DNA of 64,000 nt, taken from the NCBI RefSeq assembly GCF_000421465.1, contig NZ_ATXB01000001.1:372001-436000 (forward strand), in the 5' to 3' direction. This document shows, piece by piece, positions 1-64,000 of this stretch; position 1 is the stretch's first letter, and every line of letters begins with the position of its first letter. The notes below the pieces were generated by a model. The model did not search any database, had not been told where the DNA came from, and saw only the letters and a program-made list of their open reading frames with translations. This DNA comes from Methylohalobius crimeensis 10Ki (GTDB lineage: Bacteria; Pseudomonadota; Gammaproteobacteria; Methylococcales; Methylothermaceae). The translations under genes and the position numbers were made by a program.

Positions 1-1337
1 TCGACGGCGCGTGCGATGATCTCGGACAAATCGCAACGTTCTATTTTTAAGCGGATCTTGTCCTGGATGATGCGCGCCACGTCGAGCAGGTCGTCGAGCA
101 GCCGCGCGAGATGCGTGACTTGCCGGTCGATTAAGCTATGTCCCCATTCCAGCGCAGGGTCTTTTGGGTCATGTTTTTTTAATACTTGCAGCGCATGGCG
201 GATGGGGGCGAGCGGGTTGCGCAGTTCGTGAGCGAGCATGGCCAGAAACTCGTCCTTGTGGCGATCGTTTTCGCGTAATGCTTGTTCCATACGCTTTCTT
301 TCGGCAATTTCGCCGCACAGCGCTTCGTTCGTGCGGGCCAGTTCCGAAGTCCGCTTCCGTACGTGAAGTTCCAGCTCTTCATGGGATTTCCGGCGCGCTT
401 CTTCCGCCAGCTTGCGTTCGGTGATGTCGGTGCAGGTGCCTATCCATTCCCGGATCGTTCCATCGGCTTCTAATACCGGCACGCCGCGAGCGGCGACATG
501 CCGATATTCCCCATCGTGCCGATGCAGGCGATATTCCGTTTCCAAGATCGAGCCGGTCGCCACGGCTTGCCGCCAATTTGCCAGGACGCTTCCGCGGTCT
601 TCCGGATGCACGGCATGGAGCCAGCCATCGCCTTTAATTTCCCCTTCTTTTTGCCCCGTGAATAGGCGCCAACTGGGGATGTCCTCGACGATTTCGCCTT
701 TCGAGTCGGTGGTCCATACGATTTGAGTCGTGGCAATGGCCAAAGATCGGTAGCGCTCCTCGCTGAGTCTCAGCGCTTGTTCCAAGCTATTGCGAGATTG
801 GATTTCTTGCTCGAGCTCGGCATTGCGCCGGGCCAGCTCGGCCGTGCGGTCCTGGACCTCCGATTCGAGTTCCTGCAATACTTGATGAAGCTGTTCCTGG
901 ACGATTTGCCTCGTCTGCTCCAACGAACGCCTTTCCAGTTCCGTTGCCACGATATTGGCAAGGTTCGCGAGATAAGGCTCGTAAGGCAAAAACGCCTCAA
1001 GGTTATGGACCGAGTACGCCATGAAGCCGTATAGCTTCGAGGCGGTGCGCAGCGGCAGATGACGCATGTCGGCTTGATCCAGCGCATCCGGTTGGTTGCC
1101 GTGGGTCGAATTGTTCGACAGGGTGGCGCGGCCGGCATAATCGGGGATAGGCCGGGAAGCGTTTGGGCTGACGGTGCAATCGAGACAGAAATAGACCGTA
1201 GCAAGGCCGGGCACGGTCCGGTTGATTGCGTTGGCGGCGAAATCCACAATGGATTCCTGGTCGGGAAGTACGCACAGGGTCCCCGGAATCACGAATAATT
1301 TGCCGAGAACCTCGGCTTTACATCGAGCAGCCGTCAT
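1..1337 (-). CDS. PAS-domain sensor histidine kinase (3' end outside window)
   Basis: Signal-transducing histidine kinase. A single minus-strand frame is open from an ATG at 1337 to the window edge (over 440 codons). The first ~130 residues resemble a degenerate GAF-like sensor region. A coiled segment follows (TAELARRNAELEQEIQSR). Next comes a PAS/PAC domain (IVWTTDSKGEI ... HPEDRG ... EYRLHRHDGEYRHV ... TDITERK), a second coiled coil, and the HisKA dimerisation helix with the phospho-acceptor H-box LAHELRNPLAP near 239. The ATP-binding domain must lie beyond position 1. It starts 79 bp after the MEDS protein stop on the same strand, so the two are probably cotranscribed and work as a sensor pair. 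The frame was checked from 1337 to 239 without any shift. Confidence 0.85.
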   Translation of the reverse strand, partial: MTAARCKAEVLGKLFVIPGTLCVLPDQESIVDFAANAINRTVPGLATVYFCLDCTVSPNASRPIPDYAGRATLSNNSTHGNQPDALDQADMRHLPLRTASKLYGFMAYSVHNLEAFLPYEPYLANLANIVATELERRSLEQTRQIVQEQLHQVLQELESEVQDRTAELARRNAELEQEIQSRNSLEQALRLSEERYRSLAIATTQIVWTTDSKGEIVEDIPSWRLFTGQKEGEIKGDGWLHAVHPEDRGSVLANWRQAVATGSILETEYRLHRHDGEYRHVAARGVPVLEADGTIREWIGTCTDITERKLAEEARRKSHEELELHVRKRTSELARTNEALCGEIAERKRMEQALRENDRHKDEFLAMLAHELRNPLAPIRHALQVLKKHDPKDPALEWGHSLIDRQVTHLARLLDDLLDVARIIQDKIRLKIERCDLSEIIARAV

Positions 1338-1415
1338 GGACAAGCGGTGTAATCAAAACAATTGCGCCATGGAAGAAAGCGTATGGCGTAAGCAGATCCC
1401 TGAGCGCGAAATCGC

Positions 1416-2021
1416 TTACGATGTTTTAGACTGTTGAAAGTAGGGATTATGCACGATTTGGCCGGCTACGATCATCATCGGATGAACACTCAGTACCTCG
1501 AAAAGCATGGCGCCGTCCATTTTGTTCACGTCGTATTGGCAAAGGATTCTCTGGAAGGGCAGTTCGTCCACCAGATCGTTGAGCATCGCTTCGTATTCAA
1601 TCCAGCGCTCGATGCCGGGCAATTTTTTGCCTAGCCAGTTGGTTTCTCCGGTCACGCGGACTCCGGCAAAGCTTTCCTGTTGCGCCTGGATATAGAAAGA
1701 TCGCCAATGATCAATCATGCGCTCCGGCTGGAAGGTGCCATCCGGGCAATAGGTTGTCTCCGTCTGGGCCAGGACCCATTGTTCCGGTTTAAGATTGTCG
1801 GGAGGCGTCATTCCGAGTCGAGAGAGATACGTGTCCATTTTAATCGTCTGGGGAATATCCGCGAGGTAGCCTATCTTCTCTCCGGCCAGCAGTCCGCTTT
1901 GGATAAATTGCGCAATGGTATGCCGCCGCTCATTTTCATGATTATACAAATAGCAGATGTGCATCCCTGCCGGATGTCCGCGCTCGGAGAAACCCGATGA
2001 ATGACAGCTCATTTGACACAT
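1416..2021 (-). CDS. MEDS-domain sensory protein
   Basis: 201-residue protein matching the MEDS (methanogen/methylotroph DcmR sensory) domain. The conserved opening HICYLYNHENER sits near residue 20, followed by a region rich in aromatic residues (YLADIPQTI, TYCPDGTFQPERMI) and a terminal CQYDVNKMDGAMLFEVLSVHPMMI segment typical of the family. MEDS domains are thought to sense small ligands and often stand next to PAS/histidine-kinase modules. Here the kinase is the next gene downstream on the same strand. GGAG lies 9 nt before the ATG at 2021. No DNA-binding or kinase domain is present, so output presumably goes through the neighbouring kinase (inference). Confidence 0.8.
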   Translation of the reverse strand: MCQMSCHSSGFSERGHPAGMHICYLYNHENERRHTIAQFIQSGLLAGEKIGYLADIPQTIKMDTYLSRLGMTPPDNLKPEQWVLAQTETTYCPDGTFQPERMIDHWRSFYIQAQQESFAGVRVTGETNWLGKKLPGIERWIEYEAMLNDLVDELPFQRILCQYDVNKMDGAMLFEVLSVHPMMIVAGQIVHNPYFQQSKTS

Positions 2022-2157
2022 AATCCCGCTCCCGGAAGATCATAAATTCAAAATGGAATCCCTATTCGACATATGAACCAATAATGCTAGCGCGAAATCA
2101 CGCGTGATATGACTGGTTGAGGTTGATGCAAAACTCTCTGGCAGGAGGACAGCTCAC

Positions 2158-2286
2158 ATGACCAGAATTGACTTTATCACGAAATTGTTTTGCCGAGTAG
2201 ATAACGCAATGACGGTAGAAGGCAAGCGCACATGCTGGCTGAATTGTGCCGCAGCATTAGGATCTCAACCTGGATCACATCGATAA
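2158..2286 (+). pseudogene. possible remnant of a transposase N-terminus
   Basis: Short 42-codon frame with a good ribosome site (AGGAGG about 9 nt upstream). It begins MTRIDFITKLFCRVDNAM, which resembles the start of IS-type transposases, and then reads into a stop with no downstream continuation. It lies in the 312-bp gap between the divergent MEDS gene and the next plus-strand gene. I see nothing else coding in that gap. It may be a real small protein; assignment as an IS relic rests on resemblance only. Confidence 0.3.
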
Positions 2287-2333
2287 ATACGTGTTAATTT
2301 GGCAGAGAGCGCCAAATGAATCTGAGGTGAGAT

Positions 2334-2963
2334 ATGAAAGAAAAAATCGCAGCCATCACCGGGGAGGTGGAAGAGGTAATTGAGGAAAGGATTCTGGAAA
2401 ACCCCAATGTCAACCAGGTGTTGAGGTTTTCCTATCTTAAGCAGGTTACCTTCGTGGGCCTCGTTTTTCTTGTCTTGATCGGCGATGTGATCAGCTCCAG
2501 CTTTCCGCGTCTAAGCTACATTTATTGGCTGAGCATGGTGCCTATTTTAGGATTCAGCGCTGTGTTTTTGGAAACATCGCGCGTTGTCAATCAGGGGGGG
2601 TCCCTGAGCCGTCTAGCGACCCTGCAGACAACGCATTGGGGGGGTACCGCAATGGCCGTGGTAGTGATCTTTTTTTTATTGAAAAACGGTCAAGTCGATG
2701 ATACCGGCGCCGGGCTGGCAATCCACGTCATATTAGCGCTCTCCACTTTTCTTTCGGGTGTTTATTTGGGGTGGAAGTTTTACTCGCTGGGTATCTTATT
2801 ATTCATTACCGCGCTATTGGTGGGTTACAACGCGGAATTCGCCACTATGCTTTTGTTAACTTTCATTCCGATCACGATTTTAGGCTTGTATCTTGAAGAT
2901 CACTTTTTCCTACCGGTGATCAGAAGAAAAAAGACCACTCCATCCAGAGCAACAAGCCACTAA
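2334..2963 (+). CDS. multi-pass membrane protein of unknown function
   Basis: 209-residue integral membrane protein. A soluble N-terminal ~35 residues (acidic, EVEEVIEERILENPNVNQV) precedes about six hydrophobic segments: FVGLVFLVLIGDVI, LSMVPILGFSAVF, MAVVVIFFLL, IHVILALSTFLSGVYLGW, LGILLFITALLVG and MLLLTFIPITILGLYL. The C-terminus is short and basic (RRKKTTPSR). GAGGTGAG lies just before the ATG. No family is recognised. It stands alone between IR-bearing intergenic regions, transcribed away from the MEDS/kinase genes. Confidence 0.75.
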   Translation: MKEKIAAITGEVEEVIEERILENPNVNQVLRFSYLKQVTFVGLVFLVLIGDVISSSFPRLSYIYWLSMVPILGFSAVFLETSRVVNQGGSLSRLATLQTTHWGGTAMAVVVIFFLLKNGQVDDTGAGLAIHVILALSTFLSGVYLGWKFYSLGILLFITALLVGYNAEFATMLLLTFIPITILGLYLEDHFFLPVIRRKKTTPSRATSH

Positions 2964-3030
2964 AAATGAAATAATGGCGTCTATCATCGGATTGGCAGGG
3001 CAGTGGGGGCCGCTACTGTGCCCAGGAGCG

Positions 3031-3082
3031 GGATCAGGTTAAATATTCCGATATTCAGGGGGAATAGATTCAACCTGACTCC
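3031..3082. repeat. imperfect inverted repeat (REP/MITE-like)
   Basis: Arms GGATCAGGTT at 3031 and AACCTGACTCC ending at 3082 can pair around an AT-rich middle. It lies between convergent genes. A similar GGGGTC/GACCCC structure occurs at 63329-63382, suggesting a dispersed family. Function unknown. Confidence 0.4.
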
Positions 3083-3127
3083 GATGCTTTCCATTGAGCG
3101 GTAAGAAAATATCATGCCGCAAGCGGC

Positions 3128-3571
3128 TCAACGCCCGATTACCTGGCCGATCACGGCACCGGCTGTCGCGCCCACGCCGGTGGTAACCGCGTTCCCGCGG
3201 CTTAATTCATAGCCCAGAACCCCGCCCACGGCGCCGCCGATCAAGACGGGGAGGGTGGACTGTCCGCCGTTACGACGATAATTGTTGCGACGCGATCCGC
3301 GATCGTCATAACGACGATAGGCGACCCTGGTCCGGCGGCGGTCCCGAGGCCGATGGCGGTAATCATGGCGCCGCGGCCGATAATCATTGTAATAATTATG
3401 TACCACGACGGTCCGATGGCGGACCTGGGGTCGATGATGGATGACGTGTTTGGCGGGACGATGTTTGCCGTATCCCCTGCCGTGCCCGTGGTCGCCGAAC
3501 GCCAATACCGGCGTTGCAAACAGCAGTACGAACACCGTAGCCAAACCAGCGATTGAAATGGTTTTGTTCAT
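3128..3571 (-). CDS. exported glycine-zipper (2TM) protein, His/Arg-rich
   Basis: 147-residue exported protein. The start is placed at the internal ATG at 3571, because GGGAGAG lies 6 nt upstream and a classic signal peptide follows (MNKTISIAGLATVFVLLFATPVLA). The longer frame to 3697 lacks both. The mature part is very rich in His, Arg and Tyr (HGHGRGYGKHRP, HRPQVRHRTVVVHNYY), and the C-terminus is a glycine-zipper 2TM segment (LIGGAVGGVLGYELSRG ... GATAGAVIGQVIG). Such proteins sit in the outer membrane or periplasm. The His-rich stretch suggests metal or polyanion contact (inference). Confidence 0.8.
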   Translation of the reverse strand: MNKTISIAGLATVFVLLFATPVLAFGDHGHGRGYGKHRPAKHVIHHRPQVRHRTVVVHNYYNDYRPRRHDYRHRPRDRRRTRVAYRRYDDRGSRRNNYRRNGGQSTLPVLIGGAVGGVLGYELSRGNAVTTGVGATAGAVIGQVIGR

Positions 3572-3829
3572 TGTTCTCTCCCGATAGTCAGGGTCATTGT
3601 TGGACATCTCGATGCGCGTTTTTGACGTTTCGTCGAAGGACGATGCCAATTTATCGCGCATGTCTTGAACGAAAACTGAACGGTGTAGCGCGAACAAAAT
3701 GTCCGAATGCCCCGTTCGCTTCGGCTTGACGCCACGAGGCTATGCTTGGAAAGGAAAAAATCGTGTTAATATCCGCGGTAGGAGGTGGAGGTACTTCATT
3801 TCTATAAATTGCCGCGAAGTGGGTAAGCT

Positions 3830-3976
3830 ATGCCCTTGATCCTGCGTCGATTGCTGGGATTTATCTTATTGGTGGCCACGGTGGGGCTGGCGACCTGTCA
3901 GTCGATGGTCAAGGCGCAGCCCGTCAAGGCCGGTTTTTCCGCCGATCGTCTCAACAAAAGCGTGGACGCGGTTTGA
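3830..3976 (+). CDS. small exported or membrane-anchored peptide upstream of the XpaC-like gene
   Basis: 48-codon ORF: hydrophobic N-terminus LRRLLGFILLVATVGLATCQS with a Cys at a lipobox-like position (GLATC), then a short polar tail. Its TGA overlaps the TTG start of the next gene (TTGA), so translation of the two is probably coupled. No family recognised. The overlap, the signal-like start and the lack of any other gene here support it as real. The tail SADRLNKSVDAV is uninformative. Confidence 0.5.
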   Translation: MPLILRRLLGFILLVATVGLATCQSMVKAQPVKAGFSADRLNKSVDAV

Positions 3977-4854
3977 ATCAATTGCCCGATTTCAGCGGAT
4001 TCAAGCTTCCCCGCTTCGGGATTTCCAAGCGATCCGTTGCCGATACCCTGCAACGCTACTCTCCCCGCGGTTTGCTGCTGTATTTTCTGCCGGTGGCCTT
4101 GATTCCGGCGACGGTCATCGCTCTGGCGAAAGGTGACGTGACGGCGGTGATCGTCAACGCCTCGGGCTTTGCCGGCTATATGCTGGCGGCTTGGTGTGTC
4201 CGCCGAGGACTGAAGGCGGAAGCGCTCTACGACCGGCGTCGCATCGCCCGTCCCCCCCGCTGGCCGTTGAAACTGACGGCGGCGCTGATTGCCGCCACCG
4301 CCACCGGCATGATCGTCTGGCTCGGCGCCGGGCGGCCTCCCCTGGTGGCGTCCCTGTTCGCCGGCGGCGCGTTGCTGGGTATGTATTTGAGCTATGGCTT
4401 CGATCCGCGGCGTCCGAAACAGATCGTCGGCGCCCATGGCTATTCCGGCGATGAGATTTTACAGACCCTGGAGGAATCGGGCCGCATCATCCGAAACATC
4501 GAGCAGGCCAACGATCGAATCCGAAACCCCGAATTGAATCGGCGCATCGAGCGGATTTGCACCGTCGCCGACGACATCCTGGCGGAAATTGAAGCCGATC
4601 CCCGCGATATCCGCCGGGCGCGCAAATTTCTCACCGTCTATCTGGACGGCGCCCGGCAGGTGACCGAAGGCTACGCCCGGACCCACGAGCACACCCAGTC
4701 GGGCGAATTGGAGCAAAATTTTCGCAACGTGCTGATCAGCATCGAATCGGTGTTTCGGGAACAAAAGCAGAAATTGCTGGAAGACGACGTATTCGATTTG
4801 GATGTGCAAATCGAAGTGTTGAATACCCAACTCAAACGTGAAGGCATCCTTTGA
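3973..4854 (+). CDS. XpaC-like (5-bromo-4-chloroindolyl phosphate hydrolysis family) membrane protein
   Basis: 293 residues, read from a TTG that overlaps the preceding stop. Residues ~30-55 (LLLYFLPVALIPATVIALA) and ~105-145 form hydrophobic segments. The C-terminal half is helical and charged (DEILQTLEESGRIIRNIEQANDRIRNPELNRRIERI), as in the XpaC family that accompanies TelA. Its end overlaps the TelA gene by one base. Family members are linked to envelope stress and tellurite or toxic-anion resistance, but their reaction is not established. An internal ATG is not obviously better as a start. Confidence 0.75.
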   Translation: MNQLPDFSGFKLPRFGISKRSVADTLQRYSPRGLLLYFLPVALIPATVIALAKGDVTAVIVNASGFAGYMLAAWCVRRGLKAEALYDRRRIARPPRWPLKLTAALIAATATGMIVWLGAGRPPLVASLFAGGALLGMYLSYGFDPRRPKQIVGAHGYSGDEILQTLEESGRIIRNIEQANDRIRNPELNRRIERICTVADDILAEIEADPRDIRRARKFLTVYLDGARQVTEGYARTHEHTQSGELEQNFRNVLISIESVFREQKQKLLEDDVFDLDVQIEVLNTQLKREGIL

Positions 4855-6035
4855 TGCGAGAAAACCAAGCGGAGTCAGGTATGAGCGAACAGCGGACAGA
4901 TCCGACGAAACCGGAAACCAGTGACATTCCGGGGAGCCAAGTATTCAAGGAAATCGTGCCGGGGGTGGAAAAGGAGGTCCTGCCTTTCGACCAAGCCCCG
5001 GACGAGCGGCGGGACAATATTCGACAGTTGATGAATGAAATCGACATGCACGACACGCATTCGATCATCTTCTTCGGCAGCAAGGCCCAAGAGCAATTGA
5101 CCACCATTTCCGACCGGATGCTGGACGGGGTCAAAAACAAGGATGTGGGGCCGGCCGGCGAAGATCTCAACGAAATGGTGGCGACGATTCGAGGATTCGA
5201 CGTGGACGAACTGGACCCCAATAAGAAACCAGGTTTTTTCGATCGTTTGCTGGGCAAGGCCAAGCCGGTGGTCAAGTTTCTGCAGAAATACGAAGCGGTG
5301 CGCAAGCAGATCGACGGGATCATCGACAAGCTGGAACAGCATAAAACCCAACTGCTGACCGATATCACCTCGCTGGATCGGCTTTATCAGGCCAATCTGG
5401 AATATTTTCACACCCTGGAGGATTATATCGCCGCCGGCGAAGAGAAACTGAAGAAATTGGACGAGACGATCATTCCGGAACTGGCAGAAAAGGCCGAAAC
5501 CAGTGCCGAGGTCGTTGAAGCGCAAAACTTGCGCGATCTGCGCGCCGCCCGAGACGATCTGGAGCGCCGGGTTTATGATCTGCGGCTGACTCGGCAAGTT
5601 TCCATGCAAAGCCTGCCCGGGATTCGCCTGGTGCAGGAAAACGACAAGGGGCTGGTCAACAAAATCAACTCCACCATCGTCAATACGGTGCCTCTGTGGC
5701 GCCAGCAGTTGGCCACGGCGGTGACCATTTACCGCTCTTCCCAGGCGGCGGAAACGGTGAAAGCCGCCACCGATCTGACCAACGAGCTGTTGGCCGCCAA
5801 CGCCGAGAACCTGAAGCAGGCCAATGCCGAAACCCGCAAGCAGTTGGAGCGCGGCGTCTTCGATATCGAAACCATCAAGAAAGCCAATGAGACGTTGATC
5901 GCGACCATCGAAGAAAGTCTTCAGATCGCCGATCAGGGCAAGAAAATGCGCAGCGAGGCGATGGTCCAACTGCAGGCATGTGAAACCGAACTGCGCAAAA
6001 CCCTGGCCTCGGCTCATGCTCGGGCAAGCGGTTAA
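4854..6035 (+). CDS. TelA-family toxic anion resistance protein
   Basis: ~393-residue cytoplasmic, largely alpha-helical protein. Family hallmarks are visible: HSIIFFGSKAQEQLTTISDRML near residue 65, a GFFDRLLGKAKPVVKFLQKYE segment near 125, and a long LDRLYQANLEYFHTLEDYIAAGEEKL helix. The C-terminal repeat-like helices (KAATDLTNELLAANAENLKQANAE) are also typical. TelA/KlaA proteins are associated with tellurite and cell-envelope-agent resistance; the mechanism is unclear. The XpaC-like gene is directly upstream with a TGATG overlap, the usual partnership. An ATG at 4881 preceded by GGAG (7 nt) is an equally good start and would remove nine residues. Confidence 0.85.
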   Translation: MRENQAESGMSEQRTDPTKPETSDIPGSQVFKEIVPGVEKEVLPFDQAPDERRDNIRQLMNEIDMHDTHSIIFFGSKAQEQLTTISDRMLDGVKNKDVGPAGEDLNEMVATIRGFDVDELDPNKKPGFFDRLLGKAKPVVKFLQKYEAVRKQIDGIIDKLEQHKTQLLTDITSLDRLYQANLEYFHTLEDYIAAGEEKLKKLDETIIPELAEKAETSAEVVEAQNLRDLRAARDDLERRVYDLRLTRQVSMQSLPGIRLVQENDKGLVNKINSTIVNTVPLWRQQLATAVTIYRSSQAAETVKAATDLTNELLAANAENLKQANAETRKQLERGVFDIETIKKANETLIATIEESLQIADQGKKMRSEAMVQLQACETELRKTLASAHARASG

Positions 6036-6507
6036 ATAAGGATGCAAACCCTGTGGAAGGTTCGTTTCCTTTCAGGCAACCTTTTGTTTCATAAGTGGAT
6101 TTTTAAGTTGGAAGCAGGGAGAATAGGAGACGCAAGGAGATGCGAATAATAATTGATGTTAGTGGTGCGGGGTTTTGTGACATCCGGCACCCGCAAGAGC
6201 TTCCCGCCTTCTCGGGGCAGACTTATCTGACGTTGGCAGACCGTATGCATTATTCCATGCACGGCCTTAAGCGGTTTATTTATCCCGGCGCACTTTAGAG
6301 ATTGTTGACCAAGCCGCCCCGAACTGCGCCGAAGTAGGGCAAGCCGCCGGGCCCTGCCCCCCTTTGAGATAGCCTTGTAAGCAGCCTCTTAGATTACTTG
6401 CCTGAATCGACGCGTCGGTATTTGCCTCTTTATGCTGCAGGATATGGCGCGGGAAGCGTGGGTTGTGTCTCGTTTGCATCCGGTGTTCATCCATTGACAG
6501 GAAAAAC
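6036..6507. other. intergenic region without recognisable gene
   Basis: About 470 bp between the TelA and SulP genes. Both strands hold only short frames with no family resemblance or good ribosome sites. It probably carries the SulP promoter; I see no clear terminator. Confidence 0.5.
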
Positions 6508-8001
6508 ATGCTCCTTTTATCGAAAAAACAAGATTGGATCGGAAACATTCGCGGCGACGTGCTCGCCGGCACCGTCGTCGCCCTGGCGCTGATTCCCGAA
6601 GCGATCGCCTTTTCCATCATCGCCGGCGTCGATCCCAAGGTCGGGCTCTACGCATCGTTCTGCATCGCGGTCATAACCGCCTTCGTGGGCGGCCGGCCCG
6701 GCATGATCTCCGCCGCCACCGGGGCGATGGCACTGCTCATGGTGACCCTGGTCAAGGAGCACGGACTGTCCTACCTTCTGGCGGCCACCCTGCTGACGGG
6801 CGTTTTGCAAATCGTCGCCGGCTATTTGAAGCTCGGCAATCTGATGAGTTTCGTCTCGCGCTCGGTGGTGACCGGTTTCGTCAATGCCTTGGCGATCCTG
6901 ATTTTCATGGCTCAAGTGCCCGAATTGACCGACGTCTCCTGGCACGTCTATGCCGTCACCGCGGGCGGGTTGGCGATCATTTATCTTTTTCCCTACCTGC
7001 CCGTGATCGGGAAAAGCTTGCCTTCGCCTTTGGTCTGCATCCTCGCCATGACCGCCGTTTCGGCCTATTTGGAACTGGATATCCGCACCGTCGGCGACAT
7101 GGGGGAGTTGCCCGACACCTTGCCGGTCTTTCTTTGGCCGCAGGTGCCGTTGTCTTGGGAAACCCTGCGGATCATCTTTCCCTATTCGGCGGCGCTGGCG
7201 GTGGTGGGCATCCTGGAGTCACTCATGACCGCCACCATCATCGACGATCTGACCGATACCGGCAGCGACAAAAACCGCGAATGCAAGGGCCAGGGGGTGG
7301 CCAATATCGGTGCGGGACTCCTCGGCGGCATGGCCGGCTGCGCGATGATCGGCCAGTCGGTGATCAATATCAAATCGGGCGGGCGCGGGCGCCTTTCCAC
7401 CCTGATGGCCGGGGTGTTTCTGCTGATTCTGGTGGTGTTTCTGGGGCGATGGCTGTCGTATATTCCCATGGCGGCCCTGGTGGCGGTGATGATCATGGTC
7501 TCCATCGGTACCTTCAGCTGGAGCTCGATTCGCGATCTAAAAAAACATCCCTTGTCCACCAACGTGGTGATGGTGACCACCGTCATCGTCGTGGTCTGGA
7601 CCCACAATCTGGCATTGGGGGTGTTCGTCGGCGTGTTGCTGGCGTCGCTGTTTTTCGCCAACAAAATCAGTCACTTCATGTACGTGGATTCGGAATTCGA
7701 CGAGGCCGTCAACGCGAGAACCTATCAGGTGGTGGGTCAGGTCTTCTTCAATTCGGCGACCAAATTCACCGCTTCCTTCGACTTCAAGGAGGCGGTGGAG
7801 AAGGTGGTCATCGATTTACACCGGGCGCACTTCTGGGATATAACCGCGGTCAGTGCGCTGGATAAGGTGGTCATCAAATTCCGGCGGGAAGGGGCCGACG
7901 TGGAGCTGATCGGGATGAACGAAGCGACGGCCACCATCATCGACCGATTCGGCGTGCACGATAAACCGGAGGAAATCGAAAAGATCATGGGGGGACACTG
8001 A
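6508..8001 (+). CDS. SulP-family inorganic anion transporter with STAS domain
   Basis: 497-residue secondary transporter (sulfate, bicarbonate or similar anions; the substrate cannot be told from sequence). The start is at 6508, with ACAGGA 8 nt upstream. The SulP membrane domain begins [35 protein letters not shown] and continues with many hydrophobic helices to about residue 400. A STAS domain closes the protein ([15 protein letters not shown] ... [19 protein letters not shown]). Its TGA overlaps the ATG of a universal stress protein gene (TGATG). Such SulP/Usp pairs are common and are suspected bicarbonate systems, but this is inference. Confidence 0.9.
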
Positions 8002-8867
8002 TGCAATGCACCGAAACGGTCGTCCTGGCCTGTATCGACGGGTCGGCTTTCACGCCGGCGGTTTGCGATTACGCGGCCTGGATCGCGCAGCGGGTGGAGG
8101 TGCCGCTCAAGCTGCTGCACAACCTGGAGCGGCGCGACACCGCCGATCGGGCGGATTTATCCGGGGCGATTGGTTTGGGCAGCCAGGAGTACCTGTTGGA
8201 AGAGTTGACGGAGGTGGAACAGCAGCGCAGCAAGCTGATGCTCCAGAAGGGCAAGCTGATGCTGGAAGCGGCTCGGGAGCGGGTGGTGAAGGCGGGCGTG
8301 GCGGACCCCATCGTCAGTCAGCGCCACGGCAGTCTGACCGAATCGCTGATCGAGTTGGAGGATCAGATTCGCGTTTTGGTCCTGGGCGTTCGCGGCGAGG
8401 CGCACGAAAACCGGCCGGGCCAATTGGGCGCGCAGCTGGAAACCATCATTCGCTCCCTGCATCGGCCGATCTTGGTGGTCAACGCCCCCTTCACGGCGCC
8501 GCAGCGCATCATGCTGGCCTACGATGGCAGCGATGCGGCCGAAAAGGCCGTCGATATGGTCGCCACCAGCCCGCTTTACAAAGGGCTCACCTGCCATTTG
8601 GTCTGCGTCAACAAGGACGAAAGGACGGCGGACGCGCTGCTCGAGTCGGCCTCGAACAAGATCGCCCGGGCCGGCGGGATCGAGTTGATTACCCAAAAGT
8701 TGCGCGGCAAACCCGATCAAGAGTTGTGTGACTATCAGGCCACCCACGACATCGATCTCACCGTCATGGGAGCTTTCAGCCATACCCGATTTCGCGAATT
8801 GCTGCTCGGCAGCTTCACCGCCAAAATGTTGCTGCATATGAAAAAGCCGCTGTTGCTGCTCCGATAG
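8001..8867 (+). CDS. tandem-domain universal stress protein (UspA family)
   Basis: 288 residues with two Usp domains. The first, ~1-145, starts VVLACIDGSAFTPAVCDYAAWIA and contains VLVLGVRGEA. The second, ~160-288, starts IMLAYDGSDAAEKAVDMVA and ends with the nucleotide-binding-type signature MGAFSHTRFRELLLGSFTAKML. Translation is coupled to the SulP transporter through a one-base overlap. It probably modulates the transporter or responds to the same stress (inference). IS701-type copy 1 is inserted 40 bp after its stop. Confidence 0.9.
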   Translation: MQCTETVVLACIDGSAFTPAVCDYAAWIAQRVEVPLKLLHNLERRDTADRADLSGAIGLGSQEYLLEELTEVEQQRSKLMLQKGKLMLEAARERVVKAGVADPIVSQRHGSLTESLIELEDQIRVLVLGVRGEAHENRPGQLGAQLETIIRSLHRPILVVNAPFTAPQRIMLAYDGSDAAEKAVDMVATSPLYKGLTCHLVCVNKDERTADALLESASNKIARAGGIELITQKLRGKPDQELCDYQATHDIDLTVMGAFSHTRFRELLLGSFTAKMLLHMKKPLLLLR

Positions 8868-8907
8868 CCACCGTCTCTCTCGGGGATTGGAATTTCGGGG
8901 GCCTAAG

Positions 8908-10362
8908 CTCGACTTTCCCCATTTGAGGGGTTGTATAAGGGCCGGGAGATAACCACCTATGAAGAATCATCTTCGACCAAAAAGAGGTTCTTCAGATGGG
9001 CGGATTACCTCCCGACGTCTTGTCGATTATAAAGGTGTTTGCACCGCTGTTCAGCAAAAGGGTATGGCAACGGGCGCAAGTGTTACTGATAGGTGCGATC
9101 CTCACGCCTGGTCGACGTACGGTGGCGGCAGTGCTTCGGGTGATGGGGCTCGGCGAGGCACCTCATTTCAAGAATTACCATCGGGTGCTCAGCCGGGCGC
9201 GGTGGTCTGGGCCGGCCGGCAGTCGCCTGTTGTTGGGGCTGTTAATCCAGGCGTTTGCCTGGCAAGGACCTTTGGTGATGGGATTGGATGACACGATTGA
9301 GCGACGGTGGGGCCGCCAGATTGGTGCTCGGGGGATTTACCGGGACCCGGTCCGCTCCAGTCGAGGGCATTTTGTGAAAGCCAGCGGCCTGCGTTGGTTG
9401 AGCCTGATGCTGTTGGTGCCGATCCCTTGGGCCCATCGGGTTTGGGCGCTTCCTTTTCTGACCTCGCTATGCCCCTCGGAGCGCTACTATCGGCGCTATC
9501 GGCGTGCGCATCGATCCTTGACCGAGCGGGCCCGGCAGCTCTTGCGGATGGTCCGGCGCTGGTTGCCCACCCGCTCGATCGTGGTGGTCGCCGATCAGAG
9601 CTTTGCGGCCTTGGATCTATTGGCGGCTGTGACCGGGGACCGGTTCAGTGTCGTGACCCGGCTGCGGTTGGATGCGGCGTTGTACGAACCGGCCCCGCCG
9701 CCGCGACCGGGCCGCTCTGGTCGACCGCGCAAAAAAGGGAAACGGCTCCCCACGCTGGCGCAAGTGGCCGCCGACCCGGCGACCCGTTGGCAACGCTTGA
9801 CCGTTGCGCGGTGGTATGGCGAATCCGACCGCCCGGTGGAAATCGCCTCGGGCACGGCGGTGTGGTACCACGCGGGCAAACCGCCCGTACCGCTCCGTTG
9901 GGTGCTGATCCGCGATCCGCTCCAGCGCTTCCAGGCCCAAGCGCTGTTGTGCACGGATCCGAAGGCCGCGCCGACAGAGATCGTCCAGTGGTTTATCCGC
10001 CGTTGGCAGGTCGAGGTCACCTTCGAAGAAACCCGTGCCCACTTGGGACTGGAAACGCAGCGCCAAAGGTCAAGGCGGGCGATCGCCCGGACCACGCCCA
10101 TCCTGCTCGGCTTGTTCTCCCTGGTCACCCTCATGGCCGATCGGCTGGTCGCCAACCAGGCGATGCCGGTGCGTACCGCTGCCTGGTATCGCAAAACTCA
10201 CCCGACCTTTATCGATGCGTTGGCCTTGGTACGCCGTCACCTGTGGAGTGCACACCTTTTTTCCAGGTCGCCGCCAGCCACCGACGTGGAAAAAAATCCC
10301 AACCCATTACTGACCCGCTGTATCGAGATAATGTGCTATGCCGCATAATGGGGAAAGTCGAG
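8908..10362 (+). mobile_element. IS701-type insertion sequence, copy 1 (1455 bp)
   Basis: Both ends are defined by inverted repeats CTCGACTTTCCCCAT (left, 8908) and ATGGGGAAAGTCGAG (right, ending 10362). A 5-bp target duplication CTAAG lies at 8903-8907 and 10363-10367. A second copy of identical length lies at 54648-56102 in the opposite orientation with a different 5-bp duplication, which confirms the boundaries. It contains one transposase gene. Confidence 0.93.
8996..10348 (+). CDS. IS701-type (DDE_5) transposase, copy 1
   Basis: 450-residue DDE transposase catalysing cut-and-paste transposition of its element. Visible features: the first acidic motif GLDDTIERRWG near residue 97, a second around VVADQSF near 200, and a C-terminal E in RWQVEVTFEETRAHLG. 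A basic Pro/Arg-rich loop (PPPRPGRSGRPRKKGKR) lies in the insertion region. The length is normal and the frame intact, so it may be active. It differs from copy 2 by seven residues by my comparison. Confidence 0.9.
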   Translation: MGGLPPDVLSIIKVFAPLFSKRVWQRAQVLLIGAILTPGRRTVAAVLRVMGLGEAPHFKNYHRVLSRARWSGPAGSRLLLGLLIQAFAWQGPLVMGLDDTIERRWGRQIGARGIYRDPVRSSRGHFVKASGLRWLSLMLLVPIPWAHRVWALPFLTSLCPSERYYRRYRRAHRSLTERARQLLRMVRRWLPTRSIVVVADQSFAALDLLAAVTGDRFSVVTRLRLDAALYEPAPPPRPGRSGRPRKKGKRLPTLAQVAADPATRWQRLTVARWYGESDRPVEIASGTAVWYHAGKPPVPLRWVLIRDPLQRFQAQALLCTDPKAAPTEIVQWFIRRWQVEVTFEETRAHLGLETQRQRSRRAIARTTPILLGLFSLVTLMADRLVANQAMPVRTAAWYRKTHPTFIDALALVRRHLWSAHLFSRSPPATDVEKNPNPLLTRCIEIMCYAA

Positions 10363-10461
10363 CTAAGAAGGAAGTGTTTTATGGCAAGATGTTGGCGCTG
10401 GTTGGGCGGGAACTGAGGAAACAGAAGCCCGGCCTGAAATAAACGGTAGGAGGGCGCGATC

Positions 10462-12972
10462 ATGACGCAAAAAGGCGACCGCGCTTCGCGGGAAGAAAGC
10501 AAGAATCCCTCGGGCAGAAACGCGAATCACGACGGAAAAGGCGTGGTCTTGATCACGGGAGCGAGCGGATTCCTCGGCCAAGTGTTGAGTCAAGCCCTAG
10601 CGGAGGACTATACCATTGTCGGTCTTGACCTGGCTCCCGGACCTTTAGAAAAGGCCGATTTGGTTTCCTGCGACCTGACCTCGGATTCGGCGGTCGAGGA
10701 GGCCATGGCTCAGGTGCGGAAACGCTATGGCACGCGCATCGCCTCGGTGGTGCATCTGGCCGGCTATTACGATTTCACCGGCGAGCCCAATCCCCTCTAC
10801 GAAGAGATCAATGTCAAGGGAACCCGCCGCCTGCTCCACGCGCTGCAGGATTTTCAGGTCGAACAGTTCATCTATGCCAGCACGATGCTGGTGCATGCCC
10901 CCACCGAACCGGGAGTCCCGATCACGGAAGATTGGCCGCTGCGCCCCAAATGGGCCTATCCCCAGTCGAAGCGCGCAACCGAGGAAGTCGTGCAGCGTGA
11001 ACACGGCGCCATCCCCTATGTGCTGCTGCGCATCGCGGGGGTGTATACCGACCGTTTGCAACCGCCCACCCTGTCGCATCAGATCCAGCGGATCTATGAA
11101 CGTCAATTCACCAGCCGCGTATTCGCGGGGACTATTTCTCACGGCCAGTCCTTTTTGCATATCGACGACCTGGCCGATGCCGTCGTTCGTCTTGTTCGCA
11201 GGCGCAAGGAGCTGCCTAATCCGCTCAAGTTGCTCGTAGGCGAGCCCGGGGCGATGGGCTACGAGGCCTTGCAAAACGAACTCGGCTACCTGATCCATGG
11301 CGAAATGTGGGAGACGGAGGTTCTGCCCAAGCTGCTGGCCAAGACCGGTGCCCGCCTCCAGGAACAGATGGAGCCGCTCATTCCGGATTCCGTCGACCAA
11401 GGCGAAAAACCCTTCATCAAGCCGTTCATGGTAGATCTGGCGGATGACCATTATGAACTGGACATCAGTCGGGCTCGAAAGCTGCTGGACTGGGAGCCCA
11501 GGCATTCTCTGCGAGACGTCTTGCCCGTGATCGTGGAGCACTTCAAGGCCGATCCCTTGGACTGGTATCGGCGCAACAAAATCACGCCGCCCGACTGGGT
11601 GGAAACCCTGGCTTCGCAGCCGGAGCCCCCGGATCATCTGCTGGAAAAATACGATGCGTCTTGGCGCGAGGAGCACCGGCAGCATCTATGGGCGCATTTC
11701 ATCAATATGGCGATGGGCACCTGGCTCATCACCGGCCCGCCGATTGCGGGTTACGATGATCCCACCATGGTGGTCAACGATCTGATCAGCGGCGCGCTGG
11801 TCCTTTTGTTCGCCGCGCTGTCGATCTCGCGACGCATGGTCTGGGCGCGTTTCGCCAACGGGGTCATGGGCCTGTGGCTGTTGTTCGCCCCTTTAATCTT
11901 TTGGACGCCGGATGCCACGGCCTACCTGAATGACACCTTGGTGGGGGGGTTGGTGATCGGCTTCTCCTTCTTGGTGCGTCCGATGCCGGGCGTCGGGATC
12001 CTTGCCAAGATGACGGGTCCTGATATCCCCCCCGGTTGGGACTATACCCCTTCTTCGTGGATGCAGCGCATTCCCATCATTTTCTTGGCTTTCATTGGGC
12101 TCTATATCTCCCGCTACCTGGCGGCCTATCAACTGGGTCACATCGACCACGCCTGGGATCCCTTTTTTGGCGCAGGAACGGAAACGATTATCACCTCGGA
12201 AGTATCCAAGGCTTGGCCCGTCCCCGATGCCGGCCTCGGCGCAGTGACCTATATGCTGGAGATACTGACCGGCATCATCGGAGGCCGTGCCCGATGGCGC
12301 ACCATGCCTTGGCTGGTGGTTTTGTTCGGGCTGATGATCGTCCCGCTGGGTGTCGTCAGCATCTTTTTCATCGTGATTCAACCCATCCTCATCGGAACCT
12401 GGTGCACGCTCTGCCTGGTAGCGGCGGCGGCGATGCTCATCCAGATTCCCTATTCCTTGGATGAACTGATTGCCGCGGGCCAATTCCTGCTGGAACGCAA
12501 GCGCAAAGGCAAGTCGGTCCTCCTGGCATTCCTTCGGGGCGACACCATGGAAGGCGGCCGCCAAATGGAGCCCGAAACATTCGCCGCTTCGCCTTGGGCG
12601 CTCCTCAAGGACATGGTCGGCGGCGGTGTCAATCTGCCCTGGTCTTTGGTTTTGAGCACTGCTCTGGGCGTGTGGCTGATGTGCACCCGGCTCATCTTCG
12701 GGACCCAAGGCGCGCAAGCGGACAGCGACCATCTCATCGGTTCCTTGGTGATCACGGTTTCCATTACCGCCCTGGCAGAAGCCGCCCGTCCGGCGCGTTT
12801 CATCAATGTGCTGCTCGGGCTCGCGCTCATGGCCGCTCCCTGGCTCTTCGATGGCGGAAGCCGTATTGCCGATTGGGCGGGGGTCCTGGTAGGTCTTTTA
12901 TTGATCATTTTCAGCATCCCGCGCGGCAAGGTCGAGAACCAGTATGGTGGATGGAGCCGATATGTGGTGTAG
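10462..12972 (+). CDS. SDR epimerase - SPW - VKOR-like - SPW fusion protein
   Basis: 836-residue multidomain protein. Residues ~25-370 are an extended SDR/NAD-dependent epimerase: TGASGFLG cofactor loop, Ser/Tyr/Lys area around YASTMLVHAPT and YPQSKRATEE, and FLHIDDLADAV. Residues ~410-510 form a four-helix SPW-repeat membrane module (WAHFINMAMGTWLI). Residues ~540-680 resemble vitamin K epoxide reductase (VKOR), with the redox motif TWCTLC in a helix and SEVSKAWPVPDAGLGAVTYMLE before it. A second SPW module covers ~725-825. Thiol-disulfide chemistry at the membrane coupled to a soluble redox domain is suggested. AGGAGGG lies 7 nt before the ATG. An IS4 element is inserted over its stop codon, which is preserved. 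Confidence 0.85.
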   Translation: MTQKGDRASREESKNPSGRNANHDGKGVVLITGASGFLGQVLSQALAEDYTIVGLDLAPGPLEKADLVSCDLTSDSAVEEAMAQVRKRYGTRIASVVHLAGYYDFTGEPNPLYEEINVKGTRRLLHALQDFQVEQFIYASTMLVHAPTEPGVPITEDWPLRPKWAYPQSKRATEEVVQREHGAIPYVLLRIAGVYTDRLQPPTLSHQIQRIYERQFTSRVFAGTISHGQSFLHIDDLADAVVRLVRRRKELPNPLKLLVGEPGAMGYEALQNELGYLIHGEMWETEVLPKLLAKTGARLQEQMEPLIPDSVDQGEKPFIKPFMVDLADDHYELDISRARKLLDWEPRHSLRDVLPVIVEHFKADPLDWYRRNKITPPDWVETLASQPEPPDHLLEKYDASWREEHRQHLWAHFINMAMGTWLITGPPIAGYDDPTMVVNDLISGALVLLFAALSISRRMVWARFANGVMGLWLLFAPLIFWTPDATAYLNDTLVGGLVIGFSFLVRPMPGVGILAKMTGPDIPPGWDYTPSSWMQRIPIIFLAFIGLYISRYLAAYQLGHIDHAWDPFFGAGTETIITSEVSKAWPVPDAGLGAVTYMLEILTGIIGGRARWRTMPWLVVLFGLMIVPLGVVSIFFIVIQPILIGTWCTLCLVAAAAMLIQIPYSLDELIAAGQFLLERKRKGKSVLLAFLRGDTMEGGRQMEPETFAASPWALLKDMVGGGVNLPWSLVLSTALGVWLMCTRLIFGTQGAQADSDHLIGSLVITVSITALAEAARPARFINVLLGLALMAAPWLFDGGSRIADWAGVLVGLLLIIFSIPRGKVENQYGGWSRYVV

Positions 12973-12981
12973 ATGTCGTGT

Positions 12982-14407
12982 CATACGCGCCAACTTAAGC
13001 CATAACCGACTGATTTATTAGGCATTGCTCAATCCTTGTTTCCTGCAATGCGCCAATAATTCGATCACCGGCCCCGGAAGCGTCTGCAATGCCCTTTTCC
13101 GTGGTCGCTCCATCATGACTTTCCGGCACGGATCGTAGTTTTGCGTTTGCCAATGCCACGGCGCCTGAATGGCCGTATCGATCGCTTGTTTGAGCAGTTG
13201 CCACAGGCGCCACCCGGTTCCCTGGCGCGGCCGGTCCAGACAGGTCCATTGCCGGCCAAAGCGTTGGCCGGCCAATTGTTCCAACACCAGGGTATAGAGC
13301 AGTTTGCCGTACAAATACACCCGGGCCAGTTCGCTTCCCTGTCGAGCCCGCAGCCGATCCCACGCCAACAGGCTTTTCAGGCGCTTGATATACAGTTCCA
13401 CCTGCCAGCGCAGCCGGTACAATTCGCCGAGGGTTTCGGTAGGGAGCAGTTCCGGCGGCAGATGGGTCAGTACCAGCACCCAACCGGCCAGGGACAAGGC
13501 CGCTTTCGACGGTGTATAGCCTTTTTTTTGCCTGGCGTCTCAGTCGCTGCCGGGCCTTTTCCGCCTCGGCCGGGGGCAGGGGCAAGGCATGCAGCGTCAT
13601 GTCGACGTACGCTTTTCGTTTCGCATCGATCACCCGGACCGGCCGGCGCTGACAGGTCTTTCGGTTCTGAAGCCAGTCATACACGTCCACCTTGCGCAGG
13701 GATTCGTCGTACAGGTTCATGCCATGCGGGTTGTATCGCAAGACCACGCTCACCCCATGCTCACCCGCACGGATCAGGCTCAAAGGCTGGTTGTAGCCAC
13801 GATCCACGACCACCACATCCCCGGATTGAAAAGGGAAATGATCCAGGCTTTCCCCCGTATGAGCATCGCTGACTTCGACCGTCACCAGCTCCAACTTCAC
13901 CAGGTCAATGGCCAAATGCAGCCGATAACTGATCCCGGAGGCGCCGGGCACCTGAACCGTGCTGCCATCCGCGATCAAAAACCGCAAATGTCCCGGGGGC
14001 AGGCCAACTTGGCCTGCTTCATGCAGGTGCTGACACATCGCCTTCAGCCACGGACCACAAGCCTTCAACCGCTTATGGACGGCCGTGTCGGTGATCTGTT
14101 CTTGCAGCAGCGTCACCCTGCCGGCCGTCCCTCTCAGACTCAGATCCACTCCGCAATACAGCATCACCACCTGCAGCAACTGGAGGGGACTGGTGATCTT
14201 GCGCCCCCGGACAAAGGCCCGGAATTCATAGGCCATCGCTTCATAGTCTTCAGGCAACGCTTGCACAAACTGCTCGAATGCGATATCAACACGGTTCGGA
14301 AGTGACGACATCTCCGGCTCCTTCAATTTGGTCGTTGAAAAAGCTGAGATCATGCCGTCACTTCCCCCTAAAAATCAATGCCTTATGCGCTTAAGTTGGC
14401 GCGTATG
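12982..14407 (-). mobile_element. IS4-family insertion sequence (1426 bp)
   Basis: Terminal inverted repeats CATACGCGCCAACTTAAG (12982) and CTTAAGTTGGCGCGTATG (ending 14407) are perfect over 18 bp. An 11-bp target duplication AGATGTCGTGT lies at 12971-12981 and 14408-14418. The left duplicate begins with the last two bases of the stop codon of the upstream fusion gene. The 10-13 bp duplication length agrees with the IS4 group. Confidence 0.95.
13018..14353 (-). pseudogene. IS4-family transposase with frameshift at an A8 tract
   Basis: The N-terminal two thirds (MSSLPNRVDIAFEQFVQALP ... ADGSTVQVPG ... VVVVDRGYNQPL) run in one frame to the eight-adenine tract complementary to 13522-13529. The C-terminal part, with the IS4 signature YRLRWQVELYIKRLKSLL, continues in another frame and ends at 13018. 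Deleting one A (or a +1 shift) joins RRQAKK to GYTPSKAALSLAGW and gives a normal-length IS4 transposase. It may be a broken gene, a homopolymer sequencing error, or an element using slippage. The likely start is the Met at 14311. Confidence 0.85.
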
Positions 14408-14412
14408 AGATG

Positions 14413-14439
14413 TCGTGTCCCGGATGATTGATGACACGA
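14413..14439 (+). repeat. inverted repeat downstream of the fusion gene
   Basis: TCGTGTC and GACACGA can form a 7-bp stem. Before the IS4 insertion it lay directly after the stop of the SDR/VKOR fusion gene. No T-tract follows, so a terminator role is only possible. The IS4 target duplication includes its left arm. Confidence 0.3.
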
Positions 14440-14499
14440 CTGATAAAGGAGCCGAGTGGAAAGAGCCGCCGTAGCTCCTTAGAAAAACCCTCGACGAAA

Positions 14500-15003
14500 A
14501 TGACGGTAATTGTTGATTATTTGAGATTGATCCTGTTTTTGGGCGGCACGCTGATCGGCGTGCAAATTCCCGGTTTCGTCGATCAGTATGGAAGGAGTCT
14601 GGAATCCCATTTTCGGGAATCCAAACAAAATCTGGATGAATTTCAGCGCGACGCGGATCGATACTTCGGCGGAGATTTGGAGAAGCTGATCGCCCATTAT
14701 AAAAGTGACGGGGATCGAGTGTTTTATGCCGGCGGGGAGAGTATCGATTCGATTTATCGAAGAAATCTAATCCTGAAAAATGCCGTCGCCGATTTCAGGG
14801 AAAGTTATTTCAGTGCATTGAGCCAGGTTTTTTTCAATCCGATTTCAGATATACGAACCGAGGTCTGGGAAAATTATTCTTATTCCGTGAAGCTTGATTT
14901 TTCGGCCATTCTCATTGGCTTAACGGTAGGGTTGGTGGTGGCGAGCTTGGCGGAAGGCTTATTACGTGGATTTATGGGTCTTGCCCGATTTTCCTTAAAA
15001 TAA
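14500..15003 (+). CDS. DUF2937 family membrane protein
   Basis: 167 residues from the ATG at 14500; an upstream extension to 14428 is open but reads through the inverted repeat. It begins YLRLILFLGGTLIGVQIPGFVDQYGRSLESHF, the hallmark DUF2937 start, followed by FQRDADRYFGGDLEKLIAHY. A second hydrophobic segment near the end (FSAILIGLTVGLVVASLAEGLL) places both termini at the inner membrane. Function of the family is unknown. The ribosome site is weak. Confidence 0.8.
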   Translation: MTVIVDYLRLILFLGGTLIGVQIPGFVDQYGRSLESHFRESKQNLDEFQRDADRYFGGDLEKLIAHYKSDGDRVFYAGGESIDSIYRRNLILKNAVADFRESYFSALSQVFFNPISDIRTEVWENYSYSVKLDFSAILIGLTVGLVVASLAEGLLRGFMGLARFSLK

Positions 15004-15162
15004 ATTTAAATTTGCGGGTAAAAATATTCGGTGCAATGCTCCTCAATCATTAAGAAATCTGAATTTTCATTTATTTGCGGTTTTTATTGATCAAAATACT
15101 TTCATGAGGGTGGAAGGAGAGTTAATATTTTCATGCGTCCACGACCTCATAGGAGGTGGATC

Positions 15163-15714
15163 ATGAAATACCGACACTTCAATCAACCGGGTGTTGCCGC
15201 CAAGGCCATCCGCTTCCCGACGATCCTGACCGCTGCCGCAATAGGTTTGAGCCTCAACGCACCGGTAAGCGCCCAGACAAGCTTCTTCGCCGGGCTCAAG
15301 GGGGCTTTCGAGGTGCCTACCGTCTCGTCCAGCGGCGTCGGACTATTTACCGCCACCGTCGATGACGGCGATACGGTCCTCAGCTACAGCCTCTTTTATC
15401 GGGACTTGCCGACGAGCGTGCAACAGGCGCACATCCATATCGGACAAGCCGGAGCGAACGGCGGCATCGTCGTGTTTCTCTGCACCAATCTGGGCAACGG
15501 GCCGGCAGGCACGCCTGCCTGCCCTGAAGATAGCGGAACTGTCCAGGGTAGCCTGACCGCCGCCGATGTCGTTGCCGTGAGTGCTCAAGGGTTCGACGAG
15601 GGCGATTTCGCCGAGGTCCTCAAGGCGATACGCGAGGGTAATGCTTACGCGAATGTGCATACGGAGGCCTTTCCTCCCGGCGAGATTCGCGGCCAGATCA
15701 TAGCGGGTCCCTAA
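15163..15714 (+). CDS. exported CHRD-domain protein
   Basis: 183 residues. The start at 15163 has a strong AGGAGG 7 nt upstream. An N-terminal signal peptide ends near NAPVSAQ. The rest is one CHRD domain: KGAFEVPTVSSSGVGLFTA at the start, QQAHIHIGQAGANGGIVVFLC in the middle and AYANVHTEAFPPGEIRGQI at the end. CHRD domains occur in chordin and in bacterial exported proteins of uncertain role. Two Cys (FLC, PACP) may form a disulfide. A terminator follows. Confidence 0.9.
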   Translation: MKYRHFNQPGVAAKAIRFPTILTAAAIGLSLNAPVSAQTSFFAGLKGAFEVPTVSSSGVGLFTATVDDGDTVLSYSLFYRDLPTSVQQAHIHIGQAGANGGIVVFLCTNLGNGPAGTPACPEDSGTVQGSLTAADVVAVSAQGFDEGDFAEVLKAIREGNAYANVHTEAFPPGEIRGQIIAGP

Positions 15715-15746
15715 CCCGGCGCTCGTCGTAGCACCCGTAGTCGAAT

Positions 15747-15770
15747 GGACGGCCCTTGCGTGGGCCGTCC
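15747..15770. terminator. hairpin between convergent genes
   Basis: GGACGGCCC and GGGCCGTCC form a perfect 9-bp GC-rich stem with a six-base loop, followed by AAGTTTGCTT. It lies between the converging CHRD and lipoprotein genes and could stop transcription from both sides. Confidence 0.7.
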
Positions 15771-15778
15771 AAGTTTGC

Positions 15779-16264
15779 TTAAAAACTTTCCGCCGGCGTC
15801 AGGGGCTGTTCTTCCGGGGGCTCGGAGGTCATCTCTTCTTTCGCCTCCCCATCGACGAATTCGATCACATCGGCGCGGATGGTGATTTTGGGGAGAGAGA
15901 AAAGAATGAAGTAAGTCGAGCTTTGTTGATGGGCGACATTGACGACCGCAAACGCCTTGCCCTCGGAGATTTCCGCTTTTTGGTAAAGCCGCGACATCGC
16001 TTCGGTGTACATGGGTTGCCGGAAGCTGAATAGCCCCAGAAGGCTGAACCCCGTGCTTTCACCGATTGCATCGGCCCTCACGATCCGATAGTTGCGCTTT
16101 TTCAACATTACCGAGGTGGCGGCCAGCGTTTGGAAAGAAGGCTGCGCTCCGATCGGCGGTAGGCTGATGCCGAAGGTCGAAGAGGAAGACATGGCAGCGG
16201 GAAGGGCGGCGCAACCGGTCATCAGGATGAAGATCGGCAATATCAAAATGCGTTTGATCATCAT
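15779..16264 (-). CDS. outer-membrane-type lipoprotein (DUF6567-like)
   Basis: 161 residues from the ATG at 16264, preceded by AGGAGG with 5-nt spacing. The signal peptide ends in the lipobox LMTGC, so it is lipid-anchored. The body (TSVMLKKRNYRIVRADAIGESTGFSLLGLFSF ... AMSRLYQKAEISEGKAFAVVNVAHQQSS) resembles the small DUF6567-type lipoproteins; the family name is tentative. The C-terminus is acidic and Pro-rich. Unknown function. Confidence 0.75.
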   Translation of the reverse strand: MMIKRILILPIFILMTGCAALPAAMSSSSTFGISLPPIGAQPSFQTLAATSVMLKKRNYRIVRADAIGESTGFSLLGLFSFRQPMYTEAMSRLYQKAEISEGKAFAVVNVAHQQSSTYFILFSLPKITIRADVIEFVDGEAKEEMTSEPPEEQPLTPAESF

Positions 16265-16416
16265 TTTCGCCTCCTCGATCATGTGACTTGGATTGACATT
16301 CTAAAAGGCCAGGCCGCTCGGGTCTATCGCTAGAATAATGCTAGGATTCCGGTGGTCTCGGCGGTATAGTGATTCTTCCGTGCATTCCCCATTGCAGGTG
16401 GAACGAGGAGGTAGAC

Positions 16417-16704
16417 ATGAGCAAACGTGACGAATACGTGGCCAAACTCAAGGCGCAGTTGGACGAATGGAATGCCGATCTCGACCATCTCGAGGTCCAG
16501 GCAAATCTGGGAAAAGAAGACTTAAAGCAGGAATACCAGGAACAACTTGCCCACATGCGGAAGAAACGGGACGAAATCCGGCACAAGCTGACCGATCTGC
16601 AGCAGTCCAGCGAAACCGCCTGGGAACATTTGCGTTCGGGCATCGATTCGGCCGGCGACGCCTTGCAGGAAGCGTTGAAAAAAGCCAAGGCAAGCTTCAA
16701 GTGA
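16417..16704 (+). CDS. small coiled-coil protein
   Basis: 95 residues from the ATG at 16417 (GAGGAGG 5 nt upstream). Almost entirely heptad-repeat helix rich in Lys, Glu and Leu (YVAKLKAQLDEWNADLDHLEVQANLGKED). It resembles short cytoplasmic coiled-coil proteins found near stress and envelope genes. An end segment WEHLRSGIDSAGDALQEALKKAKASF is amphipathic. It stands 79 bp upstream of the DUF748 gene, possibly in one operon. Confidence 0.75.
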   Translation: MSKRDEYVAKLKAQLDEWNADLDHLEVQANLGKEDLKQEYQEQLAHMRKKRDEIRHKLTDLQQSSETAWEHLRSGIDSAGDALQEALKKAKASFK

Positions 16705-16783
16705 GTTGAGCATTCAACCGCAGCGAAAATCCCTCATTTCGGATGTTTGGCCAGGTCCCGGCCGATTGATCGAAAGGTGATTT

Positions 16784-19700
16784 ATGGCTTCTCGACTGTT
16801 GGCAATCGCCAAGAGCAAGACCTTCATCATCGCAGTGTCGCTTTTGGTCGCTTATGCGTTGGCGGGTTTTTTCCTGCTCCCGTACTGGGTCAAGCACTAT
16901 CTTCCTCGCTACGCCCAGGAACAATTCCAACGCCAAGCGTCTATCGGCGATGTGTATTTCAATCCTTTCCTGTTCAAGTTCGAGGCCAAGGATTTCGAGT
17001 TCAAGGAGGCGGATGGGCGGCCAATCCTGGGTTTTCAGCGCCTGTGGATCGATTTCGAGTTGCTGGGCGTGTTTCGCTGGGCTTGGACCTTCAAGGAGAT
17101 CGTCCTGGACCAGCCTTCCCTTCTGATGTTCATCGATCCCGCCGGCGAGGTGAATCTGGCCGCCCTCGCCCGATCGTTTCCCAAGGCGGAAGAGACGGAG
17201 GAAGCGCCGGTCGAATCCGCCCCGCCCCGGCTCTTGATTCAGCATATGGAAATGAACCAGGGCAGCGTGACCCTCCGAGACGAGTCCGACCCCACCCACG
17301 CCAAGGCGACGACCGAGTCCATCGATTTGGCGTTGAACGACATTTCCACCTTGCCGGAGCGGGAAGGTGGGTATGCCTTGCAGGCGGATCTGCCCGACGG
17401 CGGAGGAGAACTGATCTGGCAAGGGGATGTTTCACTGCAGCCGCTTAAATCCAGCGGGCGGTTCGAATTGCTGGGGCGCCATCCGGTCGTGGCGTGGCGC
17501 TTCTTTCAAGACGAGCTCAATTTGGCCCAGCCGCAAGGCACGTTCGATTTGCGTACCCATTATCGCGTGGCCTTCGACCGCGGGTTTTCCCAGTTGCTGC
17601 TCGAGGATTTGTCCATCGCGATCCAGGGCGCGGTGCTGAGACTGCAAGAGGAGAGCGAGCCGATGCTGCGCCTGGAATCGCTGAGCCTCGGCGATGGTCG
17701 GGTCGACATTCCCGCACAACAGGCGACCTTCGGCACGTTGGCCATCGGGCCGGGGAAGGTTCGAGTCGCCTTGGATGCGAGCGGATTGCTCAACTGGCAG
17801 CGGATCGTGCGCGCCAATCCCAATCCGAAACCGGCGGAATCGTCCTCGTCCCCCCCGCCGGCTCAGCCTTGGAAAATCTCTTTGGCGTCGATCCGGTTGG
17901 CCGATCTCGGTTTGCAGTACGAGGACGCCACCCGCAAGGCGCCCATGCAGCTGGAGGTGGGGGTTATCGGAACCACGTTCGGCCTGGCGCTGGAAACTGA
18001 AGCGGCGGGCGTGACCGGTGCCTTGACCGACGGACAATTGAACCTGGAGCGCATCCGGCTTTCGCAGCGCGGCGGCGAAGCGCCGCTGGCCACTCTGGAC
18101 AGCCTGGGCGTGGCGGGCATTCGTGCCGACTTGGGGCAGCGAGCGCTTGAAGTGGAACGGGTTCAACTGCAAGGCGGAGGCATCCAGGCGGCCCGGGAAG
18201 AAGGCGGGCGGATTCCGCTCTTGGATTTGGTGACCCCGGCCAAGAGCGGCGAACCTCAAAAAGACGAACCGAAGTCCGCCCCGAAGACGCAAGCAAACCC
18301 TTGGTCCTGGGCCTTGAACACCTTGCAGTTGGAGGGTGTCACGACGGCGCTTGCCGACCGCAGCCTCGATCCCGCCCCCGCGATCGACATCGTCGCGGAC
18401 AAAATCGCCCTTAAACATCTGAGCGGCGACGGCAAGACGCCGACTGACTTTGAAGCCGCGTTGACCTTCAAGCAGGGAGGAACCCTGAATGTGACCGGGC
18501 AGCTGGCGCCGAAGTTCGACAAGGTGGATGCCCAATTGAAGCTGTCTCAGCTCAGTCTGAGTCCGCTCGCCGCCTACGTGACCCATTTCACCACCCTGAA
18601 ACTGGTCGGCGGAGACCTTTCCACCCAGGGGCGCCTGGCCTATTCGCAAAAGGCGGAATCCAAACCCGGCATCGGCTATACCGGCGCGCTGAGCGTGAAC
18701 GGCTTGCGACTGAACGAGGCCGACACCGGTCAGCGGCTCTTCGCCTGGCAAGCTCTTTCCGCCAATCGGATCGACTTCGGCTTGACGCCCGATCATCTCG
18801 ACATCGCCGAGGTGCGCCTCACCCGGCCGGAATCGAAAATCGTCATCTACAAGGACAAACGAGTGAATCTGGCCGAAATTCTCAAGGACAAGGGGAAAGA
18901 CGGCGCCGCCGGGAAAAAAGCGGCGAAGACGCCACCATCTGAAGGATCGTCGAGTCCAGCGGCAGCGCCGTTCCCGGTCAATGTGGGGCGAGTGCGGATT
19001 GACAAAGGCGAAGTGGATTTCGCCGATTTGAGCCTGGTATTTCCTTTCTCCGCCCATATCGAGGATTTTACCGGCGTCGCCAAAGGGATTTCGTCCAAGC
19101 CGGCGAGCAAGACCCGCCTGTTGATGGAAGGTCAAGTCGCCCCCTATGGTCTCGCCCGAGTTTATGGCGTGCTGAAACCCTTTCGGCCCAAAGACTTGAC
19201 CGATATCAGTGTGGCCTTCACCAACATCGAAATCCCACCGTTCACCCCTTACAGCGCGACCTTCGTGGGTCGCAAAATTACTTCCGGCACGCTCGATCTC
19301 AACTTGGATTACCAGATCGAGAACAGCCAACTGGTGGGCGAAAATGAAGTGATTTTGCGGGATTTCACCCTGGGCGAGCGGGTCGAAGCGCCCCAGGCCA
19401 AAAATCTGCCTCTGGATCTCGCCATCGCCCTGCTCAAGGATTCACAGGGCGTCATCCATTTGGCCGTGCCGGTGAGCGGCGACACCGACGACCCCCAATT
19501 CTCCTACGGAAAGGTAATTTGGGGCGCGTTCGTCAATGTCATTGTGAAAGCGGCCACTTCGCCGTTCCGCGCCCTTGGTTCGATGCTCGGCGGCGAGGGT
19601 GAACTGGACCGAATCTTGGCGTTCGAGCCGGGAAGAGCGCGCTTATTGCCGCCCGAGCGGGAAAAGCTGGATATCCTGGCCCAAGCCCTCGAAAAACGTC

Positions 19701-20269
19701 CGCAACTTAAAATTGTGGTTCAAGGACGCTTCGATGAGCAACTGGACGGGAAGGCCCTGCGTCAAAGACGGGTGCGGCGGGCGCTGGCGAAGGAGATGGA
19801 GGTCGAGCTGGCGCCGGGGGAAATCCCGGGGCCGGTCAGTTTTGAGGACGCCAAGAACCAGATTGCGCTGGAGAATTTGCTGAAATCGCGGGCCGGGGAA
19901 GATGCGGTAAATGAATTCGAAACGAAGTACAAAGAATCCACCGGTGTCGAAAAAGTGGACCGGGTGAACCGGCTATTGGCCGTGTTCGGTGGAGCGAGTG
20001 AAGATACCGCGTTTTACCAGGCGCTTTTCGACCGGCTGGTGGCGTTGGAATCCCTCCCCAAAGACGCGCTGGTAGCCTTGGCCCGGAGCCGTCAAGAGAC
20101 AATCGTCGAGGCTTTGGGCGAGACCGGTCTGAAGCCCGATCAATTCGCCGGCGGCGAGTCGGCTCCCGTCGAGGAGCAGGCGGAGGAAATCGTGGAGGTT
20201 CCTTTGAGTCTCGCGCCGGTGGAGTCGAGTGGTTCGACCCCAACCGCTCAATCATCATCAGATCAATAG
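16784..20269 (+). CDS. DUF748 (AsmA-like) envelope protein
   Basis: 1161 residues. One N-terminal transmembrane helix (TFIIAVSLLVAYALAGFFLLPYWV) anchors a long beta-rich periplasmic part, as in the AsmA/DUF748 group of lipid-transport-related bridge proteins. The repeated signature IGDVYFNPFLFKFEAKDFEF near residue 50 is diagnostic. Low-complexity Pro/Ala/Ser linkers occur near 355 (ESSSSPPPAQPWKI) and 720. A C-terminal segment (ILAFEPGRARLLPPEREKLDILAQALEKRPQLKIVVQG) looks like an OmpA-type peptidoglycan-binding remnant. RBS: GAAAGGTG before the ATG. Confidence 0.9.
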   Translation: MASRLLAIAKSKTFIIAVSLLVAYALAGFFLLPYWVKHYLPRYAQEQFQRQASIGDVYFNPFLFKFEAKDFEFKEADGRPILGFQRLWIDFELLGVFRWAWTFKEIVLDQPSLLMFIDPAGEVNLAALARSFPKAEETEEAPVESAPPRLLIQHMEMNQGSVTLRDESDPTHAKATTESIDLALNDISTLPEREGGYALQADLPDGGGELIWQGDVSLQPLKSSGRFELLGRHPVVAWRFFQDELNLAQPQGTFDLRTHYRVAFDRGFSQLLLEDLSIAIQGAVLRLQEESEPMLRLESLSLGDGRVDIPAQQATFGTLAIGPGKVRVALDASGLLNWQRIVRANPNPKPAESSSSPPPAQPWKISLASIRLADLGLQYEDATRKAPMQLEVGVIGTTFGLALETEAAGVTGALTDGQLNLERIRLSQRGGEAPLATLDSLGVAGIRADLGQRALEVERVQLQGGGIQAAREEGGRIPLLDLVTPAKSGEPQKDEPKSAPKTQANPWSWALNTLQLEGVTTALADRSLDPAPAIDIVADKIALKHLSGDGKTPTDFEAALTFKQGGTLNVTGQLAPKFDKVDAQLKLSQLSLSPLAAYVTHFTTLKLVGGDLSTQGRLAYSQKAESKPGIGYTGALSVNGLRLNEADTGQRLFAWQALSANRIDFGLTPDHLDIAEVRLTRPESKIVIYKDKRVNLAEILKDKGKDGAAGKKAAKTPPSEGSSSPAAAPFPVNVGRVRIDKGEVDFADLSLVFPFSAHIEDFTGVAKGISSKPASKTRLLMEGQVAPYGLARVYGVLKPFRPKDLTDISVAFTNIEIPPFTPYSATFVGRKITSGTLDLNLDYQIENSQLVGENEVILRDFTLGERVEAPQAKNLPLDLAIALLKDSQGVIHLAVPVSGDTDDPQFSYGKVIWGAFVNVIVKAATSPFRALGSMLGGEGELDRILAFEPGRARLLPPEREKLDILAQALEKRPQLKIVVQGRFDEQLDGKALRQRRVRRALAKEMEVELAPGEIPGPVSFEDAKNQIALENLLKSRAGEDAVNEFETKYKESTGVEKVDRVNRLLAVFGGASEDTAFYQALFDRLVALESLPKDALVALARSRQETIVEALGETGLKPDQFAGGESAPVEEQAEEIVEVPLSLAPVESSGSTPTAQSSSDQ

Positions 20270-20282
20270 GCCATTGAAGCCC

Positions 20283-20513
20283 TTATGCAGCGTCGAGCTG
20301 GCGGACGGCAAGAATGTCTTTTGGACCGATAGGGCGAACCTGGCTGGTATTTAAGGTCACGAGTGCTTGTGTGTGGCCCGAGGCGGTCACGAATTCGACT
20401 TCAATGGCGTGAGGTGAATAGACCTCCACGACAGCACCGATATCGCCCCGCTTTAAGCCATGCTGAGGTAAATCCGATGCCAAGACCACCGTGTCAAGTG
20501 CGTTGATGCTCAT
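20283..20513 (-). CDS. DUF4926 protein
   Basis: 76 residues with the DUF4926 pattern ALDTVVLASDLPQHGLKRGDIGAVVEVYSPHAIEVEFV, a small beta-barrel (SH3-like) fold. It follows the DUF6883 gene by 3 nt on the same strand. The two families are frequently adjacent, and the pair may be a toxin/antidote-like or regulatory module (inference). It converges with the DUF748 gene. Confidence 0.75.
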   Translation of the reverse strand: MSINALDTVVLASDLPQHGLKRGDIGAVVEVYSPHAIEVEFVTASGHTQALVTLNTSQVRPIGPKDILAVRQLDAA

Positions 20514-20516
20514 TAC

Positions 20517-20849
20517 CTAATCCTCCGGATAGGCGGTTACAAATCGAGGTACGTTTTCCCCGTTCAGTATAATCCATACACTTATGATATCGGCAGCTCG
20601 TCCGTTTGGCCCCACAATTTGACCGCGGACCGCATATTTGGTGCCGTATTCAGTGACTTCAATCTCTTCAGCTTCTTGGTTCAATAGGCGGCGAAGGTCT
20701 TTTTCCAAGACTTTCCATTGATTTTGTTCATAACCAAGTCCCCGGAAGAATACGGCCTTATAGCGGCCGATCGGATGAGTCGGAGACAATAAGTAATTTC
20801 GCAGTTTTGCACTGGAGATGACCACGTGCTTGGCGTTCGGCAATTTCAT
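20517..20849 (-). CDS. DUF6883 protein
   Basis: 110 residues beginning LPNAKHVVISSAKLRNYLLSPTHPIGRYKAVFFRGLGY, the DUF6883 signature, then a C-terminal beta-rich half (EVTEYGTKYAVRGQIVGPNGRAADIISVWIIL). DUF6883 domains also occur at the C-termini of polymorphic toxins, so a toxin or immunity role is possible. First gene of a two-gene unit with DUF4926. Confidence 0.75.
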   Translation of the reverse strand: MKLPNAKHVVISSAKLRNYLLSPTHPIGRYKAVFFRGLGYEQNQWKVLEKDLRRLLNQEAEEIEVTEYGTKYAVRGQIVGPNGRAADIISVWIILNGENVPRFVTAYPED

Positions 20850-20892
20850 CGTGTAGATACGTTCTGTGCAATAGGCAATACGGAAGGGACGA

Positions 20893-21687
20893 TCACGATG
20901 GAGGCTCGCAATTGCAAACCGCCCAATTCAAAAATTCGCGGGATTCGATCCGCCGGGGACGATTAAAGAATGCCTCGGCGGATCCTTGCTCGATCAATCG
21001 GCCGTCGCACAGGAACACGATTTGGTCGCCCACTCTGCGGGCCTGCTCCAGATCGTGGGTGACCCACAACAGCGGCATCCTGTCGGCCAGGGCCAGGAGC
21101 GAGGCTTCCACGATCCCGCGCGAGCGCGGATCCAAGGAGGCGGTGGGTTCGTCCAGCATCAGGATCGCCGGACCCAGCATCAGGGCGCGGGCGATGCACA
21201 GGCGCTGCTGCTGGCCCACGGAGAGTTCCGCCGCCGGCGCGTCCATTCGGCCTGCGACTTCCCCCCATAGGGCGGTTTGTTCGAGCACCGGCTGCATTGC
21301 TTTCAAAGTTGATCGTTTCCTGAGCCGACGCGGCAGGCCGAAGAGGAGATTGGCGCGGATCGAGCCGGGAAAGACCACCGGCTTTTGGCCGATCAGGCCG
21401 AGGTGGCGGCGCAGGGCGTCGGCGCCGCCCGGCCAACTGCGGACCGCTGCCCCGTCGATCCGGATCTCTCCCCGCCAGCCGTCGTGGAGGCGGTTGAGGC
21501 AGCGCAGCAGGGTGCTTTTGCCCGCGCCCGAGGGACCGATCAGGCAGGTGATGCCGCGCGCGGGCAGGGCGAAGGAAATCCCCTCCAGGATCGGCCGGCC
21601 GCCGAGGCTCAAATTCAGATCCGAAATCTCCGCCGCCGGGGAGAGATTCGGCGCCGGGGAAGGGGCAATGTGCCAGTCGGTGTTCAT
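20893..21687 (-). CDS. pstB: phosphate ABC transporter ATP-binding protein PstB
   Basis: ATPase of the phosphate importer, 264 residues from the ATG at 21687 (GGAGGTC upstream). Walker A GPSGAGKSTLLR near 60, Q-loop GLIGQKPVVFPGS, signature LSVGQQQRLCIARAL, Walker B LILMLDEPTASLD-type (AILMLDEPTASLD) and switch H in WVTHDLEQA are all present. The start overlaps the pstA stop (ATGA). The last gene of the pst operon; no phoU follows. Confidence 0.85.
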   Translation of the reverse strand: MNTDWHIAPSPAPNLSPAAEISDLNLSLGGRPILEGISFALPARGITCLIGPSGAGKSTLLRCLNRLHDGWRGEIRIDGAAVRSWPGGADALRRHLGLIGQKPVVFPGSIRANLLFGLPRRLRKRSTLKAMQPVLEQTALWGEVAGRMDAPAAELSVGQQQRLCIARALMLGPAILMLDEPTASLDPRSRGIVEASLLALADRMPLLWVTHDLEQARRVGDQIVFLCDGRLIEQGSAEAFFNRPRRIESREFLNWAVCNCEPPS

Positions 21688-22505
21688 TTTCGACCTCCGA
21701 GACGGCGCAGCCACAGGGCGGTCAGGGAGAATGTCAGGACCAGACCGATCAGCACCACCGCCGCCGCCCAGGCGTTATCGATCGCCCGCGGATCCACTCC
21801 CTCCTGGGCCAGATAAAAAATATGGGTCTGGAGGGTAGTGACCGGGGAAAACCAGGAATCCGGCCAAATGATGCCGGAGAAAACGGTGGCGGTAAAGAGG
21901 ATGGGGGCGGTTTCCGAAAGGGTGCGCGCCATCGCCAACAAGAGACCGGTAGCCAGGCCGGTTCCGGCGCCCGGCAGCCAGACGCGGGCGACAATGGCGC
22001 TATCGCTCAATCCCAGGGCTCGGGCGGCTTCGGTGCGTTCCGGCGGAATCCGGGCGAGGGCGTCGAGGCTGCCCAGGGTAAGCATGGGCAGGATGACGGC
22101 GGCCAGGATCAAAATGCCGGCGAGCAGGGAAACACCCCAGTGCAGCAAATGAACGAAGACCGCCAAGCCCCACAGCCCATAGACGATGGGCGGGATGCCC
22201 TGGAGCAGATGGAGCAAGGTCAGCCAAGGGCGATTGGCATCGCTCTGGCGGAGATGCAACCACACCGCCAAGCCGAGCGCCACGGGCGCGGCGACGAGGC
22301 ACGCGCCGGTTGTGAGCAGCAGGGAGCCGGCGATTTGGCCGGTCAATCCCTCGCCGAGGCCGAACCCCGCCGCTTCATCGGCCGAAAAAATCCGCCCCAG
22401 CCCCGGCAACCCCCGCATCAGAATATAGCCCAATATAGCTGCCGGCAGGACCAGGGCGGGCAGGGCGAGCAGGGCGATCAACGCCTGGGCGATCCGGGAA
22501 CTCAT
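21684..22505 (-). CDS. pstA: phosphate ABC transporter permease PstA
   Basis: 273-residue inner-membrane permease from the ATG at 22505 (a longer open frame exists but is out of context). Six hydrophobic segments. The EAA-like coupling motif ARIPPERTEAARALGLSDSAIVARVWLPGAGTG contacts the ATPase. It overlaps pstC upstream and pstB downstream, both by ATGA. The C-terminal IFYLAQEGVDPRAIDNAWAAAVVLI is typical of PstA. Confidence 0.85.
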   Translation of the reverse strand: MSSRIAQALIALLALPALVLPAAILGYILMRGLPGLGRIFSADEAAGFGLGEGLTGQIAGSLLLTTGACLVAAPVALGLAVWLHLRQSDANRPWLTLLHLLQGIPPIVYGLWGLAVFVHLLHWGVSLLAGILILAAVILPMLTLGSLDALARIPPERTEAARALGLSDSAIVARVWLPGAGTGLATGLLLAMARTLSETAPILFTATVFSGIIWPDSWFSPVTTLQTHIFYLAQEGVDPRAIDNAWAAAVVLIGLVLTFSLTALWLRRLGGRK

Positions 22506-23344
22506 CGATCGGCTCCGCGGCGGTGGGCGAGAAAGGCGATGCCGCTCCCCATGGCGGCCAGAAGCAGCGCGCAGGCCATCAACGCGGCGAAGTGAAGAGA
22601 CCCGAAGGCGGCCTCGCCGATTTCCCGGCCGATTCGCGAGGTGAGAGTCTGGGCCGGCTGGAGCAGATTCCACCAGGGCCGGGGAAGACGGTCGAGAGAG
22701 CCCACCACCAGCATCACCGCCATGGTCTCTCCCAGGACTCGGCCCAGGGCCAGGAGAGCCGCGCTGCGCAGCCCCGGCCAAGCCTGCACCAGGATCACCC
22801 GTCCCAAGCACGCCGGCCAATTCAACCCCAAAGCCATCGCCGCCTCGCGTTGATCCGCGGGGACCGCGCGAAGGGCGTCTTCCCCCAAGGTCATGAATGT
22901 CGGCAGGATCATCAATGCCAAAAGCAAGCCGGCGGCAAGCAAGCTGTGTCCGGTGAGCAGACCGAAAGCGGTCTGCAAGAGGGGCAGAAGAAGCCACAGT
23001 CCCACCAGGCCGTAAACCACCGAAGGCACCGCGGCCATCAATTCCATTCCGATTCGTACCAACGCCCGCCAGCGGTGGGACAGCAGTTCGGCGCTCACCA
23101 CTGCCGCCGCCAGCCCGGAAGGGATCGCGATCGCTAGCGCCAGAAGCGCCGCCCAGAGGCTGCCGACCAGAGCCGGCAACAGGCCGTACAGTTTTTCGTA
23201 AGGGTACCACTCGCCGGCCAGGATGGCCGCCGGGCCGGGGCCGGTCCAGAAGGCAAGCGATGAAAAGGCCAGGAATCCCGGCACCGCCAGGGCCACCCCC
23301 AGCGCCAGCAGGATCGACAGGCTCAGCCAGAGACGCAGCATCAT
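22502..23344 (-). CDS. pstC: phosphate ABC transporter permease PstC
   Basis: 280-residue permease. The opening hydrophobic segment LSLSILLALGVALAVPGFLAF and about five further helices are present, with the coupling loop LRAVPADQREAAMALGLNWPACLGRVILVQAW. LGRVLGETMAVMLVVG matches PstC. Start codons ATG-ATG at 23344 overlap the pstS stop. It pairs with PstA to form the membrane channel. Confidence 0.85.
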   Translation of the reverse strand: MMLRLWLSLSILLALGVALAVPGFLAFSSLAFWTGPGPAAILAGEWYPYEKLYGLLPALVGSLWAALLALAIAIPSGLAAAVVSAELLSHRWRALVRIGMELMAAVPSVVYGLVGLWLLLPLLQTAFGLLTGHSLLAAGLLLALMILPTFMTLGEDALRAVPADQREAAMALGLNWPACLGRVILVQAWPGLRSAALLALGRVLGETMAVMLVVGSLDRLPRPWWNLLQPAQTLTSRIGREIGEAAFGSLHFAALMACALLLAAMGSGIAFLAHRRGADR

Positions 23345-24165
23345 TGCACCGGCAGATAACCCACTTGGGAGACGATCTTTTGGCCCGGCGGCGAAAGAAT
23401 GAAATCCACGAAATCGGTCACTTCGGTTCGGGCGTTTCGTGGCACCAACAGCAGCAGATCCCGGCTGATGGGGTAGCGCCCGCTTTGGATATGTTCCAGG
23501 GTGGGCGGGATCGGTTCGCCGTCCACGATCACCGCTACCGATCGGACCCGATCGTTGAGCCAGGCATTGGAGAGCATGCCGATGGCGCTGTCGCTGCGGG
23601 CGACGATGGTCTGTTCCTCGTTGTTGGAGCCGGCGACCAGCCGGGCCCCCGGCGCCCGCGCCCGTTCATCGCCGAGCACCGCCTTGGCGAAGACGTGACG
23701 GGTGCCGCGGCCGGGCTCCTTGTCGATTACCAAAATCTCGGCGTCGGGTCCGTCGACCTGTTTCCAGTTGGCGATTTCGCCCCGGTAGATGGCGGCGATT
23801 TGATCCAGGGTCAGCGCCTTTACCCCGCCGACGGCCACCGCCTTGGATACCACCACCGCCACCGCGTCGCGGGCGACGGGAATCAGTTCGGCCTGGCCGT
23901 CAAGCCGCGCTTGTTCCTCCGGGGTCGGTTCGCGCGAGCTCATTCCCAGATCGGCGCTGTGTTGCAGAATCGAGGCGATCCCCACGCCGGAGCCGCCGCC
24001 GGAAACGGTGATTCTCACCCTCGGGTGGCTTTCCCGATATTGCTTGGCGGCTTCGGAGACAATCGGCAGAACGGTGGTGGAACCCGCCACGCGCACGGTT
24101 TCCGCCGCCTGCCCGGCGAGGGAAAGGAAAAGCAGCCAAACGCAAGAAAAGATGATTTTTATCAT
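23341..24165 (-). CDS. pstS: phosphate-binding periplasmic protein PstS
   Basis: 274 residues from the ATG at 24165 (GAGGAG 9 nt upstream). A signal peptide (KIIFSCVWLLFLSLAGQAAE) precedes the binding fold. The phosphate-contact loops are recognisable: VRVAGSTTVLPIVSEAAKQY, VSGGGSGVGIASI, DLGMSSREPT and EPGRGTRHVFAKAVL. It is the first gene of pstSCAB, all four overlapping by ATGA. No Pho box was recognised in the ~170 bp divergent promoter region. Confidence 0.88.
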   Translation of the reverse strand: MIKIIFSCVWLLFLSLAGQAAETVRVAGSTTVLPIVSEAAKQYRESHPRVRITVSGGGSGVGIASILQHSADLGMSSREPTPEEQARLDGQAELIPVARDAVAVVVSKAVAVGGVKALTLDQIAAIYRGEIANWKQVDGPDAEILVIDKEPGRGTRHVFAKAVLGDERARAPGARLVAGSNNEEQTIVARSDSAIGMLSNAWLNDRVRSVAVIVDGEPIPPTLEHIQSGRYPISRDLLLLVPRNARTEVTDFVDFILSPPGQKIVSQVGYLPVQ

Positions 24166-24334
24166 GGATTCATACTCCTCGGTTGTCTGCATGGGTCGGT
24201 GAACGGTGGAATAACCTTACACGTATTAATATTCCAGCTTTCATGATCGATATCGAGGCATTGGCGAAGGGCACCCTAATTTCGACCGGATAACAGCTAT
24301 TCAGCGGGATCGTAAATTTGGATATGATGCTTCA

Positions 24335-26329
24335 ATGGACAAGCAAGAGAACCATGCGGCATTGATCGAACTCGAATCTCTCTTGCGGTTCGAGTCGCTG
24401 CTGGCGGAGCTTTCGGCACGCTTCGTGCGCGTATCGCTGGAAGATGTGGACGCGGAAATTCAAGAAAGTCTTCGGCGGATCGCCGAAACCCTCGATCTCG
24501 ATCATATCGGAATCGGCGAGGTGACACCCGACGGACGGGATTTCTTCTCGATTTACCATTACGCCAAGCCGGGCACGAAACCCTGGCTCGGGGTTTCCTT
24601 GTCGGCCGAAGGCCCTCTCCTGACGCGAACCCTCCTGGCCGGCAAAGCCTTCGTCATGAATGACGTGGACGCCCTGCCACCGGAGGGTGCGACCGACCGG
24701 GAAGGATTCCTCCGCTACGGAATCCGGGCCGATCTGGTTTTTCCCTTGATCGTGGGCGGGTGCTTGTGCGGCGGAATCGGCTTCGCTTCTAGCCGTCCCC
24801 GCGATTGGTCCGACAAGGTGGTGCAGGGGCTCCGTCTCATTTCCGACGTGTTTGCCAATGTGTTGGAGCGCAAGCGCGCCGATCATGCCCTCCGGGAGAG
24901 CGAGGAACACATGCGGCTGGCGGCCGAGGCGGCCGAGATCGGACTGTGGGTCTGGTATATTCCGCAAAACACGATCTGGGCCAGCGACCGGGCGCGTGTG
25001 ATTTACGGTTTTTCTCCCGGCGACCGACTGAACCTGCAACGGTTTTTGGATCGTCTCGTCCCCGAGGACCGTGAGCGGGTCAGGGAAGCGATCCGAAAGA
25101 CATTGCAGGATGGCGGCACCTACCGGATAGAATACCGGGTCGCGCATCCCGATGCCGGCGTGCGTTGGCTCTGCGCCACCGGGCGATGCCAGCTCGATGC
25201 GGGCGGCCGGCCCGAGCGGTTGATGGGGGCCGGCTTGGATGTGACCGGCCTCCGACGCGCCAAGAGCGACCTCGAACGCTCCAACGCCGAGCTCAAGCGC
25301 GCGCTCGAAAAAATCGGGAGCCTCAAGGAGCAACTGCAGCAGGAGAACGTCTACCTGCGCCGGGAAATGGCGGGACGCCGGAGTGTGGACGCCATCGTGG
25401 GACGCAGCGCGGCGATAAGACGTACTCTGGCCCAGATAGAGCAAGTTGCGCCGACCCCCGCCACGGTCCTCATCACCGGCGAGACCGGCACCGGCAAGGA
25501 GTTGTTTGCCACCGCCATCCACGAAGCCAGTCCGCGGAGCGACCGGCCCATGATCCGGGTGAATTGTGCGTCGATTCCTGCGGCACTGATCGAAAGTGAG
25601 CTGTTCGGGCGCGAGAAGGGCGCCTATACCGGGGCTTTGGCCAAGCAAATCGGCCGGTTCGAATTGGCCGACGGCTCGACGCTCTTTCTCGACGAAGTGG
25701 GCGAACTATCGCTGGAGGCTCAAGCCAAGCTGCTTCGGGTATTGCAGGAAAAAGAAATCGAACGCCTCGGAAACCCGCGACCGATCAAGGTGGATGTTAG
25801 GGTGATCGCGGCCACCAACCGGAACCTTTCCGAGGAAGTCGCCGAGAGGCGTTTTCGCGAGGATCTCTACTACCGTTTGAATGTTTTCCCGATCGATGCA
25901 CCGCCGCTGCGAGCGCGCCGCGAAGACATTCCGTTGCTGGTCGAAACCTTTGTCGACGAATTTGCCAGGGCCATGGGCAAATCCATCGATGCCGTGGCCA
26001 AATCGAGCCTGCAGGCCCTGTGCGGCTATGACTGGCCGGGTAATATCCGGGAGCTGCGCAACGTGATCGAACGGGCGGTCATTCTGGCCCGCGGCCCCGT
26101 TCTCAGGATCGATTTACCGCCCAAGGCGTCGTCGGCCGCGGCGCTCCCGGCAAAAGCCGGTCTTGCTTCTCTGGCCGAGATGGAGCGCGACCATATCGTC
26201 CGCGTGCTCGACGCCACCGGCTGGCGAATTCGCGGCGAGGCCGGCGCGGCGGCGATTCTCGGGCTCAAGCCCAGCACCCTCGACAGCCGCATGGTCAAGC
26301 TCGGCATTCGGCGACCATCCTGCCGGTAA
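24335..26329 (+). CDS. sigma-54-dependent transcriptional activator with GAF and PAS domains
   Basis: 664 residues. The GAF-like sensor ~30-185 (LDLDHIGIGEVTPDGRDFFSIYHYA ... LVFPLIVGGCLCGGIGFAS) is followed by a PAS domain ~195-310 (GLWVWYIPQNTIWASDRARVIYGF ... ITGL-type PAC) and a coiled coil. The AAA+ domain from ~365 carries Walker A TGETGTGKELFA, a sigma54-contact loop GAYTGA in place of the usual GAFTGA, Walker B LFLDEVGEL and the R-finger region RFREDLYYRLNVFPI. A Fis-type helix-turn-helix closes it (GAAAILGLKPSTLDSRMVKLGI). There is no receiver domain. Divergent from pstSCAB; targets unknown. Confidence 0.9.
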   Translation: MDKQENHAALIELESLLRFESLLAELSARFVRVSLEDVDAEIQESLRRIAETLDLDHIGIGEVTPDGRDFFSIYHYAKPGTKPWLGVSLSAEGPLLTRTLLAGKAFVMNDVDALPPEGATDREGFLRYGIRADLVFPLIVGGCLCGGIGFASSRPRDWSDKVVQGLRLISDVFANVLERKRADHALRESEEHMRLAAEAAEIGLWVWYIPQNTIWASDRARVIYGFSPGDRLNLQRFLDRLVPEDRERVREAIRKTLQDGGTYRIEYRVAHPDAGVRWLCATGRCQLDAGGRPERLMGAGLDVTGLRRAKSDLERSNAELKRALEKIGSLKEQLQQENVYLRREMAGRRSVDAIVGRSAAIRRTLAQIEQVAPTPATVLITGETGTGKELFATAIHEASPRSDRPMIRVNCASIPAALIESELFGREKGAYTGALAKQIGRFELADGSTLFLDEVGELSLEAQAKLLRVLQEKEIERLGNPRPIKVDVRVIAATNRNLSEEVAERRFREDLYYRLNVFPIDAPPLRARREDIPLLVETFVDEFARAMGKSIDAVAKSSLQALCGYDWPGNIRELRNVIERAVILARGPVLRIDLPPKASSAAALPAKAGLASLAEMERDHIVRVLDATGWRIRGEAGAAAILGLKPSTLDSRMVKLGIRRPSCR

Positions 26330-26499
26330 TCTCTAATTCTGATATTTCGGAGAATCCCCGTTATGCCGTGGGGCAATCCCCCTCCGTGTTTCGGGCTGCT
26401 CGCCTATCCCAGCCGTAAGCATTTGTTCCATCTGGGGTTGTCGGATTCGTTCGAGTGGAGACCTTAGATGGCACAACATCTGCTTTCAATAAGGACATG

Positions 26500-26895
26500 A
26501 TGGAACTGTACCTCGTACTCCGCGCTCCGCCGCGCCGATCCAGAGTCATGGTGCGTGCACTTCAATCCCTTGCGAAAAGTGCACGCGCCGAATCCGGTTG
26601 CACCGGAGTCCGGCTGTTCGGGGCGATCGGTGACCCTCGATGCGTCTGCTACGTAGAGACCTGGGAATCGGAGGCGGTGATGCGCCGGATGATCGCTTCG
26701 GAGCATTTCAGTCAACTGGCCGCTTTGATGGAGCTGGCGGCCGAGCCCCCCGAATGCCAGTTTCGGGTCATCGCGGAAATCCGCGGGCTCGAATATGCGG
26801 CGCAGGTTCGCAATTGTTCGGACGACAGGGGAGGGGTTGCCGCATTGCCGGGACATGCGGCTTCAGCGCGCGAGGAAGAGGGAGATCCGGGATAG
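26500..26895 (+). CDS. antibiotic biosynthesis monooxygenase (ABM)-type protein
   Basis: 131 residues from the ATG at 26500 (AAGGA upstream; ATG 26497 and 26455 are alternatives). The first ~95 residues form an ABM-like ferredoxin fold: LYLVLRAPPRRSRVMVRALQSLAKSARAESGCTGVRLF ... CYVETWESEAVMRRMIASEHFSQL. Such proteins are small oxygenases or heme/quinone-related enzymes, often dimeric. The C-terminal ~30 residues are low-complexity. Function in this setting unknown. Confidence 0.7.
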   Translation: MELYLVLRAPPRRSRVMVRALQSLAKSARAESGCTGVRLFGAIGDPRCVCYVETWESEAVMRRMIASEHFSQLAALMELAAEPPECQFRVIAEIRGLEYAAQVRNCSDDRGGVAALPGHAASAREEEGDPG

Positions 26896-26985
26896 ATCGA
26901 GGAGCGGTCCATTCCATAAGGGAGCACCGAACATGGTCCATGACTGTACTGACTTTTTTGTATGGCAACCAACAAGAATCCCGTT

Positions 26986-28188
26986 ATGAATAAAATTTCC
27001 ATACAACGCTTAGTGCTCGGTTCATTCCTCGTCGGTTTGACCTTGATCTTCTCCGGCTGCGCGCTGCCCGTCCGGCAACCCGCCGTTCCTCAAGATTGGT
27101 CCGAGAAAGCCGAAGTGGTCGATGTCCCGGGAGTGCGCTACGTGGTTCGCACGGAAATGCCCGAGTTCAGCAAAGACGCGGTCGAGAGCTTTTATCGCGA
27201 ACGGACCTATCTCGCCGAGCAGGATCAAGGCGCCCCTCTGCCCCCGGCCATTTTCCTGGCCCTTTCCGGAGGAGGCGACGACGGCGCTTTCGGTGCCGGG
27301 CTTTTATGCGGTTGGACCGCTGCCGGCACCCGCCCCGAATTCAAAGGCGTGACCGGAATCAGCACCGGCGCCCTGATCGCGCCGTTCGCCTTTCTCGGGC
27401 CGAAATACGATTCCGTTCTCAGGCAGGTCTACACCGAGAGTTCGCCCAAGGATATTCTCCAACCGCGCAATCTGCTCGCTGCAGTGTTCAATGACGCCCT
27501 GGCCGACAATGCGCCCTTGCGGCGGTTGGTAGAGAAGCACGTGACCGAAGCGATGCTCGAGGAAATCGCGCGGGAGCACGCGCGGGGCCGAATGCTGCTG
27601 ATGGCCACCACCAACCTGGATGCGCGCCAGGCGGTCATTTGGAACATGACCAAGATCGCGGCCAGCGGCAACCCGAAGGCTCTGGAGCTGTTCCACAAGA
27701 TCATGCTCGCGTCCGCCGCCATTCCGGGTGCCTTTCCGCCGGTGATGATCGACGTGGAAGCGAACGGCCGGCGCTACCAGGAAATGCATGTGGACGGCGG
27801 CGCCATGGCGCAGGTTTTCCTCTACCCCCCCTCGCTCAAGGTGGCCGACCTCAGCCAACAACACGGGATCGTCCGCGAGCGTCGGCTTTATGTGATTCGC
27901 AATGCCCGTCTCGACCCCGAATGGGCGGAAGTGGAGCGCCGCACCCTGAGCATCGCCGGACGCGCCATTTCCTCGCTGATCCAAACCCAGGGCGTCGGCG
28001 ATTTGTACAAGATCTATCTCGAGGCCCAGCGCGACGGCATCGATTTCAATCTCGCCTATATCCCGAAAACCTTCAACGCTCCGCACGAGGAGGACTTCGA
28101 TACCGAGTACATGCGGAAGCTGTTTCAGACCGGTTACGAGCTGGCCGCCGAGGGCTATCGTTGGAAAGATAAGCCGCCGGGGCTGTGA
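26986..28188 (+). CDS. patatin-like phospholipase lipoprotein
   Basis: 400 residues from the ATG at 26986. The signal peptide ends in the lipobox IFSGC, so it is lipid-anchored. Patatin motifs follow: oxyanion loop LALSGGGDDGAFGAG near 90, nucleophile elbow GISTGALIAPF (G-x-S-x-G) near 125, and the catalytic Asp in MHVDGGAMAQ near 265. It should hydrolyse lipid acyl esters. A decayed second copy lies at 42710-43303. The ribosome site is weak. Confidence 0.88.
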   Translation: MNKISIQRLVLGSFLVGLTLIFSGCALPVRQPAVPQDWSEKAEVVDVPGVRYVVRTEMPEFSKDAVESFYRERTYLAEQDQGAPLPPAIFLALSGGGDDGAFGAGLLCGWTAAGTRPEFKGVTGISTGALIAPFAFLGPKYDSVLRQVYTESSPKDILQPRNLLAAVFNDALADNAPLRRLVEKHVTEAMLEEIAREHARGRMLLMATTNLDARQAVIWNMTKIAASGNPKALELFHKIMLASAAIPGAFPPVMIDVEANGRRYQEMHVDGGAMAQVFLYPPSLKVADLSQQHGIVRERRLYVIRNARLDPEWAEVERRTLSIAGRAISSLIQTQGVGDLYKIYLEAQRDGIDFNLAYIPKTFNAPHEEDFDTEYMRKLFQTGYELAAEGYRWKDKPPGL

Positions 28189-28312
28189 TTCGGACGGGCG
28201 TCCTTGAAAACCGGATTTTCCTGTGAAAAGAAATCCGTGTCTCCAAGGCATCGTTCTTGATCCGTATTGAATGGGAACCAAATTTTAACGATGAAGGTGG
28301 AGCAGGTAGAAA

Positions 28313-30682
28313 ATGCAAAAACATATACTCGCGCTGAAGGTCTTGACCGCTTTGGTGTTACTTGGCTGCGATCAACCGGCTGTCACTACGTCGGAAACGT
28401 CTCAAACGACCGTGGTCGATCGCACGGTGCTGCCGATCCCCGAACCCGAACGTCCGTTTTATACCGAGTTGGACGTGCGCAATGCAACGCCTCCGCCTCG
28501 GTTCGAGGTTAAGGCGCCGGAAGGCGCGCCGAATGTACTCGTCGTCTTGATCGACGACCTCGGCTTTGCCGGAACCAGTACCTTCGGCGGACCGGTCGGC
28601 ACGCCCACATTCGACCGCATCGCCAACGAAGGACTGCGTTACAACAACTTCCACACGACCGCCGTTTGCTCGCCGACGCGCGCCGCGCTCAAAAGCGGGC
28701 GCAACCACCATGTCGCCAACATGGGCGGGATTATCGAGACCGGGACAGCCTTTCCCGGTAACACCGGCCAGATTCCCAACACCGTTGCTCCGCTTGCCGA
28801 AATGCTGCGTCTCAACGGCTACAGCACCGGCGCCTTCGGCAAATGGCATGAACTCGCGGCCTGGGAGGCAAGCGTCTCCGGGCCACTCGATCGCTGGCCG
28901 ATTCATCAGGGATTCGACAAGTTCTACGGCTTCCTTGGAGGCGAAACCAACCACTGGGCGCCGTTCATCTACGACGGCGTACATCCGGTCGAGCTGCCGG
29001 ACGATCCAGAGTACCACTTTCTCTCCGACATGACCGACCAGACAGTTGGCTGGATCAAGTACCAAAAGGCGCTGACGCCGGACAAACCCTTCTTCGTGTA
29101 CTATGCGCCGGGCGCCACGCACGCCCCGCACCATGTGCCCAAGGAGTGGATCAACCGCTGGACCGGCAAGTTCGACCGGGGCTGGGATACGTTGAGAGAG
29201 GAGATTCTGACGCGGCAGATCGAGCGGGGCGTCGTCCCCGAGGGCACCACGCTTGCACCCAAGCCCGAAGCCATCCCGGATTGGGATTCGCTCCCGGCGG
29301 ATGAGAAGCGCCTATTCACGCGTCAGGCCGAGGTGTTCGCGGCCTTCGTTGAAATGACGGACCACGAGATCGGTCGGGTGATCAAGGCCATCGAAGCGAC
29401 CGGGCAGCTCGACAATACCTTGATCTTCCTGATTTACGGCGACAACGGCACCAGCGCCGAGGGCGGCCGCAACGGCATGTTCAGTGAAATGACCTATTTC
29501 AACCACGTGCAGGAGAAGGTGCCGGACATGCTCAAGGTCCTGGACAAGTGGGGCGGGCCCGAGACCTATCCGCACATGGCCGCGGGCTGGGCGGTGGCCT
29601 TCGATACCCCCTACCAGTGGACTAAGCAGGTCGCGTCCGACCACGGCGGTACCAAGGTCGGCATGGCGATCCGCTGGCCCCGCGGCATCAAGGCCAAGGG
29701 CGAACTGCGCACCCAGTTTCACCATGTGATCGATGTCGCCCCGACCATTCTCGAAGCCGCCGGCCTGCCCGAGCCCAAAATCGTCAACGGCACGCCGCAG
29801 CGCCCGATGGATGGGGTGAGCATGGTGTACAGTTTCGACGACGCCGAGGCGAAGGACCGGCACGTCACCCAGTATTTCGAGATGTTCGGCAACCGCGCCA
29901 TGTACCACGACGGCTGGTTCGCTCGCACCATCCACAGGGCGCCGTGGGAGATGAAGCCGCGCCGGACGCTCGCCGAGGATGTCTGGGAGCTCTATGACAC
30001 GCGCGAAGACTTCAGCCTGGTGAACGACCTGGCCGCGACCCATCCTGAGAAATTGGCCGAGTTGCAGGCCCTTTTTATGGAAGAAGCCGAGAAGAACCAT
30101 GTGCTGCCTATCGACGACCGCGTCGTCGAGCGCGTCAATGCGGCCTTGGCGGGCCGCCCCGACCTGATGGCGGGCCGCACTTCGCTGACCCTGACCGAAG
30201 GCATGACCGGCATGAGCGAGAATGTGTTCCTGAACATCAAGAACAAGTCCAAGACCATTACTGCCGAGGTGGAGGTGCCGGAGAGCGGCGCCAACGGTGC
30301 CGTCATCGTCCAGGGCGGACGGTTCGGCGGTTGGGCGCTGTACATCGAGGATGGCAAGCCGGCCTACGACTACAATTTCCTCGGCTTGCAACGCTTCACA
30401 ATTGCTTCGAGTGACAAACTCGAGCCAGGCCGGTCGACGATCCGTTTCGAGTTCGCCTACGACGGGGTCGGCATCGGCAAAGGTGGGTTGGGTACGCTGT
30501 TCGTCAACGACAAAAAAGTTGCCGAAGGTCGCATTGACCGCACGCAGCCCATGGTCTTCTCCGTCGACGAGACAGCAGACGTAGGCATCGATCTCGCAAC
30601 GCCGGTAGTCGAGACGATCGGATCCGAGGAGAAGTCGCGATTCACCGGCCGAGTTTCGAAGGTCACGGTCGAGGTGAAATGA
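28313..30682 (+). CDS. arylsulfatase (formylglycine-dependent), lipoprotein-type
   Basis: 789 residues. The N-terminus MQKHILALKVLTALVLLGCDQ ends in a lipobox-like LLGC. The alkaline-phosphatase-type fold starts APNVLVVLIDDLGFAGTSTFGG (metal-binding Asp pair), then the modification motif AVCSPTRAALKSGRNHH (C-x-P-x-R, Cys to formylglycine) near 110. GAFGKWHE, YGDNGTSAEGG and DHGGTK add further metal and substrate residues. The C-terminal ~150 residues form a lectin-like tail (GGWALYIEDGKPAYDYNFLGL). It hydrolyses sulfate esters; the substrate is unknown. The activating enzyme is encoded at 35246-36430. Confidence 0.9.
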   Translation: MQKHILALKVLTALVLLGCDQPAVTTSETSQTTVVDRTVLPIPEPERPFYTELDVRNATPPPRFEVKAPEGAPNVLVVLIDDLGFAGTSTFGGPVGTPTFDRIANEGLRYNNFHTTAVCSPTRAALKSGRNHHVANMGGIIETGTAFPGNTGQIPNTVAPLAEMLRLNGYSTGAFGKWHELAAWEASVSGPLDRWPIHQGFDKFYGFLGGETNHWAPFIYDGVHPVELPDDPEYHFLSDMTDQTVGWIKYQKALTPDKPFFVYYAPGATHAPHHVPKEWINRWTGKFDRGWDTLREEILTRQIERGVVPEGTTLAPKPEAIPDWDSLPADEKRLFTRQAEVFAAFVEMTDHEIGRVIKAIEATGQLDNTLIFLIYGDNGTSAEGGRNGMFSEMTYFNHVQEKVPDMLKVLDKWGGPETYPHMAAGWAVAFDTPYQWTKQVASDHGGTKVGMAIRWPRGIKAKGELRTQFHHVIDVAPTILEAAGLPEPKIVNGTPQRPMDGVSMVYSFDDAEAKDRHVTQYFEMFGNRAMYHDGWFARTIHRAPWEMKPRRTLAEDVWELYDTREDFSLVNDLAATHPEKLAELQALFMEEAEKNHVLPIDDRVVERVNAALAGRPDLMAGRTSLTLTEGMTGMSENVFLNIKNKSKTITAEVEVPESGANGAVIVQGGRFGGWALYIEDGKPAYDYNFLGLQRFTIASSDKLEPGRSTIRFEFAYDGVGIGKGGLGTLFVNDKKVAEGRIDRTQPMVFSVDETADVGIDLATPVVETIGSEEKSRFTGRVSKVTVEVK

Positions 30683-30713
30683 CAAAGTCTCGGAAACCTG
30701 AGGGACGGCGGCG

Positions 30714-31295
30714 ATGAAATTCCTCCGGCGCACAATTGTAGGCGGACTCTTCGTCGTCTTGCCGGTGACCGCGATTCTGATTTTGCTGAAACGGGCCTTC
30801 GTATCGATTCACACGGCCCTCGAACCGTTCGCGGAGAGGCTGCCGTTCGAAGCCCTGTTCCCCGGATTGTGGGCCGTGACGGCGCTGGTGGCGATGTCGT
30901 TCGTCGCCGGTCTGATCCTGCAGTTCGGCCCGGTCCGGCGGATTAAAACCAGGGTCAGCGATAGTCTCGCCGAGCGATTCCCGTTCTACCGGTTTCTGCG
31001 CGGCTTCGGCGAGAATCTTGCGCAAAAGACCGGAAACCAACCGATTAAGGCGGCTTTCGCCGAGATCGAGGACGCGCTCGTTCCGGCCTTCGTGGTGGAG
31101 GAACTCGAAGACGGGCGATATGTGGTCTTCGTTCCGTCGGTGCCAAACCCCGTACAAGGCGCCATATACATCCTCGTCCGCGAACGGGTGCATTTGATCG
31201 ATGTCGGCCTTGGCCGGGTCGCGACCTGCGTTTCCCACTGGGGTGTGGGCTCGGAAGAACTGGTCAAGGCGATGCGGAAATCCACGCAACCATGA
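30714..31295 (+). CDS. DUF502 membrane protein
   Basis: 193 residues with the DUF502 start LRRTIVGGLFVVLPVTAILILLKRAF, a second helix (LWAVTALVAMSFVAGLILQFG), and a soluble C-terminal domain ending in VHLIDVGLGRVATCVSHWGVGSEELV. GGACGGCGGCG precedes the ATG. It overlaps the parvulin gene by ATGA. A relic of its 3' end is found at 43304-43374. Function of the family is unknown, though it is often near envelope genes. Confidence 0.85.
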   Translation: MKFLRRTIVGGLFVVLPVTAILILLKRAFVSIHTALEPFAERLPFEALFPGLWAVTALVAMSFVAGLILQFGPVRRIKTRVSDSLAERFPFYRFLRGFGENLAQKTGNQPIKAAFAEIEDALVPAFVVEELEDGRYVVFVPSVPNPVQGAIYILVRERVHLIDVGLGRVATCVSHWGVGSEELVKAMRKSTQP

Positions 31296-32131
31296 GATCC
31301 TGGCTGAAAGAACCCTTGATACATTTCTTGCTGGCGGGCGGCTTGCTGTTCGCCGCTTACGCATGGTTCCATCAAGGAGAGGGAGGCGACGCGCGCGTCG
31401 TGCGCATTACCGCGGAGGAACTTGGCTGGCTCAAGGAAACCTGGGCGCGGCAGTGGCACCGGCCGCCCGATGAGCGGGAGTTTCGCAACCTCGTCAACGA
31501 CTACTTGAAGGAAGTGTTGCTCGCCCTGGAGGCGCGTGAATTGGGCCTGGACGAAAACGATACCGTGGTCCGGCGGCGCTTGGCTCAGAAGATGGCCTTT
31601 CTCGTCCAGGACACTGCGAGCCTGGCCGAACCGGCGGAGACGGAATTGCGCGAGTTCTACGATGTCACGCGCGCGCATTATCGGATTCCGGCGCGCATTT
31701 CGTTCACTCAGATTTTCTTCGACACCGAATCGTCCGCGCGGCAAGGACTGAAAGAAATCGCGACCCGCCGCCCGGCCGAATTGGGGGACCGGATTCTGTT
31801 GGAACGGCATTTCGAGGGGGCCGACGAACAGGCGGTGGCGAGCCTGTTCGGGCGCGAGTTCGCCGAGACCGTTTTTGCCCTCGAGCCTGGGTCGTGGCAC
31901 GGTCCGGTCGAGTCGGGCTACGGCTTCCATCTCGTTAGAATCGGCGGGCGCCAGGCCGCCCGGCAGCGTCCGTTCGAAGAAGTCCGGACGCAGGTGCGGG
32001 AGGCGTGGCAGCGGTCGCGGCAAGCCGAAGCCGGCGAACGGTATTTCGCCGAATTGTTGAAGAAGTACGACGTCATCGTGGACGGAGGGTCGGCAGCGCC
32101 TCTCGCAACACGGCGGGAGACGGGGCGATGA
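31292..32131 (+). CDS. PpiC-type (parvulin) peptidyl-prolyl isomerase
   Basis: 279 residues. An N-terminal helix (HFLLAGGLLFAAYAWF) anchors it. The SurA/PpiD-like helical N-domain follows (EFRNLVNDYLKEVLLALEARELGLDENDTVVRRRLAQKMAFLV). The parvulin core then covers residues ~130-225 (ARISFTQIFFDT ... FGREFAETVFALEPGSWHGPVESGYGFHLVRIGG). It probably helps fold exported proteins. Both ends overlap neighbours by ATGA (DUF502 before, HupE-like after), indicating one operon. Confidence 0.85.
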   Translation: MRSWLKEPLIHFLLAGGLLFAAYAWFHQGEGGDARVVRITAEELGWLKETWARQWHRPPDEREFRNLVNDYLKEVLLALEARELGLDENDTVVRRRLAQKMAFLVQDTASLAEPAETELREFYDVTRAHYRIPARISFTQIFFDTESSARQGLKEIATRRPAELGDRILLERHFEGADEQAVASLFGREFAETVFALEPGSWHGPVESGYGFHLVRIGGRQAARQRPFEEVRTQVREAWQRSRQAEAGERYFAELLKKYDVIVDGGSAAPLATRRETGR

Positions 32132-32685
32132 AAGGCGCGTGGCTCGCGATCCTGTGTCTTGCCGCCGCCCCCCTGTTCGGGCACGAGTTGCGCCCGGCGT
32201 ATCTCGAAATGCACGAAGAAAAGGCCGGCGAGTTTCGCGTGCTTTGGAAGACGCCGATGCGCGGTGGCATGCGGCTGGCGCTGTCGCCGCGATTCTCCGG
32301 AGAAATGGCGAATCTCACGCCGATCGTCACCCACCCGGCCGAAAACGCCGCGGTGCAGACGTGGCGAATGAAGCCTTTGGAGACGCTGCGTGGGCAAGAG
32401 GAGCGCATCGCCGGGCTGGAGGGCACCATGACCGACGCCCTGGTTAGAGCCGAATTCGCCGACGGCACCGCCTGGACGCAGCGGCTGACGCCGGGGCGAC
32501 CGGCGGCGCGGATACCCGTGCGCGCATCCTGGCCAGCGGTCGCGGGGGTGTATTCCAAGCTCGGCGTCTTCGCCGTCGCTCGCCGCATCCGCACACGGCT
32601 TCCTTGGTGGACGGAACTCGCAGCACCTTATGCCATCGGAAGCGTCGCCATGTTCTGGGTTTTTCAACGCGTGGCCTTATTTTGA
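32128..32685 (+). pseudogene. HupE/UreJ-like protein with internal deletion
   Basis: 185 residues from the ATG at 32128. A signal peptide and the beta-rich HupE/UreJ N-domain (GHELRPAYLEMHEEKAGEFRVLWKTP) are intact. After RASWPAVAGVYSKLGVFAVARR the protein jumps to what looks like the family's C-terminal end (WWTELAAPYAIGSVAMFWVFQRVALF). The central multi-helix membrane region, about 150 residues, is missing. The reading frame is kept, so a shortened protein could still be made. Family role (metal or urea transport) cannot hold without the membrane core. Confidence 0.65.
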
Positions 32686-32711
32686 AACCCTATCGAGAAG
32701 GGAGAATAGAG

Positions 32712-34657
32712 ATGAAGACACGACTGGTTCTTACCACGATATTGGCAACGTTGTTGGCCGTCGGCGTGCCGCCGCAAGTATGCGGGCACGACGCGGGCCA
32801 ACTCGACAGGCAGACGGCCGGGAAAGTGTATTCCGCCAAGCCGGTTTATTCGCCTTATCCGGGCGCGATTTCCCCACCCGTCCTTTCTTCGGCGACACTC
32901 ATCTTCACACCGCATTTTTCATGGACGCGGGGGCATTCGGTGCGCGCCTGACGCCGCGCGACGCCTACCGCTTCGCCCGCGGCGAGGAGGTGACGGCGTC
33001 CAGCGGCCAGCCCGTCAAGCTTTCCCGTCCGCTCGATTTTCTCGTGGTGGCCGATCACTCGGACGGCTTCGGTTTCTTTCCGTTGCTGGTCGGCGGCGAT
33101 CCCAGGATCATGGCGGACGCGCAAGGCCGCAAGTGGCACGACATGATCCATTCCGGCAAAGGCGCGGAGGCGGCCATCGAGATCATCACCCACTTCGGCA
33201 AGGGAACCATCTCCAAGGCCATCATGCCCCTTCCCGGCACCTCCGCCTACCGCGGCGCCTGGCAGGAAACCATCAAGGCGGCCGAGGAAGCCAACGATCC
33301 GGGGCGCTTCACGGCCTTCATCGGCTATGAATGGACCTCCAACACCGGCGGCAACAACCTGCACCGCAACGTCATATTTCGCGACGACGGCGACAAGGCA
33401 AGCCGAGTCGAACCGTTTACCACGATGAAGCCCCTGGGCAGCGATAACCCGGTGGATTTGTGGAAGTGGATGGCCGCCTACGAGGAAAAGACCGGCGGCG
33501 ACGTGCTGGCCATCGCCCACAACGGTAATCTGTCCAACGGCCGCATGTTTCCGTTCGTGGAGGCTTTCGGCCGCAAGATCGACCGCACCTATGCCGAGGC
33601 GCGCGCCAAGTGGGAGCGGCTCTACGAAGCGACTCAAACGAAAGGGGACGGCGAGACCCATCCCTTCCTCTCGCCCAACGATGAATTCGCCGATTTCGAG
33701 ACGTGGGATAAGGGCAACCTCGACGGCAGCGTGGCCAAGACCCGGGACATGCTCCAGTTCGAATATGCGCGTTCAGGCCTGAAGCTCGGTCTGAGCCTGG
33801 AGCAAAAACTGGGCGTCAATCCTTACAAATTCGGCATGATCGGCAGTTCCGACGCGCATACCGGACTGGCCGCCATGGAAGAGGAGAATTTCTTCGGCAA
33901 GACCACGCCGCAGGAACCCGGTCCGGAACGGATGACCCATACCTTCTTCGACAATGCGAAGACCGGCGTGAAGGTCATGGACTCGGAAGTCTCCGCATCC
34001 GGTTACGCCGCCGTGTGGGCCACCGAGAATACGCGCGAAGCCTTGTTCGACGCGATGGAACGGCGGGAAACCTACGCCACCACCGGGCCACGCATGATCG
34101 TGCGCTTCTTCGGCGGCTGGGAGTTCGAGCCCGGGGACGCACAGAGCCGCCTGCCGGCCGCCGTGGGCTACAGCAAAGGGGTGCCCATGGGCGGCGATCT
34201 GAGGGGTGCGTCCGCCGGCAAGCAGCCGACGTTTCTGGTCGCGGCCCTGCGCGACCCCATCGGAGCCAATCTCGATCGCATTCAGATCGTCAAAGGCTGG
34301 CTCGACGCCAAAGGCGAAGTGCATGAAGAAGTCTACGACGTCGTTTGGGGCGACGCCGACAAGCGCCGGCCCGATGAGAGTGGCAAACTCCCGCCGGTCG
34401 GCAGTACCGTGGACGTTGAAAACGCCATCTGGACCAACACGATCGGCGACCCGGAACTGATTACGGTGTGGAAGGACCCGGCCTTCGATGCGAAGCAGCG
34501 CGCATTCTATTACGCCCGCGTGATCGAGATTCCAACCCCGCGCTGGACCGCCTACGACGCCAAACGTTTCGGGGTGAAGCCCCTTCCCGGTACCAAAATG
34601 GTACTGCAGGAACGCGCCTACACGTCACCGATCTGGTATGCGCCAGCCACGGAATAG
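32712..34657 (+). pseudogene. DUF3604 exported protein, frameshifted near its N-terminus
   Basis: The start at 32712 has GGGAGAATAGAG upstream and reads a signal peptide (MKTRLVLTTILATLLAVG) to VYSPYPG near 32866. The frame then breaks. The family body continues in another frame as RDFPTRPFFGDTHLHTAFFMDAGAFG, through VVADHSDGFGF and IGSSDAHTGLAAMEEENFFG, to the stop at 34657. One extra G in the GGG run near 32866 would restore an approximately 648-residue exported protein with a metal-dependent hydrolase look (DTHLH, DHSD, SDAH). Either recently inactivated or a sequencing error. Confidence 0.8.
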
Positions 34658-34688
34658 AACTCGATCTTACAACCATAGGAGACTTGCA

Positions 34689-35129
34689 GTGAACGACGAC
34701 ATCGGCGCGAGATTGACCAACACCGTCAAGCACTTTGCACCGAAACCCGAGTTTGTCTTTTATCCGGCGGGCTTTACGGCGGCTACTCGCTTTATGTCGT
34801 CGACTATCGGCTGGCCTGCAACGAAGACCGATTTCAGATCCGATCGAACGGGCCGCTGCCGGTTGGTGAAGTGGAGCTAAAGGCTGTCTATGAAGCCCAT
34901 GAGGACCGGACCGGGACCGTTACGCTGTATGTCAATGGCGAACAAGTCGGGGAAGGGGAAGTCGGCCGCACCATGCCGGGAACCTTCTCGCTGTCCGAAA
35001 CGTTCGACGTCGGGGTGGTCGGGGGTGGATACCGGCACGCCGGTCTCGCGGGACTACACGCGCGACAATGCGTTCAGCGGTACTCTCGATCGGGCGGTCG
35101 TTTCCTTGAAACCCGTGACGGTCAAATAG
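34689..35129 (+). pseudogene. relic of an arylsulfatase C-terminal domain
   Basis: No intact gene. In shifting frames the DNA reads as the lectin-like tail of an arylsulfatase: GGLYGGYSLYVVDYRLACNE, then GTVTLYVNGEQVGEGEVGR, then (after a frameshift near 35025) DTGTPVSRDYTRDNAFSGTL. The intact paralogue tail is at ~30300-30680. The upstream catalytic part is absent. Confidence 0.7.
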
Positions 35130-35245
35130 ACCACCGCAGCTCGCCGTCTAATCTGACCTGTTGAGTTGCACTTGCGAGTTGAGTCCAGGCTGTTTGTTTT
35201 GGATTTCGATACTCGGATTTCTAATTTCTACCGTTGAGGCGGGAG

Positions 35246-36430
35246 ATGAGCAAAAAGTCAAAGCGCAAAAAACAGCCTCGGCCTGTCCGGAACTCCAAAG
35301 CCGGACTCACCTGGCTGATGTTGGTGTTGGCTGCGGTGGCAGTCGCGGGTGGCTGGGCCATCTATGCAGCCACGCGTCTGGCGCCGAGGGTTCAGACCGA
35401 GCCGATGGAAGCCGTGACAGGCGCGTTCCAGCCAACTGTTGCCAACGCGGCGACCCTGCCAGGCCCGGCTCCCGAGGGCATGGTCTGGATTCCTGGCGGG
35501 GAATTTTCGATGGGCGCCGTCGATCCCCTCGGGCGGGACAGGAACGCCGTGGGGATGCATGCCACGCGTGACTCGCGGCCGATTCATCGGGTTTATGTGG
35601 ACGGTTTATGGATGGATAAAACCGAAGTGACGAATGCACAATTCAGGAAGTTCGTTGAGGCGACCGGTTATGCCACGGTGGCCGAGCGCGTACCCACACA
35701 GGAGGAATTCCCGAATGCGCCGCCGGAAAACCTAATCGCGGGATCGGTGGTCTTTTCCCCACCAGACCAAGCCGTTTCGCTGAATAACTATTTTCAGTGG
35801 TGGAGTTATGTCGTTGGTGCGAACTGGCGCCATCCACTGGGACCGGAGAGTGACCTCAAGGGGCGTGAGAATTACCCCGTCGTACATATTGCCTATGAGG
35901 ATGCAGTCGCCTATGCCAAATGGGCGGGAAAACGCCTGCCCACCGAGGCGGAATGGGAGTTCGCCGCGCGCGGTGGACTGTCGGGCAAAATCTATCCCTG
36001 GGGGGATAAGTTCCTCAAGGACGGTCAGTGGATGACCAATAGCCATCAGGGTCATTTCCCCAATCAAGACACGGGAGATGACCGACATCAAGGAATCGCG
36101 CCGGTGGCGCAGTATCCACCGAACGACTACGGACTGTACGACGTGGCGGGCAACGTGTGGGAATGGACGAGCGACTGGTATCGGCCCGATTACTACACGT
36201 CATTGGCCGCCTTGGGCGAAGTGGCCCGCAATCCGCGTGGCCCCTCTTCTTCATCCGATCCCGCCGAACCCGGTGTTCCGAAGCGCGTTCACCGCGGCGG
36301 GTCATTTTTGTGCACGGAACAATATTGCTCCCGCTATATGGTCGGCACGCGGGGCAAGGGTGAGCCCAGCACAGGAACGAATCATCTGGGTTTTCGCTGC
36401 GTGAAGTCCGCATCGGATCCCGGTAGATAA
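35246..36430 (+). CDS. formylglycine-generating enzyme (sulfatase-modifying factor)
   Basis: 394 residues from the ATG at 35246 (GAGG upstream). A basic N-terminus and one transmembrane helix (LTWLMLVLAAVAVAGGWAIYAA) precede the FGE domain: MVWIPGGEFSMGAVDP, DKTEVTNAQFRKFVEATGY, RLPTEAEWEFAARGG, NVWEWTSDWY. The active-site region FLCTEQYCSRYMVGTRG keeps both cysteines of true FGEs, ending NHLGFRC. It should oxidise the Cys of the C-x-P-x-R motif in the nearby arylsulfatase to formylglycine. It sits amid sulfatase relics. Confidence 0.9.
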   Translation: MSKKSKRKKQPRPVRNSKAGLTWLMLVLAAVAVAGGWAIYAATRLAPRVQTEPMEAVTGAFQPTVANAATLPGPAPEGMVWIPGGEFSMGAVDPLGRDRNAVGMHATRDSRPIHRVYVDGLWMDKTEVTNAQFRKFVEATGYATVAERVPTQEEFPNAPPENLIAGSVVFSPPDQAVSLNNYFQWWSYVVGANWRHPLGPESDLKGRENYPVVHIAYEDAVAYAKWAGKRLPTEAEWEFAARGGLSGKIYPWGDKFLKDGQWMTNSHQGHFPNQDTGDDRHQGIAPVAQYPPNDYGLYDVAGNVWEWTSDWYRPDYYTSLAALGEVARNPRGPSSSSDPAEPGVPKRVHRGGSFLCTEQYCSRYMVGTRGKGEPSTGTNHLGFRCVKSASDPGR

Positions 36431-36517
36431 AACGCTCATTATTGATTATCCATAGACAGGAGGACACACCCATGAATCGAGTCACTACGGCTCTGAAAGC
36501 TCTGGACTCTCATTCCG

Positions 36518-36646
36518 GCACAGACCATCGCAGGCAAATTCATCAAATCGTTCGAGGAGTATCCGCCCAGTCAGAAGAGCGGCAGCTTCAACCTGGGCCA
36601 GATATTGAACCGGTTGCAGCATGGCGCCACGGGTGCCGGCAAGTGA
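36518..36646 (+). pseudogene. relic of an arylsulfatase 3' end
   Basis: A stop-terminated segment reads AQTIAGKFIKSFEEYPPSQK and SGSFNLGQILNRLQHG, which matches the usual C-terminal end of sulfatases of the YPPRQ-type. No upstream continuation exists in this frame. Confidence 0.55.
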
Positions 36647-36742
36647 CGGGCCGTGGTCGAGGCGGGACTGAAATGGAACCCGGGGAACCCCGCGCTCAAA
36701 GAATTGCGGTCCCGGTTGGCGACGGAGCTAGGGAATCCATGA
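36647..36742 (+). pseudogene. relic of a TPR-like protein 3' end
   Basis: The 31 codons immediately after the preceding stop read AVVEAGLKWNPGNPALKELR and end at a TGA. This looks like the last TPR-type helix pair of a larger protein. Tentative. Confidence 0.35.
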
Positions 36743-36837
36743 ATGCCCCCAATTCGATGCAATTTTTCCAAAAAGAGAGAAGAACGACCATGAAATCCAG
36801 TTTAACGACTTATCTATTACCACTCGGGATGTTTGAG

Positions 36838-37551
36838 ATGGCAAATCCTGTCCATATCAATAAAAAAATCTATGGCATTTTCGGGCTGCTTCTGACTGCA
36901 TCGATCATGGGTGGGTGCGCTTCGACCAAACAGGCGAGGGATGTCGAACCGTCCGGCTTCCTGGGGGATTACTCGATGCTTCGGGAAGGGCGGGAGGGCG
37001 AGGCGCTCATGCTCTACATCCACCCGGATTACGAACGCGCCTGCCAATCCTACGACAAGGTTTTGATCGACCCCGTCACCCTTTGGGCGACGGAAAACAG
37101 CGATTTGGCCGAACTGCCGGCCGAAGATCGGCAGGCCCTGGTCAACCATCTGCACGGTTCGCTGGTGAGCGAGTTGGGTAAATACTACCGAATCGTGCAG
37201 ACGCCCCGGCCCGGAACCCTACGGGTCCGGGCGGCGATCACCGAGGCGGAGGGTTCCTGGGTGACGCTGGATACCGTCTCGTCGTTCGTGCCGCAGATGC
37301 TGGTCATGTCCAAGCTCAAGGAAGTGGCGACCGGAACGGCGGCATTCGTCGGCAAGGCCAGCGCCGAAGCCGAGATAATCGACATTGCGACCGGCGAACG
37401 GATCGCCGCGGGCGTCGACCGCCAAGTAGGGGGCAAGACTTTCAGCGGCGTCACCAAACAATGGAACGACGTGGAGACCGCCTTCGACCTCTGGGCGAGA
37501 CGTTTGGCTTACCGTTTGGCGAACTGCGGTGCCATGCTGCCGGAAGAATAG
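36838..37551 (+). CDS. DUF3313 lipoprotein, copy 1
   Basis: 237 residues. The start at 36838 is chosen by alignment with copy 2 at 43399; the upstream frame to 36442 runs through relic DNA. The signal peptide ends in the lipobox IMGGC. The DUF3313 body includes FLGDYSMLREGREGEALMLYIHP, SYDKVLIDPVTLW and NHLHGSLVSELGKYYRIVQ, and ends DLWARRLAYRLANC. Function unknown. The next gene is a glycine-zipper protein, an order repeated in decayed form at 43399-44203. Confidence 0.85.
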   Translation: MANPVHINKKIYGIFGLLLTASIMGGCASTKQARDVEPSGFLGDYSMLREGREGEALMLYIHPDYERACQSYDKVLIDPVTLWATENSDLAELPAEDRQALVNHLHGSLVSELGKYYRIVQTPRPGTLRVRAAITEAEGSWVTLDTVSSFVPQMLVMSKLKEVATGTAAFVGKASAEAEIIDIATGERIAAGVDRQVGGKTFSGVTKQWNDVETAFDLWARRLAYRLANCGAMLPEE

Positions 37552-37624
37552 AGTTGGAAGTGCAATTTAATCGCATAAGCCAAACATCCGATGCAAAGCA
37601 TTAAATTAAATAGGAGGAATGAAC

Positions 37625-38011
37625 ATGTTAAACAGACTAATCCGTAGAACGATAGTCACCGGCGTGTTATTGGCCGGAGTGGGGTCTCCGACTGCCTGGG
37701 CGCAGGGGGATCTGATGATCTATCCCAAAGCCGGACAAAGTCCCCAACAGCAGCAGCAGGACCGCTATCACTGCCATACCTGGGCCGTCCAGCAGTCCGG
37801 CTTCGATCCTTCCAATCCACAGGCTCAAGCGTCGATCGCCGGCGATGCCGGCAAGGGGGCGGCCATCGGCGCCATCGCGGGCGGGATGGGCCGCGCATTC
37901 AAGGAGCGGGACCGGCAGATGCAATCCGCGCCTGCGAGCCCGCCCGGCCGCGACAACTATAACCGGGCCATGGCTTCCTGCCTGGAGGCGCTCGGGTATT
38001 CGGTGAAATGA
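37625..38011 (+). CDS. exported YMGG-like glycine-zipper protein
   Basis: 128 residues from the ATG at 37625 (AGGAGG 7 nt upstream; ATG 37619 is too close to it). A signal peptide ends near PTAWAQG. A Gln-rich stretch, a paired-Cys feature (HCHTW and ASCLEALGY) and the glycine zipper GDAGKGAAIGAIAGGMGRAF follow. Such proteins insert in or lie on the outer membrane. A relic of its middle part is found at 44104-44203. Confidence 0.8.
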   Translation: MLNRLIRRTIVTGVLLAGVGSPTAWAQGDLMIYPKAGQSPQQQQQDRYHCHTWAVQQSGFDPSNPQAQASIAGDAGKGAAIGAIAGGMGRAFKERDRQMQSAPASPPGRDNYNRAMASCLEALGYSVK

Positions 38012-38050
38012 CGCCAAGTTTCGATCCATATCCTCGGAGGAGGGTGACCA

Positions 38051-38908
38051 ATGAAGACTTATTCCCATAGGCCGGCAGCGCATATCGTGCTATGCGCTGC
38101 AGTCCTGACGATAACAGCCTGCGCAGAGAAGGGAGCGGTGACGCGTTCGGAGACGCTGGCGGCGCGGGAATCGGCACTGCAGGCAGATGCCCAACCGGCG
38201 GAGGCGAAAGAAATCCTCATGCGCATGGCCGAGCTCCTCGGCAAGACTCCGCGGTTCAGCGTGGATCTTAAAAGCGGTTACGACGTGGTGCAGGTGTCCG
38301 GCCAGAAGATTGAATTCGGGGAGAGCCGGAGGGTCATCGTGAGTCGGCCCAATGGACTGCGCGTCGAAGCGGAGCATAGCGACGGAAAACAGCATCTCGT
38401 CGTATACGACGGTGAGAAAATCACGGCGTTCAGTCCGTTGCACAACGTTTACGCCCAAGTCGACAAGCCCGGAGGCATCGACGAGGCGATCATGTATTTC
38501 CTTAGGGATCTTAACATGCGCTTGCCCTTGGCCATGCTCCTGGTCAGCCGGCTCCCGGCCGAGCTCGAACGTCGGACCGAGTCGCTCGATTATGTGGAGC
38601 GGACCGAAATCCATGGGACGCCCAGCCATCACCTGGCGGGACGCACCGAAACCGTGGATTACCAGGTATGGATCGAAGAGGGGGCGCGGCCGTTGCCTAT
38701 CCGGGCGGTGTTGACCTACAAGAACGCCGAGGGTCAACCCCAATTCCGGGCGACGTTTTCCAATTGGAATCTTTCGCCCGAACTCCATGACTCCCAGTTC
38801 GCCTTCATCCCACCCGAAGGGGCACGGAAGATTTCCTTTCTCGCGCAGTTGCCACGAATCGCGGTTCAGGGAACGGCGACCCCACTGCAAACCGGAGGAG
38901 AGAAATGA
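38051..38908 (+). CDS. DUF2092 lipoprotein
   Basis: 285 residues, AGGAGGG upstream. The signal peptide ends in the lipobox-like TITAC. The DUF2092 fold (LolA-like beta sheet) covers the rest: SVDLKSGYDVVQVSGQKIEFGE, RVIVSRPNGLRVEAE, LVVYDGEKITAFSPLHNVYAQV and PPEGARKISF near the end. It probably binds lipids or shuttles them in the periplasm (fold-based inference). It overlaps the next gene by ATGA, so the two products likely act together. Confidence 0.85.
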   Translation: MKTYSHRPAAHIVLCAAVLTITACAEKGAVTRSETLAARESALQADAQPAEAKEILMRMAELLGKTPRFSVDLKSGYDVVQVSGQKIEFGESRRVIVSRPNGLRVEAEHSDGKQHLVVYDGEKITAFSPLHNVYAQVDKPGGIDEAIMYFLRDLNMRLPLAMLLVSRLPAELERRTESLDYVERTEIHGTPSHHLAGRTETVDYQVWIEEGARPLPIRAVLTYKNAEGQPQFRATFSNWNLSPELHDSQFAFIPPEGARKISFLAQLPRIAVQGTATPLQTGGEK

Positions 38909-39726
38909 ATACTCGAGCTTTGATCGTGACCGCCCTTGCGGTCACATTCGTGTTTCTGATGGGAACCTTGGATGAAGCTGCCGCCCGTCGGTTCGGCGGC
39001 GGTGGAGGCGGAGGCTTTTCCCGCAGCGGGCCCGCGGCGAGTGGAAGTTTCGCGTCTCGTGGCACTGGTGGCACGGCCTCTCGCCAGGCGGGTGCGACGC
39101 AACGGTCCGGCCAGCGTTCCCAATCCGCCCAAACCGCTTCCACCAATCGCGCGGCTACTCAGCAGCAGCGTCAATCGCAAGCCACCGAGCGTAGCCAGAC
39201 CCGGGCCGACACCCGGACTTCGAGCCAGGAACAGTGGACCCAGAGGCAAGGCCAGCGGCAGGAAGGTATGTCTGAACGCACAGACTCTCGCCAGCAGGGC
39301 TATACCGAACGAACCGATATACGCCAGCAGGGCTATACCGAACGACAAGCCAACCGCCAAGATTACGCGGACGATCACTACCACGGTGGGGGTTATTATA
39401 GGGGAGGCTATCATTATGACGATGACGACGATTGGGACGACGGCGAAGTGGCGGCCGTGGCCATCGGCGCTGCGGCGCTGGGTGCCATGGGCGGCTATGC
39501 GGCGGGCCAATCGTCGGCTTCCCAGACCACGTCGACCGCCCCGTCCACGACCGTCGTCTATGCACCGCCCCCTCAGCCCGCAGGTTCCGCCGGCTTGCCC
39601 TGCACTCCTAATACGGCTGTCTTCAAAGGCGTGACGTATTATCAGTGCGGTACCAATTGGTATACCCAGGCTTACGGCAATAACGGCGTCGTTTATATGC
39701 CCGTGCCTCCGCCTTCCGGATACTAA
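38905..39726 (+). CDS. exported Gly/Gln/Ser-rich protein
   Basis: 273 residues with a signal peptide (LIVTALAVTFVFLMGTLDEAAA). The mature part starts with a poly-Gly stretch, then a long Gln/Ser/Arg/Thr-rich disordered region with an 11-residue repeat (RQQGYTERTDI). An acidic YDDDDDWDDGE segment, a glycine-zipper-like helix (VAIGAAALGAMGGYAAG) and a compact Cys-containing C-terminal motif (CTPNTAVFKGVTYYQCGTNWYTQAY) follow. The end motif resembles the DUF6515-type repeat. Coupled to the DUF2092 gene. Confidence 0.8.
   Translation: MNTRALIVTALAVTFVFLMGTLDEAAARRFGGGGGGGFSRSGPAASGSFASRGTGGTASRQAGATQRSGQRSQSAQTASTNRAATQQQRQSQATERSQTRADTRTSSQEQWTQRQGQRQEGMSERTDSRQQGYTERTDIRQQGYTERQANRQDYADDHYHGGGYYRGGYHYDDDDDWDDGEVAAVAIGAAALGAMGGYAAGQSSASQTTSTAPSTTVVYAPPPQPAGSAGLPCTPNTAVFKGVTYYQCGTNWYTQAYGNNGVVYMPVPPPSGY
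39289..39345 (+). repeat. 33-bp in-gene direct repeat
   Basis: CGCCAGCAGGGCTATACCGA recurs with 33-bp period (39289 and 39322), encoding the RQQGYTER unit twice. A weaker related unit precedes and follows it. Confidence 0.75.
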
Positions 39727-39874
39727 GCAGGCGGTGCCAAGTGGCCATGACCCCATGTTATGAAAAGACGAATAAGTTTCAAACCTTCTATCGGGCTATC
39801 GGGCTATCGGGCCGAGCGATTGTCCCGTCCCCTGCTGCATTTCCCATCCATAAATTTACAAGAGGAGATCCGTC

Positions 39875-40585
39875 ATGAAACCACTTAGCCTTGTTGTCAC
39901 CTGTTTAATCACATTGACCATTTTCAACGGTTGCGCGTCAACCAAGGTCACCGCGCGCCATCCTTACATGGGCCCAAAGCTGGTGCGTCCCGACCGTATC
40001 ATCGTCCATGACTTTGCCGCGACCCCCGCCGACATCCCACCCTGGTCAGTGGCGGCGAGGCAATATGCTCATCCCGGTACGCCCCAAACCGCCGAGGAGA
40101 TCGCAGTTGGCCGCCAGTTGGGTGCTCAGGTCGCGGAGGAACTTGTCGCGAAGATCCAAGACATGGGATTGCCGGCCGTGCGGGCCGCAGGCCAACCGCA
40201 GCCGCGGGTCGGCGACCTCGTGATCATGGGCTATTTTGGGTCCGTCGACGAGGGCAGTCGCGTCAAGCGTCTCGTCATCGGTTTCGGTTCCGGATCCGCC
40301 GAGTTGAAGACCTCGGTCGAAGGTTATCTGATGACGAATCAGGGTTTGCGTTGGCTTGGATCGGGCGAAGTCGATTCCGGCGGGGGCAAAACGCCTGGCG
40401 TGGTGGTTCCCATTGCGGTCACCGTTGCGACGGCTAACCCGATCGGCCTGATCGTCATGGGCGGAGCGAAAGTGGCCGGTGAAGTATCGGGCAGAAGCAC
40501 GATCGAAGGCACCGCCAAGCGGACCGCTGACTTTATCGCAAAGGAACTGAAAGTGAAATTCAAGGAGCAGGGTTGGATCGATTAA
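39875..40585 (+). CDS. DUF4410 lipoprotein
   Basis: 236 residues, GAGGAG upstream. Signal peptide with lipobox FNGCA. The DUF4410 pattern is clear: RIIVHDFAATPADIP, AEEIAVGRQLGAQVAEELVAKIQDMGLPA, LVIMGYFGSVDEGSRVKRLVIGFGSGSAELKT. A hydrophobic PIAVTVATANPIGLIVMGG segment lies near 185. Function unknown; envelope-located. Confidence 0.85.
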   Translation: MKPLSLVVTCLITLTIFNGCASTKVTARHPYMGPKLVRPDRIIVHDFAATPADIPPWSVAARQYAHPGTPQTAEEIAVGRQLGAQVAEELVAKIQDMGLPAVRAAGQPQPRVGDLVIMGYFGSVDEGSRVKRLVIGFGSGSAELKTSVEGYLMTNQGLRWLGSGEVDSGGGKTPGVVVPIAVTVATANPIGLIVMGGAKVAGEVSGRSTIEGTAKRTADFIAKELKVKFKEQGWID

Positions 40586-40638
40586 GTCGGCCCTACCGTT
40601 GGAATAACAAGCTTGATTACAAAGGGGGCTAGCGGATC

Positions 40639-41265
40639 ATGCCAAAAGAAGTCTTAACACCGAATTCCACCGAAAGATTCAGCCTTGACCGTTGCAAAGC
40701 GATGGCCGATGCTGTGTTTGCCATCGTCATGACGCTGTTGGTTTTGGGGATCGACATTCCTCCCGACCACCGATTTTCCGAACAGGGGCTGATCGTATTC
40801 CTGGAGCGTATCGGTTTCGACCGGTTCATCTACGGAGTCAGCTTCTGGCTCGCCGGTACTTATTGGATTCTGCTCGTCGCAATCATGAGTTATTTCCGGC
40901 AGGGAAGCCGGGCGTTGGTCTGGCTCAATATGCTTCTCTTGTTTCCCGTCACGCTGCTGCCGTTCATCACGGAACTCAAAGGTGCCTATCGCCACGAGGC
41001 ATTGGTGACCCTGCTCTTCGGCGTCGTTCAAATTCTCATCGGGCTTGCTCTCATCGCACTTTGGAGGTATGCGGTTTCTCATCCCCAGTTGCTTGACCGT
41101 ACGGTGGAAGAAATCATCCGTCGGAAAGTGACCCGGCGACTATTTGTGAGCCCTATCATTATCAGCGTGATAGCTGTTCCCCTTTCTTTTCTGAGTATGC
41201 AGCTGAGCAGCCTATTCTTTGTGAGTATCCCGCTGTATCACCTATCTCTACGAGCGTTCGAGTAA
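40639..41265 (+). CDS. TMEM175-type (DUF1211) membrane channel protein
   Basis: 208 residues with six hydrophobic segments. The first carries the TMEM175 signature in variant form: RCKAMADAVFAIVMTLLVLGI, where F-S-D is replaced by M-A-D. Bacterial TMEM175 proteins are potassium-permeable channels. The replaced Ser lies in the conserved motif, so selectivity may differ. AAAGGGGGC precedes the ATG. Confidence 0.8.
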   Translation: MPKEVLTPNSTERFSLDRCKAMADAVFAIVMTLLVLGIDIPPDHRFSEQGLIVFLERIGFDRFIYGVSFWLAGTYWILLVAIMSYFRQGSRALVWLNMLLLFPVTLLPFITELKGAYRHEALVTLLFGVVQILIGLALIALWRYAVSHPQLLDRTVEEIIRRKVTRRLFVSPIIISVIAVPLSFLSMQLSSLFFVSIPLYHLSLRAFE

Positions 41266-41538
41266 AAATTGCTCTGATCTCCGAAATGAAAGGAGAGTGA
41301 CCGATGGCTCCGCGCGGCCGGTTGTGCTGCTGGAGACAAGCCCAGATGCTCTCGGCACGCCGGCCACGTGAATGGTTTGAATCCTGTGCCGGTCTCGATC
41401 GAGTTCGATTGCGCCCAACCGGCTGAAATATGGACGATTTCCCGATTCGACGGTTTGCGAATGGTTCGGTTCGTCGTAGTGTCGTTCGCCGCCGCTATTA
41501 AGAAAAACCAACCCAACCCGAAAATAAGGAGAACTGCC

Positions 41539-42585
41539 ATGACCGTTAAAAACGGTTTTTTCACATCCGTCAAACCCATAGTGGTTGTCGCAGCCTTGTC
41601 GGCGATCTCGACTTTCCATGATGCCGAAGCCACCGAAGGTGGCATGAGCCATTACGTTCCCGGCGCTTACAACGATTTCTTCATGAATTTGCAGGTCGAT
41701 CCCGGTTTTTATTTCCGCGACGATCTCATGTATTACAACGCTCAATTCCCGAATGAAGTGACCTTGGGTAGGAATATCGTCGCCAATGCCGATCTGGCCA
41801 TGTGGACCACTACCTTCAAATTGGTCTATGTCAGCGATTTTGAAATCCTTGGCGCGCGCTATGGAGCCGGCTTGTTTCTGCCGGTGGTGTTCGATGCCAA
41901 AGTGGAAGCCCGACTGGAAGCGGGGCCCTTCCTGGGAGGGAGATCATTTTCCATGCAAGGAGAGGACAACCGGGGTGGCGTGGGCGATCTGGTGATCCTG
42001 CCCCTGTCGCTCACCTGGAAATGGGGCGATTTCAATATCAATCTGAGCGAGGCGGTCTTCATGCCGAGCGGCTTTTACGATAAGGACGAAATCGTCAACC
42101 TGGGGCGCAATCACTGGTCCTTCGACACCATCGTGGGGCTGACTTGGCTCCATCCGACCCGCGGCCACGAAATCTCGTTCAACGTCGGTTTCATGAGCAA
42201 CACCGTGAACGACGCCACTCAGTACCAGAGCGGTGACGAATTCCACCTGGATTACACCGTAGCCCAACACTTTTCCGAGGAATTCGGCGTCGGGGTCACC
42301 GGTTACTACTACAACCAGCTCAGCGATGACGAGGGGCCGCTGTTGGATCGATTGCAGCAGTTTGTGGATACGCGCAATCAGCGGCGACAGGCACTGGGAC
42401 TGCCAGCGCTTTCGAATGTGGGAGGCTTCCAAGGGGAAGCCATTGGCATTGGCCCCATCGTCCGCTACAGTCCCAAATTCGGCGACAAACAGATCCATTT
42501 CATCGGCAAATGGATCCATGAATTCAACGTAGAAAACCGTTTCGAGGGCGAGATTGGCATGCTCTCGGTTGCGTTTGATTTTTGA
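41539..42585 (+). CDS. outer-membrane beta-barrel protein (MetA-pathway/phenol-degradation family)
   Basis: 348 residues from the ATG at 41539 (AAGGAG upstream). A signal peptide ends near ATEGG. The rest shows alternating aromatic-polar beta strands ending in the outer-membrane signature SVAFDF. HYVPGAYNDFFMNLQVDPGFYFRD is typical of the phenol-degradation MetA/transporter barrel family. It likely forms a channel for hydrophobic or aromatic compounds, or acts in lipid export (inference). Confidence 0.8.
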   Translation: MTVKNGFFTSVKPIVVVAALSAISTFHDAEATEGGMSHYVPGAYNDFFMNLQVDPGFYFRDDLMYYNAQFPNEVTLGRNIVANADLAMWTTTFKLVYVSDFEILGARYGAGLFLPVVFDAKVEARLEAGPFLGGRSFSMQGEDNRGGVGDLVILPLSLTWKWGDFNINLSEAVFMPSGFYDKDEIVNLGRNHWSFDTIVGLTWLHPTRGHEISFNVGFMSNTVNDATQYQSGDEFHLDYTVAQHFSEEFGVGVTGYYYNQLSDDEGPLLDRLQQFVDTRNQRRQALGLPALSNVGGFQGEAIGIGPIVRYSPKFGDKQIHFIGKWIHEFNVENRFEGEIGMLSVAFDF

Positions 42586-42709
42586 GCTTCGATTTTCGAT
42601 AGTCTCGCTGAGAGGTTCCGATAGCCCTGGGGATTGACAATCCATCCCCTCGGAAGGTCAAGTTTAGTGTTAGGATTCGCTTGTATCTCCGGTTTTTGGG
42701 AAGGTAGCT

Positions 42710-43303
42710 ATGGGACGCTTTGGTTTTTGTTTAATCTTGATCGCTAAAGAAGTGTCGCTAGGACGAAGGAGGGAGCAGGTCGGTTCGATCCTTGTCGGAG
42801 CGATCCTGTTACTCTCCGGCTGTTCGTTGCCGGTTCGGAGACCCGCCGTTCCCTCGGCTTTGTCGAACAATGCCGAAGTAGTCGGCATGCCGGGAGTACG
42901 ATATGTGGTCCGCGAAGAAATGCCGGAATTCACTCGAGACGCGATCGAAAGTTATTATCGGGAACGAGCCTATTTCGCCGAGCAAGGCCATGACGCCACC
43001 TTGCCTCCGGAGAGGGGTGTTGTGCGGCTGGACTGTGGGCCGGTACCCGTCCCGAATTCAAAGCGGTCACCGGGATCAGCACCGGCGCGTTGATCGCCCC
43101 GTTCGCTTTTCTGGGGCCGGAATACGATACCCAACTGAGAGAGGTTTATACCCAAACCGCTCCCAAGGACATTTTGGAAGCGCGCAATCAACGACCCGCA
43201 CAAGGAGAACTTCGATACCGAGCACATGCGGAAACTGTTTCAGACCGGATTCGAGCTCGCCGCCGAGGGTTATCGTTGGGAGAAAGCGCCGCCGGGGCTG
43301 TGA
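42710..43303 (+). pseudogene. decayed patatin-like gene (copy of 26986-28188)
   Basis: The N-terminal third is close to the intact copy (lipobox LLSGCSLPVRRPAVP, VPGVRYVVREEMPEF-like). Two deletions have removed the oxyanion loop near 43015 and some 200 residues between the matches to PKDILxxRN (43190) and to DTEYMRKLFQTG (43215). Frames shift at both. The last codons match EGYRWEKAPPGL and stop at 43303. Confidence 0.85.
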
Positions 43304-43374
43304 CGGGTTGCTAGCTGCGTTGCCCACTGGGTGGGGGTTCGAAAGAGCTGATGAAGGCGATGCGGAAATCATGA
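43304..43374 (+). pseudogene. relic of the DUF502 3' end
   Basis: Base-level resemblance to 31220-31290: CTGCGTTGCCCACTGGG and GGCGATGCGGAAATC are retained. In the intact cluster a sulfatase gene separates patatin from DUF502. Here it is missing, so the copy lost it. Confidence 0.75.
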
Positions 43375-43398
43375 GCATCACCGATCGGGAGGTTCAAA

Positions 43399-44103
43399 AT
43401 GGGAAATTCTGTCAATCGAAAGATCCATGGCATTTTCGGGCTGGTTCTGACTGTAATTCTCCTGGGAGGGTGCGCATCGACCAGGCAGGCGAGGGATGTC
43501 GAAGCGGCCGGTTTCCTGGGGGATTATTCGATGCTCCGGGAAGGGGGCAAGGGAGAGGCGCTTAGGGTCTACATCAACCCGAAATATGAACAGACCTGTA
43601 ATTCCTATGACAAGGTTATGATCGATCCCGTCGCCATATGGGTTCGTGAAAACGATGGCTTGGCCGAGATTCCGTCCGAGGAACTGCAGAGACTGGTCAA
43701 CTACCTGCACGGTTCGCTGGTGAGCGAATTGGGTCAATACTACCGGATCGTGCAGACGCTTCAACCGGGAACCTTACGGATCAGAGGGGCGATCACCGAG
43801 GCGGAGGGTTCCTGGGTGACACTGGATATGGTCTCGTCGTTTATGCCGCAGATGCTGGTGATGACTAAGCACAAGGAGTTGACGCCCGGAACCGTGAAAT
43901 TCATCAGTACGGCCAGCGCCGAAGCCGAGATTGTGGATGCCGTGACCGGCGAACGGATTGCCGCGGCCGTCGACCGCCGAGTGGTGGACAAGGCGCCCGG
44001 CGGGGTTACCGACCGTTGGAACGAGGTAGAGACGATCTTCGACTTCTGGGCGAGACGATTGGCTTACCGGTTGGTGAACTGTGGTGCGATGCCGCCGGAG
44101 TAG
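43399..44103 (+). CDS. DUF3313 lipoprotein, copy 2
   Basis: 234 residues, GGGAGG 6 nt upstream. Lipobox ILLGGC. It is a clear paralogue of the 36838 gene, sharing RQARDVE, GFLGDYSMLREG, HGSLVSELG, TEAEGSWVTLD and RRLAYRL. The frame is intact while the genes around it have decayed, so it may be retained by selection. Function unknown. Confidence 0.85.
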   Translation: MGNSVNRKIHGIFGLVLTVILLGGCASTRQARDVEAAGFLGDYSMLREGGKGEALRVYINPKYEQTCNSYDKVMIDPVAIWVRENDGLAEIPSEELQRLVNYLHGSLVSELGQYYRIVQTLQPGTLRIRGAITEAEGSWVTLDMVSSFMPQMLVMTKHKELTPGTVKFISTASAEAEIVDAVTGERIAAAVDRRVVDKAPGGVTDRWNEVETIFDFWARRLAYRLVNCGAMPPE

Positions 44104-44203
44104 AGGACAGCGTCCCCCCTGTAACAGCAGCAGGACCGCTATAACTCCATATATGGGCCGTTCAGCAATCCGGCTTCGATCCGTCCAGTCCGTCGGCCGG
44201 CAA
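44104..44203 (+). pseudogene. relic of the glycine-zipper gene
   Basis: CAGCAGCAGGACCGCTAT, ATGGGCCGT and CCGGCTTCGATCCGTCCAGT match 37740-37815 of the intact glycine-zipper gene. No start or end remains. It follows DUF3313 copy 2 exactly as the intact gene follows copy 1. Confidence 0.8.
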
Positions 44204-44399
44204 TTCCCCACTGGCAGAATAAAGTGAGAAAAAGATCCCATGTCGTTATAGAGGGATTTGAAAATTAGGTGCCAGTGGGGCTATTTTCAATTTGCGTTGA
44301 CTTTCTTGGAGGCCAGAATTGCCTTCGGTTTGCCAGTAGGAACTCATTGATTGAGTGGTTTTGAGAAAAAATTGCGTATTTTTCAAAAAGGAGATGCTT

Positions 44400-45176
44400 A
44401 TGACTAAGCTCGGTCTTGTAGTGGCGGCTATATGCCTTGCGAGCAGTCCGGCCTGGGCCGGTCAGGGGAAAGATAATATCGCCGGGGTGGCACGAGCCGA
44501 CTTCGATTTGGAAACGTTAACGATACCTTGCGTCAAAGTGGAAAATTTGGACGATGACCTGGACGGAAAGTATTATGACGTAGAATTGGAGCGGCGAGGC
44601 AAATCATTCAATTTCGAACTCAAATTAGCTAAGCCGGAAGATTCGGCCTATTGTGAGAAAGTAAACAATTTCTCCAAATTCGAAGACGACGATTTCGACG
44701 ATGAGGATTCTTCGGACGATGACGCCTCCACCTCGAGCGACACCTCCAAAATCTTCGTTTCTTGCGAGCGGGAGACGGATCGTTCCGAAGTCTCGGTCAA
44801 TGCCAAGAATCTGGTTCCCGGAAACTATTCGGCGATGATCACCTCCGGCGCCAATACGGCCACCAGTTTCTCCATGCCTTCCGACGACGATGAAGTCGAA
44901 TTCGACTTCGACAGCGATCCCGATGACATCATGGAAGGAGACAATGAAATCGGTCCCGATTTCATCCAGCAAGGGACGGTATCCGCCGAGATTTTCGATG
45001 CAGATAGCGAAACCGTCGTATCCGTTGACGCGGTAACGTGTGAAATCGATGACGACTCCTCGGACGACGACTCCTCGGATGACGACTCCTCGGATGACGA
45101 CTCCTCGGATGACGACTCCTCGGATGACGACTCCTCCGCACCTTCGGCAAGCAAAGACAGAGGTCGTCCCTTTTAA
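44400..45176 (+). CDS. exported Asp/Ser-rich acidic protein
   Basis: 258 residues from the ATG at 44400 (AAAGGAG 6 nt upstream). Signal peptide MTKLGLVVAAICLASSPAWA. The mature protein is very acidic, with clusters such as FEDDDFDDEDSSDDDAS and DDDEVEFDFDSDPDD, and ends in a run of six DDSSD-type units before a basic tail. Four well-spaced Cys (PCVKVE, AYCEKV, SCERET, TCEIDD) may form disulfides. A calcium- or cation-binding, surface-exposed role is suggested by composition only. A terminator follows. Confidence 0.8.
   Translation: MTKLGLVVAAICLASSPAWAGQGKDNIAGVARADFDLETLTIPCVKVENLDDDLDGKYYDVELERRGKSFNFELKLAKPEDSAYCEKVNNFSKFEDDDFDDEDSSDDDASTSSDTSKIFVSCERETDRSEVSVNAKNLVPGNYSAMITSGANTATSFSMPSDDDEVEFDFDSDPDDIMEGDNEIGPDFIQQGTVSAEIFDADSETVVSVDAVTCEIDDDSSDDDSSDDDSSDDDSSDDDSSDDDSSAPSASKDRGRPF
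45048..45137 (+). repeat. 15-bp tandem repeat, six copies
   Basis: Unit GATGACGACTCCTCG (one copy with GAC, the last ending CC) repeated six times without gaps, encoding (DDDSS)n in the acidic protein. Copy number is likely variable. Confidence 0.92.
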
Positions 45177-45204
45177 TCCTCTATATTGAGCGATTTCACA
45201 TAAT

Positions 45205-45232
45205 AAAAGCGCGCCGTAATGGCGCGCTTTTT
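45205..45232 (+). terminator. rho-independent terminator of the acidic-protein gene
   Basis: AAAAGCGCGCC, five-base loop GTAAT, GGCGCGCTTTTT: a strong stem with T-tract 29 bp after the stop. Confidence 0.9.
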
Positions 45233-45368
45233 GATTCCATCTTCGGCCTCAGTTAATAGAGCTTGTTTGGTTCTCCATCTCTCTTGAACGTGTTTGCTTC
45301 CAAAACGCGGATATGCGGCGCTCATTTGGAGTGTATCATTTAGCTTGTCAAGACCTCGCTTTCCCCGC

Positions 45369-45430
45369 GCTCACCCCCACGAATCAGGCTTAGAGCCATG
45401 ATCCACGATCACCGCATCCCCTGAAAAAGG
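45369..45430 (-). mobile_element. short relic of an IS4-type transposase
   Basis: About 60 bp resemble the 13760-13830 part of the complete IS4 transposase gene (shared GCTCACCC, ATCAGGCT, GATCCACGA, CACATCCCC-like blocks, AAAAGG), with small gaps. It lies in the 270-bp gap between the two terminators. The rest of the gap holds nothing recognisable. Confidence 0.55.
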
Positions 45431-45505
45431 GCTTAACACATGGAGACTACCAAATTTTCGTCAATGGAAATCTTCGAACGACCATTTCCATTCCCTGACT
45501 GAGCA

Positions 45506-45531
45506 TAAAAAAGCGCGCCCGAAGGCGCGCA
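45506..45531 (-). terminator. rho-independent terminator of clpB
   Basis: On the minus strand GCGCGCC TTCG GGCGCGC followed by TTTTTT: a UUCG-capped strong stem 26 bp after the clpB stop. Confidence 0.9.
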
Positions 45532-45556
45532 AGTGGGAGTAAGCAAGGCGGGTGAA

Positions 45557-48136
45557 TCAGTCCTTGTGGAACACGATTTTGCCGTCTTCCGCATCGGCGA
45601 CGATGGTATCGCCCGGGCCGAATTTGCCCGCCAGGATTTCCATCGCCAACGGTTCCTCGATGAGGTGCTGGATCGCCCGGCGCAGGGGCCGCGCGCCGAA
45701 GACCGGGTCGTAGCCCCCCTCGGCGACGATGTCCAGCGCGCCTTCGGTGAGCTGCATGGCCATTTCCCGTTCCTCCAGACGCTGCTCCAGAAGGGCGATC
45801 TGCAGCCGGGCGATGCGATGAATGTGCTCCCGTCCCAGCGGGTGGAACACCACGATCTCGTCGATCCGGTTGACGAATTCCGGCCGGAAGTATTGATTGA
45901 CGTAGCTCATGACCTCTTTTTTGATCACCGGATAGTCGGCCGATTCCTGTTCCAATTCCTGAATCCGGTCGGAGCCCAGATTGGAGGTCATGATCACCAC
46001 CGTGTTGCGGAAATCCACCGTGCGCCCGTGACTGTCGGTGAGCCGCCCGTCGTCCAGGATCTGGAGCAGGATGTTGAACACGTCGGCGTGGGCCTTTTCC
46101 ACCTCGTCGAACAGGATCACCGAGTAGGGCTTGCGCCGCACCGCTTCGGTCAGATAGCCGCCTTCCTCGTAGCCCACGTAGCCCGGCGGCGCCCCGATCA
46201 GGCGGGCGACGGCGTGCTTTTCCATGAATTCCGACATGTCGATGCGGATCATGGCGCGTTCGGTGTCGAACAGGAACTGGGCCAGGGCCTTGCACAGCTC
46301 GGTCTTGCCCACCCCGGTGGGACCGAGGAACAGGAACGATCCGGTGGGCCGGTTGGGATCGGACAGCCCCGCCCGCGACCGGCGGATGGCGTTGGCCACC
46401 GCGGTGACCGCCTCGTTCTGCCCCACCACCCGGCGATGGAGCTGATCTTCCAGGTGGAGCAGCTTCTGCTTCTCGCTTTCCAGCATCTTGGAGACCGGGA
46501 TGCCGGTCCATTTGGAGACGATCTCGGCGATTTCCTCCTCGCCCACCTTGTTGCGGAGCAGCTTGAAGTCCTTTTGCTCGGCCTCCTGGGCGGATTTGAG
46601 CTGGCCTTCCAATTGCGGAATCATGCCGTATTGGATTTCCGCCATTCGCTGCAGGTCGCCGGCGCGCTTGGCGTTTTCCAGTTCCAGCCGGGCTTGGTCC
46701 AGCTTTTCCTTGATCGAGTGGGCGCCTTGTAGGGACGCTTTTTCCGCCTTCCAGATTTCCTCCAGCTCGGAGTATTCCCGCTCCAGCTTGTCGATCTCTT
46801 CCTCGAGCGTGTCCAGGCGCTTTTTGGAGCCCGGATCGGTCTCCTTCTTGAGCGCTTCGCGCTCGATCTTGAGCTGGATCAAGCGCCGATCCAGGCGGTC
46901 CATGGATTCCGGCTTGGAGTCGATTTCCATGCGGATCTTGGCCGCCGATTCGTCGATCAGGTCGATGGCCTTGTCCGGCAGCTTGCGGTCGGTGATGTAG
47001 CGATGGGACAGGTTGGCGGCGGCGATGATCGCCGAGTCGGTGATCTCCACCCCGTGATGGAGCTCGTAGCGTTCCTTGAGGCCGCGCAGGATGGCGATGG
47101 TGTCCTCCCGATTGGGTTCGTCTACGATGACCATCTGGAAGCGGCGTTCCAGGGCGGCGTCCTTTTCGATGTATTTGCGGTATTCGTCCAGGGTGGTGGC
47201 GCCGATGCAGTGGAGCTCGCCGCGCGCCAGGGCCGGCTTGAGCATGTTGCCGGCATCCACCGCCCCTTCCGCCTTGCCGGCGCCGACGATGGTGTGGATT
47301 TCGTCGATGAACAAAATCACCTTGCCTTCCGCCTTGGCGATGTCGTTGAGCACCGCCTTGAGGCGCTCCTCGAATTCGCCCCGGAACTTGGCCCCGGCGA
47401 TCAGGGCGGCCATGTCCAAGGACAGAATCCGCTTGCCGCGCAGACCCTCGGGGACTTCGCCGTTGACGATGCGCTGGGCCAGTCCCTCCGCGATGGCGGT
47501 CTTGCCCACCCCGGGTTCGCCCACCAGGCAGGGATTGTTCTTGGTGCGCCGCTGCAGGATCTGAATGGTGCGGCGGATTTCCTCGTCGCGGCCGATGACC
47601 GGGTCGAGTTTGCCCTGTTCGGCGCGCTCGGTCAGGTCGATGGTGTATTTTTCCAGCGCCTGGCGCTGCTGTTCGGCGTCCTGGTCGGTGACATTCTCGC
47701 CGCCGCGGATCTCGTCGATGGCCTTCTCGATCAGACTGCGGGTGGCACCGGCCTTGTTCAGGGCCTCCGCCAAGGGGCCCTTGTCCTCCAGCGCCGCGAG
47801 CACGAATAGTTCGCTGGAGATGTAGGTGTCGCCGCGCTTCTGGGCGAGCTTGTCGGTCAGGTTCAGGATCCGCCCCAGGGCGTTGGAAACAACGACCTCG
47901 CCGCCGGTCCCTTCCACGGTGGGGAAGCGGTCGAGCTGCTTGCCCAGTTCGGTGCGCAGTTGATTGACGTTGGCGCCGGCCTTGGTCAGCAGCGGGCGCA
48001 CGGTCCCGCCTTCCTGATCCAGGAGCGCGATCATTGCGTGTACCGGTTCGATGAACTGGTGGTCCTTGCCCAGTGCCAAGCTCTGCGCGTCGGACAGGGC
48101 TTCCTGGAATTGGGTGGTGAGTTTGTCCATTCGCAT
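45557..48136 (-). CDS. clpB: ATP-dependent disaggregase ClpB
   Basis: 859 residues, the normal length. N-domain ([34 protein letters not shown]), NBD1 with Walker A GEPGVGKT and Walker [10 protein letters not shown], a long coiled-coil middle domain ~400-525 ([23 protein letters not shown]), then NBD2 with GPTGVGKT and [11 protein letters not shown], and the C-terminal small domain ([18 protein letters not shown]). It rescues aggregated proteins together with DnaK. A heat-shock-type promoter lies just upstream and a strong terminator follows. MRMDKLT allows starts at 48136 or 48130. Confidence 0.97.
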
Positions 48137-48182
48137 GGGTAAAGCCTTTTGTTTCGTGAGGAAAATGGTCGATTGCTTACCA

Positions 48183-48211
48183 ATGTGGGGGTGGGGACGA
48201 ATTATTTCAAG
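48183..48211 (-). promoter_or_regulatory. sigma-32-type promoter upstream of clpB
   Basis: On the minus strand CTTGAAA, 14-bp spacer, CCCCACAT: close to the heat-shock consensus CTTGAAA-N11-16-CCCCATNT. It lies ~47 bp before the clpB start, overlapping the 3' end of pgeF. Confidence 0.6.
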
Positions 48212-49070
48212 CGCGCCAGATCAAGCTCGCCATGCGGCCGCATACGCCGTCGCGGCGGTAGGAATAGAATCGCTGCCGGTCGCCGTGAGTGCAGAAGCGG
48301 CCGCCGTAGACGGCTTCGACGCCGTGGGATTGAAGGATCAGACGCGCCAGCAGGTAGAGATCGGCGAGGTATGTGATGCTCCGCCTTCCCAGGTTCCGAT
48401 TTGTCTCTCCGGCGGGTCGGAAGGCGGCGGCGAAATCGGGATTGCGGTTGAGGAAGGCGTCTTTGACTTCCGCGCCCACCTCGAACGCCTCGGGGCCGAT
48501 GGCCGGTCCGAGCCAGGCCATGGGAGGATGCCGCCACGGCGGGACGGCGAGGGCGTTGTCGACGATGCCGGCCAGGAGGCCGCGCCAGCCGGCGTGCACC
48601 GCGGCGCAGGCAGTGCCGTCGGTGAGCAGGATCGGCAGGCAGTCGGCGGTCAGAACGGCCAGGACGAGGTTCGGGCGGGAGGTGAATGCGGCATCGGCGG
48701 CGGGGGATAGAGTGTCGGGAGAGAGCCGCTCGGGAGACGCCGTCAACTTTCCCCCAACTGTCCCCTCTCCCCCATTGGGGGAGAGGGTTGGGGAGAGGGG
48801 GATACAAATATCCTCGGCCTTATCTCCTTCTTCCCGATCGACTCGGATAACCCGGTTCCCATGGACTTGCCTGAGCCAAACCGGTTCCGAGGGGAGGGCG
48901 AGCCGTTCCCGCAGAATCTGCCGGTTGCGGGCCACGCAATCGGGATCGTCGCCTACATGGTCGGCCAAGTTCCAGGAGGCGTAAGGGCCGCGGCTGATCC
49001 CGCCGGTGCGGAGGGTGACCGCGGCCCGGATCGAATCCGGGGCGGGCCAGTCGGCAGCGATGAAATTCAT
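48207..49070 (-). CDS. pgeF: peptidoglycan editing factor / laccase-domain protein PgeF
   Basis: 287 residues from the ATG at 49070, overlapping the stop of the upstream gene (ATGA). The metal/active-site residues of the YfiH family are present: His in [11 protein letters not shown], Cys in [10 protein letters not shown] and His in [12 protein letters not shown], then [13 protein letters not shown]. Between RVDREEGDK and AADAAFTSR there are ~40 residues not expected in this family ([18 protein letters not shown]), produced by a palindromic repeat in the DNA (48763-48787). The reading frame is kept, so it is probably still functional. Confidence 0.9.
48763..48787. repeat. REP-like palindrome inside pgeF
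   Basis: CCCTCTCCCCC ATT GGGGGAGAGGG: perfect 11-bp stem with 3-base loop, flanked by related CCCCAAC/GTTGGGGAGAGGGG sequence. It is the well-known type normally found between genes. Confidence 0.85.
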
Positions 49071-49291
49071 CCCGAGCGGGTGCGAATGACCTTGATCACC
49101 GCCAGCAGGATCAATACCCCCGCCACGATGCCTGCCATCAGAGGCAGATGGGCGATAAAGGCGTGGTAGATCCGATCCATGAAATGAAAAATGGATTCCA
49201 GGGTTTCGTCGTCCAGGTGCCACTGGCCGCCGTGGGCCAGGGCGGCCGGCGATGTGATCGATAACAAACCGATTGCCGATAGTTTGCGCAT
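49067..49291 (-). CDS. small exported membrane protein upstream of pgeF
   Basis: 74 residues from the ATG at 49291: signal peptide RKLSAIGLLSITSPAALA, short His-containing linker (HGGQWHLDDETLESIFHFMDRIYH) and one C-terminal membrane helix (LPLMAGIVAGVLILLAVIKVI). Its stop overlaps the pgeF start. A longer frame to 49366 runs over the toxin relic and is not credible. Unknown function. Confidence 0.65.
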   Translation of the reverse strand: MRKLSAIGLLSITSPAALAHGGQWHLDDETLESIFHFMDRIYHAFIAHLPLMAGIVAGVLILLAVIKVIRTRSG

Positions 49292-49319
49292 TTTGATGGA
49301 TGAGAGGTTGAAAAAATTA

Positions 49320-49585
49320 TTATGGAAAGTAACGATAAATGGCTTTGCGATGCAAAATACGCACAAAGATGACTCGAGTATCTATGATTGCAAGACCTAT
49401 CCGATAGTTGCCGATTCGGATTCGATAGTAGCTGGAAAACCTTTAAGTTTTGTCAGATTTGGAATCTCATGCTTAGATGAGGCGTTTTGGGTCTCGTTAA
49501 TCAGTTGCTTGACTCGGCGGCGAAGCGATGCATCTTGAATATGTTTCAAATCCTTGGCGAAACGGGATTCAAAAGCGACATCCAT
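49320..49585 (-). pseudogene. RelE/ParE-type toxin, frameshifted
   Basis: The first ~50 residues (DVAFESRFAKDLKHIQDASLRRRVKQLI ... LTKLKGFPA) are in frame, then a premature stop follows at 49397. The missing end (YYRIRIGNYRIGLAIIDTRV, then FVRILHRKAIYRYF) is encoded in another frame to 49320. Restoring one base after GGTTTTCCAG gives an 88-residue toxin. The antitoxin directly upstream is intact. Confidence 0.75.
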
Positions 49586-49588
49586 AAA

Positions 49589-49795
49589 TTATTCCTCAAG
49601 GATTGCCCGGATTTTATCTTCGGATACAAATTCATCCCGGCGGCCTGCTTGGATTGCTTTTTCGAAAGCAACTTCTTCCAATGCTTCCAGTAAGACTTCT
49701 TGAAATTCAGGACGCCGCTCTTGCAATAGTTCAATTAAAGCTTCCTTAAGTAAGGTCTTGGTTTGTTCGGAATCAGGTAGCGTATCGGTAGCCAT
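49589..49795 (-). CDS. antitoxin of the RelE-type module
   Basis: 68 residues from the ATG at 49795 (GGAG 7-8 nt upstream). An acidic, helical protein (TKTLLKEALIELLQERRPEFQEVLLEALEEVAFEKAIQ) ending in a short basic/acidic tail. It lies 3 bp before the toxin gene. No clear DNA-binding fold visible. The pair sits between rluD and pgeF, which are usually adjacent. Confidence 0.75.
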   Translation of the reverse strand: MATDTLPDSEQTKTLLKEALIELLQERRPEFQEVLLEALEEVAFEKAIQAGRRDEFVSEDKIRAILEE

Positions 49796-49816
49796 AGCTA
49801 GAATCTCCAACTGAAT

Positions 49817-50779
49817 TCAGGGTTTTATCATACCTCTGTTCTCACGCAGAATGGCTAAAATGCGCTCAAAATCCTCCGGCAGCGGGCTCTCCCAGCCCAG
49901 TTCCTCGCCGGTTTCGGGATGGGTCAGGGAAAGCCTGGCGGCGTGCAGGGCCTGGCGCTTGAACCCGCGCAACGCTTCGATCAGTTCATCGCTCGCGCCG
50001 GGCGGCAGGCGAAGGCGGCCGTATTGCGGGTCGCCCACCAGCGGGTAGCGCAAGTAGGCCATGTGGACGCGGATCTGGTGGGTGCGGCCGGTTTCCAATT
50101 GCACCCGGATCAAGGTGTGATGGGGGAAGCGTTCGGCCACTCGATAATGGGTGATCGCCTCCTTGCCGCCCTCGACCACCGCGAACCGCTTGCGGTCCAC
50201 CGGATGGCGGCCGATGGGGGCGTTCACGGTACCGCCGGCGGTCATGCGTCCCTGCACCAGCGCCAGATATTCCCGCTTCACCGTCCGGGCCTGAAGTTGA
50301 TCCACCAGGCCTTTATGGGCCTTGAGGGATTTGGCCACCACGAGCAGGCCCGAGGTTTCCTTGTCCAGCCGATGGACGATCCCGGCGCGGGGCAGGCTGG
50401 CCAATTGCGGGGCGTGGTGGAGGAGGGCGTTTTGCAGGGTGCCGTCCCGGTGGCCGGCGGCGGGGTGAACCACCAAACCGGCGGGTTTGTTCAGAACGAT
50501 CAAATGCTCGTCCTCGAAGACGATTGCCAAAGGAATCGCCTGGGGGAGGAATTCCCCCCGCGGCTCCTCCACGGCTTCCAACTCGATCCATTCGCCGCCC
50601 TGGAGTTTGTCCCGCGGCCGCAGCGCTTCGCCGTCGACCTTCACCCGCCCCTGCTTGACCCATTGCTGGAGACGGCTGCGGGAATAATCCGGAAAGAGCT
50701 GCGCCAGGGCCTGATCCAGGCGCAGGCCGGCCATGTCTTCGGGGACGGTGCGGGAGAGGAGGGAGGTTCGGGTGGTCAT
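49817..50779 (-). CDS. rluD: 23S rRNA pseudouridine synthase RluD
   Basis: 320 residues from the ATG at 50779 (a TTG at 50800 extends the frame). It has an N-terminal S4 RNA-binding domain (GLRLDQALAQLFPDYSRSRLQQWVKQGRVKVDG). The synthase domain carries the catalytic Asp in GIVHRLDKETSGLLVVAK, plus NKPAGLVVHPAAGH and ETGRTHQIRVHMAYLRYPLVGDP. It modifies helix 69 of 23S rRNA. Its neighbour upstream is intI, and the two genes almost touch. Confidence 0.95.
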   Translation of the reverse strand: MTTRTSLLSRTVPEDMAGLRLDQALAQLFPDYSRSRLQQWVKQGRVKVDGEALRPRDKLQGGEWIELEAVEEPRGEFLPQAIPLAIVFEDEHLIVLNKPAGLVVHPAAGHRDGTLQNALLHHAPQLASLPRAGIVHRLDKETSGLLVVAKSLKAHKGLVDQLQARTVKREYLALVQGRMTAGGTVNAPIGRHPVDRKRFAVVEGGKEAITHYRVAERFPHHTLIRVQLETGRTHQIRVHMAYLRYPLVGDPQYGRLRLPPGASDELIEALRGFKRQALHAARLSLTHPETGEELGWESPLPEDFERILAILRENRGMIKP

Positions 50780-50796
50780 GGTTTCGGTGTTTCGGT

Positions 50797-52212
50797 TCAA
50801 AAGTCCGCCGGGCTGATCACCGGCGGCAAGCCCGGCTTATTGAGGACATGGGTGTAGATCATGGTGGTGGAGACGTCGGCGTGGCCGAGCAGCTCCTGCA
50901 CGGTGCGAATGTCATAGCCGGCTTCCAGGAGATGGGTGGCGAACGAATGGCGCAAGGCGTGGCTGTTGACCCGCTTGGGGATGTCAGTCTTTTGCGCCGC
51001 CTTGTGGATGGCTTTTTGCAGGGTGTTTTCGTGGATGTGGTGGCGGCGCACTTGTCCCGAGCGCGGATCGCGGGCGAGCCGCGCCGAGGCGAAGACGTAT
51101 TGCCAGCGCCAGTCGGTGGAGGCTTGGGGGTATTTGCGCGCCAAGGCATCGGGCAGATGGACGTGAACCGGCCCGGCGAGCCGGTCGGCCTCGAATTGGC
51201 GGCGGCGTTCGGCAAGATGGGCCTGCAAGTCTTCCTTGAAGCTCATCGGAAGCGGCACCACGCGGTCCTTGCGTCCCTTGCCGTCGCGCACCACGATCAG
51301 GGAGCGCTCGAAATCCACGTCCTGAACCCTTAATCGCACCAGTTCAAGCAGCCTCGTGCCGGTACCGTACATGAGCCCCGCCATCAACCGGTGGATTCCC
51401 TCGAGGGCGTCGAGCAGGCGCTTGATTTCCTCCCGGCTCAGCACGACCGGAATGCGGCGGGTTCGCTTGGCGGGCCGGAAACCTTCGGTGAGCGCGAATT
51501 CCCGTGCCAGTACGTGTTTGTAGAAGAAGCTCAGGGCATTGAGGGCTTGTCTCTGGGTGCTCTGGGAGATCCGCCGTTCCACTGTCAGATGGGAGAGAAA
51601 GGTTCCGGCATCCCCCGAGTCCAATTCCGCCGGCGGCTTGCCCGCAAAAGCCAGAAAGCGCATCACCCAGTCGCGGTAGGCGTTTTCGGTGCGGATGGAA
51701 TAGTGCTGGCTGCGCAGGAGGCGCACCGTCTTCGTCACCGCCGCCTCGCCGTCGGAATCCAGGGATTTGGTCCGGCTGTTCTTTTGGATCAGGGCCTCAG
51801 GCGGAGATTCCTTCGCCAGGGTGGGGTGGTTCGCGGGCAAGGTTTCCAGCCCCGCCTCCCCCCAATAGTTCCAGTCCACCTCCATGGCCTGGGTGTTTCG
51901 GACGAGATCGACCAGCAGCAGGCGGATGGCATCGACTTTCTGTCTGATCTGCCAGCCCGGCATTTGTGTTTGACGAGTCAGGTTTTGCAGGTAGTTGCAG
52001 ATATCCTCTCTGTTCAACTTCCGGAGGCTCTTTCCCGGAAAAGCGGCCAGCAACTCTTCGACATGGCGCACGTACCAGCGCCGGTAATGCTCGGGGACTC
52101 CCTGGCGGCTTAGCAGATCAAGGTAGCGTTGCCAGTTGGAGGGGCGGTAGGTCTCTGGGTTTGGAGTTGTCGATGAGTTTTTACGTATGATATTTTTACC
52201 CATAAAACTCAT
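50797..52212 (-). CDS. intI: integron integrase IntI with long N-terminal extension
   Basis: 471-residue tyrosine recombinase. The core-binding domain starts near 160 (VRLLRSQHYSIRTENAYRDWVMRFL). The catalytic domain has the Arg of YGTGTRLLELVRLRVQDVD, the box HALRHSFATHLLEAG, LLGHADVSTTMIYTHVL (H and nucleophile Tyr), and the integron-specific insert ARKYPQASTDWRWQYVF. About 130 extra N-terminal residues form a second SAM-like helical domain (WQRYLDLLSRQGVPEHYRRWYVRHVEELL), longer than in class 1 IntI (~337 residues). It is transcribed away from the cassettes. It catalyses attI x attC recombination. Confidence 0.93.
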   Translation of the reverse strand: MSFMGKNIIRKNSSTTPNPETYRPSNWQRYLDLLSRQGVPEHYRRWYVRHVEELLAAFPGKSLRKLNREDICNYLQNLTRQTQMPGWQIRQKVDAIRLLLVDLVRNTQAMEVDWNYWGEAGLETLPANHPTLAKESPPEALIQKNSRTKSLDSDGEAAVTKTVRLLRSQHYSIRTENAYRDWVMRFLAFAGKPPAELDSGDAGTFLSHLTVERRISQSTQRQALNALSFFYKHVLAREFALTEGFRPAKRTRRIPVVLSREEIKRLLDALEGIHRLMAGLMYGTGTRLLELVRLRVQDVDFERSLIVVRDGKGRKDRVVPLPMSFKEDLQAHLAERRRQFEADRLAGPVHVHLPDALARKYPQASTDWRWQYVFASARLARDPRSGQVRRHHIHENTLQKAIHKAAQKTDIPKRVNSHALRHSFATHLLEAGYDIRTVQELLGHADVSTTMIYTHVLNKPGLPPVISPADF

Positions 52213-52223
52213 ATTAGATGAAT

Positions 52224-52276
52224 AGGCAGAATCTGTCTATTGCCCTAATTAGAGATTTCTGTCTATTGAACTGTTA
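52224..52276 (+). other. attI-like recombination site
   Basis: Lies between intI and the first cassette. Two direct repeats TCTGTCTATTG (IntI-binding type) precede the core GAACTGTTATGC, in which crossover is expected after the G. The same 53 bp recur at 63847-63899 with three mismatches. Confidence 0.75.
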
Positions 52277-52801
52277 TGCCCTAGGAAGATGACTATGGAT
52301 ATCGAAGCCTATATTGAAGAAGAGCAGGAGTGGCTTGGTGATTGGCCCAAGGAGCCAGAAGACCGATATGGTAATCGACAATATTTCACTTTGGCAAAGG
52401 AACTGGTGGAAAACGTTCGTAATCGCTCTATTTGTAATGGAACTAGACCAGCAGACTATTGGAAGAAGATCACGGAAGCCCGGGAAATTTTTGATGATCT
52501 TCGTACCTGGTTAAATTACGAAGACAACATGACTGAAAAGCAGAAGGAAGAATTCAGCGAGCAAACATTTTGGCTTCATAAGGAGATTTATCAAGGAGGT
52601 CTTCTCAATAAGAAACAGGAAGTGTGGCCAATCGCAAGAGATGAACTGATTTCTGATACCGTACGTTATCTTCAAACACCTTTAATGTGGTCGGATAGAT
52701 TGGACTATTTGTTAACAGATGCGCTGCTATATGCAGAAGTATCTGCGTACCGTGAAAGCTTGCTGTCAAAAGAGCGCTTTCCTGAGATTTATGGAACGAA
52801 G

Positions 52802-53948
52802 CTTAGTACAGGACAAAATCTGTAACCTACTGATAGTATGGGGATCATTTGATGATTTTCACCCTATCCTTGATATGAATGATTCCGTTTCTGCGCTTCG
52901 GGCCGTATTGGCTGAGCATCTCCCCTGGCATGGTGCCCGCTTGAACTTTCTGGCTCAGTTTCTGTTGGCCTTGTTCCAGGTACGCAGCGTCAATCTGGCC
53001 GAATTGGCCACGGCTTTCCGTGGCAAGGCGCAAGTGGCTTCGCACTATAAGCGTTTGCAGCGGTTCTTTCGGGGCTTTACGATCAACTATGACGTGCTGG
53101 CGCGGCTGCTGGTGCATTTGTTTGCGGTGGGTGAAGGGCCGTGGTATCTGACCTTGGATCGTACCAATTGGAAATTGGGTAAGATCGAAATCAATTTTCT
53201 GGTGTTGGGCATTGCCCAGAAGGGGATGGCCTTGCCGGTGCTGTGGACGGTGTTGGGCAAAGCGGGCAATTCTCATACCGACCAGCGCATCGAATTGATG
53301 CAACGCTTTCTGGCGAACTTTGGTAAAACCCGCATCCGGGCGCTGTTGGCCGATCGAGAGTTTGTCGGTCAAAAATGGTTTACCTGGCTTCAGACCCAGG
53401 GCATTCCCTTTCATATTCGGATCAAGGAAAACACCCGAATTCCCAACACCTGGAATCGCGCCACCCCAGCCTGGCTGTTCTTTAGATCGCTTAGGCCCGG
53501 ACAGATGCGTCACTTGGAAGGGCGTCGACCGGTCTGGGACTGCTTTATTCATATATCGGCTTTGCGGCTGGCCGATAACGAACTTTTGATCGTGGCAACT
53601 CACGGTGCGCCCCAGAGCGAGGCGTTCACCGCCTATGGGCAGCGTTGGGAAATCGAAACCCTGTTCGGCGCCTTGAAGTCCCGCGGCTTCAATTTGGAGG
53701 ACACCCATCTGACTCATCCCGACCGCCTCAGCAAACTGCTGGCGCTTTTGGCGCTCGCCTTTGCTTGGAGTTGGCGTACCGGTGAGGTACTGACTGAACA
53801 AAAGCCCATTGAGGTAAAAAAACGCTCCAGCGACCGGTCAAGTCCGTCTTCCGACATGGCCTCGATTTCATCCGCAATCTCCTCTTCAACCTCTTCGATC
53901 GATGGACGGATTTTCTATGGCTATTGAAGTTTTTTGTCCCGTACTGAG
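52802..53948 (+). mobile_element. IS4-family element (1147 bp) in cassette 1
   Basis: Ends CTTAGTACAGGACAAAA (52802) and inverted TTTTGTCCCGTACTGAG (ending 53948); 9-bp target duplication GGAACGAAG at 52793-52801 and 53949-53957. The 9-bp duplication fits the IS10/IS50-like part of the IS4 family. Confidence 0.93.
52875..53927 (+). CDS. IS4-family transposase, 3' end frameshifted
   Basis: 350 residues from the ATG at 52875: NDSVSALRAVLAEHLPWHGAR, TLDRTNWKLGKIEINFLVLG (first D), LLADREFVGQKWF (second D) and YGQRWEIETLFGALKSRGFNLEDTHLT (E and IS4 signature). After the seven-A tract 53816-53822 the original C-terminus (PVKSVFRHGLDFIRNLLFNL ... FVPY) continues in the -1 frame and ends at a TGA inside the right inverted repeat. 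As read without a shift the tail is Ser-rich nonsense. Possible slippage element or a decayed tail. Confidence 0.85.
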   Translation: MNDSVSALRAVLAEHLPWHGARLNFLAQFLLALFQVRSVNLAELATAFRGKAQVASHYKRLQRFFRGFTINYDVLARLLVHLFAVGEGPWYLTLDRTNWKLGKIEINFLVLGIAQKGMALPVLWTVLGKAGNSHTDQRIELMQRFLANFGKTRIRALLADREFVGQKWFTWLQTQGIPFHIRIKENTRIPNTWNRATPAWLFFRSLRPGQMRHLEGRRPVWDCFIHISALRLADNELLIVATHGAPQSEAFTAYGQRWEIETLFGALKSRGFNLEDTHLTHPDRLSKLLALLALAFAWSWRTGEVLTEQKPIEVKKRSSDRSSPSSDMASISSAISSSTSSIDGRIFYGY

Positions 53949-54281
53949 GGAACGAAGTGGAAAAACTTTTTCAGGGTCGCCATCTTTATAGTTAAGTGGT
54001 TAGCAATATCATCTGCTCTACTAATTTCATATCAAGAAAGCAGAGATGTATTTATTTTGATCGGGATAGCAGTTATTGCATATCAGTCGGTGAAAGCAGT
54101 TAAGGCTACTACGGAAAATAAGGAGTGGGATTTGTATGCAGAGATGGTGGGTGTCTATCAGCACTGTGCCTACAAGAATTATAACGCCTCCGTTATATGG
54201 GACATGTGTAAGAAAGTGCGTGACAAAGGTGCTGTATTTGATGGCGTTATGTATGACTTACTTGAAAAACAAATTAAAAAG

Positions 54282-54353
54282 GCATAACAACAGCTTTAAC
54301 CCGGACGCATTTTCCGCTCGCTACAAATGCGCCTGTTAAGCTGGACGTTAGGT
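54282..54353 (+). other. attC site of cassette 1
   Basis: GCATAAC (with the gene's TAA) to GTTAGGT. Inner arms AACAGCTT and GACGCATTT pair with AAATGCGCC and AAGCTGGACGTT, giving the attC-type imperfect hairpin. Confidence 0.8.
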
Positions 54354-54647
54354 ACGTAAATACTATATAGGGCGTCATAATGAAAAACGTAATCTTGATA
54401 TCACTCGCAGTTTTCGTAGTAAGCTTCGCTGTATCCTTTTTGCCACGATATTTTAACGAACAAAATACCATACATGAATTAAAAGATGTTCGCTCGAAAC
54501 AGCAGATAGAAGCTAAACGGCGATTAAGAGATCTTGAGTACAGATACGAGTCGGTGCTCCCACCCATCAGCAAGCAAATGGATGAGATTGAGAGGCTTAA
54601 GAATAGTGTGGGAGAAAAAAATGCAGTAATTTTAGACGTCGCATCAG

Positions 54648-56102
54648 CTCGACTTTCCCCATTATGCGGCATAGCACATTATCTCGATACAGCGGGTCAG
54701 TAATGGGTTGGGATTTTTTTCCACGTCGGTGGCTGGCGGCGACCTGGAAAAAAGGTGTGCACTCCACAGGTGACGGCGTACCAAGGCCAACGCATCGATA
54801 AAGGTCGGGTGAGTTTTGCGATACCAGGCAGCGGTACGCACCGGCATCGCCTGGTTGGCGACCAGCCGATCGGCCATGAGGGTGACCAGGGAGAACAAGC
54901 CGAGCAGGATGGGCGTGGTCCGGGCGATCGCCCGCCTTGACCATTGGCGCTGCGTTTCCAGTCCCAAGTGGGCACGGGTTTCTTCGAAGGTGACCTCGAC
55001 CTGCCAACGGCGGATAAACCACTGGACGATCTCTGTCGGCGCGGCCTTCGGATCCGTGCACAACAGCGCTTGGGCCTGGAAGCGCTGGAGCGGATCGCGG
55101 ATCAGCACCCAACGGAGCGGTACGGGCGGTTTGCCCGCGTGGTACCACACCGCCGTGCCCGAGGCGATTTCCACCGGGCGGTCGGATTCGCCATACCACC
55201 GCGCAACGGTCAAGCGTTGCCAACGGGTCGCCGGGTCGGCGGCCACTTGCGCCAGCGTGGGGAGCCGTTTCCCCTTTTTGCGCGGTCGTCCAGAGCGGCC
55301 CGGTCGCGGCGGCGGGGCCGGTTCGTACAACGCCGCATCCAACCGCAGCCGGGTCACGACACTGAACCGGTCCCCAGTGACGGCCGCCAAAAGATCCAAG
55401 GCCGCAAAGCTCTGATCGGCGACCACCACGATCGAGCGGGTGGGCAACCAGCGCCGGACCATCCGCAAGAGCTGCCGGGCCCGCTCGGTCAAGGATCGAT
55501 GCGCACGCCGATAGCGCCGATAGTAGCGCTCCGAGGGGCATAGCGAGGTCAGAAAAGGAAGCGCCCAAACCCGATGGGCCCAAGGGATCGGCACCAACAG
55601 CATCAGGCTCAACCAGCGCAGGCCGCTGGCTTTCACAAAATGCCCCCGGCTGGAGCGGACCGGGTCCCGGTAGATCCCCCGAGCACCAATCTTGCGCCCC
55701 CACCGTCGCTCAATCGTGTCATCCAATCCCATCACCAAGGGTCCCTGCCAGGCAAACGCCTGGATTAACAGCCCCAACAACAGGCGACTGCTGGCCAGCC
55801 CAGACCACCGCGCCCGGCTGAGCACCCGATGGTAGTTCTTGAACCGTCGCTCCTCGCCGAGCCCCATCACCCGAAGCACTGCCGCCACCGTGCGTCGACC
55901 AGGCGTGAGGATCGCACCTATCAGTAACACTTGCGCCCGTTGCCATACCCTTTTGCTGAACAGCGGTGCAAACACCTTTATAATCGACAAGACGTCGGGA
56001 GGTAATCCGCCCATCTGAAGAACCTCTTTTTGGTCGAAGATGATTCTTCATAGGTGGTTATCTCCCGGCCCTTATACAACCCCTCAAATGGGGAAAGTCG
56101 AG
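54648..56102 (-). mobile_element. IS701-type insertion sequence, copy 2 (1455 bp)
   Basis: Same ends and length as copy 1, opposite orientation; 5-bp target duplication ATCAG at 54643-54647 and 56103-56107. Confidence 0.93.
54662..56014 (-). CDS. IS701-type transposase, copy 2
   Basis: 450 residues, intact. Differs from copy 1 at GEERRF (GEAPHF in copy 1), SGLASSR (SGPAGSR), GRKIGA (GRQIGA) and RQWSRR (RQRSRR). Same DDE motifs (GLDDTIERRWG, VVADQSF, EVTFEETR). Probably functional. Confidence 0.9.
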   Translation of the reverse strand: MGGLPPDVLSIIKVFAPLFSKRVWQRAQVLLIGAILTPGRRTVAAVLRVMGLGEERRFKNYHRVLSRARWSGLASSRLLLGLLIQAFAWQGPLVMGLDDTIERRWGRKIGARGIYRDPVRSSRGHFVKASGLRWLSLMLLVPIPWAHRVWALPFLTSLCPSERYYRRYRRAHRSLTERARQLLRMVRRWLPTRSIVVVADQSFAALDLLAAVTGDRFSVVTRLRLDAALYEPAPPPRPGRSGRPRKKGKRLPTLAQVAADPATRWQRLTVARWYGESDRPVEIASGTAVWYHAGKPPVPLRWVLIRDPLQRFQAQALLCTDPKAAPTEIVQWFIRRWQVEVTFEETRAHLGLETQRQWSRRAIARTTPILLGLFSLVTLMADRLVANQAMPVRTAAWYRKTHPTFIDALALVRRHLWSAHLFSRSPPATDVEKNPNPLLTRCIEIMCYAA

Positions 56103-56158
56103 ATCAGAGATTATGCAAGAAATGGCATTACTTATTTCTCAGTTAGAAAACACTGATA

Positions 56159-57226
56159 AGTCCTTCGCAACAAATTGACATGCATTAAAATGACGTTTTT
56201 TTGAACTGAGGGACAAGCGGACAATGGGCGTGAAAGCGATAGAATTGAGCGAAGGCGAGCGGGAAACGCTGCGGGCGATTATCAAAAAAGGCGTGGATTG
56301 GCGGGAGCGTGACCGAGCGGAAACGATCTTGGCCTTGTCGGAGGGGCGGACGGTGGCGGAGGTTGCGGAAACGCAAGGGGTGAAGCCGGAAACGGTGCGG
56401 GTGCGGCGGCGGAAATGGCTGAAAAGAGGTTTTGCGAGCTTGCCGGACCGGCAACGCAGCGGGGCGCCCAGCAAACTGACGGACGAACACCGCGTGCAGT
56501 TGAGGTGCTGGGTCGAGGCGGAGCCGTTGACGGCGCGCGTCCTACTGACGCGGCTGGAGCGGGAATTTGGCGTGAAGATCGGCGCGACGACGCTGCGCAA
56601 CGAATTGAAGCGCCTGGGCTATGTCTGGAAGCGCACGCGCTACTGTTTAAAAAAAAGCGTGATGAAGGACGTTTTGAGCAAGCCCAGCGGGATATCGCCG
56701 AACTGATGACCCAGGCCCAGGCGGGTGCAATCGAACTGGCTTACGTGGACGAGGCGGGTTTTGCGCCGCAACCGCCGAACCGCTCGGCGTGGACGGCGAA
56801 AGGCGAGACGCACGCCGTTGCACCCAAGCGGGCAAAGCGTCTGAACGTGATCGGCGCGTTACTGTCGTCGGGCAGACTGTTTATGACCAAACTGTGGTGG
56901 AACGTCAGCGGACTGTACTTTTTTGCCTTCCTGATGGCGCTCGTGGAGCGTGTCAAGAAGCCGTTGGTGGTGATTTTGGATAACGCCTCGATCCATACCG
57001 CCAAGTCCTTGCAGCCATATTGGGAACTGCTGGAAGAAAAAGGGTTGCGTTTCTACTTCCTGCCCCCTTATAGCCCGGAGTTGAACCGCATCGAAATGTT
57101 ATGGCGTAAGATGAAATACGAATGGCTCCCGTTCAAGACGTTCACGCCGGAAGAACTCGAACAGGCAATCGGTGAAATCGGGGCCGGTTTTGGCTCGGAA
57201 TACATGCTGACTTTCTGATAAGCACT
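56159..57226 (+). mobile_element. IS630-family element (1068 bp) in cassette 2
   Basis: Ends AGTCCTTCGCAAC (56159) and the inverted counterpart of AGTGCTTATC (ending 57226), flanked by TA on both sides (56157-56158 and 57227-57228), the IS630 target duplication. The exact rejoining of the host frame supports these boundaries. Confidence 0.85.
56224..57218 (+). CDS. IS630-family transposase, two frames joined at an A8 tract
   Basis: Frame 1 (56224-56706): N-terminal helix-turn-helix region ELSEGERETLRAIIKKGVDWRERDRAETILALSEG ... LKRLGYVWKRTRYCLKK. At 56649-56656 (TTTAAAAAAAAGC) a -1 shift leads into frame 2: KKRDEGRFEQAQRDIAELMTQAQAG, then DDE motifs YVDEAGF, VVILDNASIHTAK and LPPYSPELNRIEMLWRKMK, ending at 57218. 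Programmed -1 frameshifting on an A-rich slippery run is plausible; a simple mutation is the alternative. Confidence 0.85.
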
Positions 57227-57695
57227 TAAGGAGGCATCTACAGCTTTTGAGTTTGGCTCATTGCGCACGCCGGAGGATATTGGTGAGTCAATAAAGAAAG
57301 TAGAGCAGGCAGAACAAGCTGCCAATACAATGGATCAAGCAATCAGAGAGATGGGTCCAAGATTGAAAGAGGCTCTTACTATGCGCAATGTATCACCTGC
57401 GGATATTAATTCAGCGATGCGAGGGTTTTATCGAACCGCAGATATAGAGAGAAAAAGTGAATTATATAAAATGAACGCGAAATTCTGGAAAGAAGTTAAG
57501 TTACTTCTGCACATTCTTGAAAGGGAATGGGGCGCGTGGGAATACGATGAGGTGGAGGGTGAGGTGCTTTTTGATTCTGACAATGCAATTATAGAATTCA
57601 ATAACACCATGGAACGAATTGATAATCTTGCAACCAATATCGAGGAATTACAACTTGCGATTTTAAGAAAGCAAGCAGGTGAAGAAAATTAGCGC

Positions 57696-57753
57696 ACCTA
57701 ACACTGCACTGCACCCGACCTCCTACGTCGGCGGGTGAGTTTGGTCGTTAGAC
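57696..57753 (+). other. attC site of cassette 2
   Basis: ACCTAAC (57696) to GTTAGAC (57747-57753), with inner GACCTCCTACGTCGG and CGGGTGAGTTTGGTC arms. Short attC of 58 bp. Confidence 0.75.
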
Positions 57754-57770
57754 ATCTTTATTGAGGTCCC

Positions 57771-58751
57771 ATGCACGTATTTGTAGATACCAATATCCTG
57801 CTCAGCTTTTATCACTATTCAAGTGATGAGCTTGACGCTCTCAATGACGTATTTGCCAACCATGAACATGGCTCGGCGACTGTATACGTTACGGAGCAAG
57901 TGAAGGACGAATTTGTTCGGAATAGAGATGGAAAGATTAAGGATGCACTGAAGAAGTTTCAGGACTCAAAGATTCACCTGCAGTTCCCTTCTTTTATGAA
58001 GGGCTATGAAGAATATGGTCGCTTGCGTGAAATTGCAGCTGAAGCTAAGGAGCTGAACAAAAACATTCTAGACAAGGTCAATGAAGCCATAGAAAGCGAA
58101 GAATTACGTGCAGATCAATTAATTACTTCAATTTTTTCTGAGTCTAGCTCCACCAAAGTCACTGCCAAACGTCTAGAGGCTGCAAATATTCGCCTTGCGC
58201 GGGGGAATCCACCTGGAAAGAATGGCTCGCTTGGTGATGCAATAAATTGGGAAATCCTTTTGGAGAAAGTGCCTGATAATAACGATATTCATATCATTTC
58301 GGCAGATGGTGATTTCTATTCAACGCTCAATGAAGAGAAGCCAAGTGCGTTTATCACGAAGGAGTGGAAGAGAAAGAAAAAGGGGGATGTTTTCGTTTAC
58401 AGAACTCTTTCCGCTTTCACGAAGGAGCACTTTGATGGAATCGCATTTTCGTATGACAAAGATAAACAAGAGCTTATCGATGAGCTCGAGTTATCCGGTA
58501 GTTTCGCTAGAACCCATGAACTGATTGCACGCTTATCCGCATACAGCTATTTTTCGTTAAAAGAAGTTGAAGAAATTCTTGATGCCGCTGAAGGAAATAG
58601 CCAATTCGGATGGATCGTTACGGATTACGATGTATCGGATTTCTTGAATAAGCATGCAGTTCCGCGTTTGTCCGATTTGAAAAAGGACGCCCACAAAGAG
58701 ATCGTAACAAGTGTCATTGAGGAACAAAAGGAGCGTGCAGCCGATGCCTAA
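57771..58751 (+). CDS. integron cassette 3: PIN-like nuclease (DUF4935 type)
   Basis: 326 residues. PIN-domain active-site acids are visible: MHVFVDTNILLSFYHYSSDEL at the start, YVTEQVKDEFVRNR, then GKNGSLGDAINWEILLEKV and HIISADGDFYSTLNE. This layout matches DUF4935 PIN-like proteins, predicted RNA or DNA nucleases often met in defence or mobile regions. The C-terminal ~120 residues are helical and unassigned. Its TAA lies inside the attC R'' box. AT-rich relative to the chromosome. Defence role is inference. Confidence 0.75.
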   Translation: MHVFVDTNILLSFYHYSSDELDALNDVFANHEHGSATVYVTEQVKDEFVRNRDGKIKDALKKFQDSKIHLQFPSFMKGYEEYGRLREIAAEAKELNKNILDKVNEAIESEELRADQLITSIFSESSSTKVTAKRLEAANIRLARGNPPGKNGSLGDAINWEILLEKVPDNNDIHIISADGDFYSTLNEEKPSAFITKEWKRKKKGDVFVYRTLSAFTKEHFDGIAFSYDKDKQELIDELELSGSFARTHELIARLSAYSYFSLKEVEEILDAAEGNSQFGWIVTDYDVSDFLNKHAVPRLSDLKKDAHKEIVTSVIEEQKERAADA

Positions 58752-58832
58752 CAAAGCCATGGAAAGGGACGCACTTTCCGCTACGCGCGTTGCGCTCCAC
58801 TCCAAATGCGCCCCTCATGGTTGGCGTTAGCT
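58746..58832 (+). other. attC site of cassette 3
   Basis: GCCTAAC (58746-58752, containing the stop codon) to GTTAGCT (58826-58832); arms GGACGCACTTTCCG and CCAAATGCGCCCC, with GGTTGGC before the core. Confidence 0.85.
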
Positions 58833-58845
58833 CCCAAAGGAAACT

Positions 58846-59238
58846 ATGAATAAATTTTATATTATTGCCCTCTGTTTTTTGCTGTTTGGCTGTAAAAAAT
58901 CGGCAGAGCAAATTACGAGTACTACGGTTAGTGTTTACTTAAATGAGAGCAACTGCACGATATATGAAAAAATAGTGGCTGGCTCTTTGGCAAAGCATCA
59001 AATCATTATTCTGGAAGCAGCTCCTGTATTCAGCTTATATCAGTCAAGAAAAGCAGATGAAAAGCTACTCCGATTCTTTGTTGAAAAGTATCAAAAACAG
59101 GATGGTATCCTTTCCGAAGAGGATAAGAATGAGCTGGCTAATTTACAGTCATCACATATATCTTGGGCCAACATGACCAAAGAAACCCAGGACTTCACCT
59201 ATAATTTGGTATTTAACGGATGCCAACCAAAGAGCTAA
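58846..59238 (+). CDS. integron cassette 4: small lipoprotein
   Basis: 130 residues. Signal peptide NKFYIIALCFLLFGCKKS with lipobox LFGC, so lipid-anchored. The mature part is helical and polar (NCTIYEKIVAGSLAKHQIIILEAAPVFSLYQSRKADEKLLRFFVEKYQ). No family recognised. TAA lies in the attC R'' box. AAAGGA upstream of the ATG. Confidence 0.75.
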   Translation: MNKFYIIALCFLLFGCKKSAEQITSTTVSVYLNESNCTIYEKIVAGSLAKHQIIILEAAPVFSLYQSRKADEKLLRFFVEKYQKQDGILSEEDKNELANLQSSHISWANMTKETQDFTYNLVFNGCQPKS

Positions 59239-59299
59239 CAAGCGCTATCACGCGGAGCAATTTTCCGCTGGCGCTCCAAATTGCCCGGTGTAGCGGGCG
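59233..59299 (+). other. attC site of cassette 4, interrupted at its core
   Basis: AGCTAAC (59233-59239) and both inner arms (GCGGAGCAATTTTCCGC, AAATTGCCCGG, GTAGCGGGC) are present, but the expected GTTA core is replaced by GATAGG. The expected core GTTACGT instead follows 61933, so the IS91-type unit seems inserted between the arm and the core. Confidence 0.65.
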
Positions 59300-59332
59300 A
59301 TAGGACAGACCGCTTGCGCGGTCTGTCCTATC
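59299..59332. repeat. perfect 15-bp hairpin at the left end of the IS91-type unit
   Basis: GATAGGACAGACCGC, loop TTGC, GCGGTCTGTCCTATC. Position at the 3' side of the transposase genes fits the subterminal hairpin of IS91-like terminator ends. The 59333-59692 stretch that follows shows only short palindromes and no gene. Confidence 0.7.
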
Positions 59333-59692
59333 GGATCAGCTGTTGAGTTCCGCTGCGCTTCACTCGCCCGGCTTGATAGCCGCCGCGCTTCGCGCTCTGC
59401 CTATCGAACAAGGTTAGGTCGTGAGAGCGAAGCGAACCACGATCTGAACCGTTTGTTGGACAAGCCCGGTTCCGAATGAGTTGCCCTTTATGAAAATATC
59501 TTTTCTGACGCCGGGGGGGTAAAGGCTTGACCCCGACGGGCAAGCCCCAAATTGGGGGATTGGTCGCCGCTGGTGCGGCGGCGAAAGCACAGAAATCCGG
59601 GATTTTTCGCTGTTTTGCCCTGGATTCGGGACGAACGCGCCCCTCTGCCGAAATTCGCAGATTGCCCGAACGCCTGTGCTGGGAGAGTAGGT

Positions 59693-60811
59693 TTACATCA
59701 CCAAGGCCTCCGTCGACGCGTCGGGTGGATACGGGGGTGAAAGCAATGAGAGGATTCGCGTTCGCACGATCCTCATCTCGCCGCCGCAGGAGGGACACCG
59801 GAGCGGTGGTCGTTTTCTGACGATAGCCAAGGCAGGGCTTGGGTTGAGCTTGAAGAGCAGGTGCAGCAATCGGATCAGCCGCTTGCTATTGGGGTGCAGG
59901 AAGCCGAAGTTGCGGGCGCGCCGAAAGCCTTTCGGCAGAACGTGCCGAAGGAGCAGCCAGAGAAAATCAGCGCCGGAAAGGGTCCGGATCTCCGGCTTCC
60001 GGGTTTTGCCGTTCCGGTAGCGGAAGGTCACCTGGCCCTTTTCGCAGGCGAGGATATCCTTTTCCTGGAGCACGCCGCGATAGAGATAACGGCCGAGATA
60101 AACCAGGGCCTTTTCGCCGCTGCCGACATGCTTGCAGTCGATCACCCACTTTTGGGGGTGACACCTTGGCAGCGTGAGTCCGGCTTGGACCAGGGCCGCG
60201 AGCAGCTTGGCCCGAAACACCTTGGCGAGCGCCTTGTGGCTGAAGAGATAGGCGCCCCCCTTGCCCTGGTTTTTCCCGGTCTTGGTGCGCCACAGCCGCC
60301 GCTTGGCATCGATGGCCGCAGCGGGCATGACCAAGTGCACATGGGGATGATAATCCAGGCGGCGGGAATGGGTATGCAGCACGGCCACCGCACCGGGGGT
60401 GCCCTGAAGCTGCTTGTCGTTGAGACTGAACGTGCGCAGCGTCTCCCAGCTGCACTGCATCAGCAAGGCATAGAGGGTACGTTGATGGGCAAAGGCCAAC
60501 CCCCGAAATTCGGCAGGCAAAGTGAAGGTCAACAGGCAATAGGCGCCCGGAACCTGCTTGCCGAGCTGCCGTTCGAGCCACTGCTGGCTTTCGTGATGCT
60601 GACAATGGGGACACAAGCGATGGCCGCAGGAATGGGGCACGAAGCGCTGCTGGTCGCATTCGACGCATTGCGCCTGCATCCTGGGGCTGAGCGCGGTGCG
60701 GCAGCGCTTCAGGGCGGCCAGGGCATGGCGATGGCTTGGCAACAGCCGATCCTGATATTGTGCCAAGAACTCGGACTCGAAAATCTCGATGATCGTGGAG
60801 AGTCGGATCAT
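59693..60811 (-). CDS. IS91-family (HUH, rolling-circle) transposase
   Basis: 372 residues. N-terminal zinc-binding Cys cluster [28 protein letters not shown] motif [10 protein letters not shown] near 150, and catalytic Tyr region [12 protein letters not shown] near 240. A C-terminal C-P-S-C-G motif follows. This family moves by one-ended rolling-circle transposition and can mobilise neighbouring DNA. It overlaps the end of the recombinase gene. Confidence 0.9.
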
Positions 60812-61715
60812 TGGACCGCCCTCCCGTCGATGGAAAAGCCATTCATCAGGGTGTTGATGAGGGTGCTAGCGTGCTTCCCGGTCTGGGTGGTGAGATGGGT
60901 GTACTTGGCGGTGGTGAGGATCGAATGGTGGCCGAGGATTTTCTGCACCTCCAGTAGATCGACCCCGGCCTCGATCAGATGGGTTGCATAGCTGTGGCGA
61001 AGGCTGTGGGGCGTGATCTTTTTTTTAACCCGCACTCGGCCGCCACCTTGCGCAGCGTGAACTGCACACCGCCACGATTCAAAGGCGTGGTGGCCCGATG
61101 CGCCCCCTTCAGACCGCCTTGGCGATTGGGAAACAGCAGCACGGGATTGCGGTGGTGGCGCCAGAAGCGGCGCAGCAGCCGCAGTGTCGCCGCAGGCAGG
61201 GGCACCAAGCGATCCTGGTTGCCCTTGGCATCGCGGATATGGACGCGCGCCCGCTCGGCGTCGATATCACCCACTGAAAGACGCAGGCCTTCGCCGAGAC
61301 GCAGGCCGAGGCTGTAGAGGGTGAAAAAGAACACTCGGTAACTGAGGGTCTGGGTACCCAAGAACAGTTTTTGGGCCTCTTCCACGGTGACGATATCCGG
61401 CAAACGCTTCGCCTTGGGCGGCTTGATCAGATCGATGGCCACCCAGGGTTTTCGCAGCACATGGGTGTAATAAAACTTGAGGCCATACAGATCGAGCTTG
61501 ACGGCACTCCAGGAATGGGATTCCAACAGATCGGTGAAATAGTCGGTCAACTGTGCTTCGGAGAGATCGTCGATCCGATGATCGAAATAGGCGCCGATGC
61601 GGCGGATGGCGCGGGCATAGGCCTCGATGGTCTTGGGCTGCAGCCCCTTGAGCTTGAGGTGCTTGAGATGGGTATCGTAGTTGCGCTTGAACTGCTCCTG
61701 GAAAACTGCTTTCAT
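60808..61715 (-). CDS. tyrosine recombinase of the IS91-type unit, two frames joined at an A8 tract
   Basis: Frame 1 (61715 down to ~61026): core-binding domain [20 protein letters not shown] and catalytic Arg in [18 protein letters not shown]. At A8 (61019-61026) a -1 shift gives [21 protein letters not shown], then [15 protein letters not shown] (catalytic Tyr) to 60808. Without the shift the protein stops early without its catalytic end. Joined length ~300 residues, usual for XerC-like recombinases. Confidence 0.85.
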
Positions 61716-61933
61716 GGCGTTGTAACCTCATGATTCTAGCTGGAATATCCCCTCGTACACACGAGGGCATGAGGTTACATTTTAGATTTCAATGGACGAA
61801 GCCGCTGTTCTCTTTTCTCCGCGAAGCGGCTTCGTCCAACAACCCGAACAACCCGTTCGAGCCACTGCGCTTCTCAGCAAGAGCTTGTATAACAAGCTCT
61901 TGCCTGCGATGCTCGAGGCTCAACAGCTGATCC
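61716..61933. repeat. palindrome-rich end of the IS91-type unit
   Basis: Nested inverted repeats: GTAACCTCAT / ATGAGGTTAC (~61720 and ~61770), CCTCGT / ACGAGG, GGACGAAGCCGC / GCGGCTTCGTCC (~61795-61832) and AAGAGCTTGT / ACAAGCTCTT (~61879-61901). No gene. Probably the replication-origin end of the element (inference). Confidence 0.55.
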
Positions 61934-61958
61934 GTTACGTTTCGGGAGAGAGTACGAA

Positions 61959-62444
61959 GTGAATTTCAAGGAAATCACAAAACTGTTGACAGGATTTAGC
62001 ACTCCAATATTTGGTGTTTCATGGAATCCGCCAAAGCCGGAATCAGACGTTGCTCAACGACTGATTAATGAATTAGAAGACCGCAGAGTTCTCTACGCTC
62101 CAGAGTCAGTGGAGATTCCCAGTCACTGCGTAGATTCAATAATTGAAATAAGGCATATCCTTACTGGTGAACTGCACAACGTAAGTCCAGAATCAAATCT
62201 CGCAAGCACCATTAAGGCCATGAGAGCATCATGCAGGAAGTTTCTTGATACCGTACAAAAAGATCAGCGTGTTATAGAGTTTGGTGCTCATCCAGGTCAT
62301 TTTGCTAATTGGCATTTTAATAGTGCAATTGGTGAGCTTCGCGGAGTCTTTGGAGTTCATTTAGCGCAAGTGGCGGCTCAGTATGGCATCAGCATCGATG
62401 AGCCTTTATCAACAATACTGCCCATTGAGGCAGAAGAAACGTAA
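61959..62444 (+). CDS. integron cassette 5: DUF6650-type protein
   Basis: 161 residues beginning NFKEITKLLTGFSTPIFGVSWNPPKPESDVAQRLINELEDRRVLY, the DUF6650 pattern, then IEIRHILTGELHNV and IKAMRASCRKFLDTV. Soluble, helical; members occur in accessory regions and some are linked to defence loci. Function unknown. TAA lies in the attC R'' box. Confidence 0.7.
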   Translation: MNFKEITKLLTGFSTPIFGVSWNPPKPESDVAQRLINELEDRRVLYAPESVEIPSHCVDSIIEIRHILTGELHNVSPESNLASTIKAMRASCRKFLDTVQKDQRVIEFGAHPGHFANWHFNSAIGELRGVFGVHLAQVAAQYGISIDEPLSTILPIEAEET

Positions 62445-62517
62445 CAAGTAAAGGCACCGGAAAACCAAAAGCTCCGCTTCGCTACACTTTTGTTTTCCGG
62501 TGCTTTAAGCGTTAGCT
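62439..62517 (+). other. attC site of cassette 5
   Basis: ACGTAAC (62439) to GTTAGCT (62511-62517); long arms GGCACCGGAAAACCAAAAG and CTTTTGTTTTCCGGTGCTT pair almost perfectly. Confidence 0.9.
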
Positions 62518-62533
62518 GTACAGGAGAACGCAA

Positions 62534-63154
62534 TTGACGGGCCATGAAATAGTCCTTTCGTATCTTGAGCTCATACTGAGCCCTCAAGTAGTTATTGGTG
62601 GTGTCATTGTCGCTTTCTTGGTGATGTTCCGAGTCGCGCTTACAGCCTTGATCGATCGGATCGCGTCAATTAGATGGGGGGCTGCTGAGCTATCTGCGCC
62701 GCAACCACCTAGCGATAGGCGTACGGGGGATGGAGAAGCCCCTACTGATGATGTGCTTGGTGAGTCGTCTGACTCAGACCTACCCGAGGGAGTTAATGTT
62801 TCAGAAGAAGATGCAAATCGACTTCGCCAAGCGATGCAATCCGAGAGGGCTCGTGCGCATTTGTGGGAATACCGGTTCTTAAACCGCTTTCTAGTGTTGA
62901 ATACCCAGCGGGTGCTGGATTGGCTGGCAGGTTTGCCGGATCCACCGACGTTTACGATGTATGATGCTTGGTGGCAGCAAGTGATACCCAGTGCGGAGCA
63001 GCGACGTACAATAGTTCAAGTCCTTGAGGAGCATAACCTGATTGTGATGAGAGGCGACCTCATTGAAATTACTCCGAAAGGTAGAGAATACATCGAGTGG
63101 AGAGGGCCGCTTCCCGGCTCCCCGGTTCAGGGAGCACGAAATGGCAACAGCTAA
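62534..63154 (+). CDS. integron cassette 6: membrane-anchored protein with C-terminal winged-helix-like region
   Basis: 206 residues from a TTG start (GGAG 7 nt upstream; no in-frame ATG nearby). One N-terminal membrane helix (VVIGGVIVAFLVMFRVALTALI), a polar Asp/Pro-rich linker (GEAPTDDVLGESSDSDLPEG), then a helical C-terminal domain ending QVLEEHNLIVMRGDLIEITPKGREYIEW, which resembles a winged helix. No family recognised. The layout (TM, linker, wHTH) is seen in some signalling or defence proteins, but this is speculative. TAA lies in the attC. Confidence 0.65.
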   Translation: MTGHEIVLSYLELILSPQVVIGGVIVAFLVMFRVALTALIDRIASIRWGAAELSAPQPPSDRRTGDGEAPTDDVLGESSDSDLPEGVNVSEEDANRLRQAMQSERARAHLWEYRFLNRFLVLNTQRVLDWLAGLPDPPTFTMYDAWWQQVIPSAEQRRTIVQVLEEHNLIVMRGDLIEITPKGREYIEWRGPLPGSPVQGARNGNS

Positions 63155-63207
63155 CATAGCGGTCAACCGGACGCTCGTAACCTCGCGCCGGTTACCGTAG
63201 CGTTATG
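63148..63207 (+). other. attC site of cassette 6
   Basis: AGCTAAC (63148-63154) to GTTATGA (63201-63207); arms GGTCAACCGGACGC / GCGCCGGTTACC. Last attC found before the orphan attI copy. Confidence 0.75.
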
Positions 63208-63328
63208 AGCATCAAACCCCACGGCGCCCATTCACGGTGGGCTTCCAGTTGACTGAATTGGCAGACTGAACCATAAAAACAGGCTCGGCCACATCGCGCC
63301 ACGCATCAAGCGAGAAAAGCAAAGAAAC

Positions 63329-63382
63329 GGGGTCGGACACGATTTTCCCGGAGCGCAAAAGTATAAATTCTACTCTGACCCC
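63329..63382. repeat. inverted repeat with GGGGTC/GACCCC ends
   Basis: GGGGTC (63329) and GACCCC (ending 63382) flank a 42-bp middle containing AGTATAAATTCTACTC. Resembles REP/MITE sequences; compare 3031-3082. Confidence 0.45.
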
Positions 63383-63385
63383 AAA

Positions 63386-63594
63386 TATTCGAAGAAAAGG
63401 ATCTGGACGACGACCAAGCCGCCAAGCTCATCCGCCGCCTGGAAATGCCGGACAGCCAATGGCTCATGATCGAACGCCACCGGCTCTGGCAACTGACCCA
63501 CGAACTGGGCGAAATCGCCAAAAGTGCGCAATACGCGATGGAGAGGGTTCAGGAGTTGGAGGAGGAAACCGGCGTGCGGCTTTGGTCGCGGTAG
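63386..63594 (+). pseudogene. gene fragment without start
   Basis: An open, high-GC segment reads FEEKDLDDDQAAKLIRRLEM and LMIERHRLWQLTHELGEIAK, ends VQELEEETGVRLWSR and stops at 63594. It has chromosome-like codon use, unlike the AT-rich cassettes. No start codon or ribosome site is visible; probably a 3' remnant. The surrounding 63208-63846 DNA has no other recognisable gene. Confidence 0.45.
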
Positions 63595-63846
63595 GGCTTG
63601 AATGACGGCTGGGCGCAGGGATGCGCCTTGATGGGAATGGATGAAGCCCTGCTGCATCTGGTGGCAGCGAATGCTATGCTGAAAAGGTAGCAGGTGAAGG
63701 GATAAGCAAGGTCACTATACCCCCCGGATGGAGATGGAATGAACCCCGGGGGGGTTGTGCTTCACAGTCTTCTGTCCAAGTTGACAGGCTAAAGTGGGGT
63801 AATGTAGAAAATGAATTCTGGAAAATCTAGGTGTTAATAGTTACAT

Positions 63847-63899
63847 AGACAGAATCTGTCTATTGCCCTAATTGGAGATTTCTGTCTATTGAACTCTTA
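63847..63899 (+). other. second attI-like site
   Basis: 50 of 53 bases match 52224-52276, including both TCTGTCTATTG repeats; the core is GAACTCTTAG instead of GAACTGTTATG. No intI lies beside it in the window. Confidence 0.8.
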
Positions 63900-63922
63900 G
63901 ACCAATAAGATGGGGTTTTAGG

Positions 63923-64000
63923 ATGTCTTTATCAGAGATATTTAACAAGAGCCGAATATCCTCGAGATTGCTTGAGGAAGAGCTTTACGCGGAAACTCTT
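63923..64000 (+). CDS. start of a gene following the second attI-like site (partial)
   Basis: 26 codons to the window edge: SLSEIFNKSRISSRLLEEEL. AGG lies just before the ATG. It stands where a first cassette gene would stand relative to the attI copy. No family can be called. Confidence 0.5.
   Translation, partial: MSLSEIFNKSRISSRLLEEELYAETL

Follow-up and report, generated by a model that had tools for sequence, protein, structure and literature searches.

The window analysed here is a stretch of 64,000 nucleotides (C1:372001-436000, C1 denoting the contig) from the genome of Methylohalobius crimeensis 10Ki, which comprises 3,509,607 bases in 5 contigs, in agreement with the published description of five contigs and 3.5 Mbp (PMC4463540). 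Two related blocks of genes lie in it on the plus strand: (i) copy A (27017-37818), the larger, upstream counterpart, and (ii) copy B (42780-44191), located 5 kb downstream in the same orientation and comprising five pieces that match copy A. A blastn comparison of 40501-46000 with 24001-39000 places the five matches on one strand and in one order, including 42780-43189 with 27017-27472 in the patatin gene (68%, 48 gap positions), 43188-43303 with 28073-28188 at the patatin 3' end (86%), 43304-43370 with 31215-31282 in the tail of a DUF502-like gene (84%, 68 columns), 43377-44099 with 36816-37544 across DUF3313, the largest match (79%, 729 columns), and 44125-44191 with 37751-37818 in a glycine-zipper gene (88%, 68 columns). 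The bit scores of the five real pieces are 636, 183, 138, 84.2, and 70.7, whereas the best chance score in 200 Markov versions of the copy B region, compared on the plus strand only, is 33.7 bits. The collinear order of patatin, DUF502, DUF3313, and glycine-zipper genes given in the original prediction, together with its coordinates and gene list, is borne out, four of the five pieces falling outside DUF3313; a lack of collinearity there, which would have spoken against the claim, was looked for and is not what the comparison returned. Several genes share the same order and orientation, the property by which a segmental duplicate is recognized. A genome-wide DNA search with 26455-31300 and 36800-42650, the segments on either side of 31301-36799, returned copies A and B and one 52-bp match to the glycine-zipper gene at C1:690105, and no homologue of the left (42586-42790) or right (44180-44420) flank of copy B was found at E 0.1 among 144 loci fetched from other genomes.

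The intact patatin gene of copy A (26962..28188; PF01734, 74.4 bits) displays a lipobox-like SGC, read by eye. Its counterpart in copy B comprises (i) a 5' piece (42780..43010) that matches 27017-27247 at 73% identity with no indel, (ii) a rearranged junction (43011..43038) in which 28 bases stand in place of 74 in copy A, with a net loss of 46 nt, a frameshift, and the disappearance of an SGGGDDGAFGA stretch, (iii) a middle piece (43039..43187) that matches 27322-27470 and keeps the GISTG motif, and (iv) the 3' end with the stop codon (43188..43303), matching 28073-28188 and preceded by a loss of 602 nt. The homology begins only at 27017, so the 5' end with the start codon region is also gone; a patatin described as doubly deleted has lost this end in addition to the 28-for-74 replacement and the 602-nt segment. 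We take SGGGDDGAFGA to be the patatin glycine-rich stretch and the DGG region to be the catalytic-aspartate region, both of which are lost from copy B. With its frame disrupted and essential parts gone, the copy B patatin is classed as a pseudogene.

The retained patatin codons carry the marks of selection. Mismatches between the two copies number 34/20/59 at codon positions 1/2/3, out of 165/167/166 sites, an excess at third positions over first and second positions with a p of 2.6e-6, and the A-B dN/dS is 0.21 (0.13-0.33). None of the 162 retained copy B codons is a stop, and 46 of the 48 columns invariant among 17 homologues are kept in copy B, compared with 47/48 in copy A. Estimated for the B branch only, dN/dS has a wide interval (0.08-1.85), 4% of resamples reaching 1 or more. 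Since a patatin dead from the start would spread its mismatches over the codon positions, this pattern points to a copy B patatin that was long constrained. Near the 3' end, third-position differences fall to 7/39 from 52/127 elsewhere (p 0.012, uncorrected), and gene conversion between A and B in this segment is noted as a possible cause rather than claimed.

The DUF502-like gene of copy A (30714..31295) encodes a protein that scores 14.4 bits against DUF502 (PF04367), under the cut-off of 23.8, and the product of the copy A glycine-zipper gene (37619..38011) reaches 12.9 against a cut-off of 27 bits for Gly-zipper_OmpA (PF13436). Copy B retains the tail of the former (43304..43370, matching 31215-31282 with one 1-nt deletion), 501 nt of the gene being absent, and a relic of the latter (44125..44191, matching 37751-37818, again with one 1-nt deletion). 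The homology and the loss attributed to these two genes are well founded, whereas the family labels, both below Pfam cut-offs, are weaker.

Copy A alone contains genes with Pfam matches for a sulfatase (28313..30682), a PpiC-type peptidyl-prolyl isomerase (PPI; 31292..32131), DUF3604 (32630..34657), and an FGE-sulfatase, or sulfatase-modifying factor (35234..36430), in addition to a HupE/UreJ-like gene with its core missing (32122..32685), for which no Pfam match was obtained and which was recognized by comparison with a Rhizobium homologue; the product is presumably HupE. In blastn, these five genes give no DNA match above chance in copy B. The PPI, HupE-like, and DUF3604 genes are adjacent on a Rhizobium gallicum plasmid, where DUF3604 is 75% identical to that of copy A and no other gene of the cluster occurs within the 9.4 kb read. 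Copy A is itself eroded, including (i) the HupE-like gene, about 151 residues short of the Rhizobium gallicum plasmid homologue, (ii) a remnant of a further sulfatase, from its C-terminal part (34754..35117; E 8.5e-13) between the DUF3604 and FGE-sulfatase genes, and (iii) a glycine-zipper protein without at least 25 residues that are present in 18/18 orthologues. The claim that only the second DUF3313 copy survived holds for copy B, but copy A is no pristine reference against which to read it. The cluster products include patatin, sulfatase, sulfatase-modifying factor, DUF2092, DUF4410, a MetA-family protein, and a sigma-54 activator, and the cluster codes for envelope-type proteins and one regulator.

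The intact gene of copy B (DUF3313-B, 43399..44103) encodes a predicted lipoprotein of 234 aa that scores 135.2 bits against PF11769 (cut-off 26.1) and covers profile positions 2-187 of 187; the Shine-Dalgarno-like sequence GGGAGG (43387..43392) stands 6 nt upstream of its start. By the lipobox rule, the LLGGC in the sequence supplies the lipobox cysteine, C25, which is nearly invariant in 22 sequences. Within 42500-44500, three promoter-like sites occur where 1.0 is expected, and no terminator-like site was found where 2.3 are expected. The start of the copy A gene (DUF3313-A, 36838..37551) was chosen by alignment with copy B, the longest open reading frame (36442-37551) overstating the gene. 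The comparison of the two genes gives a dN/dS of 0.39 (0.26-0.58), indicative of purifying selection, and the B branch 0.30 (0.17-0.59), both below 1; the gene proposed as intact in the second copy is so by reading frame and family score. Among the columns invariant in 18 orthologues, copy B keeps 69/75 and copy A 72/75; in a leave-one-out comparison most orthologues keep a larger invariant share than copy B, only that of Methylobacter marinus being lower (75/88). No other pair among the 10 compared (0.06-0.41) has a ratio as high as that of A and B, which, with the 69/75 columns kept, points either to a loosened constraint or to diversification of both copies. Taken together, these codon statistics indicate relaxed but real purifying selection on DUF3313-B.

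Close DUF3313 orthologues (E < 1e-100) occur in 18 of the 310 other genomes of the order, all in one family (f8, Methylomonadaceae as inferred from names), and none of nine same-genus genomes has a DUF3313 match at E 0.001. Each of the 18 genomes displays one DUF3313 match at E 1e-45, followed by a glycine-zipper gene in 18/18 regions read, and a patatin gene lies alongside in 1/18, three of the loci having less than 1 kb of upstream sequence. Among 20 DUF3313 loci in named genomes, the five closest (66-71%) belong to Methylobacter marinus, Methylomicrobium sp. wino1, two other Methylococcales, and one gammaproteobacterium, and the other 15 (33-54%) to other phyla or deltaproteobacteria. The locus of M. 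marinus A45 (L040, the same place as L093 in G469) comprises, in that order, patatin (75%), DUF3313 (71% to A, 66% to B), glycine zipper (63%), DUF2092 (70%), a glycine-rich protein (49%), and sulfatase (69%), with full-length reading frames for patatin, DUF3313, glycine zipper, DUF2092, and sulfatase. In contrast to M. crimeensis, M. marinus A45 has patatin immediately before DUF3313 and only one DUF3313 of this type, and at the thresholds applied a DUF502-like gene is absent from both its locus and its genome. In a further relative, G474, patatin is adjacent to sulfatase, as in copy A. These loci tie DUF3313 to a recurring patatin, DUF2092, and sulfatase neighbourhood in methanotrophs.

The common ancestry of the two blocks is supported by their collinear homology and by the DUF502-like tail. 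A search with the DUF502-like protein through 311 genomes of the order gave no strong match outside this genome, two others showing 28-32% identity, and no relative was detected in the plasmid collection at E 1e-3; the tail of this gene in copy B can thus be regarded as a shared derived trait and is the best single sign of a putative private ancestor of A and B. The proposal of a segmental duplication fares less evenly, with the DNA and patatin trees joining A and B and the DUF3313 protein trees failing to do so. The DUF3313 DNA tree makes A and B sisters (97/96), the alternative of B with M. marinus just escaping rejection (p-AU 0.0525) and that of A with M. marinus reaching 0.0193, in an alignment where the base composition of copy A is flagged as unlike the rest; the patatin tree likewise unites A and B (94/75), the other pairings having p-AU of 0.10 and 0.26, neither rejected. 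On the other hand, the DUF3313 protein trees place B with M. marinus, both with outgroups (84/86; A and B together in 3% of bootstrap trees) and without them (80/64; A and B together in 18%, p-AU 0.32, not rejected), and the shared protein residues leave the matter nearly undecided (27 for A-B, 26 for A-M. marinus, 16 for B-M. marinus). Such protein trees are consistent with two imports, copy B being what remains of a cluster acquired first, and copy A a later arrival from a related methanotroph, via homologous recombination beside it. This history also accords with the synonymous divergence of A and B, whose dS is 0.44 in DUF3313, 0.78 in the patatin pieces together, and 0.31 in the last patatin piece (A versus M. 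marinus, 0.63 for DUF3313 and 1.18 for patatin); the range of 0.4-0.8 resembles values between species of one genus, such as the 0.59 of one orthologue pair (L100-L105). The distribution of DUF3313, absent from the same-genus genomes and with its 18 close orthologues in another family, speaks in the same direction, but the DNA and patatin trees speak against it, and the DUF502-like gene, without a comparable match elsewhere in the order, would oblige both imports to draw on an unsampled donor type. Two imports appear rather unlikely, and a duplication in the lineage or its donor is favoured, rather than proven, as about twice as probable.

The extent of what was duplicated bears on the same history. 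Three stretches of copy A are absent from copy B, namely 3026 nt from the patatin stop to the DUF502-like tail, 5533 nt from this tail to DUF3313, and 206 nt from DUF3313 to the glycine-zipper piece; the two large gaps have four edges between them, three of which are the patatin stop, the last DUF502-like codons, and a point 22 nt before the DUF3313 start, and at the four copy B junctions other than 43011-43038 microhomology amounts to 2 nt at one and none at three. Because these three edges coincide with gene boundaries or fall close to them, and M. marinus displays the order patatin-DUF3313-glycine zipper, duplication of the whole of 26986-38011 is not established: copy A may have gained the extra genes later, or copy B may have lost them when both patatin and DUF3313 were still required. 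Under the former possibility, compatible with either origin of the copies, a compact order of patatin, DUF502-like, DUF3313, and glycine-zipper genes would be ancestral, the sulfatase gene and the PPI-HupE-DUF3604-FGE set having been inserted into copy A once the two copies had separated. The gap edges, the M. marinus order, which continues with DUF2092, and the occurrence of PPI-HupE-DUF3604 as a separate module on the Rhizobium plasmid agree with it; however, patatin is followed directly by sulfatase in G474, the missing 501 nt of the DUF502-like gene require at least one deletion in copy B, an ATGAG after the tail in copy B could, weakly, be the start of the next copy A gene, and selection on a working patatin and DUF3313 would likewise put deletion edges at gene boundaries. 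We rate this compact ancestry at slightly short of an even chance. Far less credible is a duplication of the whole of 26986-38011 followed by passive decay of the second copy from the start, DUF3313 staying intact by chance: collinearity is in keeping with it, but the third-position excess and the dN/dS of 0.21 in the patatin pieces, and the upper limit of 0.59 on the DUF3313-B branch, make it highly improbable.

The losses of the patatin, DUF502-like, and glycine-zipper genes in the second copy, and the survival of its DUF3313, are seen in the sequence, whereas the idea that decay followed directly upon duplication is at odds with the long purifying selection borne by the patatin pieces. The codon statistics support a patatin copy B that broke late, after long function. 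By simple arithmetic rather than a fitted model, in which the branch-share average takes 0.15-0.2 for the time under constraint and 1 for the time without it, with an upper limit of 0.33, the unconstrained share of the patatin B branch would be at most about 1/3 to somewhat over 2/5. The preferred account, which we hold to be moderately probable, regards 42780-44191 as what is left of an old second set of the patatin, DUF502-like, DUF3313, and glycine-zipper genes, duplicated in the lineage or its donor, that decayed late and retained DUF3313-B. The copies would have arisen by duplication in the lineage or a recent donor, near the split from the cluster version of M. marinus, and the second copy would have worked for most of its life, its patatin codons being constrained as in copy A, as seen for the A-B pair with a wide error on the B branch. 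Later deletions, small and medium in size, would have taken (i) the patatin start, glycine-rich loop, and catalytic-aspartate region and (ii) the greater part of both the DUF502-like and the glycine-zipper gene, the losses themselves being observed and their order conjectural, leaving DUF3313-B as the only intact gene, with a ribosome-binding-type sequence of its own; it was probably retained to act with DUF3313-A, as a subunit or through dosage, as its predicted fold suggests. Against this account counts the patatin-DUF3313 order that M. marinus shares with copy B, and against a single duplication free of later exchange the unequal dS among the pieces (0.78, 0.31, 0.44). The finding is of an ordinary kind, a doubled cluster that was partly lost, its less usual turn being the late decay for which the codon statistics speak; it provides a clear case of a doubled bacterial cluster losing its genes one at a time, in which, by the same statistics, a broken gene was under selection for most of its history.

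A structure model of DUF3313-B, built from 22 sequences with moderate confidence (mean pLDDT 73.4), resembles the outer-membrane lipoproteins TraT (Z 10.7, rmsd 6.0, 137 aligned), PelC (Z 9.7, rmsd 4.6, 131 aligned), and PqiC (Z 8.3, rmsd 3.4, 122 aligned), with 10-16% identity in the structural alignment rows. PelC is also the best Foldseek match (E 1.6e-4), at a low TM-score of 0.30 by query, and the DUF3313 sequence gave no match at E 1 among the solved structures of the PDB set. The structure entry titles describe TraT decamers and PelC dodecamers, and DUF3313-B probably encodes an outer-membrane-anchored lipoprotein of this ring-forming TraT/PelC/PqiC fold, a predicted fold by which DUF3313 is linked to ring-forming outer-membrane lipoproteins. 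The setting differs from the known systems, no transfer, pel, or pqi family being present among the DUF3313-B neighbours scanned with Pfam. As a Z near 8 can mean a common arrangement only, and a shared fold shows no function, a ring role is one that we infer, and DUF3313-B is proposed to have been kept as a spare or mixed ring subunit. A bolder version, in which the two DUF3313 proteins have diverged as subunits that share a single outer-membrane lipoprotein ring and the second cluster, once a full parallel system, was stripped to its ring subunit, is improbable.

The surroundings place both blocks in a larger insertion. The end of the left host gene (C1:353994) and clpB (C1:417557) are 63.6 kb apart here, compared with 0.8-3.3 kb in three of six same-genus loci (G003, G009, G001), and this spacing places both copies within an island, or insertion run, of roughly 62 kb; among the remaining loci, clpB was seen without the left gene nearby in G008 and G002, and the contig ends too soon in G006. 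Copy B lies at the right end of the island, beside a gene (44355-45176) whose homologue adjoins clpB in one of the six loci (G001). No tRNA was found as an island end in the window or in the left-part loci (L156, L157). The island (C1:354000-416300, its right part corresponding to window positions 1-44350) also contains genes of type I restriction (HSDR_N, Methylase_S) and a gene of the RhuM family. An element that encodes a DDE_5 transposase occurs as two copies in inverted orientation (8908-10364 and 54646-56102, 98% over 1457 nt) that flank both clusters, and a 55-bp direct repeat, 94.5% identical, is found at 52222-52276 and 63845-63899.
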